Part shown: in pieces, positions 1 through 64,000 of the stretch
Position numbering within the stretch: position 1 is the stretch's first letter
Layout: the number at the start of each line of letters is the position of its first letter
Assembly (NCBI RefSeq): GCF_014898075.1
Contig: NZ_CP062976.1
Location: 2,232,001 to 2,296,000 of the forward strand
Reading direction: 5' to 3'
DNA from: Neisseria yangbaofengii
Lineage (GTDB): Bacteria; Pseudomonadota; Gammaproteobacteria; Burkholderiales; Neisseriaceae
Length of the DNA stretch: 64,000 nucleotides
Notes under the pieces: generated by a model
Told to the model about the DNA's origin: nothing
Databases searched by the model: none
The model's input: the letters and a program-made list of their open reading frames with translations, nothing else
Position numbers and translations under genes: made by a program

Positions 1-684
1 GTAATCGGCATCAAACACATAAATGCCCATCGAAGCCAGCGACGAATCCGGCTTCTCGCGCATGGCAGGCGGATTTTCCGGTTTTTCCACAAACGCCTGC
101 ACCTTCAAATGTTCGTCCACCGCCATCACGCCGAATTCTTTGGCTTCGCTGCGTTTCACTTCAATCGAACCGATGGTGCATTTGGCGCCGCGCGAAATGT
201 GGTCGCGGATCATCTGCATATAGTCCATCTTGTAAATGTGGTCTCCGGCCAAAATCAACACGTATTTCGGTTTGTAATGCTCTTTCATCAAGGCCACGTT
301 TTGCCAAACCGCATCGGCAGTGCCGCGATACCACATGTTTTCATCTATTTGTTGGCGCGCGGGCAGCATATCGACGAAGTAACCGCGCTCACGCGGCATA
401 AACGACCATGCGTGCTGCAGATGGCGCAGCAGCGAATGGGCTTTGTATTGGGTAATCACGCCGATTTTAAACAGATTGGAATTGAAGCAGTTGGAAAGCG
501 TAAAGTCGATAATGCGCCAGTTGCCGCCGAAATAGACGGCCGGTTTGGCACGGCGGTCGGTCATTTCGCGCAAACGCGAGCCGCGGCCGCCTGCCAAAAT
601 CAACACCAGCGTCTCATCGGTGATGGCGGCGACGGTTAAAGGGCGTTCGAGGCTATAAGCCTGCGGGATAAATTCTTGTGCCAT
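1..684 (-). CDS. glgC: Glucose-1-phosphate adenylyltransferase, N-terminal 228 residues (cut by window edge)
   Basis: GlgC makes ADP-glucose from ATP and glucose-1-phosphate for glycogen synthesis in the cytoplasm. The visible part is the nucleotidyltransferase domain: LILAGGRGSRL (nucleotide-binding loop) near residue 27, then KPAVYFGG, the WRIIDFTLSN segment and the LAGDHIYKMDY motif, all typical of the family. The start ATG (684-682) is preceded by AGGAGA about 10 nt upstream. The reading frame is open to base 1; the C-terminal beta-helix half lies outside the window. No other glg gene is visible here. Confidence 0.95.
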   Translation of the reverse strand, partial: MAQEFIPQAYSLERPLTVAAITDETLVLILAGGRGSRLREMTDRRAKPAVYFGGNWRIIDFTLSNCFNSNLFKIGVITQYKAHSLLRHLQHAWSFMPRERGYFVDMLPARQQIDENMWYRGTADAVWQNVALMKEHYKPKYVLILAGDHIYKMDYMQMIRDHISRGAKCTIGSIEVKRSEAKEFGVMAVDEHLKVQAFVEKPENPPAMREKPDSSLASMGIYVFDADY

Positions 685-996
685 GATGATGGTTTCTCCT
701 GTGATTGAATCGGTTTATCAAACGGTCATTTCTCTGTGTATTGCTATTGTTTGCCGATGAATATTAACGCATCGGCTGAAACGGCTTGTATTTATTATGG
801 CCGGCGACTGCACTGCTTCGGTTTTGTTACGGCAAAAAGCGGCAGCAGGGCGGGATGTCATCACATGATGATAGTCCAAAACCCAAGCTGCCGCCTGTAC
901 GAAACGCAAATAAAATCTGATATTTATGTTAAGTTAAGTAAAACCGGAAATCCGGATGAAAAAGCCTTATGCCTTGGCGCATGGCCGATAATAGGC
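685..996. other. Intergenic region between glgC and mscS
   Basis: The two genes are both on the minus strand, so this 312-bp stretch should hold the glgC promoter. I see no convincing coding sequence, repeat or hairpin; no promoter hexamers could be assigned with confidence. Confidence 0.4.
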
Positions 997-1869
997 TTAC
1001 GCGGTTTTCACATCATTCGCCGCCGGTTGCGACACGATATGCACATCGCGCTGCGGGAACGGAATATTAATTTTCACTTCGCGCAGGTTTTCTACCACCT
1101 GCTCGTACAAATCACATTGAAAGCCCCACCAATCGGCTTCGGTCGTCCATGCCCACAAGGTGATTTCAATCGCGTTGTCGCCTAAATTGGTTACCTGAAC
1201 CGTGGCCGGTTTCTCAGTTTGAATGCATTTCGGATGCTCAGTCGCCGCACGCAACACCGCCGCCTTAGCGGCTTTTAAATCGCAGGCATAATCCACACCC
1301 ACCAACACTTGCGCACGCCATTGCGGCAGCGAAGATTTATTAGTAATGCTGTTGCCCATCACCACGCTGTTGGGCAGAATCACTTCTTCGTTGGCATAAG
1401 TGCGCAGCGAAGTCTGCACCATTTTGATTTCGCGCACATAGCCTTCAAAGCCGTTGACTTTAATATAGTCACCCACTTTAAACGGTCGGAACAAAATAAT
1501 CAGCGCACCGGCGGCGAAGTTGGACAATTGATCTTTCAGCGACAAGGCAACCGCCAAACCCGCACCACCGACCAAGGCTGTCACCGAGGTGGTCGGCACG
1601 CCCAGTTTGCCCAGCGCGACGATGATGACCATAATCAGCAGGCCGATGTTGGCGACGTTGCCCAAAAAGCTCACCAAGGTCAAATCGACTTTGGCACGGG
1701 TCAGCGCGGCTTTCATCAGCTTGACGATATAGGTCGTCAACCAGCGGCCGACCACGAAAATCACTGCTGCCGCCAGCAGATTCAGGCCGAAATCCATGCC
1801 GTTTTCAGCCAAGCGTTCCCAGCTTTTCAGGCTGAAAAGCTGCTCGAAAGTAAAATTGTCAACATTCAT
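997..1869 (-). CDS. mscS: Small-conductance mechanosensitive channel (MscS family)
   Basis: A 290-residue inner membrane channel that opens on hypo-osmotic shock. Hydrophobic segments lie near residues 27-50, 65-90 and 92-115. The third, pore-lining segment has the small-residue pattern GGAGLAVALSLKDQLSNFAAG, followed by the LFRPFKVGDYI motif that opens the cytoplasmic beta domain and by LPNSVVMGNSITN. Length fits E. coli MscS (286). It is followed by the ABC-2 permease gene on the same strand with a single uptake sequence between them (about 1903-1915). Confidence 0.93.
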   Translation of the reverse strand: MNVDNFTFEQLFSLKSWERLAENGMDFGLNLLAAAVIFVVGRWLTTYIVKLMKAALTRAKVDLTLVSFLGNVANIGLLIMVIIVALGKLGVPTTSVTALVGGAGLAVALSLKDQLSNFAAGALIILFRPFKVGDYIKVNGFEGYVREIKMVQTSLRTYANEEVILPNSVVMGNSITNKSSLPQWRAQVLVGVDYACDLKAAKAAVLRAATEHPKCIQTEKPATVQVTNLGDNAIEITLWAWTTEADWWGFQCDLYEQVVENLREVKINIPFPQRDVHIVSQPAANDVKTA

Positions 1870-1916
1870 TGTCTATCCTTATATAAATCAGTCTGTTAGG
1901 TTTCAGACGGCCTGTA

Positions 1917-2672
1917 TTAACGGCGCAGCTTCCAGCCCGAATGCAACACCGCCAACACCAGTGCCCCCAATGCCGTCACCACCGCGCCGACTACTGCCAG
2001 CGACAGCCGCGGCGAAGTGTCGCTCACGCCGAAAAAGCCGTAGCGGAAGCCGTCAATCATGTAAAACACCGGATTAAAATGGCTGACTGTGCGCCAAAAT
2101 TCAGGCAGGCTGTTGATGGAATAAAACACACCCGACAAAAACGTCAGCGGCATGATGAGAAAATTTTGGAACATGGCCAACTGGTCGAATTTTTCCGCCA
2201 CAATGCCCGCCATCAGGCCGAGTATCGCCATCATGGCCGAACCCAACAGCCCGAACACCACAATCCAACCCGGATGATGCGGCATAGGCAAACCGAACGG
2301 AGCCGTCACCGCAATCACGCCCAAACCGACCAGCAAGCCGCGCACCACTGCCGCGCCGACATACGCGCCGAAAAAGGAAAACGCGGACAAAGGCGGCAGC
2401 AGAATAAACACCAAATTGCCCGACAAGCGCGACTGAATCAGGCTGCTGGATGCGTTGGCAAACGCATTTTGCGCCATGCTCATCATTGCCAAACCGGGAA
2501 TCAGAAACGCATTATACGCCACGTCCGGCAAGGCTTCGACATGGCGGCCGATGGCGTGCGAGAAAATCAATTGGTACAACAGCGCGGTGAGCATGGGCGC
2601 CCCCAGCGTTTGCAAGCCCACTTTCCAAAAGCGCAGGATTTCTTTTTTGAATAAGGTATAAAAACCGATCAT
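1917..2672 (-). CDS. ABC-2 type transporter permease (YadH/NodJ-like)
   Basis: A 251-residue membrane protein with six predicted hydrophobic segments and the ABC-2 family signature region (LPLTFLSGVFYSINSLP near residue 175 and NPVFYMIDGFRYGFFG near 200). Such permeases form dimers with a separate ATPase; no partner ATPase gene is adjacent in the window (it could lie elsewhere), so the substrate cannot be inferred. It sits upstream of mscS on the same strand. Confidence 0.85.
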   Translation of the reverse strand: MIGFYTLFKKEILRFWKVGLQTLGAPMLTALLYQLIFSHAIGRHVEALPDVAYNAFLIPGLAMMSMAQNAFANASSSLIQSRLSGNLVFILLPPLSAFSFFGAYVGAAVVRGLLVGLGVIAVTAPFGLPMPHHPGWIVVFGLLGSAMMAILGLMAGIVAEKFDQLAMFQNFLIMPLTFLSGVFYSINSLPEFWRTVSHFNPVFYMIDGFRYGFFGVSDTSPRLSLAVVGAVVTALGALVLAVLHSGWKLRR

Positions 2673-2703
2673 GATGTGTGTTCGTGTGTGTTATCCAGCG
2701 GAA

Positions 2704-2737
2704 AGGCCGTCTGAAAATGAAGGGCTTCAGACGGCCT
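2704..2737. terminator. Inverted uptake-sequence pair
   Basis: AGGCCGTCTGAA and its reverse complement flank a 10-nt spacer, giving a strong hairpin. It lies upstream of the ABC-2 permease and upstream of the HAD gene, so it may not terminate either one. Confidence 0.55.
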
Positions 2738-2881
2738 ATGTGTTATCGGCGGTATTTTAACATATTAAACATCACCGCTTAAATGATTGTTTCACTTTGT
2801 TTTATGCCGCCCTACCGGCCAAAAGGTTGCCCGACCGCGCACAAACTGCCATCATCTTGTTTTTTCCACCGCGAGCCCGCC

Positions 2882-3550
2882 ATGAATGCGCCCGTTTGGC
2901 TTTTCGATCTCGACAACACCTTACACAACGCCGATGCCGGTATTTTCCTGCTCATCAACCACGCCATGACCGATTATCTGGCAGGCCGTCTGAATCTTTC
3001 CCATGATGAAGCGTCCGCCATACGCGAAGACTATTGGCACCGCTACGGCGCGACTTTGGCCGGACTGCAAATCCACCATCCTGAAATCGACATTACAGAA
3101 TTTCTGACCCAAAGCCACCCCATGCCGCAAATTTTAGAAAAATTAACACCTATGGAACAAACTCAAACCCTGTTAGGCCGTCTGAAAGGGCGCAAGGCGG
3201 TATTTTCCAACGGGCCATCGTTTTATGTACAAGCGGTTATCGAAAGCTTGGCCATCCGCCCGCATTTCGACCTACTGGCCGGCACCGACGATTTCGGTTT
3301 TCTGTACAAACCCAACCGCCAAGCCTATCTGACCGTCTGTCAACTGCTTGAAACAAAACCGCAAAATTGTATTATCGTAGACGATAACGCAGATAACCTT
3401 TACGCCGCCAAACAACTGGGAATGCGCACCGCATGGTTCGGCCGTAAAGCCCACGAATTGCCCTTTGTCGATTGCGCCGCACACGACATGGCCGCGCTGG
3501 AGGACTGGGCGGCGCAACAAGGCTGGATTGAGGCCGTCCGAAACGCGTAA
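2882..3550 (+). CDS. HAD-family hydrolase, pyrimidine 5'-nucleotidase type
   Basis: A 222-residue cytoplasmic HAD phosphatase. Motif I DLDNT is at residues 9-13, motif II is SNGP in KAVFSNGPSF, motif III lysine lies in LYKPNR, and motif IV is VDDNADN. The LFDLDNTLH opening and the cap arrangement match the PynA/Sdt1 pyrimidine 5'-nucleotidase group. The ATG at 2882 is preferred over an upstream in-frame ATG at 2783 because family members begin just before the DLDNT motif; its Shine-Dalgarno is weak. An uptake-like sequence occurs inside the gene (about 3176-3187). Confidence 0.85.
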   Translation: MNAPVWLFDLDNTLHNADAGIFLLINHAMTDYLAGRLNLSHDEASAIREDYWHRYGATLAGLQIHHPEIDITEFLTQSHPMPQILEKLTPMEQTQTLLGRLKGRKAVFSNGPSFYVQAVIESLAIRPHFDLLAGTDDFGFLYKPNRQAYLTVCQLLETKPQNCIIVDDNADNLYAAKQLGMRTAWFGRKAHELPFVDCAAHDMAALEDWAAQQGWIEAVRNA

Positions 3551-3613
3551 AACCCTATGATTCCTTATATAAATTCATTACAATAAACAAATATTCTCAA
3601 CAAGGAAAAAGAC

Positions 3614-3880
3614 ATGCGTTACCTAGCAATGATTTTGGCATTGGCCGCACTGGCCGGCTGCACATGGGAAACCTACCAAAAAGCCGACGGCAGCACCGCC
3701 CTGCGCCAAAAATACGGAAAAGGCACCCGCGTTTACTATCAAGACGGCTCTTATTCGCGCAACATGAATTACAACCAATACCGCCCCGAGCAACGCGCCG
3801 TGAAGCCTGAAATGAAGCCGCGCCAGGATGTGCATGGCACCACATGGGACAGCGAAACCGACTCTGCCGCCGCCGAATAA
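3614..3880 (+). CDS. Small lipoprotein of unknown function
   Basis: An 88-residue protein with a lipoprotein signal peptide; the lipobox LAGC places the lipidated cysteine at residue 16. The mature part is short, polar and Tyr/Gln-rich, with no domain I recognise. AAGGAAAAAG precedes the ATG. It lies between the HAD gene and glmU on the same strand and may share a transcript with either. Confidence 0.75.
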   Translation: MRYLAMILALAALAGCTWETYQKADGSTALRQKYGKGTRVYYQDGSYSRNMNYNQYRPEQRAVKPEMKPRQDVHGTTWDSETDSAAAE

Positions 3881-3969
3881 TTCTCATGCCGTCCGAACAT
3901 TAAACCCATCGTTTCAGACGGCCTTCCACATTCAATATTCAATCGTTCACCCCGGATGGAAAAACAATA

Positions 3970-5340
3970 ATGAGCCAAACACCTTTACATATCGTGATTC
4001 TTGCTGCGGGCAAAGGCACCCGTATGTATTCCAAAATGCCGAAAGTGCTGCACGAAGTCGGCGGCAAGCCGATGGTTGCCCGCGTGATTGACGTGGCCGC
4101 CACACTGAATCCGCAAAACATTTGCGTCGTTATCGGCCACGGCAAAGAGCAGGTTTTGGAAAAAGTGAAACGCGATGTGGTATGGGTAGAGCAAACCGAA
4201 CAGCTCGGCACCGGCCACGCCGTGAAAATGGCCTTGCCGCACCTGCCTGCCGAAGGCCGCACTTTGGTGCTTTACGGTGATGTGCCGCTGACCGACACCG
4301 CCACTCTGGAAGCGCTGTTGGCCGCCGCCGGTGACGAAGTCGGCCTGTTGACCGATGTATTGGACAACCCGGCCGGCTACGGCCGCATCATCCGCGAAGG
4401 CGGAAAAGTGGTGGCGATTGTCGAAGAAAAAGATGCCGACGCCGCACAAAAAGCCGTGAAAGAAACCAATACCGGCATTTTGGTGCTGCCTAATGCCAAG
4501 CTCGAAGGCTGGCTCAACAGCTTGTCCAGCAACAACGCGCAAGGCGAATATTACCTGACCGACCTGATTGCCCTGGCCAATTCAGACAACATCGCCGTGC
4601 ATCCGGTGCAAGTGCGTGCATCGCATTTGGCAGCCGGGGTGAACAATAAAGTGCAACTGGCCGAATTGGAACGCATTTTCCAAACCGAGCAAGCGCAAGA
4701 ACTGCTCAAAGCCGGCGTCACCCTGCGCGACCCTGCCCGCTTTGATTTACGAGGCCGTCTGAAACACGGCCAAGACGTGGTGATTGATGTCAACGTAGTG
4801 ATTGAAGGTGATGTGGAAATCGGCGACAACGTGGAAATCGGTGCCAACTGTGTGATTAAAAATGCCAAAATCGCCGCCAATGCCAAAATCGCCGCGTTCT
4901 CTTCATTGGAAGATTGCGAAGTGGGCGAAAACAACGTCATCGGCCCATACGCGCGTTTGCGTCCGCAAGCCAAGTTGGCCAATGATGTGCACATCGGCAA
5001 CTTCGTCGAAGTGAAAAATTCCACCATCGGCGAAGGCACCAAAGCCAACCACCTGACCTACATCGGCGATGCCGAAGTCGGCCGCAAAACCAATTTCGGC
5101 GCAGGCACCATCATCGCCAACTACGACGGCGTGAACAAACACAAATCCGTCATCGGCGACGAAGTACGCTTGGGTTCCAACAGCGTGGTGATTGCGCCGG
5201 TAACCTTGGGCAACAAAGTGACCACCGGCGCCGGCAGCGCGATTAACAAAAATGTGGCCGACGGCCAGCTTGTCATCGCCCGCGCCCGCCAAACCATTAT
5301 TGAAGGTTGGGTCCGTCCGGAAAAAGGCGATAAAAAGTAA
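3970..5340 (+). CDS. glmU: Bifunctional N-acetylglucosamine-1-phosphate uridyltransferase / glucosamine-1-phosphate acetyltransferase
   Basis: Makes UDP-GlcNAc for peptidoglycan and lipooligosaccharide in the cytoplasm. The 456 residues split into an N-terminal uridyltransferase ([17 protein letters not shown] at 11-27; YGDVPL near 102) and a C-terminal left-handed beta-helix of hexapeptide repeats (from about residue 265) with the acetyltransferase site around [13 protein letters not shown]. Length matches the family. glmS, acting two steps earlier in the same pathway, lies 1 kb downstream on the same strand. Confidence 0.97.
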
Positions 5341-5353
5341 GTTGCCCTTTAGG

Positions 5354-5388
5354 TTTCAGACGGCCTAACGATTAGAGGCCGTCTGAAA
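5354..5388. terminator. Inverted uptake-sequence pair after glmU
   Basis: TTTCAGACGGCCT and AGGCCGTCTGAAA flank a short spacer 14 nt after the glmU stop, a typical neisserial terminator position, though without a clear T-run. Confidence 0.65.
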
Positions 5389-5427
5389 TCCTGCTGCCCG
5401 GTTACTCATCTTCATTAAGGGATGCGT

Positions 5428-5644
5428 ATGAAATTCCATATCGGATCCATCATTATTTCGCTTTGCGGCCTGTGCGCCCTGACTCCCGGCCTGATGGTTT
5501 TGTCCGGCATGGGCGGGGGGATATGAAGTGCTCAACCGGCCCATCGGCGGCATCTCTTTGCCCGCCATCGGCTTGTGCGGCGGCATTCCCTTTGCCGGTG
5601 AAATTTCTGACCCGACGCGGACACGGCAACCGCCCGAGAAATAA
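5428..5644 (+). pseudogene. Small membrane protein gene broken (or switched) at a G6 run
   Basis: AAGG precedes an ATG at 5428. The first frame gives a hydrophobic 32-residue peptide (MKFHIGSIIISLCG at its start) that stops at 5526 just past a run of six G (about 5515-5520). Dropping one G continues the reading in a coherent 71-residue protein through YEVLNRPIGGISLPAIG to a TAA at 5644. I infer a small membrane protein gene that is frameshifted, either fixed or length-variable. No family recognised. Confidence 0.5.
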
Positions 5645-5669
5645 CCGTTCGACAAGCAAGGAAACACGT

Positions 5670-6182
5670 ATGGACATCCGCACTTTACTCGCGATCTCGA
5701 CAGCCGCCTTATTATGGCAACCAATCTCTGCCGCGACCGTCACCGAAACTTACGATGACCCCGAACGCGGCCAAGTGGTGCGCACCACCACGACGGTAGA
5801 CGAACCCGGCTTCAAAAGCCGCACGGTCACCGAGCAATCATCATCGGTACAGCAACTCACGCCGCAACAGCAGGCCGAGTTTGCCGAAGCCATGACCCAA
5901 TGGGTCGGTAGCGTGCTGCAAAACGGCCTGCATTCCGGCAAACTCTTGAGCGGGCCGGCGAAAACCAACGGTATTCCGTTTGATGATGCGTTTCAAAAAC
6001 AGGCCAATGAAGCGGCAGCGTTTTTGAAATCAGGCGAAGGTCAGGCAGTGATGAAAAAGAACCTCGGTGCGATGATGAACATACTGCCGCAACTGGAAGC
6101 CGCGTCACAACAAATGATGCAGCAGATGGAGCAACACAACCGCGCCTTACAGCAACAACTCGACAGCCTGTTTCAGGAATAA
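5670..6182 (+). CDS. Exported protein of unknown function
   Basis: 170 residues with an N-terminal signal peptide (hydrophobic residues 5-20, probable cleavage after ISAA near residue 22). The mature protein is Gln-rich, with a C-terminal helix containing QQMMQQMEQHNRALQQQ that looks like a coiled coil. No known domain recognised. ATG at 5670 is chosen because AAGGAA lies 8 nt upstream and the signal peptide begins there. It lies between the frameshifted membrane gene and glmS. Confidence 0.7.
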   Translation: MDIRTLLAISTAALLWQPISAATVTETYDDPERGQVVRTTTTVDEPGFKSRTVTEQSSSVQQLTPQQQAEFAEAMTQWVGSVLQNGLHSGKLLSGPAKTNGIPFDDAFQKQANEAAAFLKSGEGQAVMKKNLGAMMNILPQLEAASQQMMQQMEQHNRALQQQLDSLFQE

Positions 6183-6342
6183 ACAGGCCGTCTGAAATTT
6201 TCCCACACGGTCTGCCCGAAGCAGGCCAAACCGCCATGCCGTTAAAGCTAAAACGCGACCTTGAAGCAACGCTCAACATACTTGCTTCATCGCCCGTGAT
6301 ACGGTGTGGTTTTATTTAAACTCTTGATACTAAGGAACTTAT

Positions 6343-8181
6343 ATGTGCGGTATCGTCGGCGCATTGCGCGCCAATCATAATGTAGTCGATTTTTTAACTG
6401 ACGGCCTGAAACGCTTGGAATATCGCGGTTACGATTCTTCGGGCATTGCCGTTCACACCGGCGAACGAATCCGCCGCGTGCGCCGCGTCGGGCGCGTACA
6501 ATTAATGGAAAATGCCGCTCAAGAAAAAGGCATCCATGGACATTTGGGCATTGGCCACACCCGTTGGGCAACCCACGGCGGCGTGACCGAGCCAAATGCG
6601 CACCCACACATTTCCGGCGGCATGATTGCCGTGGTACACAACGGCATCATCGAAAACTTCGAAGCCGAGCGCGAACGCCTGCAAGGCTTGGGTTATGTGT
6701 TTGAATCACAAACCGACACCGAAGTGATTGCCCACAGCGTGAATCACGAATACAGTCAAAACGGCGGCAACTTATACGAAGCCGTTAAAGCCGCCACCCA
6801 AAATTTCCACGGTGCCTACGCCATTGCGGTGATTTCGCAAGAAAACGACAAAGAAATGGTCGTGGCACGCATGGGCTGCCCATTGTTGGTGGCCTTTGGC
6901 GACCAAGAAACCTTCATCGCCTCCGACGTATCGGCCGTGATCGCCTTCACCCGTAAAATTTCTTACTTGGAAGATGGTGACATCGCTCTGCTCAACGCTG
7001 ACGGTATCGTGAAATTAATCGACAAAACCGGCGCACCGGCCGACCGCCAAGTAAAAGTATCCGAATTGTCGCTGGCTTCTTTAGAGTTGGGCCCATACAG
7101 CCACTTCATGCAAAAAGAAATCCACGAGCAACCGCGCGCGATTGCCGACACGGCAGAAGTATTCTTGGACGGCGGTTTCAATCCGGACAATTTCGGCGAA
7201 AAAGCACGCGAAGTGTTCGCCGACATCCACAGCATCAAAATCTTGGCCTGCGGTACCTCTTACTATTCCGCGCTGACCGCCAAATACTGGCTGGAAAGCA
7301 TCGCCAAAATGCCGACCGACGTGGAAATTGCCAGCGAATACCGTTACCGCGACGTAATCGCCGATCCGAAACAATTGGTGATCACCATTTCCCAATCCGG
7401 CGAAACGCTCGACACCATGGAAGCGCTGAAATACGCGCAATCTTTGGGACAACACCACAGCTTGTCGATTTGTAACGTGATGGAATCCGCCCTGCCGCGC
7501 GAAAGCGAATTGGTGCTCTACACCCGCGCCGGTGCCGAAATCGGTGTGGCCTCGACCAAAGCCTTCACCACTCAATTGGTGGTCTTGTTCGGCTTGGCCG
7601 TGACCTTGGGCAAACTGAGCGGCCACGTTACCGAAGAGCAAGCACACACTTATGTGGAGGAATTGCGCCAATTGCCGGGCAGCATCCAACACGTTTTAAA
7701 TCTCGAGCCGCAAATCGCTGCTTGGGCGCAAAAATTCGCCAAAAAAGACAGCGCCTTGTTCTTAGGCCGCGGCATTCACTACCCGATTGCCCTCGAAGGT
7801 GCGTTGAAACTGAAAGAAATCACCTACATCCACGCCGAAGCCTACCCTGCCGGCGAATTGAAACACGGGCCGTTGGCATTGGTGGATGAAAATATGCCGG
7901 TGGTGGTGATTGCGCCAAACGACACTTTGTTGGACAAAGTCAAAGCCAACATGCAGGAAGTCGGCGCGCGCGGCGGCGAATTGTTTGTATTCACCGACCT
8001 CGACAGCCAGTTCAACGAAGCCGACGGCGTACACGTTATCCGCACCCCGCGCCACGTCGGCGTATTGTCACCGATTGTACACACCATTCCGGTGCAATTG
8101 CTGTCTTACCACGCAGCCTTGGCACGCGGCACCGATGTGGACAAACCGCGCAACTTGGCCAAATCCGTGACCGTAGAATAA
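6343..8181 (+). CDS. glmS: Glutamine--fructose-6-phosphate aminotransferase (isomerizing)
   Basis: Converts fructose-6-phosphate and glutamine into glucosamine-6-phosphate, the entry step to UDP-GlcNAc. 612 residues: Cys2 (MCGIVG) is the N-terminal nucleophile of the glutaminase domain, with [10 protein letters not shown] and [13 protein letters not shown]; two SIS domains follow ([17 protein letters not shown], and [14 protein letters not shown] near the end). C-terminus NLAKSVTVE is the usual one. It is in the same orientation as glmU 1 kb upstream. Confidence 0.98.
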
Positions 8182-8212
8182 TAGTTTGGCTTGTCTGAAA
8201 AAGACGCAAAAA

Positions 8213-8322
8213 TATAGTGGATTCACTTTAAAAATAGGATATAAGGCGGTGAGCCGGAGACAGTATAGATAATACGGCCAGGCGAACCCAACGCCGTACT
8301 ATTTTAAAGTGGATTCACTATA
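8213..8322. repeat. Correia repeat enclosed element (CREE), about 110 bp
   Basis: Ends are TATAGTGGATTCACTTTAAA and its inverted counterpart ending CACTATA, with the usual internal segment (ACGGC…GCCGTACT). It sits 32 bp after glmS. Same subtype as the element at 61801-61906 in opposite orientation. Such elements carry promoter and IHF-like activity in other neisseriae. Confidence 0.85.
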
Positions 8323-8735
8323 AAATCGGGACGGTACGCCACAATGTTGGCACGAAAACTTTCGCGCAAAGCCGCCTGCTCCGCCAAAGGCGGTCAGCCG
8401 TCAATCACTTCTTCCAATCCATACTCCGGCGGCAAATGCGCCAAAGCCTGATGCAGTTTACTGATAACGGATTCACGCCGCCGCACCGCATACACCGCCC
8501 CTGCCGACTCATTTCGGCATACACCTCCCGTACGCACAACCGAATGGAAGGCCGCAACATACAGAACGGCTCGCCGTTATCACAAATCGGAATACCCGCA
8601 ATGCAGCATCAATCAAACGCTTAGTAAGTTAAGGCGGTGCGGATCATAAGTTTTCTGCCCCATCGTAATCGTTAGAGAATTATGATGCGAATGTAAAATA
8701 AAGGCCAAATCGAATCAAGCATTCAACCATGCAAA
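8323..8735. other. Non-coding stretch, possible gene remnant
   Basis: About 410 bp between a CREE and an IS element. On the minus strand short open pieces occur in different frames (around 8400-8600), suggesting a decayed coding sequence, but I could not name a family. Confidence 0.3.
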
Positions 8736-8772
8736 AGGCCGTCTGAAAAACTTGAAATCTTTCAGACGGCCT
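8736..8772. terminator. Inverted uptake-sequence pair next to the IS30 element
   Basis: AGGCCGTCTGAA and TTCAGACGGCCT flank a 13-nt spacer, immediately after the transposase stop codon. Confidence 0.6.
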
Positions 8773-9762
8773 TACTTTCTCTTTTCAAGTGCAACCTCTG
8801 TTAACAGAGGTTGGAAGATATTCAAGAATAAAACACTTGGTGTTTCATAGCCAAGTGTTTTTCTTGGACGGTGGTTCGGTTCATCTTGAACCTGCCGGAT
8901 TTCCTTCCCGCTGATTTTCCTGAAATCCGTCTGTTTCGGGAAGTATTGGCGTATCAGTCCGTTGGTGTTTTCGTTCGTTCCCTTCTCCCAAGAGTGGTAG
9001 GGGCTGCAGAAATAGGTTTCTGCTTTCAATGCGTCAGCGGTTTTTTTGTGCCGGTAAAACTCTTTGCCGTTGTCCATTGTAATCGTGTGTACCCTGTCTT
9101 TATGCGCCTTCAATGCGCTGATGACGGCGTTGGCGGTGTCTTCGGCTTTGAAGTCCTTCAACTTGCAGATGATGGTGTAACGGGTAACGCGTTCGGCTAA
9201 GGTCGGCAGTGCGCTTTTTTGGTCTTTGCCGATGATGGCGTCGGCTTCCCAGTCGCCGATGCGCGTTCTGTTGTTGACGGTTTTGGGATGGTGTTCGATA
9301 CCGACGCGGTCGGGAACTTTGCCTCTGGTCCATGTTTTGCTGCCGTATTTTTTACGGTAGGGTTTGCTGCATATTCTGAGGTGTCGCCATAATGTGCCGC
9401 CGTTGTTTCTGTTTTGGTGCAGGTTGCGGTAAACGGTGCTGTGGTGGAGCTTGATTTGGTGGTGTTTTCCGAGGTATCCGCATATTTGCTGCGGGCTGGG
9501 TTTTTGACGGATAAGGGTGTTGATCTGTCCGATGTAGTTGTGCGGTCATTTTGTATGGACCGCGCTTTTTCTGTTTGCGTTGGCGGCTTTGCTGTTGTGC
9601 CGGGGCGGCGCGATAGTCTTGGTTTTGGCTATGGCGTTTGATTTCGCGGCTGACGGTGCTTTTGTGGCGGCCGAGCGTTTGTGCGATTTGTGTGATGGTT
9701 TGGTGGCGGTAATGATGCTGAATGTGGTATCGTTCGTCTTGGGTCGGTTGTGTGTAGCGCAT
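8772..9762 (-). pseudogene. IS30-family transposase, frameshifted
   Basis: The N-terminal part (starting MRYTQPTQDERYHI, with an HTH containing LGRHKSTVSREIKRH) and the DDE catalytic part (IGDWEADAIIG, TMDNGKEF, YHSWEKGTNENTNGLIRQYFPK) are both well conserved but in different frames. The break lies at about 9535-9550, shortly after KKRGPYKMTAQ; a one-base change restores a full protein of roughly 325 residues. The stop codon lies outside the inferred terminal repeat, so the last residues (EKRK) come from flanking DNA. Confidence 0.85.
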
Positions 9763-9836
9763 TGCAATCTTTCTTGTCGGGAAAGACAGTATGCTGCCGC
9801 ATACTGACCTTTTCTGTTTTGCAATGTTGCACTTGA
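8785..9836 (-). mobile_element. IS30-family insertion sequence, IS1655-like
   Basis: Bounded by the inverted repeat TCAAGTGCAAC (8785-8795) and GTTGCACTTGA (9826-9836), about 1.05 kb, carrying one transposase gene on the minus strand. The exact ends are inferred: the 20 bp beyond the right repeat (TAGGCGAATCCGC) also follow the second, partial copy at 14939-15175, so the true end could lie slightly further out. Relative to that copy it has about 39 extra bases around 9773-9811, containing the palindrome AGTATGCTGCCGCATACT. Confidence 0.8.
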
Positions 9837-10403
9837 TAGGCGAATCCGCCGGCCTTTCCCTTCCCTCTGCCTTATCAGCGGTTGTATCCCAAAATCAGGA
9901 AGTTAATTCCATCCGCGTCCGTCAAAACAGCCAAGCCGGTCCTCAAATCTCTACAAAATCCTCGTCATCCGCATCCGTCATTATGGACTGCCTATTCTAA
10001 AAAATATCCAAATAATCAAAAAAAATACCGCCTGTCTTTTTTTTCCCACAAACTTATGAAACCAATATGCAAAATGATTTACCCAAGATAATGTCCCGAA
10101 CAGTGAAAAAGCACAAAACCAAATCAAAAATTCATATATTTCATTCGCTTATTATTTTTTTATCATAAGCGGCAAAAAAAAACATTCCGGCAAACTGGAA
10201 AATATCTGCCTGCATCCCTCACCTTCCGTCATAAAAAAAATGACGTAAACCTTGATTTTTAATTTCATACTTTTACAATATGTATTGAAACTTTTCTTGG
10301 CGACTATCAATACCGTGTATTCAACGGTCTCATCCTTTTTCAGTTTACGGGGGCCGCCAGAAAAGAAACAACGTCCTTACACCCACCAAAAAAGGTAAAA
10401 AAT
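9837..10403. promoter_or_regulatory. AT-rich upstream region of the NadA-like adhesin
   Basis: 567 bp with no gene. It is AT-rich from 9980 on. No TAAA repeat tract, the phase-variation device upstream of meningococcal nadA, is visible. An AAAGG Shine-Dalgarno lies 8-12 nt before the adhesin ATG. I could not assign -35/-10 boxes with confidence. Confidence 0.4.
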
Positions 10404-12584
10404 ATGAAAAAATTCAACGTAAAAGCATTGAGTCTGGCTGTTGCGGCAGCCATAGCGAGTGGCGCGGTAGGCGCAGCGGAACAAGGCTTTACAGGCGATG
10501 AAGCCAAGCAGGGGCAGGCAGCATTTGCCGCTGTTTTCGGTAAAGACACAACATACGATCCGGATGCCGGCACAGTAACTTTCAAAAAAGATAGCGAAGC
10601 CCTGTTGCCGAAAATCATGGAAATGAACCAAACAATCAACGGCTTTACTGCCGGCAAAGACTTTATCGCCGTTACCAATGCCGATGGATCCAAAGTTATC
10701 CGGTCTGCTACCGAAGATGATGCAACTAAAGACGATTTCGGCGGAAAAGGCTTGAGGGCGGCAGTCAAAGAAAACAGCGAAGCAATCAAAGCCAATAAAA
10801 CCGATTTAGTCAAAACGCAAAACGTATTGGAGCAAATTATTCACAAATCCGCCGAGTCCTTTACGGAATATCATCAGGACCTCAACGGTTTTAAAGAAGG
10901 CGACACCATCATCGTTTCCCAAAACGGCAGTAAAGCCTTCAAAAAGGCTACGGAAGAAGACGTTAAAAACGACAAGTTCGGCGGACAGGGCTTGAAAGCA
11001 GTGGTTGCAGAACACGAAGAAGTGTTGGCAGAAGCCAAGCAGCTCATCGTGGATCACGCCGAAGCATTGGCAAACACTGCGGAAGTCGTTAACCAAAACA
11101 GCGATTTTCTGACTATGACTGCAACTCTGGCAGCGGAAAATACTCAAGAAATCAAAGGTTTTAAAGCCGGTGATCAAATTGTTGCCACCAACGACGACGG
11201 TTCTAAAGTCGTTCGTGCTGCTACCGAAGATGATGTGAAAAAAGCCGGATTTGACGGAAAAGGCTTGAAAGCAGTGGTTACGGAACACGAAGAAGTATTG
11301 GCAGAAGCCAAGCAGCTCATCGTGGATCACGCCGAAGCATTGGCAAACACTGCGGAAGTCGTTAACCAAAACAGCGAATTGCTGACTATGACTACAACTC
11401 TGGCAGCGGAAAACGCCCAAAATATCAACGGCTTTAAAGCCGGTGATCAAATTGTCACCACCAACGACGACGGTTCTAAAGTCGTCCGTGCTGCTACCGA
11501 AGATGATGTGAAAAAAGCCGGATTTGACGGAAAAGGCTTGAAAGCAGTGGTTACGGAACACGAAGAAGTATTGGCAGAAGCCAAGCAGCTCATCGTGGAT
11601 CACGCCGAAGCATTGGCAAACACTGCGGAAGTCGTTAACCAAAACAGCGAATTGCTGACTAAAACTTCAACTCTGGCAGCGGAAAACGCTCAAGACCTCA
11701 ACGGCTTTAAAGCCGGTGATCAAATTGTTGCCACCAACGACGATGGTTCTAAAGTCGTCCGCGCCGCTACCGAAGAGGATGTTAAAAAAGCCGGATTTGA
11801 CGGACTGGGCGTGAAAAATGAATTGGCAAGAATCTCACCCTTAGTCAGCCAGCACGAAACAGCATTGGCAACAATCGGCAAAGATGCAGCTGACGCAAAA
11901 AATTCAGCCCAAGCTGCCGAAGAAAAAGTAACCCAACTTGCCGCCAATGTTGACGGCAAAGTGAAAGCAGCCGAAAATGCCGCCGATAAAGCGGTAGATG
12001 CCGCTGCCAAAATCGACACCATTACTGGACAAGTCGAACAAGCAAGCAAAGATGTAGCAGACTTGGCAGTTGATGTCAGCAAAAACACAGCAGCATTGAA
12101 ATTAACCGAGCAAGCCATTGGTGAAATCAGCAACGATGTAAACGCTAATACAAAAGCAATTGCAACCAAAGCTGATAAAGCTGACGTGGAAACCGCGCAA
12201 ATTGCGGCAGTTGCAGCACAAAAAACCGCCACTGCCAATGCGGCGCAAATTGTTGAACTGAAAACTACAAGCAGCCAGCACGCCGCGAACATCGCTAAAA
12301 ATACTGCACGTATTGACAGCTTGGATAAAAACGTCGCCAATCTGCGTAAAGAAACCCGTCAAGGTTTTGCTGCTCAGGCAGCCCTCAGCGGTCTGTTCCA
12401 ACCTTACAGCGTCGGTAAATTTAACGTTACTGCCGCTTTGGGTGGTTTCAAATCCGATACCGCGGTTGCAGTTGGTGCAGGCTACCGCTTTAACGAAAAC
12501 TTTGCTGCCAAAGCAGGTGTCGCAGTCGGTACTTCTTCCGGCGGTTCTGCATCTTACAACGTAGGTCTGAACTACGAGTGGTAA
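10404..12584 (+). CDS. Trimeric autotransporter adhesin, NadA-like
   Basis: A 726-residue surface protein of the type Vc (oligomeric coiled-coil adhesin) group. An N-terminal signal peptide ([18 protein letters not shown]) is followed by a short head, a stalk of repeats with the motif NGFKAGDQI…[15 protein letters not shown], a long Ala/Asn/Lys-rich coiled coil (about residues 480-650), and a YadA-type C-terminal anchor of about 70 residues ([19 protein letters not shown] … NVGLNYEW) that trimerises into an outer-membrane beta barrel. The anchor and signal peptide closely resemble meningococcal NadA; the repeated stalk does not. The gene sits inside an IS-rich block, which suggests acquisition or rearrangement. 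Confidence 0.88.
10635..11819 (+). repeat. Tandem 246-273 bp repeats in the adhesin stalk
   Basis: Unit starts at 10635, 10881, 11151, 11424 and 11697; spacings are 246, 270, 273 and 273 bp. The units starting at 11151 and 11424 are nearly identical DNA; the last is partial. Each encodes an NGF…DGSK…ATE(D/E)DV block followed by the heptad-like segment with [19 protein letters not shown] (the oldest, first unit is divergent). Unequal recombination could change stalk length in steps of 91 residues. Confidence 0.9.
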
Positions 12585-12608
12585 TTTCCTTCATAAAATC
12601 CGGACCGA

Positions 12609-12635
12609 CCCGCAGCTTTGGCTGCGGGTTTTTTT
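12609..12635 (+). terminator. Rho-independent terminator after the adhesin
   Basis: Stem CCCGCAGC / GCTGCGGG with a 4-nt loop followed by seven T, 25 nt after the stop codon. Confidence 0.85.
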
Positions 12636-12647
12636 ACGGGGTTTGTA

Positions 12648-12746
12648 GAAAATTCCGGCGTTGTTTACACTTTTTCTTTTGTGTTTGAAGACCCGTTTCG
12701 GGATTTCCGAGTGTTGCCAAGAATGCCGAAAAGCACGGCAAAGCCG
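12648..12746. repeat. Dispersed about 100-bp repeat, copy 1
   Basis: Shares GCGTTGTTTACACTTTTTCTTTT, GAAGACCCGTTT, GGATTTCCGAG and GTTGCCAAGAATGCCG with 53894-53998. No coding content. It abuts the IS630 element. Confidence 0.65.
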
Positions 12747-12748
12747 CA

Positions 12749-13628
12749 TATAGTCAATCCCCCTAATATAAATTACAATCTCCCCCATGACCTATTCAAC
12801 AGACTTTCGCCAACTCGCCTTAGCCAAACTCGCCCAAGGCCTCTCCATCCGTCAAGTAGCCAAAGAGCTTGGCATCGGCAGCGATACCGTGTTCAAATGG
12901 AAAAAGAATCCCATTCCCAAAGGCTATCCCAAAGACAGAAAACCCCTCAAAATTACCAAAGAAGCACTGCTTAGAGACGTCGAACAATACCCCGATGCCT
13001 ATTGCTACGAACGGGCACAACGGCTCAACTGTTCGACCAACGGCATTCACCAGGCATTGAAAAGATACGGAATCAGCCGAAAAAAAGACCAATAAACACC
13101 CCAAAGCAGATGTTCAGCTCAGAAAACGCTTTATCAGACTCAGACACCGTTTCCAACTGAAAGAACGTCCGATTGTTTGGCTGGACGAAAGCGGATTCAG
13201 AGCTTCCGTCCACCGTCCTTACGGTTATGCCCCAAAAGGCAGACGGTGTATTGATACCCATGACCAGCAGGGACGTAATCAGACTAATGCCATCGGTGCG
13301 CTGTATGATAATCAACTGTTTGCGGTCGGTTTGTTTGACTGTTCCATCAACAGCAGGATATTCGACACTTGGGTAGAACGGTTACTGATCCCGCAACTGC
13401 CGCCCGAGAATGTGGTGGTGATGGACAATGCTGCGTTTCATAAGGGTAAGGCAGAAGCCTTGCTGAAGGAAAAGGGGCATACCGTCCTATGGATGCCGCC
13501 TTACAGTCCCGACTTGAATCCAATCGAAAAGAAATGGGCTTGGTTAAAGGCGAGACGGAGAAAACTTGGGGTGGTGTCTGTGGATGAGTTGTTTAGGAGT
13601 GTTATTTAAATTCATGAGATTGACTATA
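12749..13628 (+). mobile_element. IS630-family insertion sequence
   Basis: Terminal inverted repeats start TATAGTCAATC (12749-12759) and end GATTGACTATA (13618-13628), about 880 bp, consistent with insertion at a TA dinucleotide as in this family. Contains one transposase in two frames. Confidence 0.82.
12787..13609 (+). pseudogene. IS630-family transposase in two overlapping frames
   Basis: The first frame (12787-13095) gives a 102-residue HTH part (SIRQVAKELGIGSDTVFKWKK). The second continues from about 13085 to 13609 with the DDE domain: VWLDESGFR (first D), VVMDNAAFHKG (second D) and PPYSPDLNPIEKKWAWLK (final E). The switch lies at a run of seven A (13080-13086). Moving from frame 1 to frame 2 needs a +1 shift or one A fewer, so the element is either slippage-dependent or inactivated by a one-base change. 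Confidence 0.8.
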
Positions 13629-13970
13629 TATAGCAAATAAACATATTCTTCGATACAATTCCACCACGGCCTATTCAGAATACTTCAAACAACCCGTACT
13701 CAAAAAACTCCGTCAAGGATGGACGATTCGCAGAGCCGCAAAAGAATTCGGCATCGCCATCTCCACCATCACGCTTTGGAAACGCCCTCCGGCTCCTCAA
13801 ACCCCTCCGAAGCAACGGAAAACCCGCAAAATCAGCGCCCAAGCACTGCTCGAAGATGTTGAGCGTTATCCCGATGCCTATTGCTATGAAAGAGCGCAAC
13901 GCTTTGGCTGTTCCCATACCGCCATACACAAAGCATTAAAGCGATACAGCATCAGCTACAAAAAAAGACC
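13629..13970 (+). mobile_element. Second, partial IS630-family copy
   Basis: Reads ACG at 13666 where the start codon should be, then an open frame of about 100 residues (KLRQGWTIRRAAKEFGI, LLEDVERYPDAYCYERAQRF) homologous to the N-terminal part of the neighbouring IS630 transposase. It ends just after an A7 run near 13958 where IS110-derived sequence begins. The DDE domain is gone, so it is dead. Confidence 0.7.
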
Positions 13971-14763
13971 AACCGCCACCACCGCAGCCATATACAGCGT
14001 TTTATGAACAACTGAACGACCGCCAAAGCAACGGCTTTTGAATTTCGTTGTTCCGCTCTCTTTTGGGTGCGGTGCAACGCCCACCAAGCCGGTGTTTTTT
14101 ATACGACACCTTGCCCAATTCAGGCAGCATGGACAATAAAGCGGCTGTTGTAATGCTACCAACCTCTTTGATTTTCTAAATTAATTCAGCTTTATCACCA
14201 AAATGGGTTTGGTTGTGGTCATCAATTTGCCTGTCCAAATCGTCAATCAGTCGGGTTAAATGGGCAATCATCTGTTCAACACTTTTTACTTGGCTGCAAT
14301 GTACTTGTTCCAGACGGTTTTTTTCAGCCGTTCGTATATCCACCAACTGATTGCGCCGATTGAGCAATGCTTCCAGCACTTCTTCGGCTTCGCTGGGTGG
14401 TTGGTACAGCAAAGTGGGCAAGTCTGCTCGTTGTGCCAGCATTTGTGCGTAAAAGGCGAGCATTTTGGCATCGGTTTTGGTCAAAGATTGAGATTGGGCA
14501 AATTGGTGTGTTTGACGTGGATTGGTAATAATTACATCAATACCTGCGCGGTGAAGTGCTTTGGCGAGCGGCACTTCCAAACCACCTGTGCTTTCCAAAA
14601 CTACCAGTTTAACCTAATGTTGTTGAAGGTATTCAATGGCATGATTAAAGCCTTTGGGGTTATTGGTTTCAGTTTTGGTTTTACGCAAAGATGAAACACC
14701 GATAACGAAGTTTCGTTTGGCAATATCAATGCCGCCGTAATTTGCGATTGTGGTACTCATCAT
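13965..14763 (-). pseudogene. IS110-family transposase, decayed
   Basis: Starts MMSTTIANYGGIDIAKRNF (14763), the DEDD RuvC-like N-terminus, then VVLESTGGLEVPLAKAL, TDAKMLAFYAQ and a C-terminal part with LVGVAPHPKESG and VVHKTLYMAAVVA. Two in-frame TAG codons (near 14614 and 14179) and one frameshift (near 14095) interrupt it, and the C-terminus is cut where the IS630 remnant begins. It cannot make a transposase. Confidence 0.75.
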
Positions 14764-14938
14764 AAACCTGCCTTGCATTCGGTTGTGTTGTCGGGCAACT
14801 GTTCGGTTGTGTTGATGGGTGCTTATCTGCTCTCAAAGCTACAGTACGAGTGTGGGTGAGGGCTTGACTCTTGGGACCGCACGAAATACATATAAGTTAA
14901 TTGCTTGATATTTTACGTTGGTTTTAATATACAAGGGA

Positions 14939-15175
14939 TCGCGCTTTTTCTGTTTGCGTTGGCGGCTTTGCTGTTGTGCTGAGGCGGCGCGATAGTCTTG
15001 GTTTTGGCTATGGCGTTTGATTTCGCGGCTGATGGTGCTTTTGTGGCGGCCGATCGTTTGTGCGATTTGTGTGATGGATTGGTGGCGTTAATGGTGCTGA
15101 ATGTGGTATCGTTCGTCTTGGGTCAGTTGTGTGTAGCGCATTGCAATCTTTCCTGTTTTGCAATGTTACACTTGA
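14939..15175 (-). mobile_element. IS1655-like fragment (transposase N-terminus and right end)
   Basis: About 237 bp nearly identical to 9555-9836 of the larger copy, from the CGCGCTTTTTCTG junction to the terminal repeat GTTACACTTGA (15165-15175). It lacks the 39-bp insertion present in the other copy. The 163 bp before it (14764-14938) are the non-coding upstream end of the IS110 element. Confidence 0.78.
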
Positions 15176-15215
15176 TAGGCGAATCCGCTGGCCTGTTCAA
15201 TTTATGACGGCAAGT

Positions 15216-16118
15216 TCAACCAACCCGTGCTTTCTTCGCCAGCACCACACCAAACAAATACACCGCAATCCCCAGCCACACCCACGCATAGCCGGTGAAT
15301 TTTTGCAGGCTGAATGCCTCGCCGAACAAAGTCAGCCCCAAGAAAAACTGCATACTCGGCGACACATATTGAATCATGCCCAAATCACTCATGGAAATAC
15401 GCTTGGCACCTGCGGCAAACAGCAACAGCGGCAACACCGTCACCACGCCCGACCCAATCAACACCGCCAAGGGCAGCGGCGCCAGACTGCCGAACACCAA
15501 ATTGCCCTGTTGCGCCACCCATAACAAATAGCCCAACGCAAACGGCACCAAAACCAGTGTTTCCAAAGTCATGCCGGTGAGCGCATCCAGCGGCGCGAGT
15601 TTGCGCAACAAGCTGTACACGCCGAAGCTGCCCGCCAACAGCAACGACACCCACGGAATGTGTCCGGCCGGCACCGCCAGCCACAAAATGCCGGCCACCG
15701 CCAAGGCAATTGCCGACAGCTGCGTGCGATTGAGCTTTTCTTTGAAAAACAGAAAGCCGAACAACACATTCACCAGCGGCGAAATAAAATAGCCCAAGCT
15801 GGCATCGAGAATATGATTATTGGTAATCGCCCAAAGGTAAACCAGCCAATTGAGCGAAATGGCAAACGCCGAACCGACAAAAGTCAGCAGCAATTTTCGG
15901 TTGTGCACCGCCTGCCAAAGCGTGCCGATCTGCCCTTTAAATACCAACACACCCAGCGCAAACACCGCCGACCAGCAAATGCGTTGCGCCAAAATCTGAT
16001 CGGCACCGATAGCCGTGCGGGTGATGGGATACCAATAGAGCGGAAAAATGCCCCAAATCAGGTAGCAGCCCAGTGCGTACAACAGGCCTTTGCGGTATTC
16101 GTCGGATTGGATATTCAT
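15216..16118 (-). CDS. rarD: RarD/EamA-family permease
   Basis: A 300-residue inner-membrane protein with about ten hydrophobic segments in two repeats. The opening (KGLLYALGCYLIWGIFPLYW) and LAQRICWSAVF, WAITNNHILDASLGYFISPL and MIQYVSPSMQF are hallmarks of RarD, named for chloramphenicol sensitivity in Pseudomonas; its substrate is unknown. I start at the second methionine (16118), which fits RarD proteins; an ATG 15 nt upstream is possible. Confidence 0.9.
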   Translation of the reverse strand: MNIQSDEYRKGLLYALGCYLIWGIFPLYWYPITRTAIGADQILAQRICWSAVFALGVLVFKGQIGTLWQAVHNRKLLLTFVGSAFAISLNWLVYLWAITNNHILDASLGYFISPLVNVLFGFLFFKEKLNRTQLSAIALAVAGILWLAVPAGHIPWVSLLLAGSFGVYSLLRKLAPLDALTGMTLETLVLVPFALGYLLWVAQQGNLVFGSLAPLPLAVLIGSGVVTVLPLLLFAAGAKRISMSDLGMIQYVSPSMQFFLGLTLFGEAFSLQKFTGYAWVWLGIAVYLFGVVLAKKARVG

Positions 16119-16234
16119 AAGATGCGGATTCAAAACAAAAGAAAACAGGCAGGCATTTTACGCCCACCTTGAAGGAAAAGTACAACAGAACGAGACTTTT
16201 GCAAAACCTTTAATCATCAGTAAACTCAAAGCAA

Positions 16235-16265
16235 CGTCATTATCGGGATTGGCCCGATAATGACG
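16235..16265. terminator. Perfect 13-bp inverted repeat
   Basis: CGTCATTATCGGG and CCCGATAATGACG flank a 5-nt loop. There is no T-run directly after it. It lies between rarD and the DUF3079 gene, close to TTTTGCAAAACC, a sequence typical of neisserial intergenic repeats; it may be part of such a repeat rather than a terminator. Confidence 0.5.
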
Positions 16266-16302
16266 ACTGTTTTGATTGTTGATGAGTTTTTTCAAAATTC
16301 CC

Positions 16303-16329
16303 AGGCCATCTGAAACCTTCAGACGGCCT
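16303..16329. terminator. Imperfect inverted uptake-sequence pair
   Basis: AGGCCATCTGAA (one change from the uptake sequence) pairs with TTCAGACGGCCT across a 3-nt loop, downstream of the DUF3079 gene on the minus strand. Confidence 0.55.
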
Positions 16330-16346
16330 TTCAATCTATTAAACTA

Positions 16347-16613
16347 TTAAACCGTTTTATTTTTCAACGGCAGCTTGATGTGCGGTTTGGCCGCTTTCGG
16401 CGCTTCTTTCAAACCCAGCTCGATTTGCTGCTCGTCGCTCAACAGATTGCTCCAGTCGCCGGTCTTATACCAATCGCGGCCGTCTAATTCAATCGGGTGC
16501 TGAATTCGCTCGCAGCCATTGCCGCACTGCAAATCGTCTTCCCGGCAATATTTGTCGCAGCCCCAGCAAATCCGCTCCGGTGCTTTGGGAAAAATCGGAA
16601 ACTTCTTGGCCAT
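16347..16613 (-). CDS. DUF3079-family small cysteine-rich protein
   Basis: 88 residues starting MAKKFPIFPKAPERICWGC. The Cys pattern CWGCDKYC…CGNGCER suggests a small metal-binding (zinc-like) fold. The start at 16613 is chosen because family members begin with MAKKFP; an in-frame ATG 48 nt upstream gives an unlikely Asn-rich extension. Function unknown. Confidence 0.75.
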   Translation of the reverse strand: MAKKFPIFPKAPERICWGCDKYCREDDLQCGNGCERIQHPIELDGRDWYKTGDWSNLLSDEQQIELGLKEAPKAAKPHIKLPLKNKTV

Positions 16614-16729
16614 GCCTGTGTATCCTTGATTGAGATTGTTGTTATGTTTATGAATTGGCATTATAAAGGGTTTTACCGCACAGATGGTTGTTTTATACGG
16701 CTTTTTACGTTTGACTTTAAGAAAGGTTA

Positions 16730-16773
16730 AGGCCGTCTGAACACGGTTTGCGCCAAACCTGTTCAGACGGCCT
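16730..16773. terminator. Inverted uptake-sequence pair after ftsY
   Basis: AGGCCGTCTGAA and TTCAGACGGCCT flank a spacer that itself has a small inverted repeat (GGTTTG/CAAACC), 20 nt beyond the ftsY stop. Confidence 0.7.
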
Positions 16774-16792
16774 CAATTCATATCACGCTCAA

Positions 16793-18499
16793 TCAATCCA
16801 ACAGCGCATCTACAAACGCCCGTGCGTCAAACGGGCGTAAGTCATCGATGCGTTCGCCTACACCGATATAGCGCACAGGAATCGGGCGGCTGCCGGCCAG
16901 CGCAGCCAGAATGCCGCCTTTGGCCGTGCCGTCGAGTTTGGTAACAATCAAGCCGGTCAAACCCAAAGCTTCGTCGAAGGCTTTCACTTGGTTGACCGCA
17001 TTTTGGCCGATGTTGGCATCCAACACCACGATGATTTCATGCGGCGCATCGGGTATGGCTTTTTGCAGCACGCGTTTCACTTTTTTGATTTCTTCCATCA
17101 GGTGCAATTGAGTCGGCAGGCGGCCGGCAGTATCGGCCAGTACAATATCGATGCCGCGCGCTTTGGCCGCCTGCACCGCATCGAAACATACTGCCGCCGA
17201 ATCACCGGTGGATTGTGAAATCACGGTGACGTTGTTGCGCTCGCCCCATTCCTGCAACTGCTCGCGCGCCGCCGCACGGAAGGTGTCGCCAGCCGCCAGC
17301 AGCACCGATTTGCCCTGCGATTGGAAATATTTCGCCAGCTTGCCGATGGATGTGGTTTTACCCGCACCGTTGATGCCCGCCAGCATAATCACAAACGGCT
17401 CATTGCTTTCGGGCAGCACCAGCGGCTGCTCCAAAGGCTTAATTAAATCGTAAATGGCATCTTTCAAGGCACCGCGCAATTCTCCGCCGTCTTTCAAGCC
17501 TTTCAAGCTTACACGGTCGCGCACGTCTTTCATCAAAGAATTGGTCGCTTCCATCCCCATATCGCTGGTAATCAGCACGGTTTCCAACTCTTCATACAAA
17601 TCTTCGTCGATTTTTCCGCCGCCGAACACACCCGCCAGCGATTTGGCCATTTTGTCGCGCGATTTGGCCAATCCCTGTTTCAAGCGCGAAGCCCAGCTTA
17701 ATTTGTTTTGCGCATGGTCTTCTTCCGCCACGGCTTGCGCGGCTGTGTCCGTCGTTACCGCAGTAGCCAATACGCTTTTAGACGGCGTTTCTTCAGGTGA
17801 TTCATCCAACTTAACTTCTTCAATTTCAATATGTTCCTGCGTATTAACCGCTTCTGCAGGCCCGGCTTCCTCTGCTTGGGTTTGTTCGGTTTCCGGTTCA
17901 GGGAAGGTGGTTTCCCAAGTCTGGATTTCCGCTTCTTCTGCTGCTTGCGGCCGAACGTGCGATTCTGCTGATGGCACGGCTTCGGAAGGTTCAACAGTGT
18001 TTTCATGCTCATCAGCAATGGCTTCTGCCTGCTCCGGGGTCACCGAAACCACTGCAGTGCCTTCCGGCACTTGTACATAATCAATCACCACTTTGCCATC
18101 GTCGCTTAAGACGATTTCTTCCGCGTTCCTATCTTTAATAGAGACATCATCCGCCACTTTGATTTGCGCTGCAATGCGCTCAAACGGCATTTCTGCAGAC
18201 GTTTCTGCTTCAGCTTGAACGTCATCAATCAGTGTTTCGGTTTGCGTTTGTTTTGCCAAAATTTCTGCTTCAACTGATTGATTTTCAATATTTTCAACTG
18301 AAATTTCTTCAGTCGGCGGCACGGCCTGCGATTTTTCCGCCGCTGCCTTGGCAAACGCATTTTCCAGCGCCGCCAGCATTTCTTCTACTGATTGGGCCGG
18401 CTCGCCGGCGGCGGTTTGCTCGCTGTGCTGAAGTGCGGGCTTAACTGTTTCTTCGGGAGCAGGGTTTTCCTGTTTTTTGCGGCGGAAGAAATCGAACAT
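16793..18499 (-). CDS. ftsY: Signal recognition particle receptor FtsY
   Basis: Docks SRP-ribosome complexes to the inner membrane. 568 residues: an N-terminal acidic A domain (residues 20-260, very rich in Glu, Ala, Val), then the N and G domains. G motifs: [15 protein letters not shown] (G1) near 375, [16 protein letters not shown], and [10 protein letters not shown]. The C-terminus [20 protein letters not shown] is the normal FtsY end. The A domain is longer than in E. coli, mostly by low-complexity sequence. Confidence 0.97.
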
Positions 18500-18630
18500 G
18501 GCGGTTCCTTAAAATAAAATGCTTGAGAAATAAGGGCTATTGTAGCGTATTTTGTTGAGATGGGCAGTATGCCGCGCATAATCATATCGGCTTAAATCTT
18601 AGCCGTATAAATGTCGTGTTTACAATTTAA

Positions 18631-18663
18631 AGGCCGTCTGAAACACTATTGTTCAGACGGCCT
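18631..18663. terminator. Inverted uptake-sequence pair after efeB
   Basis: AGGCCGTCTGAA and TTCAGACGGCCT with a 9-nt loop followed by TTTTT, downstream of efeB on one side and upstream of ftsY on the other. Confidence 0.7.
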
Positions 18664-18690
18664 TTTTCTGGCACTTGGCAACCACTTTAT

Positions 18691-19959
18691 TTACGACATC
18701 CCTAACATTCCTTGCGCTAAAAAACCGCCTTTTTCAAATCCCGGCAGAATGAAGAAATAGCCTCCGCCAAACGGACTGATGTATTCTTCAAGCGGTTCGC
18801 CGTTAAGCAGATTTTGTACAAAGATAAAACCGTCTGAAAGATTGGCTTGATAAGCGATAAAAATCAGCCCGACATCCAGTTGTCCCGCTTTGGACAGGCC
18901 GCGTGAGTAGTTAAACGCACGGCGGAACAGCAAATGTTTTTTCATAAACTCGTGATCGCGCGGATTGGCAATACGCATGTGGCTGTCTTTTGGCGTAACT
19001 TTGCCTTCGGGGTCTTTGGCAAAGTCAGCGGTGTCGCTTTCCTGTTTGCCATCAAGTGGCGCGCCGGTGTATTTTTCTCGGCCAAAAATGGCATTTTGCT
19101 CTTGCAGCGGCGTACGATCCCAAAACTCAACAAAATGGCGGATGATGCGTACAGCTTGATAGCTGCCATTCTTTGCCCATTGCGGTTCGTCTCGGCTATT
19201 GGCGGCCACCCCTGTCCACAATACTTGTTCGGCAATTTTCGGATCGGCTACATCGGGATTACCAGAGCCGTCACGGTAGCCCAAAAGGTTGCGTGCCGCC
19301 AAGGCTTGCGGTTCCGCCTTAGGCAGAAAGCCGTCTATGCTCCAACGGATGATGGCAAACTGCGCGGTATGTTTCAAAATATCACGCAGAGCAGCTTGGC
19401 AGGTCTCGGGAGAAAACGCACAAAATTGAATGCTTAAATCGCCGTCACACCAATCTTTTTGCAGCTTGTCATTAGGGAAATCACGCATTTCCTGTAAATG
19501 AACCGGCTTATTGGCTGCCAAACCATAACGCTCGTCAAACAAACTGCTACCGACACCGACGGTAATCGTCAAGCCGTCCGGACGGAACGATTTACCGAGC
19601 AAGCCACTGCTGGCAGGCGGCATTTTTTCGTCAGAGTCTTGGTATTCGCCGCCTTGGGTAAGAAATTCAATACGGGCGGTCAAAATACGGAACAGTTTTT
19701 CCAGTTCTTTCACATCGCGGGCGGTCACATCAAATGCACACATGATGCCGAAAAGCTGATGCGGCGTGGTGATACCGGCTTGATGAATGCCGTGGCAACC
19801 GTATGTTTGGGCTGAATGGCGGGTGTAATGTTCGACAGTGGCCTGACTGCCACGACGTTCGCCAACAAAATAACCGCCGGCTACGCCGAACACTCCGGCG
19901 GCCAATGCAGTTTTAAATAAGGCTCGTTTGGCCGGCTGGGCAGGTTGGTTTGATTTCAT
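18691..19959 (-). CDS. efeB: Dyp-type peroxidase / deferrochelatase (EfeB-like)
   Basis: Periplasmic haem peroxidase of the EfeUOB system, linked to iron oxidation or iron release from haem. 422 residues. The export signal has KRALFKTALAAGVFGVAGG, resembling a Tat signal with KR in place of RR. Family motifs: LLGYRDGSGNP (the catalytic GXXDG region, near 225), and HMRIANPRDH with LFRRAFNYSRG near 350 (haem-ligand region). Last gene of the efeU-efeO-efeB order. Confidence 0.88.
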   Translation of the reverse strand: MKSNQPAQPAKRALFKTALAAGVFGVAGGYFVGERRGSQATVEHYTRHSAQTYGCHGIHQAGITTPHQLFGIMCAFDVTARDVKELEKLFRILTARIEFLTQGGEYQDSDEKMPPASSGLLGKSFRPDGLTITVGVGSSLFDERYGLAANKPVHLQEMRDFPNDKLQKDWCDGDLSIQFCAFSPETCQAALRDILKHTAQFAIIRWSIDGFLPKAEPQALAARNLLGYRDGSGNPDVADPKIAEQVLWTGVAANSRDEPQWAKNGSYQAVRIIRHFVEFWDRTPLQEQNAIFGREKYTGAPLDGKQESDTADFAKDPEGKVTPKDSHMRIANPRDHEFMKKHLLFRRAFNYSRGLSKAGQLDVGLIFIAYQANLSDGFIFVQNLLNGEPLEEYISPFGGGYFFILPGFEKGGFLAQGMLGMS

Positions 19960-20217
19960 GTCATTGCTCTTGTCAAAAAGGTTAATCGGATCGCGTGATG
20001 TCTGTCTCTAATGCCTTCACATAGGCAGTGCCGTCTGAAATTAATTTTGAGGCGGTCGGCGGCCGATTTTTTAGCCGGCAATAAACCGATAAGCAAAGCA
20101 ATGGGCAGACTGATCCACAATCTCGCATTGGGTAAATCCAAGGCGCGTGCCGGCCATGGATACCGCCGAAAAATAATTTAGAGAGCGCCCAAGCAACAAA
20201 AACACCAGCAATCTCAT
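19956..20217 (-). pseudogene. Decayed small membrane protein gene in the efe operon
   Basis: GGGAGGT precedes an ATG at 20217 with perfect spacing. Frame 1 gives MRLLVFLLL, frame 2 continues as AWALSKLFFGG, and frame 3 as PWPARALDLPNARLWISLP…IALLIGLLPAKKSA. Together they describe a two-helix membrane protein of about 60 residues broken by two frameshifts. It lies between efeO and efeB on the same strand, so it was probably a minor operon member. Confidence 0.5.
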
Positions 20218-20386
20218 CTTTTACCTCCCATCTTTCAGACGCTTTTTGTATGTAACAATTCAGCCTGAAAAATCATTCAATAATTTAAAATATCTTTTTT
20301 AAAACAGATTATTATATTTTAAAACAGCAGGCGGAGGCAGGGAGGTTTTTGTGCTTCCGCCTGCTTGGCTACTGCATTCCAAGCCT

Positions 20387-21547
20387 TTAATCCAAGCCTA
20401 AAGTACCGCGCAATTTACCCAATTCTTCCGCCAAAGTATTGATGGGAGCCTGTAGGGTTTTGCGGTCGGCTTCACTAAGTTTGTCATAAGCTTCAAAGCC
20501 GTCGGCAGTTTTGTATTTCGCCAATACTTCATTAACCTGTTTAAAATTGGCATCAACCTTGTTCAACAAGGCTTGGTCTTTTTCCGCAATCTGCGTGCGG
20601 AATAATTCGACGATTTTTTCCGCACCTTCTACGTTGGCTTGGAAGTCGCTTAAATCAGTGCGGCTGTAACGGTCTTCTTCGCCGCTGATTTTACTGCCGG
20701 CCACCTCCTCAATCAAAACTGCCGCACCGCCAACCACTTTACTTGGCGGGAAATTGAGCATATCAATTTCTTTTTGCAGCTTTTGCACGTCCTCATTTAA
20801 TTTATCGGCAACCGCTTGCACACCGGTTACATCTTTATCTATCCACAATGCGTATTCAATGCGGTGAAACCCGGTAAAAGCCGCATCCTTCGCGCCGTCT
20901 TTAAAATCGTCTTCACGCGCATCAATGGCCGGATCCAGCTCGTTAAACAATTCGGCAATCGGTTCGATACGCTCGTAGTGATAACGCGTAGAAGCAAACA
21001 GCGATTTGGCTTTTTCAATGTCTTTGGCTTTGACTGCCGCCACGAATTTAGCTGTTTTGGCAACCAAATCTTTGGCTTCGTTTTGTACATACACTTTGTA
21101 ATCGGCTAATGGTTGTGCCAATTTTTCCATATCTGCTTCGTTGCCTTTATCAACAAAACCACTGTCGGTGACTATCAGTTTGCCACGCGGATTGGTCAAC
21201 AGGCCGCAGGTCATTTCATATTCGCCCGGCAGCAGGGTAACGGTCATTTTGTCGGACAAACCCGGCGCAATGTTTTCACGTTCGTCCACCACCATCACAC
21301 CTTTGAGGATTTCCCATTCTAACTTGCGGCCGCTGTTGTTTTTGATGTTGAACACAGTCTGGCCGCTGGGCACGGTCAATTCCATTGGTTCGCAAGCGGT
21401 ATCGTTTACTGCAACATTTACCGAACCATCCGCATTGGCTGCCGGAGCGTTGGCCGGAGCGGCAGATTGTTCGGCTTCTGGCGGTTGGCAGGCAGTTAAG
21501 CCCAGAGCCAGAAGCACAGACACAGCAGTCAGATTCAAAGTCTTCAT
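20387..21547 (-). CDS. efeO: Iron uptake periplasmic component EfeO (cupredoxin plus M75/imelysin domain)
   Basis: 386 residues with a lipoprotein signal (LALGLTAC, Cys20). A cupredoxin-like domain follows (residues 48-130; [10 protein letters not shown] is the copper-site region), then a helical M75 domain from about 150 carrying [10 protein letters not shown], the HXXE metal motif. EfeO is thought to collect ferrous iron in the periplasm and pass it to the EfeU permease encoded upstream. Confidence 0.9.
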
Positions 21548-21603
21548 TTTATATACCTTTTTTCATGTTTTCACAAAACAAATGATTATGCCGTCTGAAA
21601 TGA

Positions 21604-22419
21604 TTACTTCAGTCCGACACGCGTATCGCGCCAGAACCAAATCATGACCGGCACCAAATACAGCAACCATACCAATACTTCCCCCTGTGTCGGATGGTCG
21701 GTGTAGCCGAAAAAGCCACCCAAAACCACACCGAGCGGACTGTCTTCATGCAGATAGGCCGATGAGTCAAACACAACACCCTGCAAATGATTCCACACCC
21801 CCGCTTCATGCAGGGCACGCAATGCTCCGGCCAGCAAACCGGCAGCCACTAAAATTAAAAACACACCCGTCCAACGGAAAAACTTCGTTAAATTCAAACG
21901 TATGCCGCCCTGATACAACAGATATCCGATCACCACCGCAGCAACCAAACCTGCAACCGCACCAATAGGCATGGCTGCCGTCGGGCTTTGCTGAAACACG
22001 GCCAACAGAAAAAAAACGCTTTCCAAACCTTCACGCGCCACTGCCAAAAACGCCATACCGACCAACGCCCAACCCTGGCCTTTTCCTTGGTTTAAGGCCG
22101 CCTGAACCGAATCGCGCAAATGGTGTTTCATCGATTTGGCAGCTTTTTTCATCCACAAAACCATATAGGTCAGCATCGCCACCGCCACCAAACCAATCAC
22201 ACCTACCGCCAATTCCTGCTGCTTTTGCGGAATTTCACCGGTGGCACGGTGAATACCCCAACCCAAACCCAAACACAGCAACGCTGCCAAAATCACACCC
22301 AACCACACTTTCGGCATCAGGCGTGTGTGTCCCGACTGTTTTAAAAAACCGGCGACAATACCGACAATCAATGCCGCTTCTATGCCTTCACGCAGCATAA
22401 TGAGAAAAGCAACCAACAT
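21604..22419 (-). CDS. efeU: FTR1-family iron permease (EfeU-like)
   Basis: 271 residues, seven hydrophobic segments. Two REGXE iron-translocation motifs, LREGIEAALIVG at residues 9-20 and AREGLESVFFL at about 128-138, define the Ftr1/EfeU family. First gene of the efeU-efeO-(small pseudogene)-efeB cluster. Its upstream region (22420-22560) is AT-rich. Confidence 0.92.
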   Translation of the reverse strand: MLVAFLIMLREGIEAALIVGIVAGFLKQSGHTRLMPKVWLGVILAALLCLGLGWGIHRATGEIPQKQQELAVGVIGLVAVAMLTYMVLWMKKAAKSMKHHLRDSVQAALNQGKGQGWALVGMAFLAVAREGLESVFFLLAVFQQSPTAAMPIGAVAGLVAAVVIGYLLYQGGIRLNLTKFFRWTGVFLILVAAGLLAGALRALHEAGVWNHLQGVVFDSSAYLHEDSPLGVVLGGFFGYTDHPTQGEVLVWLLYLVPVMIWFWRDTRVGLK

Positions 22420-22698
22420 GACAAATAGCTTTCTAAAGTAAAATAAATATGTTACTCATCTTATCTTATTAAGATATTTATATTCTTATAGTTAAGCAAA
22501 TGCAAATTATTTTTATTTCTTAAAATGGTATTTGCCATTAAATTTTTTAATATTGTGCGAATATGTTTGCCGTATAACACATCAAAACAGCATGACACTC
22601 AGACGGCCTAATCCGCAGGCAGGCGGCGATTCTGTGCTAGAATCAAACTCCGCAGGCAAGCGGCTGTTTATGCCGCTGTGCCGTTTCCCTGTTTTCCA
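22420..22698. promoter_or_regulatory. Divergent region between efeU and mltA
   Basis: AT-rich; the segment GCAAATTATTTTTATTTC (22498-22515) has the hexamer character of a Fur-box but is a weak match. No -35/-10 pair is clear. An iron-responsive promoter here is inference from the operon's role. Confidence 0.3.
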
Positions 22699-22729
22699 CG
22701 CCGTCTGAAACTCGTGTTCAGACGGCCTT
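22699..22729. terminator. Inverted uptake-sequence pair before mltA
   Basis: CGCCGTCTGAA and TTCAGACGGCC with a short loop. It is directly upstream of mltA, so it may serve in uptake rather than termination. Confidence 0.5.
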
Positions 22730-22748
22730 TAACGACTTGAAAAAAGCC

Positions 22749-24074
22749 ATGAAGAAAACTCTGTTCCGCGCTGCTTTATTGGGCATCACCGCCGCCTTAC
22801 TGGCCGCTTGCCCGAGCAAGAGCGTCAAAAAATTACCGTCCGTCGACCAAACCGTAATCAGCGGCCCCGACCGCCCGACCGGCACGCCGCACCCGGTCGG
22901 CACCACTTTCACACCGGGCGGCAATGCTGCCTATCTCGCCGTGCCGCATAACGCCATGCCGCAATGGAACAGCCAAGATTTCGTCAAAAGCCTGCAATCG
23001 TTCAAACTTGGTTGCGACAGACTGAAAAACCGTCAAGGCTGGCAAGACGTATGCGCCCAAGCTGCGCAAACCCGGTTGAACCAAGCCGCCGCCAAATCGT
23101 TTTTCGAACGCTATTTCACCCCATGGCAAGTGAGCGGTAACGGCTCGCAAGCCGGCACCGTCACCGGCTATTACGAACCGGTATTACACGGCGACACCGT
23201 GCAGACCAACAAAGCGCGTTTCCCGATTTACGGCATTCCGTATGATTTTGTTTCCGTGCCGCTGTCGTCCGCCCTGCACAACAGCAAAGGCATCGTGCGC
23301 GTGCGCCAAACCGGCCAAAACAGCGGCGTGATTGCAGCCAACGGCACCCACACCGCCGACCTGTCGCAATTCCCGATTACCGCCCGATCGACTTCGATTA
23401 AAGGCCGTTTTGTCGGCAACCAGTTCATTCCGTACCACACCCGCGCGCAAATCAACGCCGGCGCGCTCAACGGCAAAGCGCCGATTTTGGGTTACGCCGA
23501 TGATCCGGTTGAACTCTTTTTTATGCACATCCAAGGTTCAGGCCGTCTGAAAACCCCGAAAGGCGAATATGTGCGTCTCGGTTTTGCCGATAAAAACGAA
23601 TATTCTTATGTATCCATCGGCCGCTACATGGCTGACCGCGGCTACCTGACTTTGGGTCAAACCACCATGCAGGGCATCAAAGCCTACATGCAGCAAAACA
23701 CCCACCGCCTGGCCGAAGTCTTGGGACAAAACCCGAGCTACATCTTCTTCCGTAAATTAGACGGCAGCGGCGACCAAGGCCCCGTCGGCGCATTGGGAAC
23801 ACCATTGATGGGCGAATACGCCGGTGCCGTCGACCGCCACTACATCACGCTGGGCGCACCTTTGTTCGTGGCCACCGCCCACCCTGTTACCAACAAAGCC
23901 CTCAACCGCCTGATTATGGCGCAAGACACCGGCAGCGCCATCAAAGGCGCCGTGCGTGTGGACTACTTCTGGGGCTACGGCGACGAAGCCGGCAACATCG
24001 CCGGCAAACAGAAAACCACCGGCTATGTGTGGCAACTGCTGCCCAACAGCATGACACCGGAATACCGGCCTTAA
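22749..24074 (+). CDS. mltA: Membrane-bound lytic murein transglycosylase A
   Basis: 441 residues, a lipoprotein (lipobox LLAAC, Cys near 21). Cleaves the MurNAc-GlcNAc bond of peptidoglycan to form 1,6-anhydro products from the inner face of the outer membrane. VTGYYEPVLHG near residue 140, DPVELFFMHIQGSGRL and the C-terminal 3D domain ending DYFWGYGDEAGNIAGKQK are diagnostic, including the conserved Asp residues. ATG at 22749 chosen for the clean signal peptide; an in-frame TTG lies 12 nt upstream. Confidence 0.95.
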   Translation: MKKTLFRAALLGITAALLAACPSKSVKKLPSVDQTVISGPDRPTGTPHPVGTTFTPGGNAAYLAVPHNAMPQWNSQDFVKSLQSFKLGCDRLKNRQGWQDVCAQAAQTRLNQAAAKSFFERYFTPWQVSGNGSQAGTVTGYYEPVLHGDTVQTNKARFPIYGIPYDFVSVPLSSALHNSKGIVRVRQTGQNSGVIAANGTHTADLSQFPITARSTSIKGRFVGNQFIPYHTRAQINAGALNGKAPILGYADDPVELFFMHIQGSGRLKTPKGEYVRLGFADKNEYSYVSIGRYMADRGYLTLGQTTMQGIKAYMQQNTHRLAEVLGQNPSYIFFRKLDGSGDQGPVGALGTPLMGEYAGAVDRHYITLGAPLFVATAHPVTNKALNRLIMAQDTGSAIKGAVRVDYFWGYGDEAGNIAGKQKTTGYVWQLLPNSMTPEYRP

Positions 24075-24093
24075 CCCTTGCCGGAAATAAAAA

Positions 24094-24130
24094 CAAGGCC
24101 GTCTGAAAACCCGATTTTCAGACGGCCTTG
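24094..24130. terminator. Inverted uptake-sequence pair after mltA
   Basis: CAAGGCCGTCTGAAAA and its complement around CCCG, 20 nt after the stop codon. Confidence 0.75.
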
Positions 24131-24262
24131 CTTTGCGGGTAACTTTTGTCGGGTTTGTGTAAGCTAATAACAGATAGAGTGAATTAAGAATATACTAAAA
24201 ATTCAGTGAAGCCGCTGTATCAACGGACACATGCCCGCCAACGCATACACATATCTTTATAA

Positions 24263-24280
24263 TATAGTGAATTCACTATA
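24263..24280. repeat. Minimal Correia-end palindrome
   Basis: TATAGTGAATTCACTATA is a perfect 18-bp palindrome made of two CREE ends with no interior. It lies between mltA and the TonB receptor promoter. Confidence 0.6.
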
Positions 24281-24461
24281 GCGTTCATACCCATGCATAT
24301 TTTCTGTGAATTTTATATTGATGCCGTCTGAAAATCAGGGCAAGAACAAGCCGGATCAGGACTGAGCTCCATTTGAAAAACTTAAAAAAATAATATTTTA
24401 TATAAATACCCTCCAACCAAACAAACACCGTTCACTCCAATGGGATTTTGGTGTCTATTTA

Positions 24462-24476
24462 TGTTATAATATAACA
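24462..24476. promoter_or_regulatory. Zur-type operator overlapping a -10 box
   Basis: TGTTATAATATAACA is a perfect palindrome matching the neisserial Zur consensus TGTTATDNHATAACA. It contains TATAAT (24465-24470), a likely -10 box, 34 nt before the receptor start codon, so zinc-loaded Zur would block RNA polymerase. Confidence 0.75.
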
Positions 24477-24503
24477 TTACTAACTTTAAACATTCTTTAC
24501 ATC

Positions 24504-26969
24504 ATGAATATTCCCCATCATTTTTTTCAAACGGCCTTGAGTGTGTCGGTTTTAGCAGCGTTTTCTGTTTCTGCATCGGCACAAGACGAGGGTGCATCGG
24601 CGCAGGAACATGAATTGGCAACCGTTCATGTGCAGGGCAAACGCCGTGATTCGAATGCGGAACAACTTTTAGGCGGACGGGAAACGCTGTATGACGAAGA
24701 CGATTTGCTCGCCAGTGATTTGAAACGCAGACGCTCGGTTTCGCTGGGTCAGACTTTGGAACAAATCAGCGGCGTACAGAACAACAGTTTCGGAACCAAC
24801 AACGGCTTGCCGCAAATCCGCAGTTTGAGCGGACCTCGGGTCTATATCAGTGAAAACGGTTTGGGCGTGTCCGATATTGCCGCCATCAACGGCAACCTGC
24901 CGACTGCGGTTAATCCTTTTCTGGCTGATAAAATTACCGTGCGCAAATCTTCGGCGGCGGTGCTTTACGGCGGTTCGGCTGTTGGTGGGGCGGTTGATGT
25001 GCATACCAATCTGATTACGGATACGCTGCCCGACAAGCCGGTTGCAGGCAAACTGGAAATCAGCGGCGGCTACAATACACCGGCGCTGCAGGTATTCCGT
25101 TTGGACGGCAAAGCAGGAAAATTCGCTTGGCATTTGGACGGCAGCAACAGCAAAATTTCAGAATATAAAATTCCTGGCAACAGCAAAGCGGCGGTGTGCC
25201 ATGATGCGGATAGCCTGTTTAACCCGCAAACCGGCGGCGTTGATTCGACTTTGGCACAGTCTTGCCAAGTAAACGTCCGCAGCGAATCGGTGCTTAATCG
25301 GGCATATTTTCCTTATGTGGACAAACGCTATCTGGAAAGCAACGGAGAGGCGTGGCTGAAACAGTGGCTGGACGACGGCTATATCGACAGCGTACAGGAT
25401 ATTTATAAAAAAACCCGTTATTACGGCTATACCGACAATCCTTTATACCGTGCCGGAGAAACAAATGAAAAATCTTACCGGTTGGCCGGCATTGAGGATA
25501 TTTCCCCCAATCCGAAAGGCAAACTGACCAACAGCCACGCCCACAACCAAAGCGTATCGGCGGGTGTGAGCTATATTGCCGACAAAGGGCATCTCGGCGT
25601 GGGTGTGAGCCGCCATTTGTTTGATTACGGCGTACCCGGTTTTGCCTATCTTGCCAACAATACCCGCCAAGACTTGGCACCTATCAATATCCGAGCCGAC
25701 CAAACCCGCTGGATTGCCGAAGGATTGTACCGCCCTGATGTTTCATGGCTGGAAAACGTCAAAGTCCAATCTGCCTATACCGATACTGACAATGCCGAAT
25801 ATTTGGGCGACCAATTTGCCAACAACCTCAACAGCAGCACCCGACAAGTACGCTTAGAACTCAACCACCGTCCGGCTTCTTTCTGGCGCGGCACATTCGG
25901 TATTGATGCCCGTCGCCGCCATATCGACGGCAAAGGCGACGACCGCTTTATGCCCGATTCGGATACCCGGGAACACGCCGTGTTTGCTGTTGAACATTTG
26001 AAATGGAAACAGCTTGAAGGAGAATTGGGCTGGCGATTCGGCAAAGTACACCACCAAACTGATTTAACCGGCTACACTGTCGGCCGGGGGCTGAACGAAG
26101 GCTATATCCACAACATGAAAGACCGCCACTACACACTGCACAGCGGACAAGCCGCTCTGACTTGGCAACCGTGGCAACCGCTGCGGCTGAAAACCCGTTA
26201 CAGCCGCTCCGAACGTGCGCCCGAAGTAAACGAAATTTTTGCCAGTAACCGCCATTTCGCTATTTTAACCAACGAACAAGGCGATCCTCGTCTGTCGCCG
26301 GAACAGGCGGCTACATGGGAATTCGGCGGTGATGTCGATTGGCACAACCACCGCTTCCATGCAGCTTACTACCAAACCAAGTTTAACAATTATCTCTATC
26401 TCGGCCATACCGGTATCTCCAGAGACAACATACCCGTCAAAGAATGGCGACAAAGCGGCACCAAAATCAACGGATTGGAATTGGAATGGAAATATCTGTG
26501 GCAAAGCAGCCGATTGGGCGACTGGGAACCCCGAATCTTCGCCGACTTAGTCAAAAACAGCCCAATCAACCGACCACAGTCAGCCGATCCGACTGATGCC
26601 GAAGCATGGAAACAATATCTGCGTTACAAGCACGACGGTGCCTATATGCCGAACATGCCGACCTCACGCTACGGCATCGGCCTCAACTGGCAGAAAAACC
26701 AATGGCAGGCAGCTCTCAGCCTGACCCGCTATCAAGCGCAAAAACGTCTTGGCCGCAACATCAACCCAGAAATCAGCTTCGGCGGCTACAATGTTTGGGA
26801 TTTCTACCTGAGTCGCAGCCACAAACTCAGTCAAAACAGCAGTGCCGAATATTTCCTCGATACCCGCAACTTAGGCAACGCCGAAATCCGTCCGCACAAC
26901 GCTATTTTGAAACACCTAGCCCCGCAACCCGGCCGCAATATCCGCATCGGTGCACGACTGACCTTCTAA
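24504..26969 (+). CDS. TonB-dependent outer-membrane receptor, probably zinc-related (ZnuD/TdfJ-like class)
   Basis: 821 residues. Signal peptide (residues 1-26, ending VSASAQ), a TonB-box-like ATVHVQG near 36-42, a plug domain (residues 60-170, with PQIRSLSGPRVYI and VLYGGSAVGGAVDV) and a 22-strand-type barrel ending in RIGARLTF with a C-terminal Phe. The plug resembles ZnuD, but the His-rich loop of ZnuD is missing; two cysteines about 25 residues apart (CHDADSL…SQSC region, near 235-260) may form a loop disulphide. The Zur operator upstream points to zinc uptake, either from a zinc-binding host protein or as free zinc. Ligand unknown. Confidence 0.85.
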   Translation: MNIPHHFFQTALSVSVLAAFSVSASAQDEGASAQEHELATVHVQGKRRDSNAEQLLGGRETLYDEDDLLASDLKRRRSVSLGQTLEQISGVQNNSFGTNNGLPQIRSLSGPRVYISENGLGVSDIAAINGNLPTAVNPFLADKITVRKSSAAVLYGGSAVGGAVDVHTNLITDTLPDKPVAGKLEISGGYNTPALQVFRLDGKAGKFAWHLDGSNSKISEYKIPGNSKAAVCHDADSLFNPQTGGVDSTLAQSCQVNVRSESVLNRAYFPYVDKRYLESNGEAWLKQWLDDGYIDSVQDIYKKTRYYGYTDNPLYRAGETNEKSYRLAGIEDISPNPKGKLTNSHAHNQSVSAGVSYIADKGHLGVGVSRHLFDYGVPGFAYLANNTRQDLAPINIRADQTRWIAEGLYRPDVSWLENVKVQSAYTDTDNAEYLGDQFANNLNSSTRQVRLELNHRPASFWRGTFGIDARRRHIDGKGDDRFMPDSDTREHAVFAVEHLKWKQLEGELGWRFGKVHHQTDLTGYTVGRGLNEGYIHNMKDRHYTLHSGQAALTWQPWQPLRLKTRYSRSERAPEVNEIFASNRHFAILTNEQGDPRLSPEQAATWEFGGDVDWHNHRFHAAYYQTKFNNYLYLGHTGISRDNIPVKEWRQSGTKINGLELEWKYLWQSSRLGDWEPRIFADLVKNSPINRPQSADPTDAEAWKQYLRYKHDGAYMPNMPTSRYGIGLNWQKNQWQAALSLTRYQAQKRLGRNINPEISFGGYNVWDFYLSRSHKLSQNSSAEYFLDTRNLGNAEIRPHNAILKHLAPQPGRNIRIGARLTF

Positions 26970-26989
26970 AATAAACGCAGGCCGACAAC

Positions 26990-27023
26990 AGGCCGTCTGA
27001 AAACCCGATTTTCAGACGGCCTT
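26990..27023. terminator. Inverted uptake-sequence pair after the TonB receptor
   Basis: AGGCCGTCTGAAAA and its complement around CCCGA, 20 nt after the stop. Confidence 0.75.
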
Positions 27024-27183
27024 GTTTTGCGGGGAACTTTGGTTTAACGGCCAAGCCAACGCCGTGCGGCTTTTAAAGCGAATTTGCGACAGCGTCTTTT
27101 CCTCTCTGTATTGCCGCTGCAAAATCCCTTATAATTTGCCCATCTGTAACCCTTTTCCGAGTGCGCCGCTGCGGCTGCACCGG

Positions 27184-27698
27184 CTGATAGAGCGAATACT
27201 TATGGACAAACTCAAAATCTCTGCCAACGGCCCGTTAAACGGTAAAATTACTGTATCGGGTGCCAAAAATGCCGCTCTGCCGCTGATATGTGCCGGTTTG
27301 CTGACTTCGGGAACGCTGCGGCTGAAAAACGTGCCGATGCTCGCCGATGTCAAAACCACGCAAAAGCTGTTGCAGGGCATGGGCGCACGGGTGCTGACCG
27401 ACAATATCAGTGAATTTGAAATCAACGGCGGCACGGTCAATAATACTTGTGCGCCGTATGAATTGGTCAGCACCATGCGGGCTTCGATTTTGGTGTTGGG
27501 CCCGACGCTGGCACGTTTCGGCGAAGCTCAAGTGAGCCTGCCGGGCGGCTGTGCCATCGGCTCTCGTCCGGTCGATCAGCACCTGAAAGGCTTGGAAACC
27601 ATGGGGGCGGAAATTGTCATCGAACACGGTTACGTCAAAGCCAAAGGCCGTCTGAAAGGCACTCGGGTGGTGATGGACGTGGTTACTGTCGGCGGAAC
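27184..27698 (+). pseudogene. Truncated murA copy (5' 515 bp)
   Basis: Starts at ATG 27202 and encodes the first 165 residues or so of MurA, nearly identical to 39652-40166 (constant offset 12468). Differences include Lys for Glu at residue 15 and Ile for Met near residue 29. The copy breaks off at GGCGGAAC (27698) where IS3 sequence begins. It has its own TATAAT at 27130-27135. A truncated MurA lacking most of domain 1 and all of the catalytic Cys115 loop's partner domain cannot be active. Confidence 0.9.
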
Positions 27699-28316
27699 AA
27701 AAAGAAAGTGCAGCGCATTATGGGTTTGTTGGGACTGAAAGCCAAAGTCCGCAGCAAAAAAGCCTACCGTCCGCAGGTAATAGGAGAGGCTTCGGATAAT
27801 ATTCTTAATCGTGAATTTACTGCTGGCAAACCGGCAGACAAATGGCTGACCGATATGACGGAGTTCAAATGCACAGACGGGAAGCTGTACTTATCGCCGA
27901 TATTGGATGTGTTTAATCGGGAGATTGTGGCCTATTCTTTAAGCCGCAGAGCAAACAGTAAAATGGTGGCGCAAATGTTGGATAAAGCATTTGGCCGTCT
28001 GAAAGGCCAAACGCCGCTGCTGCATTCCGACCAGGGTGTGCTTTACCGCACCGGGGCTTATCGGGCGAAACTGGCTGAGAAAGGAATGGTGCAAAGCATG
28101 TCGCGCAAAGGAAATTGCTGGGACAATGCGCCGATGGAGCGTTTCTTCGGTACATTAAAAGAAGAGAGCTTCTATCAGGAAGGTGCGTTGTCGGTGGCAG
28201 AGCTGACAGAGGTAATAGATGATTACATACGTTACTACAATCATAAGCGGATTAGTTTAAACTTAAAAAAGCTGAGTCCTGTCGGCTACAGAACCCAGCT
28301 TGAAAAGGCTGTTTGA
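27699..28316 (+). pseudogene. IS3-family transposase OrfB, 5' truncated
   Basis: Reads on from [18 protein letters not shown] to the stop at 28316, about 205 residues. The DDE integrase core is complete: KWLTDMTEF (D), LLHSDQGVLY (D), and NAPMERFFGTLKEE (E). The upstream HTH portion is absent and the frame differs from murA, so it is a remnant. Confidence 0.85.
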
Positions 28317-28356
28317 GAAAGATTCTTAACTTGTCCAAGTATTGGGGGGCAGTTCA
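27699..28356 (+). mobile_element. Partial IS3-family element (IS150 group)
   Basis: Contains the C-terminal two thirds of orfB and a probable right end GGGGGCAGTTCA (ending about 28356). orfA, the start of orfB and the left end are missing, replaced by the murA fragment. Confidence 0.8.
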
Positions 28357-28712
28357 TACTATTCAGACGGCCTTTATTTATTTTCAAACGACATTCGAAT
28401 AATTCATCTCTTTTATCCCCTTCCCAAAAGCAAATCCCATCCGAATTCTCTTTATCAATGATGAGTTATAGTAAATCCACTTTAAAAAGAGTACAAGGCG
28501 GCGAGCTGCAGACAGTACAGGTAGTACGCACCGTAATATTTTTAAATACTGATATTTTCTGAAATTTCTTGTTAAAAGAAACCCTCAAATTATCTTTAAA
28601 TGGCTTTTTATACTCAAAAATCAATCTGCACTTGACGTAAAAAAAAAAACAACGAATATCATCACATACAATTATAAAAATTTTATAAATCATAATCAAA
28701 AAGGATAAAAAT
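28357..28712. promoter_or_regulatory. AT-rich leader of the microcin island with half a CREE
   Basis: 356 bp without a gene. A single uptake sequence at about 28361-28374; a truncated Correia end at 28467-28535 (TATAGTAAATCCACTTTAAA then AAGGCGGCGAGC). Further on, CTTGACG at about 28630 and an A12 run precede the oxygenase gene; TTGACG with TATCAT 19 nt later is a possible promoter. Confidence 0.45.
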
Positions 28713-29867
28713 TTGGAAATCAAATTCAATATAGAGCAGGAAGAGTTTTACCGCGACTACCGCTACCGTAAGCCCTACCTGTTTAAACAAGCCTTGAACC
28801 TGCCCGACAAACAAACCCTGTGGCGCGAGATTAACGAAATATATCAACGGGCAAACCCGATAGACGATTCGTTCAAATTCCGCAAAGGGCGGCTGATTCC
28901 CAAAGAGCAATACGTCGAAGCCTTCGACAACGTCGGCAAAACACGCTACCGTTTTAACAAAGCCGCTGTGTACGAACACCTCAAAAACGGCGCGACTTTG
29001 GTGTACAACCGCATCAACAATGAACCGTTTTCCGACGGCATCGCCCACCAAATCGCCCAATTTGCCCGTGCACAGACCATCGTCAGCGGCTATCTCGCCT
29101 TCGGTGAAGATGCATCCTACAAAAACCATTGGGACACCCGCGACGTATTTGCCGTGCAACTCGTCGGCAAAAAACATTGGAGTCTGTCCGCTCCCAATTT
29201 CGAGATGCCACTCTATATGCAGCAAAGCAAAGACCTACCGCATATTCCCGAACCCGAAACGGCCGATATGGAAGTAGTATTGGAAGCCGGCGATATTCTC
29301 TATATCCCGCGCGGCTGGTGGCACAATCCCGTGCCGATGGGTTGCGAAACCTTCCATCTCGCTATCGGCACCTTCCCACCCAACGGCCATAATTATATGG
29401 AATGGCTGATGAACAAAGTGCCCGCCATCGTGGGCTTCCGTCACAATCTGCAAGGCTGGGAACATGATAAAAGCCGTCTGAAAACCGCCGCCGAGGAATT
29501 CGCCGCACAGATTGCCGACCCCGACAATTACGAAGCCTTTATGCAGGAATTTCTCGGCGAACAGCGCACCGACAGCCGCTTTGCCTTTGAAATCTTCGGC
29601 AACCCACATTCTGACGGCCTGCCCGAAGATGCCTTATTAAGTTTGAATACGGTGGATGCTTCTACGCTGGAGAAAGGGTATCTGATTGCGAATGGGATTA
29701 AGCTGAATATTGATGATTCAAGCATACTGTTATTAAAAGCTATTCAGCAAGCAGGTGTAATCAATATAAAGCAGTTTTTTCAATCTCAGGGAGGAGATAA
29801 GCTGAAGCTCACCGAAACAATTAATCATTTAATCCGATTGGATATTTTGGAAATTAAGATGGGATAA
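28713..29867 (+). CDS. JmjC/cupin-type oxygenase-like protein of the microcin island
   Basis: 384 residues. A double-stranded beta-helix fold of the JmjC type is indicated by HWD (His139, Asp141), LVGKKHW (Lys154, candidate 2-oxoglutarate ligand) and PRGWWHNP (His204), the Fe(II) His-X-Asp…His set. After about residue 330 the C-terminus (ILLLKAIQQ … LIRLDILEI) looks like a small winged-helix. The start is TTG at 28713 with AAGGA 8 nt upstream; the first 20 residues are Glu/Tyr/Arg-rich. By family it would hydroxylate a protein or peptide residue using 2-oxoglutarate and oxygen. Neighbouring microcin-like peptides make them the likely substrate (inference). Confidence 0.75.
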   Translation: MEIKFNIEQEEFYRDYRYRKPYLFKQALNLPDKQTLWREINEIYQRANPIDDSFKFRKGRLIPKEQYVEAFDNVGKTRYRFNKAAVYEHLKNGATLVYNRINNEPFSDGIAHQIAQFARAQTIVSGYLAFGEDASYKNHWDTRDVFAVQLVGKKHWSLSAPNFEMPLYMQQSKDLPHIPEPETADMEVVLEAGDILYIPRGWWHNPVPMGCETFHLAIGTFPPNGHNYMEWLMNKVPAIVGFRHNLQGWEHDKSRLKTAAEEFAAQIADPDNYEAFMQEFLGEQRTDSRFAFEIFGNPHSDGLPEDALLSLNTVDASTLEKGYLIANGIKLNIDDSSILLLKAIQQAGVINIKQFFQSQGGDKLKLTETINHLIRLDILEIKMG

Positions 29868-29869
29868 GA

Positions 29870-30103
29870 ATGGGTACTTTTTTGAAAAAATATATTTTTA
29901 ATCAGGATATTTTTTTTAGTGGATTAGCCTCATTTTTTGTAATGGCTTTTTTAGAAAACAGGATCAAACCTGATTTTTTTACCCACACTTTTTATTTGGA
30001 GAATAAATTAATTTTCCAAATAGTTTTATATGTTTTGTTTTTTTTGGGAGCTTTGTGGGTTAACCGTTTTTTTAATAGAGAAAAGGAAAAAGGAAATGCG
30101 TGA
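29870..30103 (+). CDS. Small membrane protein, cassette 1 (candidate immunity or accessory)
   Basis: 77 residues with two hydrophobic segments (FFSGLASFFVMAF and IFQIVLYVLFFLGALWV) and a basic tail (RFFNREKEKGNA). It starts 2 nt after the oxygenase and overlaps the next gene by 8 nt. A copy of the same module recurs in the third cassette (32776) and a partial one at 33740. Small membrane proteins encoded next to microcins often give self-immunity; here the role is inferred from position. Confidence 0.65.
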   Translation: MGTFLKKYIFNQDIFFSGLASFFVMAFLENRIKPDFFTHTFYLENKLIFQIVLYVLFFLGALWVNRFFNREKEKGNA

Positions 30104-30419
30104 ATTGAATATACAAGAATTGGAGTTTGTGTGTGGCGGCAAAGGAAAAGCTGCTGTAATAGAGAAAGTTAAGGATGCTACTACCGGTATATATCACGGT
30201 ATTGTAGGCTATAACTCTATAACTTCTGATGCAACATTAAAAGGAAATTTTGCAGCCGGATATGCCGGTGCCGTTACCTATACAAAAAGTGCAACTAAAG
30301 CAGGAATGGCAGGAGCAGCTGCAGGGACTGCTGCTGATGCTACAAATTCTAAAGATCAAGACAGATCCGGTAATGATTATGGAGATCAAGACAAATCTGG
30401 TAATAATTATGGCGGATAA
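30096..30419 (+). CDS. Double-glycine leader peptide, microcin-like, cassette 1
   Basis: 107 residues. The leader MRELNIQELEFVCGG (15 residues) fits the consensus for C39-peptidase exporters, with cleavage expected after GG. The mature part is Gly/Ala/Thr-rich (about 92 residues), with KGKAAVIEK at its start, and ends with SGNDYGDQDKSGNNYGG, a short form of the tail found on the other peptides. AAGGAAA precedes the ATG. Class II microcin-like; target unknown. Confidence 0.72.
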   Translation: MRELNIQELEFVCGGKGKAAVIEKVKDATTGIYHGIVGYNSITSDATLKGNFAAGYAGAVTYTKSATKAGMAGAAAGTAADATNSKDQDRSGNDYGDQDKSGNNYGG

Positions 30420-30586
30420 TAATAAACTTTTCTCAATAAGGAAAAAACACACTTTTCAGACTTCTGAATATTCATCATTTTTCTGAAAATTGGAAGGTGT
30501 AGGTATCATCTCCGCTTATCAAGCCTGAGCCTGCGTAGGTACTGTTACGTCGCTTGGAGAAGCTAACCGTACCTACCGCTGTTTTT

Positions 30587-30625
30587 CTTTCAGACGGCCT
30601 TTTTGCTTTCAGGCCGTCTGAAAAA
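30587..30625. terminator. Inverted uptake-sequence pair between cassettes 1 and 2
   Basis: TTTCAGACGGCCT and AGGCCGTCTGAAA around TTTTGCTTTC, in a block that also has GCGTAGGTAC. A similar block ends peptide 5 (35096-35136). Confidence 0.6.
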
Positions 30626-30631
30626 GCAACC

Positions 30632-30706
30632 GTAGGTTGGGTTGCCAAACTCAACAACCTCTTTTAACTTAAGGAATCCGTTGGGTATTGACCCAACCTA
30701 CACTTG
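30632..30706. repeat. Cassette-border repeat, copy 1
   Basis: About 75 bp beginning GTAGGTTGGGTTGCC and ending GACCCAACCTACACTTGCC, so its ends form an inverted repeat. It stands directly before the oxygenase C-terminal cassette. Copies at 32145-32222 and, degenerate, at 33622-33698. Confidence 0.7.
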
Positions 30707-30708
30707 CC

Positions 30709-31259
30709 GGTGGCACAATCCCGTGCCGATGGATTGCGAAACCTTCCATCTCGCTATCGGCACCTTTCCACCCAACGGCCATAATTATATGGAATGGCTG
30801 ATGAACAAAGTGCCTGATATTGTTGGCTTCCGTCACAATCTGCAAGGCTGGGAACATGATAAAGGCCGTCTGAAAACCGCCGCCGAAGAATTCGCCGCAC
30901 AGATTGCCGATCCCGACAATTACGAAACCTTTATGCAGGAGTTTCTCGGAGGCCAGCGCACCGACAGCCGCTTTGCCTTTGAAATCTTCGGCAACCCACA
31001 TTCTGACGGTTTGCCGGATGATGCAATGTTAAAGTTGAATGTGGTGGATACTTCGACGATTGAGAAGGGGTATTTGATTGCTAATGGGGTGAAAATCAGT
31101 ATTGATGAGACTGGTAAAAAGATTTTGGAGCTTATTGATAAAAATGCAACTTTATCTTTTAAAAGCCTATTAACAGATTTCAACAAAGACCAGTATGAGA
31201 AAATTAGAGAATTAGTTCATCAACTGGGAAAATTAGATTTTCTGAAGGCTATATTGTGA
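30709..31259 (+). pseudogene. Oxygenase C-terminal cassette 2
   Basis: Corresponds to the enzyme from Trp202/Trp203 onward: RWHNPVPMDCETFHLAIG, then closely similar to residue 330, and a different end (KKILELIDKNATLSFKSLL, LVHQLGKLDFLKAIL). It has His204 but not the HXD motif, so it is not an enzyme alone. A TTG in the border repeat (30642) could open the frame but this is probably chance. I infer a spare module for gene conversion with the full-length gene. Confidence 0.7.
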
Positions 31260-31266
31260 GGTATTT

Positions 31267-31494
31267 ATGAATAACTGGAAGCAATTTCTATTTTTCACAA
31301 TATTAGTAATCGTTTTTTATCAACTCTTATACTTTATATCAGATATTTTTTTCATAAAGTATATCCATAAATATCGTATAAATTTGAACTTTGTTCAAGG
31401 TAGTTTAAATTTTCTTTCACTATATTTACCCTATATTTTAGTAAACCGCATTTTTAAAAACAGTAATAAAAAAAAGGAGTGTAAAAATGATTGA
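31267..31494 (+). CDS. Small membrane protein, cassette 2 (candidate immunity or accessory)
   Basis: 75 residues: two or three hydrophobic stretches (FFTILVIVFYQLLYFISDIFF, FLSLYLPYILV) and a basic end (KNSNKKKECKND). Placed like the 77-residue gene of cassette 1, 7 nt after the oxygenase fragment and overlapping the peptide gene by 8 nt, but unrelated in sequence detail except general layout. GAGG precedes the ATG. Confidence 0.6.
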   Translation: MNNWKQFLFFTILVIVFYQLLYFISDIFFIKYIHKYRINLNFVQGSLNFLSLYLPYILVNRIFKNSNKKKECKND

Positions 31495-31840
31495 ACTCCA
31501 ACTTCAAGAATTAACGCTTGTTTCAGGAGGAAATGGAACAGCTGTAGCAAATAATATAGTAAGCAATACAGCTAATATTGCTACGACTAGAGAAGGGTTG
31601 ACTTGGGGAGATGTATTAGCTTTGCCTGCTGCTGCCGGTGCTACTTATTTTCTTCGTGGCGGAACTAAACAAGCTGCAGCGTCAGCTGCAACATATAATT
31701 TAGTTCGTGATTGGACAAATGACGCCATCAATGCACCTCCCTATAACGGAAGACCAATCTTTGAAATTGAACATGGGCTAACTGCACCAGCTAGTACAAC
31801 AGACAAATCGGGAAACAATTATGACGGAACAAATTATTAA
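31487..31840 (+). CDS. Double-glycine leader peptide, microcin-like, cassette 2
   Basis: 117 residues. Leader MIELQLQELTLVSGG, then a Gly/Ala/Thr-rich core beginning NGTAVANNIVSNT, a middle segment with ATYFLRGGTKQAAASA, and the tail DKSGNNYDGTNY. A strong AAGGAG lies 8 nt before the ATG. The core is unrelated to peptide 1; only leader and tail are shared. Confidence 0.72.
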   Translation: MIELQLQELTLVSGGNGTAVANNIVSNTANIATTREGLTWGDVLALPAAAGATYFLRGGTKQAAASAATYNLVRDWTNDAINAPPYNGRPIFEIEHGLTAPASTTDKSGNNYDGTNY

Positions 31841-31868
31841 TTTTTATACCTATCCTTAAAGGACTAAT

Positions 31869-32072
31869 ATGAAAATTACTATGAAAAATATCTCGCAAAA
31901 TTGGAAGGTTTTAGTTTTTTTAATCATTTCAATTAAATTTGTTACCTTTTTATTATTCAAAACTCTGGAAATTGAAAAAATATTTGGGATGGAATTCCAT
32001 CAGGCAAGTACTCTTATTAGTGTTCCTGTTTTTTTCTTGTATCTACATTTTAAAAATGAAAAGCCCGCATAG
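31869..32072 (+). CDS. Small membrane protein after peptide 2 (candidate immunity)
   Basis: 67 residues, two hydrophobic stretches (VLVFLIISIKFVTFLLF, ASTLISVPVFFLYL). AAAGGA lies 7 nt before the ATG. The opening MKNISQNWKVLVFLI resembles the remnant at 36945 (LKNILSHWKLLLILI), which also follows a microcin-like peptide. Confidence 0.6.
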   Translation: MKITMKNISQNWKVLVFLIISIKFVTFLLFKTLEIEKIFGMEFHQASTLISVPVFFLYLHFKNEKPA

Positions 32073-32144
32073 GTACGGTTAGCCGCCCCAAACGGCGTAA
32101 CCGTACAAATGCCTAAATATTATCAATCCATATCGGAAGCAACC

Positions 32145-32222
32145 GTAGGTTGGGTTGCCAAACCCAACAAACCTCTTTTAACTTAAGGAATCCGTTGGGT
32201 ATTGACCCAACCTACACTTGCC
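32145..32222. repeat. Cassette-border repeat, copy 2
   Basis: Near-identical to 30632-30706 and again directly before an oxygenase C-terminal cassette. Confidence 0.7.
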
Positions 32223-32773
32223 GGTGGCACAATCCCGTGCCGATGGGTTGCGAAACCTTCCATCTCGCTATCGGCACCTTCCCACCCAACGGCCATAATT
32301 ATATGGAATGGCTGATGAACAAAGTGCCCGCCATCGTGGGCTTCCGTCACAATCTGCAAGGCTGGGAACATGATAAAAGCCGTCTGAAAACCGCCGCCGA
32401 GGAATTCGCCGCACAGATTGCCGACCCCGACAATTACGAAGCCTTTATGCAGGAATTTCTCGGCGAACAGCGCACCGACAGCCGCTTTGCCTTTGAAATC
32501 TTCGGCAACCCACATTCTGACGGCCTGCCCGAAGATGCCTTATTAAGTTTGAATACGGTGGATGCTTCTACGCTGGAGAAAGGGTATCTGATTGCGAATG
32601 GGATTAAGCTGAATATTGATGATTCAAGCATACTGTTATTAAAAGCTATTCAGCAAGCAGGTGTAATCAATATAAAGCAGTTTTTTCAATCTCAGGGAGG
32701 AGATAAGCTGAAGCTCACCGAAACAATTAATCATTTAATCCGATTGGATATTTTGGAAATTAAGATGGGATAA
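32223..32773 (+). pseudogene. Oxygenase C-terminal cassette 3 (identical to the active gene's 3' half)
   Basis: Matches 29317-29867 without visible difference (offset 2906), so it encodes the same C-terminus as the full-length enzyme, and the match runs on into the membrane-protein gene. It lacks the HXD motif. The repeat could recombine with the first copy and delete cassette 2. Confidence 0.8.
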
Positions 32774-32775
32774 GA

Positions 32776-33078
32776 ATGGGTACTTTTTTGAAAAAATATA
32801 TTTTTAATCAGGATATTTTTTTTAGTGGATTAGCCTCATTTTTTGTAATGGCTTTTTTAGAAAACAGGATCAAACCTGATTTTTTTACCCACACTTTTTA
32901 TTTGGAGAATAAATTAATTTTCCAAATAGTTTTATATGTTTTGTTTTTTTTGGGAGCTTTGTGGGTTAACCGTTTTTTTATTAATAGAGAAAAGGAAAAA
33001 GGAAAAGCTACCGTAATAGAGAAAGTCAAGGATGCTACTACTGGTATATATCACGGTATTGTAGGCTATAACCTCTGA
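32776..33078 (+). CDS. Membrane protein of cassette 3 fused to a leaderless peptide remnant
   Basis: 100 residues. The first 76 match the cassette 1 membrane protein (one extra Ile in RFFINRE). It then runs directly into ATVIEKVKDATTGIYHG, the core of peptide 1, because the peptide start codon and leader (about 52 nt) are deleted between two AAAGGAAA repeats. The fused product stops at 33078 after an 8-nt deletion. Membrane part probably functional; fusion probably accidental. Confidence 0.6.
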   Translation: MGTFLKKYIFNQDIFFSGLASFFVMAFLENRIKPDFFTHTFYLENKLIFQIVLYVLFFLGALWVNRFFINREKEKGKATVIEKVKDATTGIYHGIVGYNL

Positions 33079-33439
33079 TGCAACATTAAAAGGAAATTTT
33101 GCAGCCGGATATGCCGGTGCCGTTACCTATACATATACAAAAAGTGCAACTAAAGCAGGAATAGCAGGAGCTGCAGCAGTAGCCGACGGGAAAGTTACAC
33201 ATGGTGAGATTGTATCGACAACCCTATTAGCAGGTACTGCCTCAAGAACTACAACTCTTTCCAAAGCTGGGGCAATAGGGTTAGCAGCAGAATTAGTTAA
33301 AATCGGCATTGATTATGCAGTCAGTCAACCACCATATAATGGAAAAATGATATACGAAATTGAGTATGACCCTAATACGAGAAATACAAAGAATGTAAAA
33401 GAAAAAGATGGAAACAATTATGACGGAACAAACTATTAA
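33001..33439 (+). pseudogene. Peptide 3, leaderless and frameshifted microcin-like gene
   Basis: Starts like peptide 1 (ATVIEKVKDATTG) but with no leader. After the 8-nt deletion near 33073 the second frame continues: AGYAGAVTYTYTKSATKAG, KVTHGEIVSTTLLAG, then a divergent core and the tail DGNNYDGTNY, stop 33437-33439. Without a leader the peptide could not be processed; it may be a silent donor. Confidence 0.6.
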
Positions 33440-33620
33440 AGTTATTAAATTTATATTAACTGTTATTATAGGAGTAGCACTATGGTGGTTAATAAAGTTT
33501 ACAATTAAAACTTGGCTTTACCCCTTATGGAACTTGCCATCAGATTCTGACTTAGGGTCTATATTTGCTATGTCCATCTCCATGATGATTGCTTATCGTT
33601 TGATTTACGGTAAAGCATAG
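33420..33620 (+). CDS. Small membrane protein overlapping the peptide 3 tail (candidate immunity)
   Basis: 66 residues (MTEQTIKVIKFILTV), a strong hydrophobic segment (FILTVIIGVALWWLIKFTI) and a second near the end (IFAMSISMMIAYRLIYG). Its ATG is inside the tail-coding DNA of peptide 3 (AATTATGACGG), so it overlaps that gene by 20 nt in another frame, typical of coupled immunity genes. Confidence 0.55.
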   Translation: MTEQTIKVIKFILTVIIGVALWWLIKFTIKTWLYPLWNLPSDSDLGSIFAMSISMMIAYRLIYGKA

Positions 33621-33621
33621 T

Positions 33622-33698
33622 GTAGGTTATGTCAAGTTCAACAAACCTTCCCTTATAACCCAAGAAATCCGTTGGGTTTTGGCTCAACCTACACTTGC
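33622..33698. repeat. Cassette-border repeat, degenerate copy 3
   Basis: GTAGGTTATGTCAAG … GTTGGGTTTTGGCTCAACCTACACTTGC. Here it is followed not by an oxygenase cassette but by the truncated membrane-protein module before peptide 4. Confidence 0.55.
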
Positions 33699-33830
33699 TG
33701 ATTTTTTGATAGAAATTTTATTTGAAAAATTAGTCAATTATGGATATTAGCCTGTGCGTGTTGTTTTTCATTGCGGCTTTATTGGTTAGCCTGTTTTTTT
33801 TAAGACAGAGAAAGGAAACGAAAATGCGTG
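33694..33830 (+). repeat. Duplicated module before peptides 4 and 5
   Basis: About 135 bp resembling 34702-34834: TTGCTGATTTTTTGA, AGAAATTTTATTTGAAAAAT, GTGTTGTTTTTCATTG, AGACAGAGAAAGGAAACG. Its open frame (LCVLFFIAALLVSLFFLRQRKE) is a leftover of the cassette 1 membrane-protein C-terminus. Confidence 0.65.
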
Positions 33831-34138
33831 AATTAGATGTTCGGGATTTGGAAATAATCAGTGGTTCTGTGGGCGTTCCCGGAGCAGTAGTAGGAGGAGT
33901 TGCTGGTTTGGCTGCATATTCAGGGTCTGTTGCAGCAGGAGGAAAAGAATTCAGCGTTAGGGATGCAACTTATGCGGCCGGTCTTGGTGCAATGACAGGT
34001 ACACTTACTGGGCCTGTAGGTATCGGTGTCGCCGTTGACACAATAGGTTTATCTACTGTCGGCGGGATTGCTCAAGGCGGATTAGGACGCCTTAGCGAAC
34101 AACAAGATGGCAACAATTATGACGGCACTAATTATTAA
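33824..34138 (+). CDS. Leader peptide, microcin-like, peptide 4
   Basis: 104 residues. Leader MRELDVRDLEIISGS has GS where GG is usual. The core is strongly Gly/Ala/Val-rich (GVPGAVVGGVAGLAAYSGSV, GAMTGTLTGPVGIGVAV) and could form a membrane-active helix, with the tail QQDGNNYDGTNY. AAAGGAAACG precedes the ATG. Cleavage at GS is allowed in some related peptides but may be slower. Confidence 0.7.
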   Translation: MRELDVRDLEIISGSVGVPGAVVGGVAGLAAYSGSVAAGGKEFSVRDATYAAGLGAMTGTLTGPVGIGVAVDTIGLSTVGGIAQGGLGRLSEQQDGNNYDGTNY

Positions 34139-34309
34139 AAAATACCTATAAATGTCACAGTAATCCGGTAACTGGTTAGCGTAAAGACAACCAGCCGAGA
34201 ATATATAAATATTACAAGGCAGGTTGATTCTAAAGATTAATTTACCAACTTCGTTGTTCATCATTCAATTTGATTCAGCAAGTTGAATTTTATAATGACA
34301 GGAGGATAC

Positions 34310-34486
34310 ATGAAATTTCTTTTGGGATTTGTTTTTTTAGGTACATTCTTAGTACAAGTTATTGTAGGGAAATTAATGGGTTGGGAAAATAAATTCGACA
34401 AACAAAAATATGAATTCGGAATCAGGTGGGTATTTTTCATTATTTCAGGCTTTGTGACAGGCTTGACCAGCCTGTTTCTTAAGTAA
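34310..34486 (+). CDS. Small membrane protein after peptide 4 (candidate immunity)
   Basis: 58 residues, two hydrophobic segments (FLLGFVFLGTFLVQVIVG, WVFFIISGFVTGLTSLFL). AGGAGG lies 5 nt before the ATG at 34310; an upstream in-frame ATG (34283) lacks a ribosome site. No family recognised. Confidence 0.6.
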   Translation: MKFLLGFVFLGTFLVQVIVGKLMGWENKFDKQKYEFGIRWVFFIISGFVTGLTSLFLK

Positions 34487-34519
34487 ATAAAGGTCTCATA
34501 ACTTCCGCAAAGGTTTTCA

Positions 34520-34690
34520 ATGTCTCCATATATTACTGTCTGTATTAGCTTGTTTTTTTCTTTATTTTTTTTAGCGAGGATTTTTCAACTTAGTGCAAAA
34601 TTTAAAAAAAAATATGGATTTAATATCCATATCCTATCCTTAATAATTGCCATATTCACGACTATTGTCTTGTATTTATGCCATCAATAG
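34520..34690 (+). CDS. Very small membrane protein (56 residues)
   Basis: MSPYITVCISLFFSLFFLA then KFKKKYGFN then a second hydrophobic segment (LSLIIAIFTTIVLYL). AAAGG lies 8 nt upstream. Two-helix hairpin with a basic loop; candidate immunity or accessory protein. It is shorter than usual annotation cut-offs. Confidence 0.5.
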   Translation: MSPYITVCISLFFSLFFLARIFQLSAKFKKKYGFNIHILSLIIAIFTTIVLYLCHQ

Positions 34691-34826
34691 CCCGCGTAGG
34701 TTGCTGATTTTTTGACAGAAATTTTATTTGAAAAATCAGTTGATTATCGACATTGCCTGTACGTGTTGTTTTTCATTGTAGCTTTATTGGTCAGACTGTT
34801 TTTTAAGACAGAGAAAGGAAACGGAA

Positions 34827-35132
34827 ATGCGTGAGTTAGCTATTCGGGATTTGGAAATTGTATTTGGCGGACAAGACAAATATGAATCAATCGTTGGGAA
34901 AATTGGAGAGTTCATTGGGCAACGTGTAGGAGTAGCAACAGGGCTAATGTCAGGAACATTCACCGGTGCTGCAGGAGGAGCTCTTTACCTGAATGCGACC
35001 TCTACCGCTATGGCATTAGGAGGCTTAATTGCTTACCTTATTTTTATCGTCATCCTGAAGGGTAAAAGGCATAACCTGCGTAGGTACATTTTTTTCTTTC
35101 AGACGGCCTTTTTTTACTTTCAGGCCGTCTGA
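34827..35132 (+). CDS. Leader peptide, microcin-like, peptide 5 (3' end probably altered)
   Basis: 101 residues. Leader MRELAIRDLEIVFGG, then a core with GKIGEFIGQRVGVATG and GTFTGAAGGALYL. It lacks the GNNYDGTNY tail: from about residue 80 the frame runs into GCGTAGGTAC and an uptake-sequence hairpin (35096-35136), giving a Phe-rich end. I infer that the original 3' end was lost. Confidence 0.6.
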   Translation: MRELAIRDLEIVFGGQDKYESIVGKIGEFIGQRVGVATGLMSGTFTGAAGGALYLNATSTAMALGGLIAYLIFIVILKGKRHNLRRYIFFFQTAFFYFQAV

Positions 35133-35136
35133 AAAA
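35096..35136. terminator. Inverted uptake-sequence pair inside the 3' end of peptide 5
   Basis: TTTCAGACGGCCT and AGGCCGTCTGAAA around a T-rich spacer, 27 nt before the HlyD start. Confidence 0.6.
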
Positions 35137-35162
35137 GTTTCTAATATTTAACTATATCAATC

Positions 35163-36434
35163 ATGTCACAAACCCCTTTTTTCCGCCCTGAAGTGTTGGC
35201 CGCCCGTGAAAACCGCTGGACAGGCAGGATTATCCTTACGCGGCCGTTTTCTTTTGCCTTTCTGACCGGCTGCGCCTGCTTGATTGCGTCGGCGATTGTG
35301 TTGTTTCTGATTTTCGGCAGTTATACCGAAAAAACGACGGTTGAAGGCCAGCTTTTACCAGATTCGGGAGTGGTGCGGGTGTATGCGCCGGATTCGGGAG
35401 TGATTACGGAAAAGTTTGTCAACGATGGAGCAAAGGTGAAGGCGGGCGATAAATTGTTTGCGCTTTCAACCTCCCGCTTCGGAGCGCAGGGTAATATTCA
35501 GGAACGGCTGGTTTCAGAAGCGGCTTTAAAAAAGACGTTGGCGGAACAGGAATTGGCACGGCTGAAGCTGATTCATGACAATGAAAAACGTTCGCTGGAA
35601 GGCACACTCAACCGTTTGAAAATCCAACACCGCCATATTGGCCAACGTATTACCGGCCAAAAAAGCCGGGTAAGACTGGCTGAAGAAATATTGAGGAAAT
35701 ACCGTTATTTAAGTGTGAATGATGCAGTATCAAAGCAGGAATTGATGAATGTGGAAGCCGAAATGTTGGAACAGAGATCAAAACTAGATGCCTACCGCAG
35801 TGAGGAGGCGGGCTTATTGCAGGAGATTCAGACGCAGAATCTGACATTGGCGAGCCTGCCCGAACGCCATAAAACCGAACAAAGCCAATTGGAGCGTGCG
35901 ATTGCGGATATTTCGCAAGAGGTGTTGGATTTTAAAATGCGCTCGGAACAGATTATCCGTGCGGGTAAAACGGGCTATGCGGCCACGCCGAATGTGGAAG
36001 TCGGCCAACAGGTTGATCCAACGCGGCTTCTGATGAGTATCGTGCCGGAACAGACCGAACTTTATGCCAGCCTTTATGTGCCGAGTAAAGCGGCGGGTTT
36101 TGTGAAACCGAACGAGAAAGTGGTGTTGCGCTATCAGGCTTACCCGTATCAGAAATTCGGTCATGCGGAAGGCGAAATTGTTTCTGTAGCGAAAACGGCT
36201 TTGGGTAAACAGGAGCTTTCAGGGCTGGGGCTGATTTTCTCTAATCCTGCTTTGATCAATGAGCCGGCCTATTTGGTCAAGGTTAAGCTGAAAAAGCAGA
36301 CGGTAACGGCTTACGGCGAAGAAAAACCGCTGCAAATCGGGATGACGCTGGAAGCGGATATCCTGCATGGAAAAAAGAAGCTGTATGAGTGGGTTTTGGA
36401 TCCGATTTACAGCATTTCGGGGAAGTTAAATTAA
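35163..36434 (+). CDS. HlyD/CvaA-type membrane fusion protein for microcin export
   Basis: 423 residues. An N-terminal cytoplasmic arm, one transmembrane helix (FAFLTGCACLIASAIVLFLIF, about residues 30-50), a lipoyl-like half (GQLLPDSGVVRVYAPDSGVI), a long coiled-coil hairpin (residues 110-270) and a beta-barrel C-terminus. It bridges the inner-membrane ABC exporter and TolC. Placed after the peptides and about 0.9 kb before the peptidase-ABC gene, as in colicin V and MccH47 clusters. Confidence 0.88.
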   Translation: MSQTPFFRPEVLAARENRWTGRIILTRPFSFAFLTGCACLIASAIVLFLIFGSYTEKTTVEGQLLPDSGVVRVYAPDSGVITEKFVNDGAKVKAGDKLFALSTSRFGAQGNIQERLVSEAALKKTLAEQELARLKLIHDNEKRSLEGTLNRLKIQHRHIGQRITGQKSRVRLAEEILRKYRYLSVNDAVSKQELMNVEAEMLEQRSKLDAYRSEEAGLLQEIQTQNLTLASLPERHKTEQSQLERAIADISQEVLDFKMRSEQIIRAGKTGYAATPNVEVGQQVDPTRLLMSIVPEQTELYASLYVPSKAAGFVKPNEKVVLRYQAYPYQKFGHAEGEIVSVAKTALGKQELSGLGLIFSNPALINEPAYLVKVKLKKQTVTAYGEEKPLQIGMTLEADILHGKKKLYEWVLDPIYSISGKLN

Positions 36435-36544
36435 ATTGCTCAGATAAAAAGTAAGACCATCAAGCCAAACCTTACTGAAAACCATTCGGAAATTCCATTG
36501 CCACATGGTTTTTCTGATACATGGGACATTTACCGGAGCGGCAT

Positions 36545-36768
36545 TATAGTGAATTCATTTTAAAAGTATTACAACGTAAACGGCCTTTTCCCAATTTTCA
36601 GACGGCATCAATGTGAGCTAAAGAACCCGTGCGTGCTTTGGCACGCACCCTACCGTTGGCGGGAAGGGATTAGCTGTCGTAGGGTGGGCAACTTGTTGCC
36701 CGCCAAAACCATATTTCAACTATCATTGATTTACTGGTTTGTACAGAAAATTTGGTTGATTCACTATA
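36545..36768. repeat. Composite element with Correia-type ends
   Basis: Starts TATAGTGAATTC, ends GATTCACTATA, 224 bp, larger than a normal CREE. Inside are a TTTCAGACGGC uptake site and CGTAGGGTGGGCAACTTG, a common neisserial repeat. It replaces the 5' part of the next peptide gene. Confidence 0.55.
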
Positions 36769-36954
36769 GGTGCTTTGGTAACTGCCAGAAATCCTATTGA
36801 AATTATAGCTGGCAGTTTGGCAGGAGGTATTACGGGCAATGAAATCGGTTCGAAACTCGGAGAAAAAGTAGGAGGTGATAGCGGTGCAGCTATTGGCAAA
36901 AGATTAGACGGTTCTCATCATAAAATATTGTCAGGAGCGTCACTGTGCAAATAA
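36769..36954 (+). pseudogene. Remnant of a microcin-like peptide gene (C-terminal part)
   Basis: An open frame directly from the Correia end: ALVTARNPIEIIAGSLAGG, then NEIGSKLGEKVGGDSG and a short end HKILSGASLCK. Gly-rich like the other cores. No start, leader or tail remains. Confidence 0.55.
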
Positions 36955-37155
36955 ACTTAAAAAATATACTTAGCCATTGGAAACTGCTGCTGATTCTAAT
37001 CATCGCTTTCCAATTGCTATTTCATTTGATTTTTAATTTTATAAACATTAAATACGTGAAGTTTAGGCGGTATTGTTAACTTGGGTGCTGCTTCCTTAGG
37101 AACCCTGCTGGCAAATATCGTTTTCTTTACCATCATTAAAATCAAAAAAACGTAA
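36945..37155 (+). pseudogene. Frameshifted small membrane protein (immunity-like) remnant
   Basis: A GTG start (36945) inside the peptide remnant's end reads LKNILSHWKLLLILIIAF, resembling the protein at 31869. It meets TAA at about 37077; the next frame continues with LGGIVNLGAASLGTLLANI and ends at 37155. A one-base change would restore a two-helix protein of about 70 residues. Confidence 0.5.
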
Positions 37156-37214
37156 CCCTAGACAGAAAGCTGTTTGAAACCGTCTGAAAACCCAGTTTGG
37201 CTTTCAGACAGCCT

Positions 37215-37335
37215 GAGAACTTTGCAAAACTTCATGGCCTGCCAATAAAAACTAAAACCGCCGTTATTCCCACGTAGGCGGGAATAACGGCGGTTATGTG
37301 CATTCTGGCATTTGAATGAGTTTTGCAAAGGTCTC
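37215..37335. repeat. NIME-type repeat with a dRS3 core
   Basis: Outer ends GAGAACTTTGCAAAAC and GTTTTGCAAAGGTCTC are inverted; the centre has ATTCCCACGTAGGCGGGAAT (37266-37285), a perfect dRS3 (ATTCCCN8GGGAAT), extended by CCGCCGTT/AACGGCGG. Lies just before the exporter gene. Confidence 0.85.
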
Positions 37336-37367
37336 AGGCTCTTTAAAACCACTTTACCTTGTCAATC

Positions 37368-39458
37368 ATGATGAATCCTTTAGACAATCTCTCTTTCGGC
37401 TTTAGCCGCAAACTTCCCGTGGTGTTGCAGACCGAAATCGCCGAATGCGGTTTGGCCTGTTTGGCATCAGTGTTGCGCTATCACGGTTTTTACACCGATT
37501 TGCGCACGCTGCGGCAGAAATACACGCTTTCGCTCAAGGGGGCGAATATGGCGGATATTGTGCGCTTCGGCGACGATATGAACCTTACTTCGCGTGCGTT
37601 GCGTTTGGAGTTGGACGAATTGGCCAATCTGCGTCTGCCCTGTATCCTGCATTGGGATTTGAATCATTTTGTGGTGCTCAAATCGGTGTCTGCCGACCAT
37701 ATCACGGTGATGGATCCGGCGACGGGGTTACGCAAAGTGAAAATGGCGGAAGTATCGCGCAAGTTTACCGGCGTGGCTTTGGAAATGTGGCCGAACACGC
37801 AGTTTGAGGAAAAGAAAGAGGTGCAGCGCGTCAAAATTCTGCCTATGCTCAAGGGAATTACAGGCTTGCGCCGTTCGCTGGTGCAGCTGTTGTTGTTGGC
37901 AGCGGCAATGGAAGTGTTTGCTTTGGTATCGCCTTTTTTTATGCAGTGGGTTATCGACCATGTGATTGTGACGGCCGACCGAAATTTGCTGGTTACTCTG
38001 GCTTTGGGCTTCAGCTTGCTCATGTTGGTGCAGCAGGGTGTTTCCTTATTGCAGTCATGGATAGGTATGCATTTTGCCACTACTTTGAGTATGCAGTGGA
38101 AATCGAATATTTTTAAGCGGTTACTGGATTTGCCGACGGATTATTTTACCAAGCGGCATTTGGGCGACGTGGTGTCGCGTTTCGGAGCAGCCGACAGTAT
38201 CCAAAGTACGCTGACGTCTACTTTTTTCGTGTTGATTCTCAACAGCCTGATGGCGGTATTTACGTTTACGCTGATGTTGGTGTACAGCCCGAAGTTGACG
38301 GCGGTGGTGTTGGTGACGCTGCTGATTTATGTTTTAATCCGTTGGGTTGCCTATTATCCGCTGCGTCGCGCCACGGAAGAGAATATTGTACATGCCTCCA
38401 AACAGAGCACTTATTTTATGGAAACCATACGCGGTGTGCAGACAGTCAAACAGTTCGGTAAAAGCACTCAGCGGCACGGTACATGGATGGGCTTGTTTGC
38501 GGACACGGTCAATACGGGACTAACGGCGCAAAAGCTGGGCATTTGGTTCGGCTTTGCCAATACGCTTTTATTCGGTATGGCCAATATCCTGATTGTGTAT
38601 TGGGGGGCACTGGATATTTTGGACAGTATGTTTACCGTGGGCGTGTTTATGGCTTTTTTGGCTTATAAAAGCCAATTTGAAAGCCGCATCGGCTCATTGA
38701 TTAATCATTTTGTGGAAGTAAAAATGCTGTCGCTGCACGGCGAACGTTTGGCCGATATTGTACTGACGGAAACAGAAAGCGAACGCACGCCCGATACCGG
38801 CATTCCTAATCTGGAAGGCGGTATCGAAATCCGCTTGGAAAATGTATCGTTCAGATACTCCGACAATGAACCTTATGTATTGAAAGATGTGAACTTAACC
38901 GTCAAAGCAGGGGAATCGCTGGCACTGACCGGACGGTCGGGTTGCGGCAAATCGACACTGTTGGATATTTTGTGTGGCAACCTCAAGCCCGAATCGGGTA
39001 AGGTACTGGTCAACGGCCACGATATTTACCGTCTGCCGCCTCGCTTTATCCGCAGCTTGAGCGCGGTAGTGCGGCAAAACGATGTTCTGTTTGCCGGTTC
39101 GATTGCTGACAACATTGGCTTTTTCGATGAAACGCCCAATCGTGACAAAATCGAACGATGCGCGCAAATGGCAATGATCCATGAGGAAATTATGGCTATG
39201 CCGATGGGCTATGAAACCTTAATCGGCGACATGGGCAGCGCACTTTCAGGCGGCCAGAAGCAACGTATCGTACTGGCACGCGCCCTTTATCAAAACCCGA
39301 AAATCCTGTTTCTCGACGAAGCCACCAGCCATTTGGATATTGCCAACGAAAAAGCCGTCAACGGGCATTTGAAAAACCTGCCGTTTACCAAAATCATGGC
39401 GGCGCATAGAAAAGAAACCGTAGAATCGGCCGACCGGATTTTTGATTTGGCTGCTTAA
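37368..39458 (+). CDS. Peptidase-containing ABC exporter (C39/CvaB type)
   Basis: 696 residues. An N-terminal C39 cysteine peptidase (QTEIAECGLACLAS with catalytic Cys near 28; His in LNHFVVL; Asp in VMDPATG), six transmembrane helices (about 160-440), then an ATPase with GRSGCGKST (Walker A), LSGGQKQRIVLARAL (signature) and ILFLDEATSHLD (Walker B). It removes double-glycine leaders while exporting the mature peptides with the HlyD protein. ATG at 37368 is preferred over an upstream TTG (37359); no good Shine-Dalgarno is visible. Confidence 0.92.
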   Translation: MMNPLDNLSFGFSRKLPVVLQTEIAECGLACLASVLRYHGFYTDLRTLRQKYTLSLKGANMADIVRFGDDMNLTSRALRLELDELANLRLPCILHWDLNHFVVLKSVSADHITVMDPATGLRKVKMAEVSRKFTGVALEMWPNTQFEEKKEVQRVKILPMLKGITGLRRSLVQLLLLAAAMEVFALVSPFFMQWVIDHVIVTADRNLLVTLALGFSLLMLVQQGVSLLQSWIGMHFATTLSMQWKSNIFKRLLDLPTDYFTKRHLGDVVSRFGAADSIQSTLTSTFFVLILNSLMAVFTFTLMLVYSPKLTAVVLVTLLIYVLIRWVAYYPLRRATEENIVHASKQSTYFMETIRGVQTVKQFGKSTQRHGTWMGLFADTVNTGLTAQKLGIWFGFANTLLFGMANILIVYWGALDILDSMFTVGVFMAFLAYKSQFESRIGSLINHFVEVKMLSLHGERLADIVLTETESERTPDTGIPNLEGGIEIRLENVSFRYSDNEPYVLKDVNLTVKAGESLALTGRSGCGKSTLLDILCGNLKPESGKVLVNGHDIYRLPPRFIRSLSAVVRQNDVLFAGSIADNIGFFDETPNRDKIERCAQMAMIHEEIMAMPMGYETLIGDMGSALSGGQKQRIVLARALYQNPKILFLDEATSHLDIANEKAVNGHLKNLPFTKIMAAHRKETVESADRIFDLAA

Positions 39459-39599
39459 AATAATTTCACAAAAATAGAATTAAGCTGTCTGAACCTGTTT
39501 CGCTGCAACATCGATGATTGCGCCTAAACCATCCAGACAGCCTTTTTTACGCTTGGAGAAAATTTTCACCGTCACATCCACAAAAGCGGCAAAAATCCT

Positions 39600-39605
39600 T
39601 ATAAT
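39600..39605 (+). promoter_or_regulatory. Probable -10 box of murA
   Basis: TATAAT in AAAATCCTTATAATCCC, 65 nt before murA. The truncated copy has CCCTTATAATTTG at the matching place (27130-27135). No clear -35. Confidence 0.35.
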
Positions 39606-39669
39606 CCCAAGTCAAACCTCATTTTTACGCCCAAACACTGTGTTTTGGCGACTGATAAAGCGAATACTT

Positions 39670-40923
39670 ATGGACAAACTCAAAATCTCTGCTAACGGCC
39701 CGTTAAACGGTGAAATTACTGTATCGGGTGCCAAAAATGCCGCTCTGCCGCTGATGTGTGCCGGTTTGCTGACTTCGGGAACGCTGCGGCTGAAAAACGT
39801 GCCGATGCTCGCCGATGTCAAAACCACGCAAAAGCTGTTGCAGGGCATGGGCGCACGGGTGCTGACCGACAATATCAGTGAATTTGAAATCAACGGCGGC
39901 ACGGTCAATAATACTTGTGCGCCGTATGAATTGGTCAGCACCATGCGGGCTTCGATTTTGGTGTTGGGCCCGACGCTGGCACGTTTCGGCGAAGCTCAAG
40001 TGAGCCTGCCGGGCGGCTGCGCCATCGGCTCTCGTCCGGTCGATCAGCACCTGAAAGGCTTGGAAACCATGGGGGCGGAAATTGTCATCGAACACGGTTA
40101 CGTCAAAGCCAAAGGCCGTCTGAAAGGCACTCGGGTGGTGATGGACGTGGTTACTGTCGGCGGAACGGAAAACCTGCTGATGGCGGCGACGCTGGCGGAA
40201 GGAACAACGGTATTGGAAAACTGCGCCATCGAGCCGGAAGTGGTCGATTTGGCGGAATGTTTGGTAAAAATGGGGGCGAAAATCAGCGGCATCGGCACTT
40301 CGACCATGACGGTCGAGGGTGTGAAAGAGCTGCACGGCTGCGAACACAGCGTGGTTCCCGACCGCATCGAGGCGGGCACGTTCCTCTGCGCCGTGGCGAT
40401 GACCGGCGGCAAAGTGGTGCTGCGCAATGCTGCACCGAAAACAATGGAAGTGGTGTTGGACAAACTGGTTGAAGCCGGTGCCGTAATTGAGGCGGGCGAC
40501 GACTGGATTGCCATCGATATGCAGCAACGCCCGAAAGCGGTGGACATCCGCACCGTCGTCCACCCCGGTTTCCCGACCGATATGCAGGCGCAGTTTATGG
40601 CGATGAATGCGGTTGCCGAAGGCAGCTGCCGTGTGGTGGAAACCATTTTTGAAAACCGCTTTATGCACGTTCCCGAACTCAACCGCATGGGTGCGAACAT
40701 CACTACCGAGGGCAACACGGCTTTCGTGACCGGCGTGGAAACCCTTTCCGGCGCGACCGTAATGGCTACCGACTTGCGCGCTTCCGCCAGCTTGGTGATG
40801 GCCGGTTTGATTGCCAGCGGCGAAACCATCGTCGACCGTATCTACCATCTTGACCGCGGCTATGAGCACATCGAGAAAAAACTCGGCGGCGTGGGCGCAA
40901 AAATCGAACGCGTGCGCGGTTAA
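39670..40923 (+). CDS. murA: UDP-N-acetylglucosamine 1-carboxyvinyltransferase
   Basis: First committed step of peptidoglycan synthesis, adding enolpyruvate from PEP to UDP-GlcNAc. 417 residues. Start [20 protein letters not shown], with KNAALPL (substrate-binding Lys22 region), [15 protein letters not shown] containing the PEP-reactive Cys near 115, and the C-terminal [13 protein letters not shown]. Its first 515 bp are repeated upstream at 27184. Convergent position behind the island shows the island was inserted before or into murA. Confidence 0.97.
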
Positions 40924-40942
40924 GTTTTAATCGTTTGAATCG

Positions 40943-40980
40943 GAAGGCCGTCTGAAAACATGATGTTTTCAGACGGCCTT
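40943..40980. terminator. Inverted uptake-sequence pair after murA
   Basis: AAGGCCGTCTGAAAACA and its complement, followed by TTTTT. Confidence 0.75.
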
Positions 40981-41052
40981 TTTCCCGTAAAAAAACCTGT
41001 TTTTTGTTACAATACACCATTTTCTTAATCCACGTTTGACAAGGCTTTTTCC

Positions 41053-43626
41053 ATGAGCAAACCCGCCGTTTCACCGATGATGCAGCAATATCTCGGCATT
41101 AAATCGCAACACGCCGACAAACTGGTTTTCTACCGTATGGGCGATTTTTACGAGCTGTTTTTCGATGATGCTGTGGAAGCGGCCAAGCTCCTAGACATCA
41201 CGCTTACCACGCGCGGACAGATGGAAGGCGAACCGATTAAGATGGCCGGTGTGCCGTTTCATGCGGCCGAACAATACTTGGCGCGTTTGGTGAAAATGGG
41301 TAAAAGCGTGGCAATTTGCGAGCAAGTCGGCGAAGTGGGGACAACCAAAGGGCCGGTGGAGCGCAAAGTAGTGCGCATTGTCACGCCCGGCACACTCACT
41401 GATTCAGCCTTTTTGGAAGACAAAGAAACCAACCGCATTGTGGCGGTCAACCACAGCAAAAAACACATCGGCTTGGCATGGGCATCGCTGCAAAGCGGTG
41501 AATTTAAAGTGAAGCAGGTCGATGCGGCACAGTTGGCCGACGAATTGGCGCGCTTGCAAGCAGCCGAGATTCTGCTTGCCGACGGCCAAAACCTGCCTCC
41601 TTTGGAAAACGCCAACCTCACGCGCCTGAATGCATGGCAGTTTGCGTCCGATACAGCGGTGAAGCTGTTGACCGATTATTTCGGCAGCCAAGATTTGCGC
41701 GGCTTCGGCTTGGAAACAGACGAACACGCCGCGGCGATTGGCGCAGCCGGCGCGCTCATCAACTACATCCGCCTCACGCAGAACCTGATGCCGCAACATC
41801 TTGACGGCTTGTCATTAGAAACCGACAGCCAGTTTATCGGCATGGATGCAGCCACGCGCCGCAACCTGGAAATCACCCAAACCTTAAGCGGCAAAAAAGC
41901 ACCGACTTTGATGTCGACGCTCGACCGCTGTGCCACCCACATGGGCAGCCGTTTATTGGCGATGTGGCTGCACCACCCTTTGCGCAACCGCGACCACATT
42001 CGTGCGCGCCAACAAGCCGTGTCCGCTTTGGCGGAGCAATTCGGCGGCATTCAAGGCCGTCTGAAAAACATTGCCGACATCGAGCGCATCGCCGCGCGCG
42101 TGGCGGTCGGCAATGCCCGTCCGCGTGATTTGGCCGCACTGCGCGACAGCTTGTTTGAATTGGCCAAACTGGAATTGTCCACCGGAGGCAGCAGCCTGCT
42201 GGAAACGCTGCATAAGGTATTTCCCACCACCCTGCCCGTGGCCGAGCAATTACAGGCCGCGATTTTGCCCGAGCCTTCGGTGTGGCTGCGCGACGGCGGC
42301 GTGATTAACCACGGTTTTCATGCCGAATTGGACGAATTGCGCCACATTCAAAACCACGGCGACGAGTTTCTGCTGGCTTTGGAAACGCGCGAACGCGAGC
42401 GTACCGGCTTGTCCACTTTAAAAGTCGAGTTCAACCGCGTGCACGGCTTTTACATCGAATTATCCAAAGTTCAGGCCGAGCAAGCACCTGCCGATTACCA
42501 ACGCCGCCAAACGCTGAAAAACGCCGAGCGTTTCATCACGCCGGAATTAAAAACTTTTGAAGACAAAGTATTGACTGCGCAAGAGCAAGCATTGGCCTTG
42601 GAAAAACAGCTCTTCGAAGCCCTGCTCAAAGACATTCAGACGGCCTTGCCGCAGCTGCAGAAAGCCGCCAAAGCCGCCGCCGCGCTCGATGTATTGGCCA
42701 CCTTTGCCTCACTTGCGCAAACACGCCGCTTTGTCTGCCCCGAGTTTGCCGATTATCCGGTGTTGGAAATCGGCGGCGGCCGCCACCCTGTGGTGGAAGA
42801 ACAGGTGCGCCACTTCACACCCAACCACACCCGTTTCGATCACAAACACCGCCTGATGCTGCTTACCGGCCCGAATATGGGCGGTAAATCGACGTATATG
42901 CGCCAAGTCGCGCTGATAACCCTGCTCGCCCACACCGGCTGCTTCGTGCCGGCCGAAGCCGCCAAAATCGGCCCTATCGACCGCATTTTCACGCGCATCG
43001 GCGCCAGCGACGATCTGGCTTCCAACCGCTCGACCTTTATGGTGGAAATGAGCGAAACCGCCTACATTCTGCACCACGCCACCGAGCAGTCGCTGGTGTT
43101 GATGGACGAAATCGGCCGCGGCACCTCCACCTTCGACGGCCTCGCCCTCGCACAAGCCATCGCCGAACACTTGCTGCAAAAAAACAAATCGTTCAGCCTG
43201 TTTGCCACCCATTATTTCGAACTCACCCGCCTGCCCGAAGCCCATGCCGGCGCGGTGAATATGCACCTTTCTGCGCTGGATCAGGGGCAAGACATTGTGT
43301 TTTTACACGAAATCCAGCCCGGACCCGCCAGCAAAAGCTACGGCATCGCCGTGGCCAAACTCGCCGGCTTGCCCGCCCGCGCCCTCAAAGCCGCTCAAAA
43401 ACATTTGTCCGATTTGGAAACGCAAGCCGCCGTCCGGCAACCGCAAATGGATATTTTCCAAGTCATTCCGTCTGACGCAAATGATGTCGAAACCGATAAA
43501 TTCCTTTCTGAAAAGCCATCTGAAACGCCAAGCGAATTGATGGCCGCTCTGGCCGAAATCAATCCCGATCACTTATCGCCACGGGAAGCCTTGGATGCAC
43601 TTTACCGCTTGAAAGATTTGGTTTAA
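41053..43626 (+). CDS. mutS: DNA mismatch repair protein MutS
   Basis: 857 residues. Recognises mismatches. The N-terminal mismatch-binding domain has [15 protein letters not shown] (the Phe-X-Glu mismatch-contact motif is FYELF), the core lever region follows, and the ATPase has [13 protein letters not shown] (Walker A) and [15 protein letters not shown] (Walker B, D loop). Slightly short linker at the C-terminus but ends LYRLKDL as normal. An in-frame uptake sequence lies at about 42055-42066. Confidence 0.97.
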
Positions 43627-43636
43627 GGTAAAATAA

Positions 43637-43670
43637 CAGGCTGTCTGAAAAACAGTTTTCAGACGGCCTG
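43637..43670. terminator. Imperfect inverted uptake-sequence pair after mutS
   Basis: CAGGCTGTCTGAAAA and TTTTCAGACGGCCTG around ACA, 11 nt after the stop. Confidence 0.65.
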
Positions 43671-43718
43671 TGGTTTATAATCATCACCGTAATTTAATGT
43701 CTTAACACACACGCTGAC

Positions 43719-45398
43719 ATGATAAAAAATCAATCTACGCACACCTATACCGCCGAAAACGAAGACGGGTTTTCCCATACCCGCGTGCCTGCCGACCGCT
43801 TGCTCGGACGCAGCCATTTCGCCGCCGCCTACAGCAGCGAACACGTCGCCGGTGGTGAATTTGTCGTCGGCGCGGCGTTTGCTGCTTGGGGCGCATCGCC
43901 GGCCACCGTTATATTCGGTCTGCTGATCGGTAATTTGGCGGCGGTGTTGAGCTGGGCGTTGGTGTGCGCGCCGGTGGCGGTGCAGTCGCGGCTGACGCTG
44001 TATCAATATTTGGAACGTGTGGCCGGCCGGCGTTTGGTGTTTTTCTACAATTTAATGAGCGGCTTGATTTTCGCCGTGATTGCAGGCGGCATGATGACGA
44101 TTTCCGCAGCTGCCGTCCGCGGTCTGACCGATGCGCCGCCACAGGTACAGTGGTATCCGACCAGCGGTTTGTTTGTGGCGGCGGTGCTGCTGATTGGTTT
44201 GGCCACGGTGTGGATTGCGATGCGTGGTTTTGCGCAGGTAACCAAGTTTGCCAAAATCTGTGCGCCGTGGCTGTTTGCCGTGTTTGCCGTGTGCGGATTG
44301 GCCGCTTGGCCTTATCTGACCGCCGTCGGCGGCGTGCAGGGTTTGGACGGTTATGAAACGCTGCAACGTTATGTGTGGACGGGCAATACGCCCGACGGCA
44401 GTCCGTCATTAACCATGTGGCAGATTGCCGCCTTCGCATGGGGGCTGAACCTGCCGCTGCATTTGGGCATGGGCGATTTGAGCACGCTGCGTTTCGCACG
44501 CAAGCCCGGCTACGGTGCCTATTCCGCCTTTGCCGCATACGGCGGCCATTTTGTCGCATGGCTGACCGCCGGTATGCTCGGTGCGGCCAGCGCGGCTTTG
44601 CTGCAAACCGACATCGGCAAGCTCGACATCGGCGGCGTGGTCGTACCGGTGTTGGGCGTTGCGGGTACGGCGGCCGTGGTGGTGGCTTCGTTTACCACCG
44701 CTGTGCCCAGCCTCTACCGTGCGGGCTTAGCCTTTCACGCTTTTTTACCACGGTGGTCTCTGGCAAAAACCACCGCCGCAGTCGGCGCCGTTACCACGCT
44801 GATTGCCTGTTTGCCGCTGATTTTCCTGAAATGGCTGGATTTGATGGCCTATTTCAACATTCTCACTGCCCCCGTGGGTGCGATTATCGCCGCCGAACAT
44901 TTTATCCTGCCCAAACTCGGCATCGCCCCGTTTTGGCGTTATGGCCGCCGCGACCAAAACAACCGCGCCGCATGGTCGGTATGGGTGTGCGGCATGGTCT
45001 TGGCTGTGGTACTGCTGGCTGCCGGTATGCACTTGTTTACCGTGTTCATTCCCTTATGGGCAGCGTGTTTGCTGCTGTACGTCTTTTTAGCCCGCCAACA
45101 GGCACCGCAAAGCAACAGGCCGTCTGAACGCCTGTATCACGAAGCCTACGGCAGCGACGATATCCGGCTCACCGCACACACGCAAACGGCAACAACCGCA
45201 TTATCCCAACGCAGCCACCCGCTGCTTTACGGTGCCGCCGCCAGCCTGCTGCTGATGATTGCCAGCTGCGGCATTCTCTATCTGCCGGCATCGCCGCAGC
45301 AATACACTACCGTTTTCCAATGGCTGCTGGCCGTATTCTCGGCGGCTTATTTCATTCAGACGGCCTTGTGGGTGAAGGTGTCGGGGGAAAAAACATAA
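43719..45398 (+). CDS. NCS1-family nucleobase permease (cytosine/purine type)
   Basis: 559 residues with about twelve hydrophobic segments from residue 45. The N-terminus RVPADRLLGRSHFAAAYSSEHVAGGEF and the GGHFVAWLTAGM and FLKWLDLMAYFNIL segments fit the NCS1 (CodB/PurP-like) group. Likely imports a nucleobase or related compound with H+ or Na+. The ~70-residue hydrophilic linker (QAPQSNRPSERLYHEAYG…) before two last helices is longer than usual. An uptake sequence is encoded in it. Confidence 0.78.
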   Translation: MIKNQSTHTYTAENEDGFSHTRVPADRLLGRSHFAAAYSSEHVAGGEFVVGAAFAAWGASPATVIFGLLIGNLAAVLSWALVCAPVAVQSRLTLYQYLERVAGRRLVFFYNLMSGLIFAVIAGGMMTISAAAVRGLTDAPPQVQWYPTSGLFVAAVLLIGLATVWIAMRGFAQVTKFAKICAPWLFAVFAVCGLAAWPYLTAVGGVQGLDGYETLQRYVWTGNTPDGSPSLTMWQIAAFAWGLNLPLHLGMGDLSTLRFARKPGYGAYSAFAAYGGHFVAWLTAGMLGAASAALLQTDIGKLDIGGVVVPVLGVAGTAAVVVASFTTAVPSLYRAGLAFHAFLPRWSLAKTTAAVGAVTTLIACLPLIFLKWLDLMAYFNILTAPVGAIIAAEHFILPKLGIAPFWRYGRRDQNNRAAWSVWVCGMVLAVVLLAAGMHLFTVFIPLWAACLLLYVFLARQQAPQSNRPSERLYHEAYGSDDIRLTAHTQTATTALSQRSHPLLYGAAASLLLMIASCGILYLPASPQQYTTVFQWLLAVFSAAYFIQTALWVKVSGEKT

Positions 45399-45400
45399 TA

Positions 45401-45438
45401 AAAGGCCGTCTGAAAGATAATCTTTCAGACGGCCTTTA
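45401..45438. terminator. Inverted uptake-sequence pair between convergent genes
   Basis: AAAGGCCGTCTGAAAGA and its complement, suited to end both the permease gene and lldD from opposite sides. Confidence 0.75.
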
Positions 45439-45472
45439 CTTCTTCTCAAACCATCGATTCATCACACTTCGA

Positions 45473-46660
45473 TCACCCGTCACCCAACACTTCACGCAAA
45501 GCATTCGGGTTTTTCAGCACATTTTCCGCCTGTACCAGGCAATCGGCGGTGATTTCGCTGATGTTGCGGCAGCCGGTCAAGGTCATGGCAACGCGCATTT
45601 CTTTTTCAAACAGGTTCAGCAGGTTGGCGACACCGGCTTCGCCGGCGGTAGCCAGCGCGTAGATGAAGGCGCGACCGATCATGGTACAGTCGGCACCAAG
45701 CGCAATCATGCGCACGACGTCAAGGCCGTTGCGGATGCCGGAGTCGGCGAGAATTTTAATGTCACCTTTCACAGCATCGGCAATCGCAGGCATGGCACGG
45801 GCGGACGACAACACACCGTCGAGCTGGCGGCCCCCGTGGTTGGACACAACAATGCCGTCGGCACCGAATTTCACCGCATCGCGCGCGTCATCGGGGTCGA
45901 GAATGCCCTTGATGATCATCGGGCCTTCCCAGAAATCACGAATCCATTGCAAATCTTTCCACGAAATCGATGGATCGAAGTTGGCACCGAGATAGCCCAT
46001 GTAGTCTTCCAAACCTACGGCTTTGCCCATGTATTTGGAAATATTGCCCAAATCGTGCGGTTTGCCGTGGATACCGACATCGTACGCCCATTGCGGGTGC
46101 AACACGGCTTGCAGGTAGCGGCGCATGGCAGCGTTGGGCCCGCTCATGCCGGAATGGGCATCCCGGTAGCGTGCGCCGGGAGTCGGCATATCGACGGTAA
46201 ACACCAACGTCGAGCAGCCGGCGGCTTTGGCACGCTCCAAGGCGTTGGTCATAAAGCCGCGGTCTTTCAACACATAAAGCTGAAACCACATCGGCCGCTG
46301 AATCTGCGGCACCACTTCTTCAATCGGGCACACGGATACGGTCGACAAGGTAAACGGAATGCTCTTTTTGTCGGCCGCACGCGCAGCCTGCACTTCGCCG
46401 CGGCGGGCGTACATACCGGTCAGGCCGACGGGCGACAGCGCAACCGGCATGGCCAGCTTCTCACCGAATAATTCAATGCCCAAATCCAACTCGGACATAT
46501 CGCGCAACACGCGCTGGCGCAGGGCGATGTTGACCAAGTCGGACACATTGCGCTCCAGCGTGCGTTCGGCATAGGCACCGCCGTCAATGTAGTGGAACAA
46601 AAATGGCGGCAAACGGCGGCGCGCGCCTTCGCGGTAATCACTTGCGGATGAAATAATCAT
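45473..46660 (-). CDS. lldD: L-lactate dehydrogenase (quinone, FMN-dependent)
   Basis: Oxidises L-lactate to pyruvate at the inner membrane and passes electrons to quinone; lactate is a major carbon source for neisseriae. 395 residues of the alpha-hydroxyacid oxidase family: [41 protein letters not shown], and [12 protein letters not shown] with the catalytic His (near 275) and Arg; GGIRNG-type phosphate site is [13 protein letters not shown]. Upstream (46661-46760) is AT-rich and should hold the promoter. Confidence 0.95.
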
Positions 46661-47246
46661 AAATCGGCTCCGAAAACAGGGTTAAATACATTTGATTGTG
46701 ATTTTTATTTATATGAAAAAGTATTGTAATCGTTTTTTCATGAAATTTCATCTGATGGCGCGGGTTTTATGCCACCCAAGGCAGAACTTGTTTTAAAGCA
46801 GATATAAAAGCAGTTGGTTTGTTGGGCGAAACGGGTCGAAACCTTTGTAGAAACCGTAAATTTTCAGAAATCTTTAAAGTCCATCAAAACGCCGCCTGCC
46901 TTATTGCCGCAGTCGCCGATTGGCCGACCTAAGACTGCCGCAAGCCTGTGGATAAAATGGTGGAAAACATGTGGGCGCGTGGTTGATAAAAGGTAGAGAC
47001 CTTTGCAAAATCCTGAATTTGGGTACAGTTCTTCGAAGCGGGAGCAGCACAGAAAGCGCAGGCATATCACGAAGACAGGCAAGCCTTCGGGCAGCGCATA
47101 ACGGAAAATAGACTAAAGATGGAGATTTTACAAAGGTATCAAGGCCGTCTGAAAAGCAAACATACTATTCAGACGGCCTTTTATCATTCATTTCAAAAGA
47201 TTATTCTGTATAATGTGCAGCCATCATCTGAACAAAGGAACACGCC
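46661..47246. other. Intergenic region between lldD and the BolA-like gene
   Basis: 586 bp without a gene. 46661-46760 is the lldD promoter region. 46820-46990 has no recognisable content. At 46999-47137 a repeat is bounded by inverted ACCTTTGCAAAATC and GATTTTACAAAGGT, the outer ends of a neisserial intergenic element; its interior (CAGTTCTTCGAAGCGGG…) is non-coding. Confidence 0.5.
47140..47181. terminator. Inverted uptake-sequence pair
   Basis: CAAGGCCGTCTGAAAA and TTCAGACGGCCTTTT around an AT-rich loop, 66 nt before the BolA-like gene. Confidence 0.55.
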
Positions 47247-47495
47247 ATGTTAACCCCCGAACAAGTCAAAGCCATGATTGAAGCCGTGGCGCCATGCCAA
47301 CACGTTGAAGTGGAAGGCGACGGCCACCATTTCTTTGCCGTGATTGTGTCATCCGAATTCGAAGGCAAAGCCCGCTTGGCGCGCCACCGTTTGATTAAAG
47401 ACGGTTTGAAAGAAAAATTGGCCAGCAACGAACTGCACGCCTTGTCGATTTCCGTCGCCGCTACTCCTGAAGAATGGGCAGCGAAACAGGGGTAA
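47247..47495 (+). CDS. BolA/IbaG-family protein
   Basis: 82 residues of the BolA fold. The signature VEVEGDGHHFFAVIVSSEFEG matches the class with a conserved His cluster that binds Fe-S clusters with monothiol glutaredoxins; the later RLARHRLIKDGLKEKL helix has the partner-binding His. A role in Fe-S or iron metabolism is family knowledge. AAAGGA lies 9 nt before the ATG. Confidence 0.85.
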   Translation: MLTPEQVKAMIEAVAPCQHVEVEGDGHHFFAVIVSSEFEGKARLARHRLIKDGLKEKLASNELHALSISVAATPEEWAAKQG

Positions 47496-47510
47496 TCCTT
47501 GCATAGATTC

Positions 47511-47550
47511 AAGGCCGTCTGAAAGCGTTACGCGTTTTCAGACGGCCTTT
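47511..47550. terminator. Inverted uptake-sequence pair after the BolA-like gene
   Basis: AAGGCCGTCTGAAA and TTTTCAGACGGCCTTT around a loop that contains GCGTTACGCG. Confidence 0.7.
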
Positions 47551-47697
47551 GTCTATATGGCTCTTTAAAGCAAAACCGCTGCTCATCGCAAAACTACCTT
47601 CTCCCTGAATCGCTCCCGCCGGACAGGAGAGGGGATAGGCTGCTGAAATCGGTAAAGTTACTTTGCAAAATCCAATACGGCTTAGTCAAAATCTCTT

Positions 47698-48588
47698 TCA
47701 GCCGTCGCAACTCCACGTCCCGCACCGAATGGCTTCAATCCGTGCCGCCACGGCTTCGGCAAAACGCGCAGTAGCTTGGTCGCAAGTATGCAGATACAGC
47801 GCCGGTTCGATTAATTCCAATTCATTGAGCAGAAAAGTGCCGCCGATGAGCGTCCCGTCCACCCGTGCATACAGCGGCATGTGCGGTAAGGTGCGCAACA
47901 CGGCTTCGGCGGTCGCTACCGCAAAATCAGGCGGATTCACCGGAAAAACGGCCACGCCATAAGCGGAATTGGCGCGCCATTCTCCCTGCGGCGGCTGACG
48001 GCGCACGGCGTGGCTGAAGCGGCCGTTGACGCATACCAGCGAAGTTTCGCCCGCCCGTTCGATGTCGCGGATATAGGGCTGCACCATCAGGCCGTCTGAA
48101 ATTTCGCTGTCCGCCCATGCCGTGCCCAAGGCTTCGCCTGCACGGATTTTGCACACGCCTTTACCGCTTTGGCCGATAGCAGGTTTCACCACGGCCTCAG
48201 GCCATTGTTTGGTTGATAAGATGCGTTGCAACGCTTGCTGGTGCGCTTCGCCAAACCGGCCGTCACACGGCAGAAATTCGGTCGGAATCACACGGATGCC
48301 CTGCGCGGCCAAGTCGGTGAGATAGCGCTTGTTCATGTTCCAGCGCATGAGTTCGGGCGGATTGAGAAAATGCTGTCCGTTGCCGATTGCATCATCAATC
48401 CACTCGACAAACGCATCCGGTCGGTCGGCATAATCCCATGCGCACAAGGGCAGGATAAACGGTGTTTGCGGCACGTTTTGCCAAGTGTCGAACTGTGTAT
48501 CAATGCCGCGTTGCTGCAAGGCTTGCGCCAAGGGGACTAAGTTTGGCGGCGGCTCGGGATAGTGGCGGCAGGTGGTGATGGTGAGCAT
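47698..48588 (-). CDS. ATP-grasp family ligase-like protein
   Basis: 296 residues. The fold is suggested by PEAVVKPAIGQSGKGVCKI (ATP-binding Lys and Gly loop near 127), LMVQPYIRDIERAGETSLVCVNG (near 175) and ARVDGTLIGGTFLLNELELIEPALYL (metal-binding Asp/Glu/Asn set near 250). This matches the glutathione-synthetase-like/DcsG group of ATP-grasp enzymes; substrate unknown. The start codon abuts the end of a NIME-type repeat (48592-48759), so its natural promoter has been displaced. Confidence 0.75.
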   Translation of the reverse strand: MLTITTCRHYPEPPPNLVPLAQALQQRGIDTQFDTWQNVPQTPFILPLCAWDYADRPDAFVEWIDDAIGNGQHFLNPPELMRWNMNKRYLTDLAAQGIRVIPTEFLPCDGRFGEAHQQALQRILSTKQWPEAVVKPAIGQSGKGVCKIRAGEALGTAWADSEISDGLMVQPYIRDIERAGETSLVCVNGRFSHAVRRQPPQGEWRANSAYGVAVFPVNPPDFAVATAEAVLRTLPHMPLYARVDGTLIGGTFLLNELELIEPALYLHTCDQATARFAEAVAARIEAIRCGTWSCDG

Positions 48589-48591
48589 GGT

Positions 48592-48759
48592 GAGACCTTT
48601 GTAAAACTTAATTTAAACCAAGAAATCTATGCCGCCGTTCCCGCGCAAGCGGGAATCCGGAAATTTAACTTTTTGTAATTTCTATCTGTTTCTGAAACTG
48701 ATCTGCGCGGGAATGGCGAATGACAGGTTTCTGAAATATACAAGTTCTGCAAAGGTCTT
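48592..48759. repeat. NIME-type repeat with imperfect dRS3
   Basis: Outer ends AGACCTTTGTAAAACTT and AAGTTCTGCAAAGGTCT; inside, GTTCCCGCGCAAGCGGGAAT (48637-48656) is a dRS3 with one change, followed by a degenerate second half (GCGCGGGAATGG). Directly upstream of the ATP-grasp gene. Confidence 0.8.
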
Positions 48760-48811
48760 GGTTTGGTCTTTTTATTGTTAAAACACAATAAAGGCGGAAT
48801 CCTGCCTTTGA

Positions 48812-49243
48812 TTATTTCACTTGTTCCAAATATTTTTTCAGACGGCCTTTATTCTGCATGGAACGTTTTTCCATTTCATCCACCGCCGCTTGCGCTTGGG
48901 CTTTGTTGACCGGTTTTCCAACCTGAATCACACCGCTCATATTCATCATGCGGTGCGGCGGACAGGTGTACACATACACGCCTTCTTTGGTCAGCTTCAG
49001 GGTGAATTCTTTATCTTCTTCCGACAAAAAGTCTTCCGCGCCTTCAGGCACGGCTTTACTTTGCACCCAATGGCCTTTGTGGGCCGGCTTGAAGGTAACG
49101 GTGTCGCCGACGGCGGCTTTGACAAAGCCCGGCTCAAACACCATACCGCCATCGGCGCCGTTGTTAAGCATTTTTACTTCGTGGTTAGCGGCAAACGCGC
49201 CGGCGGACAAAGCCAGCAGCAGGGCAAACAGGGATTTTTTCAT
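48812..49243 (-). CDS. Pseudoazurin-like cupredoxin
   Basis: 143 residues with a signal peptide (residues 1-18, AFA cleavage). A type 1 copper site is present: His in KPAHKGHW region, then YTCPPHRMMNM with Cys, His and Met ligands. Pseudoazurins carry electrons in the periplasm, often to nitrite reductase or peroxidase. The C-terminal 25 residues are charged helix. It lies 30 nt downstream of the ABC ATPase gene on the same strand. Confidence 0.88.
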   Translation of the reverse strand: MKKSLFALLLALSAGAFAANHEVKMLNNGADGGMVFEPGFVKAAVGDTVTFKPAHKGHWVQSKAVPEGAEDFLSEEDKEFTLKLTKEGVYVYTCPPHRMMNMSGVIQVGKPVNKAQAQAAVDEMEKRSMQNKGRLKKYLEQVK

Positions 49244-49273
49244 TTCGGTTTCCTTATGGTGGATTCAAACACA

Positions 49274-50068
49274 TTAAGCGGTAAACGTTTGGTTGTTTTC
49301 AGACGGCCTATGGCGCAAAGGACGGATCACCGGCGCGCCGAAGCGGTCGTACAGCAATTCGACATCGACTTGATACAGCTTGCTGATTAATTCAGGCCGC
49401 AACACGTCTTTCGGCGCGCCTTCGGCATGCACTTTGCCGCCGCCGATTAATACGATGCCGTCTGAAAACTGCGCGGCCAAACTCAAATCGTGCAACACCA
49501 TCAGCGTGGTCAGACCGTTGGCGCGGGTGTAGTTGGCCACGCGCTCGAGCAGGTTGATTTGATGGTGCATATCCAGCGCCGACACCGGCTCGTCGAGCAG
49601 CAGGATTTCCGGCCGGCGCATCATCACTTGGGCAAACATCACCAATTGCCGCTGGCCGCCGCTCAAATTCATCACATCATGGTGCGCCAAATGGGCAATA
49701 CCGAGCGATTCCATGATGCCTGCCGCTTCGTGCAGCATTTCGTCGCCCACATGCAGCCCCAAGCCGTCCATGCGGCCGAGCAGCACCACTTCCAAAGCGG
49801 TCAGCGCGGCTTCGGCAAAGGTGTTTTGCGGCATGTAGCCTATGCGTTTGCGCCAGCTTTGCAGGGTAAGTTTGCCCAAATGCTCGTCTTTGTAGCGGAT
49901 GCTGCCTTGGTGTGCCACCTCGCCGAACAGGGTTTTCAAAAGCGACGATTTGCCCGTGCCGTTGGGGCCGAGTATGGTGTACACCTTGCCCGGCCCGAAG
50001 GCCAGATTGATTTGGTCGGCCACCACAAAACTGCCGCGGCGGATGTGTACGTTTTCAAGTCGGATCAT
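49274..50068 (-). CDS. ABC transporter ATPase, iron-chelate type (FecE/BtuD-like)
   Basis: 264 residues. GPNGTGKSSLLKTL (Walker A), LSGGQRQLVMFAQVMMRR (signature) and ILLLDEPVSALD (Walker B) with an H-loop His (VLHDLSLAAQF). Sequence and neighbours place it in the Fe3+-siderophore/haem/B12 importer family. Last transport gene of a four-gene set with the permease and two binding proteins; 11 nt from the second binding protein. Confidence 0.9.
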   Translation of the reverse strand: MIRLENVHIRRGSFVVADQINLAFGPGKVYTILGPNGTGKSSLLKTLFGEVAHQGSIRYKDEHLGKLTLQSWRKRIGYMPQNTFAEAALTALEVVLLGRMDGLGLHVGDEMLHEAAGIMESLGIAHLAHHDVMNLSGGQRQLVMFAQVMMRRPEILLLDEPVSALDMHHQINLLERVANYTRANGLTTLMVLHDLSLAAQFSDGIVLIGGGKVHAEGAPKDVLRPELISKLYQVDVELLYDRFGAPVIRPLRHRPSENNQTFTA

Positions 50069-50079
50069 TTCAGACGGCC

Positions 50080-51303
50080 TTAAGCAAAGAGGGCGGCAAA
50101 CCAGTTTTTAATGCGCTGCCACAAGGATACTTCGGCGGCAGGCTCGGTTCGGGCAGAGGCGGCATCGGCGGCGGTTTGGTTTTTGCAGCCGTCCGGCCCT
50201 TCGCAGCCCAAGCGGATAAAGAATGTGCCTTGCGGCTCGACCGGCAGATATTTGCGGTGGAATTCGCGGTAGGTTTCTTCCGGATTCACGTCGGCAAAGG
50301 CGTCGGGATACAGCGCTTTGGCGATGAATTGGGCGGATGCTAGGTCTGAGAGCGAACGCGAAGCGGTATGGTAAATGCCGAATACGCGGCCGTTTCGAAC
50401 CGCCGGAATGTCTGCCCAACCGGCGCGCCCGGTGAAGCCCTTCAGACGTTTTTGCGCTTCACCGGCAGCAATGCCAATGCCCATCGCCATTGCAGTCGGC
50501 TGCTTCAGACCGGCTTCGGTGCCGGAAATAACCACCACATCGGGCTGGGCGGCCAGAAACTGCTCGGGGTTAATCGGCCCCCAATCTTTGATAAACGCGG
50601 CAGCAATATTGTCGCCGCCCACTGTGTCGGCAATCGCACCCCACATGTTTTTGCCGAAAGTAAAGCTGTGTTCGGCCGGGCCTTTGTCGCCGAATTCGAT
50701 GTAGATTTTCGGCTTGGGCTTGCCCGCTTCGGCCACGCGTTTTTGAATGTCGGCCATGCCTTGGGCGTATTCCTCGGCAGCTTGCCCGGCGCGCTCGGGC
50801 GTACCGGCGATTTCACCGAAAAGCTTGGTGCTGGCGGTGTGGCGTTCGACCGTTTGCGCGTTGAAATCGACCACCACCACCGGAATGCCCGCTTTTTCAA
50901 AACGCGGCATTTCTTCTTTCAGCGTGTCATACTGCCAATCGGCCAACACCACCACATCAGGCTTCATCGCCAAAGTTTTTTCAAACGAAAACGTGCCGGC
51001 GTTCACATTGCCGATGTCGCCGATGTTTTGCAGCGAAGGGATTTTGGCAGAGTAAAGCGACCAACTGCCGGGATTGAACTTTTCCCAAAATTCGCGCGAA
51101 ATACCGACCACATTTTCAAACTTATCCGCACCGGCCGCGGCGATGTAATCAGGGTAATAAAAGCCCAGAACCACGCGTTTGGCCGGTACATCGACCTGCA
51201 CTTCGCGACCGCGCACATCGGTGAGCGTTTTCACCTCCGCTTGCGCGGCGAGCGCGGCAAGGCCGAATACGGCGGCGGCTAAAATACGGCAAACAGGTTT
51301 CAT
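50080..51303 (-). CDS. Periplasmic binding protein 2 of the ABC importer, with C-terminal extension
   Basis: 407 residues, signal peptide of about 22 (AAQAEV), and a BtuF/FepB-like fold: RVVLGFYYPDYIAAAG, DVVVLADWQYDTL, FGDKGPAEHSFTFGKNMWG and EQFLAAQPDVVVISG. Homologous throughout to the first binding protein (52580), but with an extra 50 residues ending SLWQRIKNWFAALFA, an amphipathic segment that could tie it to the membrane, and a Cys pair (GCEGPDGCKN). The paired presence in one operon suggests two related ligands or a division of labour. Confidence 0.85.
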   Translation of the reverse strand: MKPVCRILAAAVFGLAALAAQAEVKTLTDVRGREVQVDVPAKRVVLGFYYPDYIAAAGADKFENVVGISREFWEKFNPGSWSLYSAKIPSLQNIGDIGNVNAGTFSFEKTLAMKPDVVVLADWQYDTLKEEMPRFEKAGIPVVVVDFNAQTVERHTASTKLFGEIAGTPERAGQAAEEYAQGMADIQKRVAEAGKPKPKIYIEFGDKGPAEHSFTFGKNMWGAIADTVGGDNIAAAFIKDWGPINPEQFLAAQPDVVVISGTEAGLKQPTAMAMGIGIAAGEAQKRLKGFTGRAGWADIPAVRNGRVFGIYHTASRSLSDLASAQFIAKALYPDAFADVNPEETYREFHRKYLPVEPQGTFFIRLGCEGPDGCKNQTAADAASARTEPAAEVSLWQRIKNWFAALFA

Positions 51304-51364
51304 TGATTTATCTCGCTATAAAAATGATTTCAGACTGCCTTATCACAATCAGGCCGTCTGAAAC

Positions 51365-52399
51365 TCATCGCTTGGTTAACACAATCCAAAAGAAAAACGG
51401 CACACCGACAAACGAGGTCACAATCCCCACCGGGAACAACGCACCGGGAATAATCACTTTCGACAACACGCTGGCCACCGACAAAAACGCTGCACCCGCC
51501 AACATAGAGCCGGGCAGGAAAAAGCGTTGGTCTTCGCCGAGCAGAATGCGTGCCACATGCGGCGCAACCAAGCCGATAAAGCCGATCACGCCGACAAAGC
51601 TAATCGCCGTGGCGGTCATAATCGCCACCAGCACCAAGGTTTGAATGCGCAAACGTTGCAGGTTGATGCCCAAACCGGCGGCGCGCTCTTCCCCCAAACG
51701 CAGGGCGGTGAGTTTCCATACGTCTTTCGCCAGCAAGCTCACGCACACAGCGGTCACCACAGCGGTGACGATAACCGTTTCCCACGTTGCCTTAGTCAGA
51801 CTGCCGAACAGCCAAAACAAAATCTGCTGCGAGATTTCCGGCGCGGCGATAAACTGAATCAGCGACAAAACCGACTGAAACAAAAACAATAAAGCAATCC
51901 CCACCAACACCAGCATGGCGGAATTGAAGCGGCGTATCGATGCAAAAACAAACAACACGCCCGCCGCCAGCATAGTCATCACAAAAGCACCAATCGGCAC
52001 GGCAAACGCGTGCGGCAAACCGAAGCCGCCAAAGGCAATCACCAGCGATGCACCCAAACCGGCAGCCGCCGCCAAGCCCAGCGTGTAGGGACTCGCCATC
52101 GGGTTATTCAGCAGGGTTTGGATTTCCGCCCCGCCCACACCCAAAGCCGCGCCGACCACCAAGGCCATCACCGCCATCGGCAGGCGCAAATCGTACACAA
52201 TCACCTTGCTCATTTCATCCGCGCCCTGCATGTTCAGCAGCGATTTCACCACTTCGCCCACCGGCAGCATGGAAGGGCCGGTGGCAATGTCGAACACAAA
52301 GCCGATAAGGCTGACGATTAAAAAAGAACAAACAACCAACCAGCGTTTGCGCTCTAAAGCACGCTGGTTTTTGACAATATCGGCAGCAGTAGGGGTCAT
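51365..52399 (-). CDS. FecCD-family permease of the ABC importer
   Basis: 344 residues with about ten hydrophobic segments. AALGVGGAEIQTLLNNPMASPYTLGL (near 80-105) and FVGVIGFIGLVAPHVARILLGEDQR (near 270-295) are standard BtuC/FecD motifs; the latter region contacts the ATPase. Start at 52399 (MTPTAADIV) since upstream in-frame codons are not protein-like. Between the two binding-protein genes. Confidence 0.9.
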   Translation of the reverse strand: MTPTAADIVKNQRALERKRWLVVCSFLIVSLIGFVFDIATGPSMLPVGEVVKSLLNMQGADEMSKVIVYDLRLPMAVMALVVGAALGVGGAEIQTLLNNPMASPYTLGLAAAAGLGASLVIAFGGFGLPHAFAVPIGAFVMTMLAAGVLFVFASIRRFNSAMLVLVGIALLFLFQSVLSLIQFIAAPEISQQILFWLFGSLTKATWETVIVTAVVTAVCVSLLAKDVWKLTALRLGEERAAGLGINLQRLRIQTLVLVAIMTATAISFVGVIGFIGLVAPHVARILLGEDQRFFLPGSMLAGAAFLSVASVLSKVIIPGALFPVGIVTSFVGVPFFFWIVLTKR

Positions 52400-52579
52400 G
52401 ATAATAGTTTTAAAATGAATGGAGATAAAGGTAAGAAACCGTTTTTTCAGACAGCCATTCAATGAAGCCGTCTGAAAAAACGGACTCCGGCAACACAAGC
52501 GAATCAAGCCATGCGCGGCAACAGGCCGTCTGAAAAGTGACAAGCAGCGGGCACATGCCCGCCGCTTCATCAACCTCCC

Positions 52580-53689
52580 CTATCGCGGATAAATATAGAA
52601 TGTACCGCTAGGCACCACCGGCAGGTTTTGACGGTAGAAATCCAAATAGGTTTTTTCCGGATTCAAGTCTTTAAACAGCTGCGGATAAATCGCTTTGGCC
52701 ATAAACTGAATCGAAGCGCCGTCTGAAAGCGTACGCGAGTTGGCATGGTAAGCGCCGTAAATGCGGTTGTTTTTCACGGCCGGCAAGTTGCTCCACCCCG
52801 GGCGTTTGGCAAAACCGGCCAGTCGGCGTTCGGCATCGGCTTTGTTGATGCCCCAGCCCGACACCATCGCTTGCGGATTTTTCTTCACTTCGGTTTCACG
52901 GCCGGTAATCACAATCACGTCGGGCTTGGCAGCCAACACCAATTCCGGATTAATCGGGCCGTAGTATTCCACCGCTTTGGCCGCAATGTTGTCGCCGCCT
53001 ACCAAAGTGGCCATTGAGCCCCACATGCTCTTGCCGAAAGTAAAGCTGTGTTCGGCCGGGCCTTTGTTGCCGAATTCGGTGTACACCTTAGGCTTCGGCA
53101 AACCGGCTTTCTTCACGCGGCTTTGAATGGTATCGACAATGCGTTTGTAATCGGCGGCGAGTTTGGCGGCTTTTTGCGGCTGGCCGGTCAAAGTGCCGAT
53201 GATGCGGGTCGATTCGATGTGTTTATCGACAGTTTGCGCGTTGTAGTCCAACACCACCACCGGAATACCGGCTTTATTGATGCGATCCAAATCCGAACCC
53301 AAGGCCTGATACTGCCAATCGGCCAATACCAGCAAATCCGGCTTCAAGGCCAATACTTTTTCAATCGAGAATGTACCGACTTCGACTTCGCCTACATCGG
53401 TGAGCCGGTTTAATTTCGGCACGGCTTTGCTGAACGCAGCCCAGCTTGGCGGCGCCCAATCCGACCACACCGCTTTAGAAAAACCGACCACATTATTCAG
53501 CGCATTTTTGCCGCCGATGGCCATATAGTCTTGATAATAAAAGCCCAATACCACGCGTTTGGCCGGTAAATCCACGGTCACTTTACGGCCGGCCACGTCG
53601 GTAATCTGCACCGGTTTGGCATACGCGGACACTGCGCCCAGCGACAAGGCCGCGGCCACAGCAAGAGAAGACAAGCGCACAAGTTTCAT
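52580..53689 (-). CDS. Periplasmic binding protein 1 of the ABC importer
   Basis: 369 residues, signal peptide of about 24 (VSAYAK). BtuF/FepB-like fold with KRVVLGFYYQDYMAIGG, PDLLVLADWQYQAL, PAEHSFTFGKSMWG and PELVLAAKPDVIVITG. First gene of the operon. Its upstream segment (53690-53765, AAAATAATTTC and GATAAATC) could hold an iron-responsive promoter; this is a guess. Confidence 0.88.
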   Translation of the reverse strand: MKLVRLSSLAVAAALSLGAVSAYAKPVQITDVAGRKVTVDLPAKRVVLGFYYQDYMAIGGKNALNNVVGFSKAVWSDWAPPSWAAFSKAVPKLNRLTDVGEVEVGTFSIEKVLALKPDLLVLADWQYQALGSDLDRINKAGIPVVVLDYNAQTVDKHIESTRIIGTLTGQPQKAAKLAADYKRIVDTIQSRVKKAGLPKPKVYTEFGNKGPAEHSFTFGKSMWGSMATLVGGDNIAAKAVEYYGPINPELVLAAKPDVIVITGRETEVKKNPQAMVSGWGINKADAERRLAGFAKRPGWSNLPAVKNNRIYGAYHANSRTLSDGASIQFMAKAIYPQLFKDLNPEKTYLDFYRQNLPVVPSGTFYIYPR

Positions 53690-54181
53690 CGGACATCTTT
53701 CTAATAGTTAATAAAAATAATTTCTTTTCCGTTAAAATATACGAAAACAAATGATAAATCAAGTGGAGAAATAAACAGAAGGCCGTCTGAAAAGTCGACG
53801 GTATATATCTGACGATTGCCTGCCATATAGCCGGAAGGCTGAACCAATCGGCTTTAGGCACAAAACGATACGCGCCGTTAACGGGCTTTTTATTGTAGAA
53901 AACCCCAGCGTTGTTTACACTTTTTCTTTTTTTCCTGAAGACCCGTTTGGGGGATTTCCGAGCGTTGCCAAGAATGCCGGAAGGTACGGCAAAGCCGCAG
54001 GTTCCCGATAACGCCCGAAAATCTTAAAACAATCGTTCAGGCAAAAATAAAAGCTGTTTGGCATAAAAAGTAAACAACCCGACGATTTCCTACGCTCTTA
54101 ATGAAGAAATACAGTCAAATTACCTATCATTCCGGCTCATTCCTAAAAAAGAGAAGCAAATACCGTTATAACAAATAAAGC
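53690..54181. other. Intergenic region with dispersed repeat copy 2
   Basis: 492 bp. The first part is the promoter region of the binding-protein operon. At 53894-53998 is a repeat sharing GCGTTGTTTACACTTTTTCTTTT, GAAGACCCGTTT and GTTGCCAAGAATGCCG with 12648-12746. A single uptake sequence lies at about 53781-53793. The rest is non-coding. Confidence 0.5.
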
Positions 54182-54213
54182 AAAGGCCGTCTGAAACTTT
54201 TCAGACGGCCTTC
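54182..54213. terminator. Inverted uptake-sequence pair after phnA
   Basis: AAAGGCCGTCTGAAA and TTTCAGACGGCCTT around a 2-nt loop, 36 nt after the phnA stop on the minus strand. Confidence 0.65.
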
Positions 54214-54248
54214 ACTTATTATCAACACAGGCGTTTATTCTAACCCAA

Positions 54249-54581
54249 TCAAGCCTTTTTTACAAACTCGGATTTCAGGTTCATTGCGCCGAAGCCGTCA
54301 ATTTTGCAGCCGATGTTGTGGTCGCCTTCCTGTAAACGAATGCCTTTTACTTTCGTACCCTGCTTGATGACCGACGAGCTGCCTTTGATTTTTAAGTCTT
54401 TAATCAAAACGACGGTGTCGCCGTCTGCCAAAACTGCGCCGTTGGCATCTTTGACCGACAAGGCTTCATCAGTTGCTTCTTCGCCGACTTGCCATTCGTG
54501 GGCACATTCGGGGCAAACCAAGTTGGCACCGTCTTCATAGGTGTATTCGGATTGGCATTGCGGGCATGGTGGGAGGGTCAT
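54249..54581 (-). CDS. phnA: PhnA/YjdM-family zinc-ribbon protein
   Basis: 110 residues. Zinc ribbon CPQC…CPEC at residues 6-27, then a small beta domain ([40 protein letters not shown]). Often annotated as an alkylphosphonate utilisation protein; real function unknown. Start at 54581, giving MTLPPCPQC as in family members. Confidence 0.85.
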
Positions 54582-54707
54582 GGCGGTGTCCTTAGTGTCG
54601 GTTTGGGAAATAGCGGTTGTTTGTTGTGTGGTGAACGGAAAGTGCAAAATATACCGTATTCTTGGTTTTTTGTCTTTTCCGGCGGTTGAGGCCGTCTGAA
54701 AACGGGG

Positions 54708-55142
54708 TTATTTTTTAACCAGAACATACAGGCCGAGCAGGGTGAGAATGATGCCGGTGAGTTTGTTCCACGAAAAGGATTCGTGAAACAGGAAAATGCT
54801 CAAGGGAATCAGCAGCAACGCAGCCATGCCGTTGACGGCAACGCCGCTCCATTGTGCCGAACCGCCTGCCTGATAGGCGAGCAGAAAGCCCAGTTCAATC
54901 AGGATGATACCTAGGGCGACCAGCCAGACTTTGGCGTTGGACAGCAGCAGTGTGGCCTGTTTCCAGCTGCCGCTGCTGCCGAAAAACGGCATGGCGGCCA
55001 GGCAAATAATCATGGCGGCGAGGTAATAGACGGCGAGTAGCAGCATGGGATTGGCGGTTTGATTGTGTAGCGATTTCTGCCCGAGGTGGTAGGCGGTGTT
55101 GCCGAGGGCGGCAATCAGTAGGAACAGGATGTATTTCGGCAT
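54708..55142 (-). CDS. Small EamA/DMT-family membrane protein
   Basis: 144 residues with four to five hydrophobic segments and the DMT half-repeat features (YYLAAMIICLAAM, LLLIPLSIFLFHESFSWNKLTGIILTLLGLYVLV, including the GxxLxxxGxxL end). A half-size unit that probably dimerises. Substrate unknown. Confidence 0.72.
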   Translation of the reverse strand: MPKYILFLLIAALGNTAYHLGQKSLHNQTANPMLLLAVYYLAAMIICLAAMPFFGSSGSWKQATLLLSNAKVWLVALGIILIELGFLLAYQAGGSAQWSGVAVNGMAALLLIPLSIFLFHESFSWNKLTGIILTLLGLYVLVKK

Positions 55143-55165
55143 GGTGTCGGTTTGATGGGTGTGCG

Positions 55166-55199
55166 AGGCCGTCTGAAAACGGGATTTTCAGACGGCCTG
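55166..55199. terminator. Inverted uptake-sequence pair
   Basis: AGGCCGTCTGAAAA and TTTTCAGACGGCCT around CGGG, upstream of the EamA-like gene. Confidence 0.5.
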
Positions 55200-55229
55200 T
55201 TGTGTGGAAAAGTGATTGTGAATTCGTTG

Positions 55230-55336
55230 TATAGTGAAATACCCTCAAAGCACTACATCGTTGGCTACGCCTTGCCGTATGATTCATACTGTCTTCGGCT
55301 TGCCGCCTTGTATTGCTTTGGGGTTATTCCACTATA
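55230..55336. repeat. Correia repeat enclosed element (CREE)
   Basis: TATAGTGAAATACCC at the left, GGGTTATTCCACTATA at the right, with the GCCTTGCCGTATG and CTGTCTTCGGCTTGCCGCC interior. 107 bp. A different subtype from the elements at 8213 and 61801. Lies between metG and the EamA-like gene. Confidence 0.85.
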
Positions 55337-55399
55337 AAACAGTACGGCCTTGTTTTCTTTTAAATGGAATTCACGCTGAAAAGCGGTTTTCAGACGGCC

Positions 55400-57619
55400 T
55401 CAGCCGACTTTGTCGCCCGGCTGTGCGCCTGCATCGACATCCAGCAGTTTCAGTTTGCCGTCTGCCGTGGCTGCGCTCAAAATCATGCCTTCGGATACGC
55501 CGAATTTGGCCATTTTGCGGGGAGCGAAGTTGGCGACGGCAATCACCATTCTGCCGTTGAGTTCGGCCGGATTCGGGTAGGAGGCGGCGATGCCGGAGAA
55601 GATAATCCGTTGTTCAAAGCCGAAATCGAGGTCGAATTTTAAGAGTTTGGTGCTGCCTTCTACGGCTTCGCAGTTCAACACTTTGGCAACGCGCATATCG
55701 ATTTTCATAAAGTCGTCAAAACTTGCCTGTTCGCTAACCGGCGTAAATGTGCTGTCTTGGGCAGGGGCGGTTTCGGCCGCTGTCTGAATGCTTTGTTTGT
55801 TGGCTTCGATGAGATTGTCCACTTGTTGTTGCTCCACTCGTTGCATAAGGTGTTCGTATTTGTTGATGGTATGCTCGCCCAGAGTTTGGCGGGTATTGTC
55901 CCACGTCAGTGCTTCCAGATTGAGGAAACGTGCGGCGTTGGCGGCGACGTTGGGCAAAACCGGTGCCAGATAGGCGGTGAGCATGGCAAAGGCGTTGATG
56001 AGTTCGCTGCAAACTTGGTGCAGGCGTTCAATATTTGGACCAAATTCTTTAGTAGTTTCTTCTAATGTATTAATGTCTTCTATGCTATGTAAATATTCTT
56101 GAGAATTTTTAGGAACATTACTATGTTCCATTTTATTTCTCATAGTTGAAATTTTTTGTTTAGAGAAAGATCTTAACTCAAACTCTTTATCAGCTAGTTT
56201 AGCCAATTCCCACGGTTTGTTGGCATCAACGTATTCATTGACGATGTCGGCCAGTGCCATGATGTCCCGCAGGGCTTTGGCGTATTCCCGGTTTTCGTAG
56301 CATTCGGCGACGCTGTCGCTGGCGGCGGCCAGTTGTGCCAATAATGCGCTGTCGGCCACGTTTTTCAGACGGCCTTCAAAACGCTTGGCGATAAAACCGG
56401 ACGCACGGGCGGCGATGTTGACATATTTTCCGACCAAGTCGCTGTTTACCCGGCTGATAAAGTCGTTGAGGTTCAAATCGATGTCTTCGATTTTGCTGTT
56501 GAGTTTGGCGGCGATGTAGTAGCGCATCCATTCGGGGTTCAGACCTTGATCCAGATAGGATTTGGCGGTGATGAACGTGCCGCGCGATTTGGACATTTTT
56601 TGGCCGTCTACCGTCAAGAAGCCGTGGGCGAAAATGCCGCTCGGCGTACGGTGGCCGGAGAAGTGCAGCATGGCGGGCCAAAACAGGGCGTGGAAATAGA
56701 GGATGTCTTTGCCGATAAAGTGATACATTTCGGTATCGCTGCCGGCTTGGAAAAATTCGTTGAAATCGGTGCCGATGCGGTCGCAAAGGTTTTGGAACGA
56801 GGCCATGTAGCCGACCGGTGCATCAAGCCAGACGTAGAAGTATTTGCCTGGCGCATCGGGGATTTCAAAACCGAAATACGGCGCATCCCGGGAAATATCC
56901 CAATCGGACAGGCCGCCTTCGCCGTTTTCGTCGGGGTGCAGCCATTCTTTCATTTTATTGAGCGCTTCGGGTTGCAGGTGCGGTTTGCCGTCGTGCGGAT
57001 TGCTGCCGGAGGTCCATTCTTTGAGGAAGTCGGCGCATTCGCCCAGTTTGAAGAAGAAGTGTTCGGATTCTTTCAATACCGGCGTTGCACCCGATACGGC
57101 GGAATACGGGTTGATCAGTTCGGTCGGGGCATAGGTGGTGCCGCAGGCTTCGCAGTTGTCGCCGTATTGGTCTTGGGCGTGGCATTTCGGGCATTCGCCT
57201 TTAACGAAGCGGTCGGGCAGGAACATTTGTTTTTCAGGGTCGTAAAGCTGCTCGATGATGCGGCTTTCGATTTTGCCGTTGGCTTTGAGCGCACGGTAGA
57301 TGGCTTCGGAATGGGTTTTGTTTTCCGGCGAATGGGTGCTGTAATAATTGTCGTAACCGATTAAAAAGCCGGTGAAATCCGCCAGATGCTCTTCGCGCAC
57401 CCGGGCAATCATGTCTTCCGGTTTCAGCCCCTGCTTTTGCGCCGCCAGCATCACCGGCGTGCCGTGGGTATCGTCGGCGCAGCAGTAGTAGCACTCGTGG
57501 CCGCGCAATTTTTGGAAACGCACCCAAATGTCGGTTTGGATATGCTCGACCATATGGCCCAGATGGATGCTGCCGTTGGCATACGGCAGGGCAGAAGTCA
57601 CTAGAATTTTTCGTGTCAT
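55400..57619 (-). CDS. metG: Methionyl-tRNA synthetase with an internal insertion
   Basis: 739 residues. Charges tRNA-Met. [14 protein letters not shown] is the HIGH motif (near 10-23), KMSKSRGTF the KMSKS motif, and four-cysteine knuckles CPKCHAQD…CEACG lie near 145. After the anticodon-binding helices a C-terminal tRNA-binding domain ([19 protein letters not shown]) is present. Between [10 protein letters not shown] and [12 protein letters not shown] is a block of about 50 residues (with [15 protein letters not shown]) that is not part of the usual family sequence; its DNA (about 56040-56205) is much richer in A+T. Confidence 0.95.
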
Positions 57620-57689
57620 GGTTTATGCTTTGGAAACAATCAAATAAAGATGAGGGATTATAGCGTTTTCGCTGTATTTTGGCGAACAA

Positions 57690-57726
57690 AAGGCTGTCTG
57701 AAAGTTGACTGACTTTCAGACGGCCT
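57690..57726. terminator. Imperfect inverted uptake-sequence pair after the Kazal gene
   Basis: AAGGCTGTCTGAAAGT and ACTTTCAGACGGCCT around TGACTG. Confidence 0.55.
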
Positions 57727-57747
57727 GTGGCCTTTTGGATTTCGGGT

Positions 57748-58011
57748 TTAACGCACCTCGCCGCACGCGCCTTTTTCCAGCTTGAGGACTTTGCCCGTAT
57801 CGCTGCACACGCTGCAACGGTTGCCGAAGGTTTGCCGCACAGTGCGGCCGCCTGTCTGGATGGCGGCGCAAACGGGATCATATTCGCGCGTGCAGAAGCG
57901 TTTTTTACAGGAAGCGGTTTGGATTGCAGGCTCGGCCGGCATCGGAACCGACGGAGTGTAGTGACAGGCCGCAAGCAGCATCAGAGCGGCAAGGAAGGAT
58001 AAGCGTTTCAT
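57748..58011 (-). CDS. Lipoprotein with a Kazal-like domain
   Basis: 87 residues. Lipobox LLAAC (Cys about 17), then a disulphide-rich domain CTREYDPVCA…FGNRCSVCSDTG…GACGEV. The spacing CTREYDPVC and FGN(R)C is that of Kazal-type serine protease inhibitors, though the loop between is longer than in the canonical family. Could inhibit host or own proteases at the cell surface; not shown. The start at 58011 gives a clean signal peptide. Confidence 0.72.
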   Translation of the reverse strand: MKRLSFLAALMLLAACHYTPSVPMPAEPAIQTASCKKRFCTREYDPVCAAIQTGGRTVRQTFGNRCSVCSDTGKVLKLEKGACGEVR

Positions 58012-58091
58012 GAGTTTCCTTTCTTGGCAGACAATAGATTTGGATTGCACAGCCTTTTGCACAGCATGTAGATCGGCCATGCTTGGCTGAC

Positions 58092-58128
58092 GGGCCGTCT
58101 GAAAAAACGGTTGTTTTCAGACGGCCTG
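58092..58128. terminator. Inverted uptake-sequence pair after mnmE
   Basis: GGGCCGTCTGAAAAAAC and TTTTCAGACGGCCTG, 4 nt beyond the mnmE stop region. Confidence 0.65.
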
Positions 58129-58131
58129 CGT

Positions 58132-59496
58132 TTATTTACCGATACAAAACCGTGAAAAAATCACGCCCAATAAATCGTCGGCGGTAAATTCGCCGGTGAT
58201 TTCGCTGCAGGCCGCTTGCGCCAAACGCAGGTGTTCGGCCAAGATCTCGATTTGGTGGTTGCCGCAAAGTGCCGCGTTTTCCAGCTCGGCTTCGGCGGCG
58301 TGCAAGGCAGTCAGGTGGCGGCTGCGGGCGAGGAACAGGCTTTCGCTTTCGCCCTGCCAACCGATTTCCTGCAGCAGAGCTTGTTTGAGCAAATCCAAGC
58401 CTTGGCCGGTTTTGGCGGAGAGTTTGATTAAAGTGCCGGCACCGGTTTGGGTGAGGCCGTCTGAAATTTTTTCTACCGTGTCGCCGGTCAAATCGGCTTT
58501 GTTGTGGATTTCTATGCGCTTCAAGCCTTCGGGCAGACCGTTGAGAATGGCTTGGGTTTTGGCATTGATGCCTTCGCGCGGGTCAATCAGAATCAGTGCC
58601 ACATCGGCTTCGTTGGCTGCTTTTTGGCTGCGCTGAATACCGATTTGCTCGACTACGTCGTCGGTTTCGCGCAGGCCGGCGGTGTCGATGACGTGCACCG
58701 GCACACCGTCCAGCGTGATTTGTTCGCGTACGGTGTCGCGGGTGGTGCCGGCGATGTCGGTGACAATGGCGATGTCGTCTCCGGCCAAGGCGTTGAGCAG
58801 ACTGGATTTGCCGACATTCGGCGCTCCGACCAACACCACGTTCATGCCTTCGCGCAAAATCGCACCTTGTTCGGCACTGGCCAACACGGTTTTCAGACGG
58901 CCTTGCAAACCGGCCAGCTTACCGCGCGCATCGGCTGCTTCGAGAAAATCAATGTCTTCTTCGGGAAAATCCAACGTGGCTTCCACCAGCATTCTGAGCG
59001 TAATCAAATCATCGACCAGCGCGTGAATGTGTTGCGAAAACGCGCCTTTGAGCGAACGCAAAGCCATGCGCGCGGCGGATTTGCTCGAGGCATCAATCAA
59101 GTCGGCCACGCTCTCGGCCTGCGCCAAGTCGAGTTTGTTGTTGAGAAAAGCGCGTTTGGTAAATTCGCCCGGCTCGGCGGCTTTGGCACCGAGTGCGAAA
59201 CAACGCTGCAACAGCATGTCCATCACCACCGGCCCGCCGTGTCCTTGCAATTCGATGACGTCTTCGCCGGTAAAGCTGGCGGGCGCGGCGAAGTAAAGCA
59301 TCAAGCCGTTGTCGATGGCTTGGCCGTCGGCATCGAGAAAATCGGTGTACAAGGCCACGCGCGGCTTGGGCGTTTTGCCGCCGTTCAAGGCTTGCGCCAA
59401 AGGCAGCAAATCTTTGCCGGACAAACGAATCACGCCGACGCCGCCGCGGCCGGGGGCGGTGGCGATGGCGGCGATGGTGGGATTGGGTGCAGACAT
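58132..59496 (-). CDS. mnmE: tRNA modification GTPase MnmE
   Basis: 454 residues from the ATG at 59496 ([21 protein letters not shown]). With MnmG it installs carboxymethylaminomethyl groups on U34 of tRNAs. An N-terminal folate-binding domain, then a G domain inserted in a helical domain: [14 protein letters not shown] (G1), [12 protein letters not shown] and NKADL; the C-terminus CIGK has the catalytic Cys. An in-frame ATG 24 nt upstream adds eight unlikely residues. Confidence 0.96.
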
Positions 59497-59533
59497 GGCC
59501 GTCTCTTTTCGGATAAACAAAAAGGATTATAGC

Positions 59534-59565
59534 AAAGGCCGTCTGAAAAGGGTTTCAGACGGCCT
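59534..59565. terminator. Inverted uptake-sequence pair
   Basis: AAAGGCCGTCTGAAAA and TTTCAGACGGCCTT with a short loop between mnmE and the 91-residue gene. Confidence 0.6.
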
Positions 59566-59603
59566 TCGGAGGAAATGTTTTATTCCGGTGACAATGCGCC
59601 GGC

Positions 59604-59879
59604 TTAACGCTTTTTCTTCGCCGGTTTGGCCTTATCCGCTGCAGCCAAACGCATAGCCACGAATTCGACCATCAGGTCTTTTTTGTTCCAGAAAAAATCT
59701 TTCATTTTTTCCAAAGAATAAATTTTGCGCACCATCATCGGCAGGCCTTCGTGGATAATTGCGGCCACTTCGCCGTTGGTAGTTTGGTCGTCCATCGCGG
59801 TTTTCAGGTCGGTTTGCTTGGCCGCCAAATAATCATTCAGGCGTTTTTTTACGCCGCTGTTGATTTCAAATTGTTTCAT
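59604..59879 (-). CDS. Conserved small protein of unknown function
   Basis: 91 residues, alpha-helical by composition, with an alkaline tail (ADKAKPAKKKR). A middle segment KIYSLEKMKDFFWNKKDLMVEFVAMRL. No family recognised. It is not secreted by sequence. The strongly basic end suggests nucleic acid or membrane contact, unproven. Confidence 0.65.
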   Translation of the reverse strand: MKQFEINSGVKKRLNDYLAAKQTDLKTAMDDQTTNGEVAAIIHEGLPMMVRKIYSLEKMKDFFWNKKDLMVEFVAMRLAAADKAKPAKKKR

Positions 59880-60127
59880 GTCTTATTTTTCCGTAATTGT
59901 GGGGGTGATTATCTTAATCCGTATAATCACATGGTATATTTTCTTCATTTTAGCAAAATCTGTCGGGCATCGCCATCATACGGCAGGGAATGATAGGAAA
60001 ATTGCGGCTTATATTCTATAAAATTGTTGGTTTTAAGGGTTTATGATGAAAAACAAGGCGGATTTTGGCGGTATTTGTGGATTTAAGGCTACAATAACGT
60101 TTATCTGATTAGGAGGCCGTCTGAAAA

Positions 60128-60553
60128 ATGTATTTATGGTTAAAACTGGCGCATATTTTCTTCATCATTTCTTGGTTTGCCGGGCTGTTTTATCTGCCGC
60201 GCATTTATGTGAACCTGGCGCAGGTCAATCCGCAAACCGGAGCCGCCGAATACGCGCGGCTGTTGGGCATGGCGCAGCGGCTGTATAAATTCATGTCGCC
60301 TTTGGGTCTGTTGGCCGTGATTTGCGGCTTGGCGATTCCGTTTGCCACCGGCTGGTGGCCGATGGGCTGGGTGCATGGCAAGGCCGCTTTGGGCATTTTG
60401 CTGATCGGCTACCAACATATTTGCCGCGCCCACCTGCGCCGCTTCGAGCAACATACCTGCCGCCATTCGCATAAGTTTTACCGCGTGTTTAATGAAGTGC
60501 CGGTGTTGCTGATGATTTTGGCGCTGTATTTGGTTGTGTTCAAACCGTTTTGA
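60128..60553 (+). CDS. hemJ: Protoporphyrinogen IX oxidase HemJ
   Basis: 141 residues with four hydrophobic segments. YLWLKLAHIFFIISWFAGLFYLPRIYV with the key His (residue 8) opens the HemJ (YhhN-unrelated, CopD-like) family; HKFYRVFNEVPVLLMI near 117 is the other signature. Converts protoporphyrinogen IX to protoporphyrin IX late in haem synthesis, at the inner membrane. The Shine-Dalgarno AGGAGG overlaps an uptake sequence (AGGAGGCCGTCTGAA) just before the start. Confidence 0.88.
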   Translation: MYLWLKLAHIFFIISWFAGLFYLPRIYVNLAQVNPQTGAAEYARLLGMAQRLYKFMSPLGLLAVICGLAIPFATGWWPMGWVHGKAALGILLIGYQHICRAHLRRFEQHTCRHSHKFYRVFNEVPVLLMILALYLVVFKPF

Positions 60554-60568
60554 AAGGCCGTCTGAACT

Positions 60569-61039
60569 ATGTCTGTTGAAATCGAACGCCGTTTTTTATT
60601 GAAAAACGATGATTGGCGCCACACTGCATCCGCGCCGCAAACGTTGCAGCAAGGTTATTTGAGCGTGGAAAAAGAACGCACCATCCGCGTGCGCATTATC
60701 GATAATCAAGCGTGGCTGACACTGAAGGGCTATATTTCCGATGCGAGCCGCAGCGAGTTTGAATATGAAATTCCGCTGGAACACGCGCAAACGATGATGG
60801 CGACGATGTGCCCGTTTAAGATGGAAAAACGCCGTTACCGCGCCGAATTTCAAGGTTTTCTCTACGAAATCGACGAATATTTCGGCGACAACGCGCCGCT
60901 GATTGTGGCGGAAATAGAATTGCCGTCCGAAGATGCCGCGTTTGCCCGTCCCGATTGGCTGGGTGAAGAAATCACGTCCGACGGCAAATTCACCAATGCT
61001 TATCTGAGCAAACACCCTTACGCCGCTTGGGAGCGTTAA
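60569..61039 (+). CDS. CYTH-domain protein (inorganic triphosphatase-like)
   Basis: 156 residues. The EIERRF signature at 4-9 (ExExK-type metal and phosphate site), RTIRVRI, EFEYEIP, MEKRRYR and IDEYFGDNAPLIVAEIELPSED form the tunnel fold. Family members hydrolyse inorganic triphosphate or bind nucleotide phosphates. Starts 16 nt after hemJ; AAAGG of an uptake sequence can serve as ribosome site. Confidence 0.85.
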   Translation: MSVEIERRFLLKNDDWRHTASAPQTLQQGYLSVEKERTIRVRIIDNQAWLTLKGYISDASRSEFEYEIPLEHAQTMMATMCPFKMEKRRYRAEFQGFLYEIDEYFGDNAPLIVAEIELPSEDAAFARPDWLGEEITSDGKFTNAYLSKHPYAAWER

Positions 61040-61795
61040 TTGCGCCTGCCGCTTGCCCTGCCGCTCATCTGCGCCCTGCCCGCATTGGCCGCCGAACCGC
61101 ATATCCACCGCCAGGTTTACCCTTTGAGCGTGGCGGACAGAGTACACATCACGCGCTATTGCCACCCCGAAGCGACGGGCGTGTTTTTGTTTCACCCGCA
61201 CGACAACGAATACACCGCCAAGCAGGTCGCGCTCGAAGCAGTGCGCCGCTATCCGGTATGCCTGATCGCGTTGGAACACCGCGGCACGCGCCGTATTTCG
61301 TTTCGCAGCGGCGAATCGTATGCCGATTTCGATCCCAACCGCATCTATTCGCCGCAAGGCCGCGCCGCCACGCTTTCAGGCGGCCTTGATGAAGCTGCCG
61401 CACACTCCGCCGCCGCCTTTGCCGATGCGGTGTTAAACGCTTTAAAACCGGCCGGTTTCATCATCGCGCTGCACAACAACACCGACGGCGCCACCAACAT
61501 CGAAAGCTATGCGCTTGAACCTTTGGCCGGCACCGATGCGCCGGTGTTTGTCCAGCCGCAACACGACGAAGACGATTACTTTTACGTCAACGGCTCACGC
61601 GCGTTTGCATTTTTCAAAAGCCGCGGCTTCAATGTGGTGCAGCAAACCGACAATGTAGCCGATGACGGTTCGCTGTCGGTCTATGCGGCCAAACACGGCA
61701 TCGGCTACATCAACATCGAAGCCGAATACGGCCACGAAGCCGAGCAGCGCAATATGCTGCAAGCGGCATGGGAATATTGGCAGAGCCTGCGTTAG
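61040..61795 (+). CDS. Exported protein, possible zinc peptidase-like
   Basis: 251 residues; a TTG start directly after the CYTH stop, with GGGAG 7 nt upstream, opens a signal peptide (LPLALPLICALPALAAEP). The mature part has HPHDNEYTAKQVALEAV, IALHNN and NIEAEYGH; the HXXNE…H…E pattern resembles the metal site of M14-like peptidases, but the match is motif-level only. Function otherwise unknown. Probably translated with the CYTH gene. Confidence 0.6.
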   Translation: MRLPLALPLICALPALAAEPHIHRQVYPLSVADRVHITRYCHPEATGVFLFHPHDNEYTAKQVALEAVRRYPVCLIALEHRGTRRISFRSGESYADFDPNRIYSPQGRAATLSGGLDEAAAHSAAAFADAVLNALKPAGFIIALHNNTDGATNIESYALEPLAGTDAPVFVQPQHDEDDYFYVNGSRAFAFFKSRGFNVVQQTDNVADDGSLSVYAAKHGIGYINIEAEYGHEAEQRNMLQAAWEYWQSLR

Positions 61796-61800
61796 TTTTA

Positions 61801-61906
61801 TATAGCGAATTCACTTTAAAAATAGTACGGCGTTGGTTCGCCTAGCCGTATTATCGATACTGTCTTCGGCTCACCTCCTTGTCTGTTTTAAAGTGAATCC
61901 ACTATA
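61801..61906. repeat. Correia repeat enclosed element (CREE), reverse orientation to 8213
   Basis: TATAGCGAATTCACTTTAAA to GTGAATCCACTATA, 106 bp. The interior (GTACGGCGTTGG, CTAGCCGTATTATCGATACTGTC) is the reverse complement of the one at 8213-8322. Confidence 0.85.
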
Positions 61907-61917
61907 TTTTATAAGAC

Positions 61918-61949
61918 AAAGGCCGTCTGAAACGCTTCAGACGGCCTTT
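61918..61949. terminator. Inverted uptake-sequence pair
   Basis: AAAGGCCGTCTGAAA and TTCAGACGGCCTTT, behind the M16 gene (minus) and the exported protein gene (plus). Confidence 0.7.
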
Positions 61950-61967
61950 GTGTGGATAACAAAACGT

Positions 61968-63269
61968 TTATTCCGCACCCACCACCACAACATGCAAATC
62001 GCTGAATTTTACCCGACGCTGCCAGGCATCTTTGATTTGCGCAGTGGTGAGTTGTTCCACCGCTTTCGGGTAGTCCTGCAAATAGCTGCTTTCCAGATTA
62101 TGCACGCCAATCAGGCTTAAGTATTTCAGCAGTTTGGCATTGGAATCAAAGCGCAGCGGGAAGCTGCCGATGATGTTGGCTTTGGCCTGCTTCAACTCGG
62201 CTTCGGTCGGCCCTTCGGCGATGAATTGCTCCACCACCGCTTGCACATCGGCCAAAGAAGTGCGGGTGTTTTTCTTTTGCGTCGAATAGCCGATGCTGAA
62301 CACGCCTGCTTCGGTCAGCGGCATCAGGCTGCTGTACACGCCGTAGGTATAGCCTTTTTGGTCGCGCAGGCGGTTCATTAAGCGGCTGTCGAAACCGCCT
62401 CCGCCCAGTACATAATTGCCCGCCACCAAAGCGTAATAATCGGGGTCGTGGCGTTTAATCAGCGGCATGCCCAAAATGATTTGTGCCTGTTCGCCGGCAA
62501 ACGGAATGTCGCGGCGCCGGGCGGTTTGCGGCTGCACTGACGCAATATCGCTGCCCGCTTGGCTGGTGTGCGGCAAACCTTTCAATGCAGTTTGCACCAT
62601 TTTTTCGGCTTGGCGACGACTGACATCGCCGACAATCGCCACCACAGCGTTGTCTTTGCCGTAATGGGTGCGGTGGAAGGCGCGGATGTCATCGAGCGTA
62701 ACGGCTTTCAGGCTGTCCGCCGTCACATAAGCATCGCTGCCGTAAGGATGGCTTGGGTAAGCGAGCTTGGTAAACGCGCGGCCGGCGACAAAATCGGGGG
62801 TGGTTTCCTGCTGCTGCAAAGCGGTAACGGCTTGCTTTTGGCGACGGGCAAACACGGCCGGATCAAAGCGCGGCGCGGTTAAGGATTCGTTGACCAAGGC
62901 CAAGGTTTGGTTCAGGTTTTTGGCCTGGCTCAAGCTGCGGAAGCTGATGACGGCGGTTTCGTGGCCGCTCTCGCTGCCGATGTTGGCGGCGATGTCGTTG
63001 GCTTTTTCGTTGAAGGCTTCTTCATCCAGTGTTTTTGTACCGTTGGTCAGCAGCGCGGCGGTAAATTCGGCCACCTGGCTTTTGCCCGGCGGATTGAACA
63101 CGCTACCCGCGCCTTTGAAGCTGATTTCCATATCAACAATCGGATTTTCACGACGCTCGACCAGCAGAATCTGCGTGCCTTCAGGTGTTGTCCAGCGCTG
63201 AATGTCAGCGGCAGCCTGGGCGGCCAGCGGCAAGGCAGCCAGCGCGAGCAGTAAAGTTTTAGAATACAT
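61968..63269 (-). CDS. M16-family protein lacking the zinc motif
   Basis: 433 residues with a signal peptide (residues 1-20, QAAA). The M16 fold is shown by GGGGFDSRLMNRLRDQKGYTYGVYS and YPSHPYGSDAY; where active members have HXXEH, this has KSQVAEF, so it is a non-catalytic subunit. It is downstream of a second M16 gene (63319-64000) on the same strand, 50 nt away, the usual arrangement of catalytic plus non-catalytic pairs. Exported to the periplasm. Confidence 0.85.
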   Translation of the reverse strand: MYSKTLLLALAALPLAAQAAADIQRWTTPEGTQILLVERRENPIVDMEISFKGAGSVFNPPGKSQVAEFTAALLTNGTKTLDEEAFNEKANDIAANIGSESGHETAVISFRSLSQAKNLNQTLALVNESLTAPRFDPAVFARRQKQAVTALQQQETTPDFVAGRAFTKLAYPSHPYGSDAYVTADSLKAVTLDDIRAFHRTHYGKDNAVVAIVGDVSRRQAEKMVQTALKGLPHTSQAGSDIASVQPQTARRRDIPFAGEQAQIILGMPLIKRHDPDYYALVAGNYVLGGGGFDSRLMNRLRDQKGYTYGVYSSLMPLTEAGVFSIGYSTQKKNTRTSLADVQAVVEQFIAEGPTEAELKQAKANIIGSFPLRFDSNAKLLKYLSLIGVHNLESSYLQDYPKAVEQLTTAQIKDAWQRRVKFSDLHVVVVGAE

Positions 63270-63285
63270 GGTTACCCTTTCGGTT

Positions 63286-63316
63286 GAGGCCGTCTGAATG
63301 TTTCAGACGGCCTTTC
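63286..63316. terminator. Inverted uptake-sequence pair between the M16 genes
   Basis: GAGGCCGTCTGAA and TTTCAGACGGCCTTT with a short loop, so transcription of the second M16 gene may be attenuated. Confidence 0.55.
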
Positions 63317-63318
63317 GA

Positions 63319-64000
63319 TTATTTTGCCGACGGTGTTTGCGGTTTCACTACGACTACGCTGGAACGCTTGTCGGTCAACAATTTGGCAGCGGCCTGCACC
63401 TCGGCGGCGGTCACTTTTTGCAGACGGCGGCGGATTTCGGCTTCGTCGCTGTATCGGAAACCGCGTGTTTCCAAGCGCCCCATCAAGGAGGCTTGCGAGG
63501 TCATGGAATCGCGCGCGTAGATTTCGCTGCTCATCATGCGGGTTTTGACGCGTTTGAGTTCGTCTTTACCCACGCCGTTGTCGGCGATGTCTTGGATTTC
63601 GGCGCGCATGGCGGCCAACAAATCCTGTTCGCCCACGCCGTTGCCCGGCATGGCCACCACATTAAACAGCGGCATTTCGCGGCTCAAAATATCGTAGTTC
63701 ACGTCCACACTCAAAGCGGTTTGCTTGCCGCGCACGAGATTTTTATCCAAGCGGCTGGACGAATTGCCCGACAAAATATCACTCAACACATCAAGCGCGT
63801 AAGGCAGCGTATCGCTGATTTTCTGCAAGGCGGGCACACGGTAAGACAATGCGACCAAAGGCTGGCGGGTCACGGCGGAGGCGGTTTCGGCAAATACCGG
63901 CTCGCGCTCGACAGGTTCGCTCAAATCGTTGCGCGGCGGCAGGGCTTTGGCGGGAATACTGCCGAATAATTGCGAGGCCGTCTGAAGGGTTTGCTTGGCA
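63319..64000 (-). CDS. M16-family peptidase, C-terminal part (cut by window edge)
   Basis: About 227 residues of the C-terminal half of an M16 peptidase (SGNSSSRLDKNLVRGK; RVKTRMMSSEIYARDSM). The HXXEH zinc site, if present, lies outside the window. Likely the catalytic partner of the neighbouring protein. Confidence 0.8.
   Translation of the reverse strand, partial: AKQTLQTASQLFGSIPAKALPPRNDLSEPVEREPVFAETASAVTRQPLVALSYRVPALQKISDTLPYALDVLSDILSGNSSSRLDKNLVRGKQTALSVDVNYDILSREMPLFNVVAMPGNGVGEQDLLAAMRAEIQDIADNGVGKDELKRVKTRMMSSEIYARDSMTSQASLMGRLETRGFRYSDEAEIRRRLQKVTAAEVQAAAKLLTDKRSSVVVVKPQTPSAK

Follow-up and report, generated by a model that had tools for sequence, protein, structure and literature searches.

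A microcin-like island of Neisseria yangbaofengii with a JmjC oxygenase that probably modifies a peptide tag and whose back half appears to be exchanged together with the peptide

We have identified a class II microcin-like island in a 64-kb window of Neisseria yangbaofengii (the window being the whole stretch of DNA analysed, 64,000 nt of contig NZ_CP062976.1). In the explanation that we consider likely, a JmjC oxygenase hydroxylates a short tag on the peptides of the island, and the tail of the enzyme, a small gene and a peptide form one exchangeable cassette. The set of oxygenase, leader peptide and exporter is itself already known in Acinetobacter and on the Moraxella plasmid pLQ510. The features of the island and its flanks, by window position, are as follows.

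27181..27690, +, duplicated murA 5' end, 504/510 nt identical to 39649-40158
28713..29867, +, JmjC_2 (cupin) oxygenase, 384 aa, with HxD...H iron site and C-terminal ROXA-like winged helix
29870..30103, +, small membrane ORF, 77 aa, overlapping peptide 1; putative immunity protein or export helper
30096..30419, +, peptide 1; leader MRELNIQELEFVCGG, C-terminal tag SGNDYGDQDKSGNNYGG
30661..30707, +, boundary element, copy 1 of 3, start of truncated cassette 2
30711..31259, +, truncated JmjC gene copy (cassette 2), from codon 203; 284/300 nt identical, then a different winged helix
31267..31494, +, small membrane ORF, 75 aa, 65% identical to the ORF at the corresponding place of N. gonorrhoeae L008
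31487..31840, +, peptide 2; leader MIELQLQELTLVSGG, C-terminal tag DKSGNNYDGTNY
31869..32072, +, small membrane ORF, 67 aa
32175..32221, +, boundary element, copy 2 of 3, start of truncated cassette 3
32225..32773, +, truncated JmjC gene copy (cassette 3), from codon 203; identical to the full gene
32776..33439, +, copy of the 77-aa small ORF with a leaderless peptide remnant (cassette 3)
33408..33620, +, small membrane ORF, 70 aa
33652..33698, +, boundary element, copy 3 of 3 (85%), with no JmjC fragment behind it
33824..34138, +, peptide 3; leader MRELDVRDLEIISGS, C-terminal tag QQDGNNYDGTNY
34283..34486, +, small membrane ORF, 67 aa, two hydrophobic segments
34520..34690, +, small membrane ORF, 56 aa, two hydrophobic segments
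34827..35132, +, peptide 4; leader MRELAIRDLEIVFGG, no tag
35163..36434, +, HlyD-type periplasmic adaptor, 423 aa
36775..36954, +, Gly-rich peptide-like remnant, leaderless
37368..39458, +, C39-peptidase ABC exporter (PCAT)
39670..40923, +, intact murA, chromosomal flank

Two features by which class II microcin systems are recognized are present, namely precursors with a 15-residue double-glycine-type leader and, at the same locus, a C39-peptidase ABC exporter with an HlyD adaptor. The leader pattern occurs in exactly four ORFs (25-160 aa) of the whole window, starting at 30096, 31487, 33824 and 34827, all inside the island; one leader ends in GS instead of GG. In 200 Markov shuffles of the island, the pattern was matched 0.045 times on average and at most once. 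A previous sequence-only reading had counted four leader peptides among five or six small ones. The pattern search also returned four, and there are two more peptide-like remnants without a leader (about 32998-33439 and 36775-36954); the Gly/Ala-rich peptides, tiny membrane proteins, HlyD adaptor and C39 exporter all lie where that reading had placed them. Peptide 4 has a weak similarity to MccV (PF17508, E 0.01, below cut-off), and no NCBIfam family scored above cut-off for the enzyme or the peptides of the island. The 5' end of murA stands on either side of the island as a direct repeat of 510 nt, which bounds it. A TonB-dependent receptor gene upstream (24504-26969) was rejected as an island member, since none of 16 related loci contained a relative at E 1e-5. 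A phage origin was likewise rejected: 50,697 phage records gave no match at E 1e-5, and a scan of viral contigs gave one relative (22%), although PHROG 8014 matches at 1.6e-52.

In profile searches, the oxygenase matched PF08007 JmjC_2 (E 4.3e-29) and PF13621 Cupin_8 (E 1.5e-9), the families against which the sequence-only reading had proposed to compare it, and its C-terminus matched the ROXA-like winged helix PF20514 (E 3.6e-5), which was matched in 7/14 relatives. The iron site that had been read from the sequence (H139, D141 and H204) has these very residues and is invariant in an alignment of 14. RRE-like folds have been reported on PF08007 proteins (PMC12710340). The RoxA-type Pfam domains, the HxD...H core and the presence of NO66, YcfD and MINA among the solved relatives could point to a housekeeping ribosomal oxygenase that stands here by accident, the case in which the sequence-only reading would have failed. 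We regard this as highly improbable. The match to YcfD is confined to the catalytic core (E 6e-8), and the enzyme also occurs on plasmids together with exporter and peptides. Matches were found in 10/46 Neisseria genomes (the window's own counted), eight of them near full length, and the subfamily was found in 0/368 other genomes sampled from the class at E <= 1e-40; wide housekeeping conservation apart from peptide loci was not seen.

A neighbourhood survey of the kind proposed earlier covered 22 loci of seven genera and placed the oxygenase with HlyD at 20/22 and with the C39-ABC exporter, whole or in part, at 19/22. The count of 22 omits L008 (a second gonococcal record); L009, an A. baumannii locus with the peptide of L007 and an IS5-family transposase gene inside the enzyme gene region; L038, L039, L040 and L043, which share contigs with L022, L023, L024 and L029; and L045, L046, L054 and L090-L093, which are fragments only. 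The genome-by-genome survey left out the genera Acinetobacter and Psychrobacter. At E <= 1e-100, no exporter match was found in the whole genomes G004 and G020, which counts against the preferred explanation; G004 (L044) holds the enzyme, a tagged peptide and HlyD.

Peptides adjoining the oxygenase carry a common tag, G-x-[D/N]-Y, mostly in two copies (GNNYDGTNY), and the enzyme probably modifies it. The tag is C-terminal in six genera and stands behind the leader in Moraxella; given this shift of place, it behaves as a separate unit. It is present in 7/7 peptides of the genera that served to define the pattern. Among held-out Neisseria and Moraxella, it was found in 18/29 peptides and 9/15 loci, as against 0/45 peptides and 0/7 loci in the controls, Neisseria loci with PCAT but no enzyme. 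Fisher p is 0.010 by locus and 4.8e-10 by peptide, the latter value being too small because the peptides of one locus are related. L053 (G031), with PCAT in pieces and no leader peptide, was left out of the controls. The strict pattern is absent at 6/15 held-out loci, which, together with the untagged peptide 4 of the window, speaks against the preferred explanation. Among these six, L044 has a tagged peptide, whose leader has 16 residues; at L029 and L042, which have no strict tag, frameshifts break the peptide genes; L025 has tags of a looser form; and M. oblonga L026 and pLQ510 (L006) have no tag at all. In four Neisseria genomes lacking a full-length enzyme, peptide matches reach into the tag and pieces of the enzyme gene lie just upstream. 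The link between enzyme and peptides that the sequence-only reading had drawn thus gains comparative support from co-occurrence, the tag and the gene pieces beside tagged peptides; this support does not extend to hydroxylation of the peptides.

When 16 tagged peptides were aligned, the invariant columns outside the leader all fell in the tag. This bears on another explanation, in which the tag is left unmodified and serves as a metal-binding or enzyme-docking site, with the chemistry on another residue. In favour of this explanation, the motif is short and rich in D/N/Y, and no chemistry has been seen; the invariance argues the other way, with the weak point that the 16 peptides were picked for having the tag. 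We consider an unmodified tag possible but doubtful.

The 3' half of the oxygenase gene is present twice more, each time from codon 203, next to the catalytic His204, and a boundary element of 47 nt is found where the cassettes start. These copies and elements, like the tag and the murA repeat, had gone unnoticed in the sequence-only reading. The truncated copies are presumably silent. The full gene and the copy in cassette 3 are identical over 750 nt, running on into the small ORF, which means a recent exchange or duplication. The copy in cassette 2 is 95% identical to the full gene over 300 nt and then falls to chance level within about 100 nt, and the difference extends over the winged helix, the small gene and the peptide. 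Cassette 2 is akin to the gonococcal cassette in both its small ORF and its peptide. The back half of the enzyme thus appears to be exchanged together with the peptide. Winged-helix and peptide distances remain correlated (r 0.32, p 0.009, n 14) once the distance of the catalytic domain has been taken out, and genome G009 and the gonococcus are 94-98% identical in island pieces and 83-88% in the left flank. A DNA uptake word lies within each 3' arm (29473, 30865 and 32379), about as chance gives, because the 64 kb hold 83 copies.

The same repeats could be products of decay in a relic whose peptides are unexpressed and which has no system of exchange. Cassette 3 is leaderless, peptide 4 is untagged, leaderless remnants are present, a transposase gene and the partial murA flank the island, and several related loci are broken. 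We judge a relic unlikely, however, as the reading frames are open for the enzyme, three tagged peptides, HlyD and PCAT, the 750-nt identity is a mark of recent events, and enzyme 3' pieces are likewise repeated in M. catarrhalis L032 and in G009.

Under the preferred explanation, the winged-helix tail of this JmjC_2 Fe(II)/2-oxoglutarate oxygenase would bind the small leader-bearing precursors, and the enzyme would hydroxylate residues within the tag. The C39 exporter, HlyD and a host outer-membrane channel would then remove the leader and secrete the peptide, which may kill. Small membrane proteins are the usual form of immunity, and those in each cassette would confer it here. As the truncated cassettes start within the enzyme gene (codon 203), homologous recombination in the common 3' arm could provide an unchanged catalytic domain with another tail and the peptide that matches it. 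In polymorphic-toxin cassettes (MafB, CdiA), silent downstream cassettes have an arm in common with the expressed gene. Unlike in these, the exchanged end in the window would be that of the modifying enzyme, followed by the peptide and the small gene.

The sequence-only reading had cited no system in neisseriae with such an oxygenase directly next to leader peptides; the pairing is already present in mcaABCD of Acinetobacter baumannii (Mcc17978), a locus with a gene set like that of the island (microcin, cupin, HlyD and PCAT), which inhibits via Fiu/PiuA (PMC10333792). JmjC_2, HlyD, PCAT and a tagged peptide occur together in the window, as in the mcaABCD-type (JmjC) family. On an A. baumannii plasmid (L007; not ATCC 17978) with mcaABCD order, the enzyme is 43% identical to that of the window and the peptide is tagged, with a leader ending in G-A; unlike the window, this locus has a single peptide and a single enzyme copy, with no truncated copies seen. 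The tag goes unmentioned in the accessible sections of the mcaABCD account, where the cupin gene was interpreted as immunity and plasmid mcaB alone protected a locus-deletion strain (PMC10333792), so that the enzyme might act in immunity. The JmjC protein would then modify or shield the target in the producer, and the tag would be merely an export or receptor motif. We think this improbable. The deletion strain was unaffected by wild-type microcin levels from the outset (PMC10333792), and in Escherichia coli production and activity of Mcc1229 require the cupin gene mctC (PMC8853679), whereas immunity maps to mctDE. Moreover, the tag is missing at the seven enzyme-less exporter loci, where a general export motif would predict otherwise, and small membrane ORFs accompany the cassettes of the window.

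Mcc1229 is taken up through CirA and TonB, and the system is under Fur control (PMC8853679). The mctC homologue on pHUSEC41-3, which has the same gene order, matches JmjC_2 at 3.3e-21; it is 24% identical to the window enzyme and has no winged-helix match. The Mcc1229 precursor ends in a Cys-rich stretch, and inspection by eye showed neither a leader of the window's type nor such a tag; that this distant system works with it counts against the preferred explanation. The mcbABCI locus of Moraxella catarrhalis pLQ510, a tested bacteriocin with an immunity gene, kills, and the words cupin and JmjC are absent from the main text of its description (PMC2761928). Its HlyD (42%) and C39-ABC (53%) are related to those of the window, and a 57% identical enzyme gene lies just upstream of the mcb genes. 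Unlike in the window, the record shows this enzyme gene as two separate ORFs, and McbC has no tag although the locus kills, a further point against the preferred explanation. A JmjC hydroxylase that has a RiPP as its substrate is known in BipG (PMC12707348). The nap island of N. gonorrhoeae also combines double-glycine peptides with a C39 peptidase; it differs in having the C39 peptidase NapP, a FapF-like channel and autolysis rather than competitor killing, and no JmjC gene is named in the accessible sections of its description (PMC11798529).

A further suggestion, made tentatively, is that the tag becomes an encoded siderophore mimic (through beta-hydroxy Asp/Asn or a Tyr catechol) for uptake with ferric iron via catecholate receptors, with tail and peptide recombined as a cassette. 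Beta-hydroxylated Asp/Asn is a known iron ligand. Class IIb siderophore microcins (MccE492, MccH47) have a double-glycine leader, PCAT export, a conserved modified C-terminal tail and Fiu/FepA/Cir uptake, and the tail is Ser-rich, with salmochelin attached through glycosylation/linkage enzymes. The window tail differs in being G-x-[D/N]-Y and not Ser-rich, and no glycosyl/linkage enzyme of class IIb type was found among the ten island proteins scanned. With Fiu, PiuA, Cir and Neisseria counterparts as receptors, the locus could conceivably be a one-enzyme ribosomal answer to class IIb. Upstream of the window's enzyme gene, the best candidate Fur box scored 12/19 (p 0.62); among 17 loci, p < 0.03 was reached only in Psychrobacter L037 (15/19), N. 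dentiae L022 and Vreelandella L030 (14/19), and in view of these scores we make no claim of iron control.

According to a 2022 review, the genes for a proposed meningococcal bacteriocin had not been identified and no Neisseria bacteriocin had been characterized genetically and biochemically (PMC9263626). The locus offers a testable candidate bacteriocin family in Neisseria, whose peptides can be found and assayed because they have a recognizable tag. For the cupin genes of Mcc17978 and Mcc1229, which lack an explanation, it suggests a role, and it offers a reason why Mcc17978 is taken up by siderophore receptors. If true, tag hydroxylation would be a new way of microcin modification, and swapping the recognition domain of an enzyme along with the substrate would be an uncommon way to create diversity. 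A joint swap of the back half of the enzyme and the peptide could explain how such bacteria change weapons.

The sequence-only reading had described an enzyme, peptides, small membrane ORFs, an HlyD and a C39-peptidase ABC exporter (PCAT), and all of these were found on the forward strand at 28713-39458 of the window, which is the stretch 2232001-2296000 of a genome that forms one contig of 2,645,607 bases. The peptides are called tagged below when they carry the unit G-x-[D/N]-Y.

Genes of the island in order, with strand
28713-39458, +: the island, all genes
+, first (island 5' end): JmjC_2 oxygenase, 384 aa, with a ROXA-like winged helix
+, second: membrane ORF, 77 aa, then tagged peptide 1
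+, third: truncated 3' copy of the enzyme gene (copy 2, 30711..31259), small ORF, tagged peptide 2, another small ORF
+, fourth: second truncated 3' copy (copy 3, 32225..32773), small ORF, peptide remnant without leader
+, fifth: more small membrane ORFs, then tagged peptide 3, then peptide 4 (without tag)
+, sixth (island 3' end): HlyD, then C39-peptidase ABC exporter

The four ORFs proposed to bear double-glycine leaders were the sole matches to the leader pattern in the 64-kb window, with 0.045 matches expected in the island. The island is bounded on both sides by a direct repeat of the initial 510 nt of the murA region (27181-27690 and 39649-40158; 504/510 nt identical), and a transposase gene (27708-28316) comes after the left repeat, at the left edge of the island. 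Removal of the island by recombination between these repeats would be possible in principle. murA is likewise adjacent in two relatives, on one side of the locus in N. dentiae (L022) and on the other side in the MAG L023; a search of the remaining 15 fetched loci found no murA. Directly upstream of the partial murA is a TonB-dependent receptor gene (24504-26969), relatives of which were not found at 16 related loci.

The predicted HxD...H iron site held up, as H139, D141 and H204 of the enzyme are invariant in an alignment (n = 14), and so is K154, at the position where JmjC enzymes hold 2-oxoglutarate. In a profile search of solved structures (16 sequences), the best matches were to C2orf60 (TYW5), NO66, the L16 arginine hydroxylase (YcfD/RoxA) and MINA (3e-8 to 1e-6), with coverage of the catalytic core. 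A housekeeping gene was ruled out by distribution: of 46 Neisseria genomes, 10 have an enzyme match at E <= 1e-10 (a count that includes the genome of the window; eight of the matches are near full length), and 368 further genomes sampled across the class gave none at E <= 1e-40. Relatives are borne on plasmids (Moraxella pLQ510 and A. baumannii plasmids) and in genomes of Neisseria, Moraxella, Psychrobacter, Acinetobacter, Vreelandella, Pseudomonas and Lautropia (16 loci). PHROG 8014, of unknown function, matches the enzyme (window 28713-29864) at 1.6e-52; despite this match, no close relative was found in phage records and viral contigs. In the Moraxella MAG L025, two distinct JmjC genes lie in tandem (8616-9728 and 10001-11131), sharing 43% and 58% identity with the enzyme of the window, and several double-glycine peptides are encoded alongside. 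A distant JmjC_2 gene is also present on small mobilisable plasmids of E. coli (25 Escherichia records); in NC_018997.1 (L058) it follows an ABC transporter gene, the order of the E. coli Mcc1229 locus. On the A. lwoffii plasmid NZ_MK978159.1 (L059), a distant cupin gene is followed by an O-methyltransferase and then an MFS transporter gene, and distant cupin relatives are present in 61 Streptomyces plasmid records, mostly 22-30% identical among the matches listed.

The neighbourhood survey covered 22 loci in which the enzyme gene is complete or almost so (8 from Neisseria, 7 from Moraxella and 7 from elsewhere), including some broken loci and some cut by contig ends. The proposed association of oxygenase and exporter was borne out, with HlyD at 20/22 loci and PCAT at 19/22, some only partial: the contig stops within HlyD at the Vreelandella locus L030 and within PCAT at L025, and the broken loci L034 and L042 are counted, the PCAT of L042 having 49 residues only. 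Both genes were absent from L032 and L035 within the sequence covered. L044, in genome G004, has HlyD and lacks PCAT, and no PCAT match at E <= 1e-100 was found anywhere in the G004 or G020 genome. The window's own genome has a second HlyD and C39-ABC locus (L004, G000:C1:2296001-2312000), with peptides from about 4 kb and the exporter, 66% identical, from about 12 kb beyond the window; it lacks both a JmjC gene and the tag, and has five peptides that fit the double-glycine leader pattern. The same genome has a stand-alone C39 peptidase (L005, G000:C1:382823 region; 224-aa frame) that perhaps resembles NapP of the nap island, and 18 kb there held no peptide fitting the leader pattern.

Peptide cores differ between loci and have in common the short unit G-x-[D/N]-Y, mostly present twice (GNNYDGTNY, GNDYCDDGTDY, GTDYCGDGTDY, GSDYGDGTNY, GNDYCEDGGNY). 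Across 16 aligned tagged peptides, the invariant columns are leader M1 and G14 and, in the tag, G, Y, D, G and Y. In Moraxella L027, L028, L032 and L034, the tag stands directly or shortly after the leader (residues 21-31) rather than at the C-terminus. The pattern G[NSTD][DNS]Y was derived from seven loci outside Neisseria and Moraxella, where it is present at 7/7 loci and in 7/7 peptides, and counting was done afterwards; because the Neisseria and Moraxella peptides had already been seen, these two genera were held out by rule and not blind. The tag was found at 5/8 held-out Neisseria loci (11/15 peptides) and 4/7 Moraxella loci (7/14 peptides), versus 0/7 loci and 0/45 peptides among the controls, seven enzyme-less PCAT loci of Neisseria that include L004 from the window's own genome, with 4/5 of its peptides inside the counted stretch. 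Fisher's exact test of held-out against control gave p = 4.8e-10 by peptide and 0.010 by locus, the latter being the safer figure since peptides within one locus are not independent. A looser pattern gave 28/36 versus 3/45 in controls. The tagged peptide of L044 (GNGYSDGCDYC) has a leader that exceeds the pattern by one residue, the peptide genes of L029 (N. gonorrhoeae) and L042 are frameshifted with the tag in a different frame, and L025 has looser tags. No tag was found in the peptides of L026 (M. oblonga) and pLQ510 (L006). McbC of pLQ510 is reported as a tested bacteriocin (PMC2761928), so the tag is dispensable for some members of the wider exporter family.

The peptide profile, searched through 46 Neisseria genomes at E <= 0.01, matched in 19, and many matches cover leader and core only. 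Matches reaching the tag were also present in G037, G014, G016 and G009, all without a full-length enzyme. The final 33 to 62 enzyme codons lie directly upstream of the peptide in G037, where the peptide has internal stops, G014 and G016 (enzyme-tail matches at E 3e-9, 3e-9 and 8e-8, respectively), and several enzyme pieces surround the tagged peptide of G009. The peptide thus stays with the enzyme tail even without the catalytic part.

Both truncated copies in the island start at codon 203, immediately ahead of the codon for the iron ligand His204, and each follows a 47-nt element. Part of this element, 25 nt long, occurs exactly three times within the window. Against the full gene, copy 2 is identical at 284/300 nt, then at 76/100, then at chance level, whereas copy 3 is equal in fifteen consecutive 50-nt blocks, an identity that spans most of the small ORF and ends where its peptide is without leader. 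Identity between the copy 2 cassette and the gonococcal cassette is 65% for the small ORF; for the peptide it is 61% in one piece and 80% in another. A second winged-helix piece precedes the second peptide in M. catarrhalis L032, and the 3' arm is present twice in G009. Island pieces of G009 match those of the gonococcus at 94-98% identity, against 83-88% for the left flank (the right flank being hardly covered), a contrast that fits exchange between species. With catalytic-domain distance removed, winged-helix and peptide distances gave a partial Mantel r of 0.32 (p = 0.009; 5000 permutations), suggesting a modest correlation across few loci (n = 14).

For Acinetobacter, a gene set of microcin, cupin, HlyD and PCAT has already been published. 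The main text of the Moraxella pLQ510 paper (PMC2761928) uses neither the word cupin nor the word JmjC. Two meningococcal bacteriocin islands were named in 2021, BGI-1 (meningocin) and BGI-2 (PMC8627216). No account of the tag, of the truncated 3' copies of the enzyme gene or of this gene set in Neisseria was found in searches that covered open-licence PubMed Central papers and the papers cited here.

Anatomy, tag, linkage and exchange of the system are observed in the genomes, and from here we infer every chemical and physiological step. Most probably, the winged helix of the enzyme would bind the leader or core, and tag residues would be hydroxylated at the JmjC site. PCAT would then cleave after the leader, with export through HlyD and a TolC-like channel, and the small membrane proteins may protect the producer. 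The cupin gene mctC is reported to be needed for Mcc1229 (in-frame deletion and complementation), and immunity to map to mctDE (PMC8853679); a homologous protein on pHUSEC41-3, with the same gene order as Mcc1229, matches JmjC_2 at 3.3e-21. BipG is described as a JmjC hydroxylase of RiPP biosynthesis (PMC12707348), and PF08007 proteins are reported with RRE-like folds (PMC12710340). Together, mctC, BipG and these folds lend support from print to a biosynthetic role for such enzymes. Against that role, an Acinetobacter strain was reported to be protected by mcaB, the cupin gene of the Mcc17978 locus, alone (PMC10333792).

No Fur box was found in the window. Siderophores use both beta-hydroxy-Asp/Asn and catechol as ligands, and class IIb microcins bear a siderophore on their tail. 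Mcc17978, which low iron induces, is reported to enter E. coli by way of Fiu and Acinetobacter by way of PiuA (PMC10333792), and Mcc1229, under the control of Fur, to enter through CirA (PMC8853679); Fiu and CirA are described as catecholate siderophore receptors (PMC10333792, PMC8853679). It is conceivable, if rather unlikely, that the Asp/Asn- and Tyr-rich tag, once oxidised by the iron oxygenase, would act as a siderophore mimic via beta-hydroxy-Asp/Asn or catechol.
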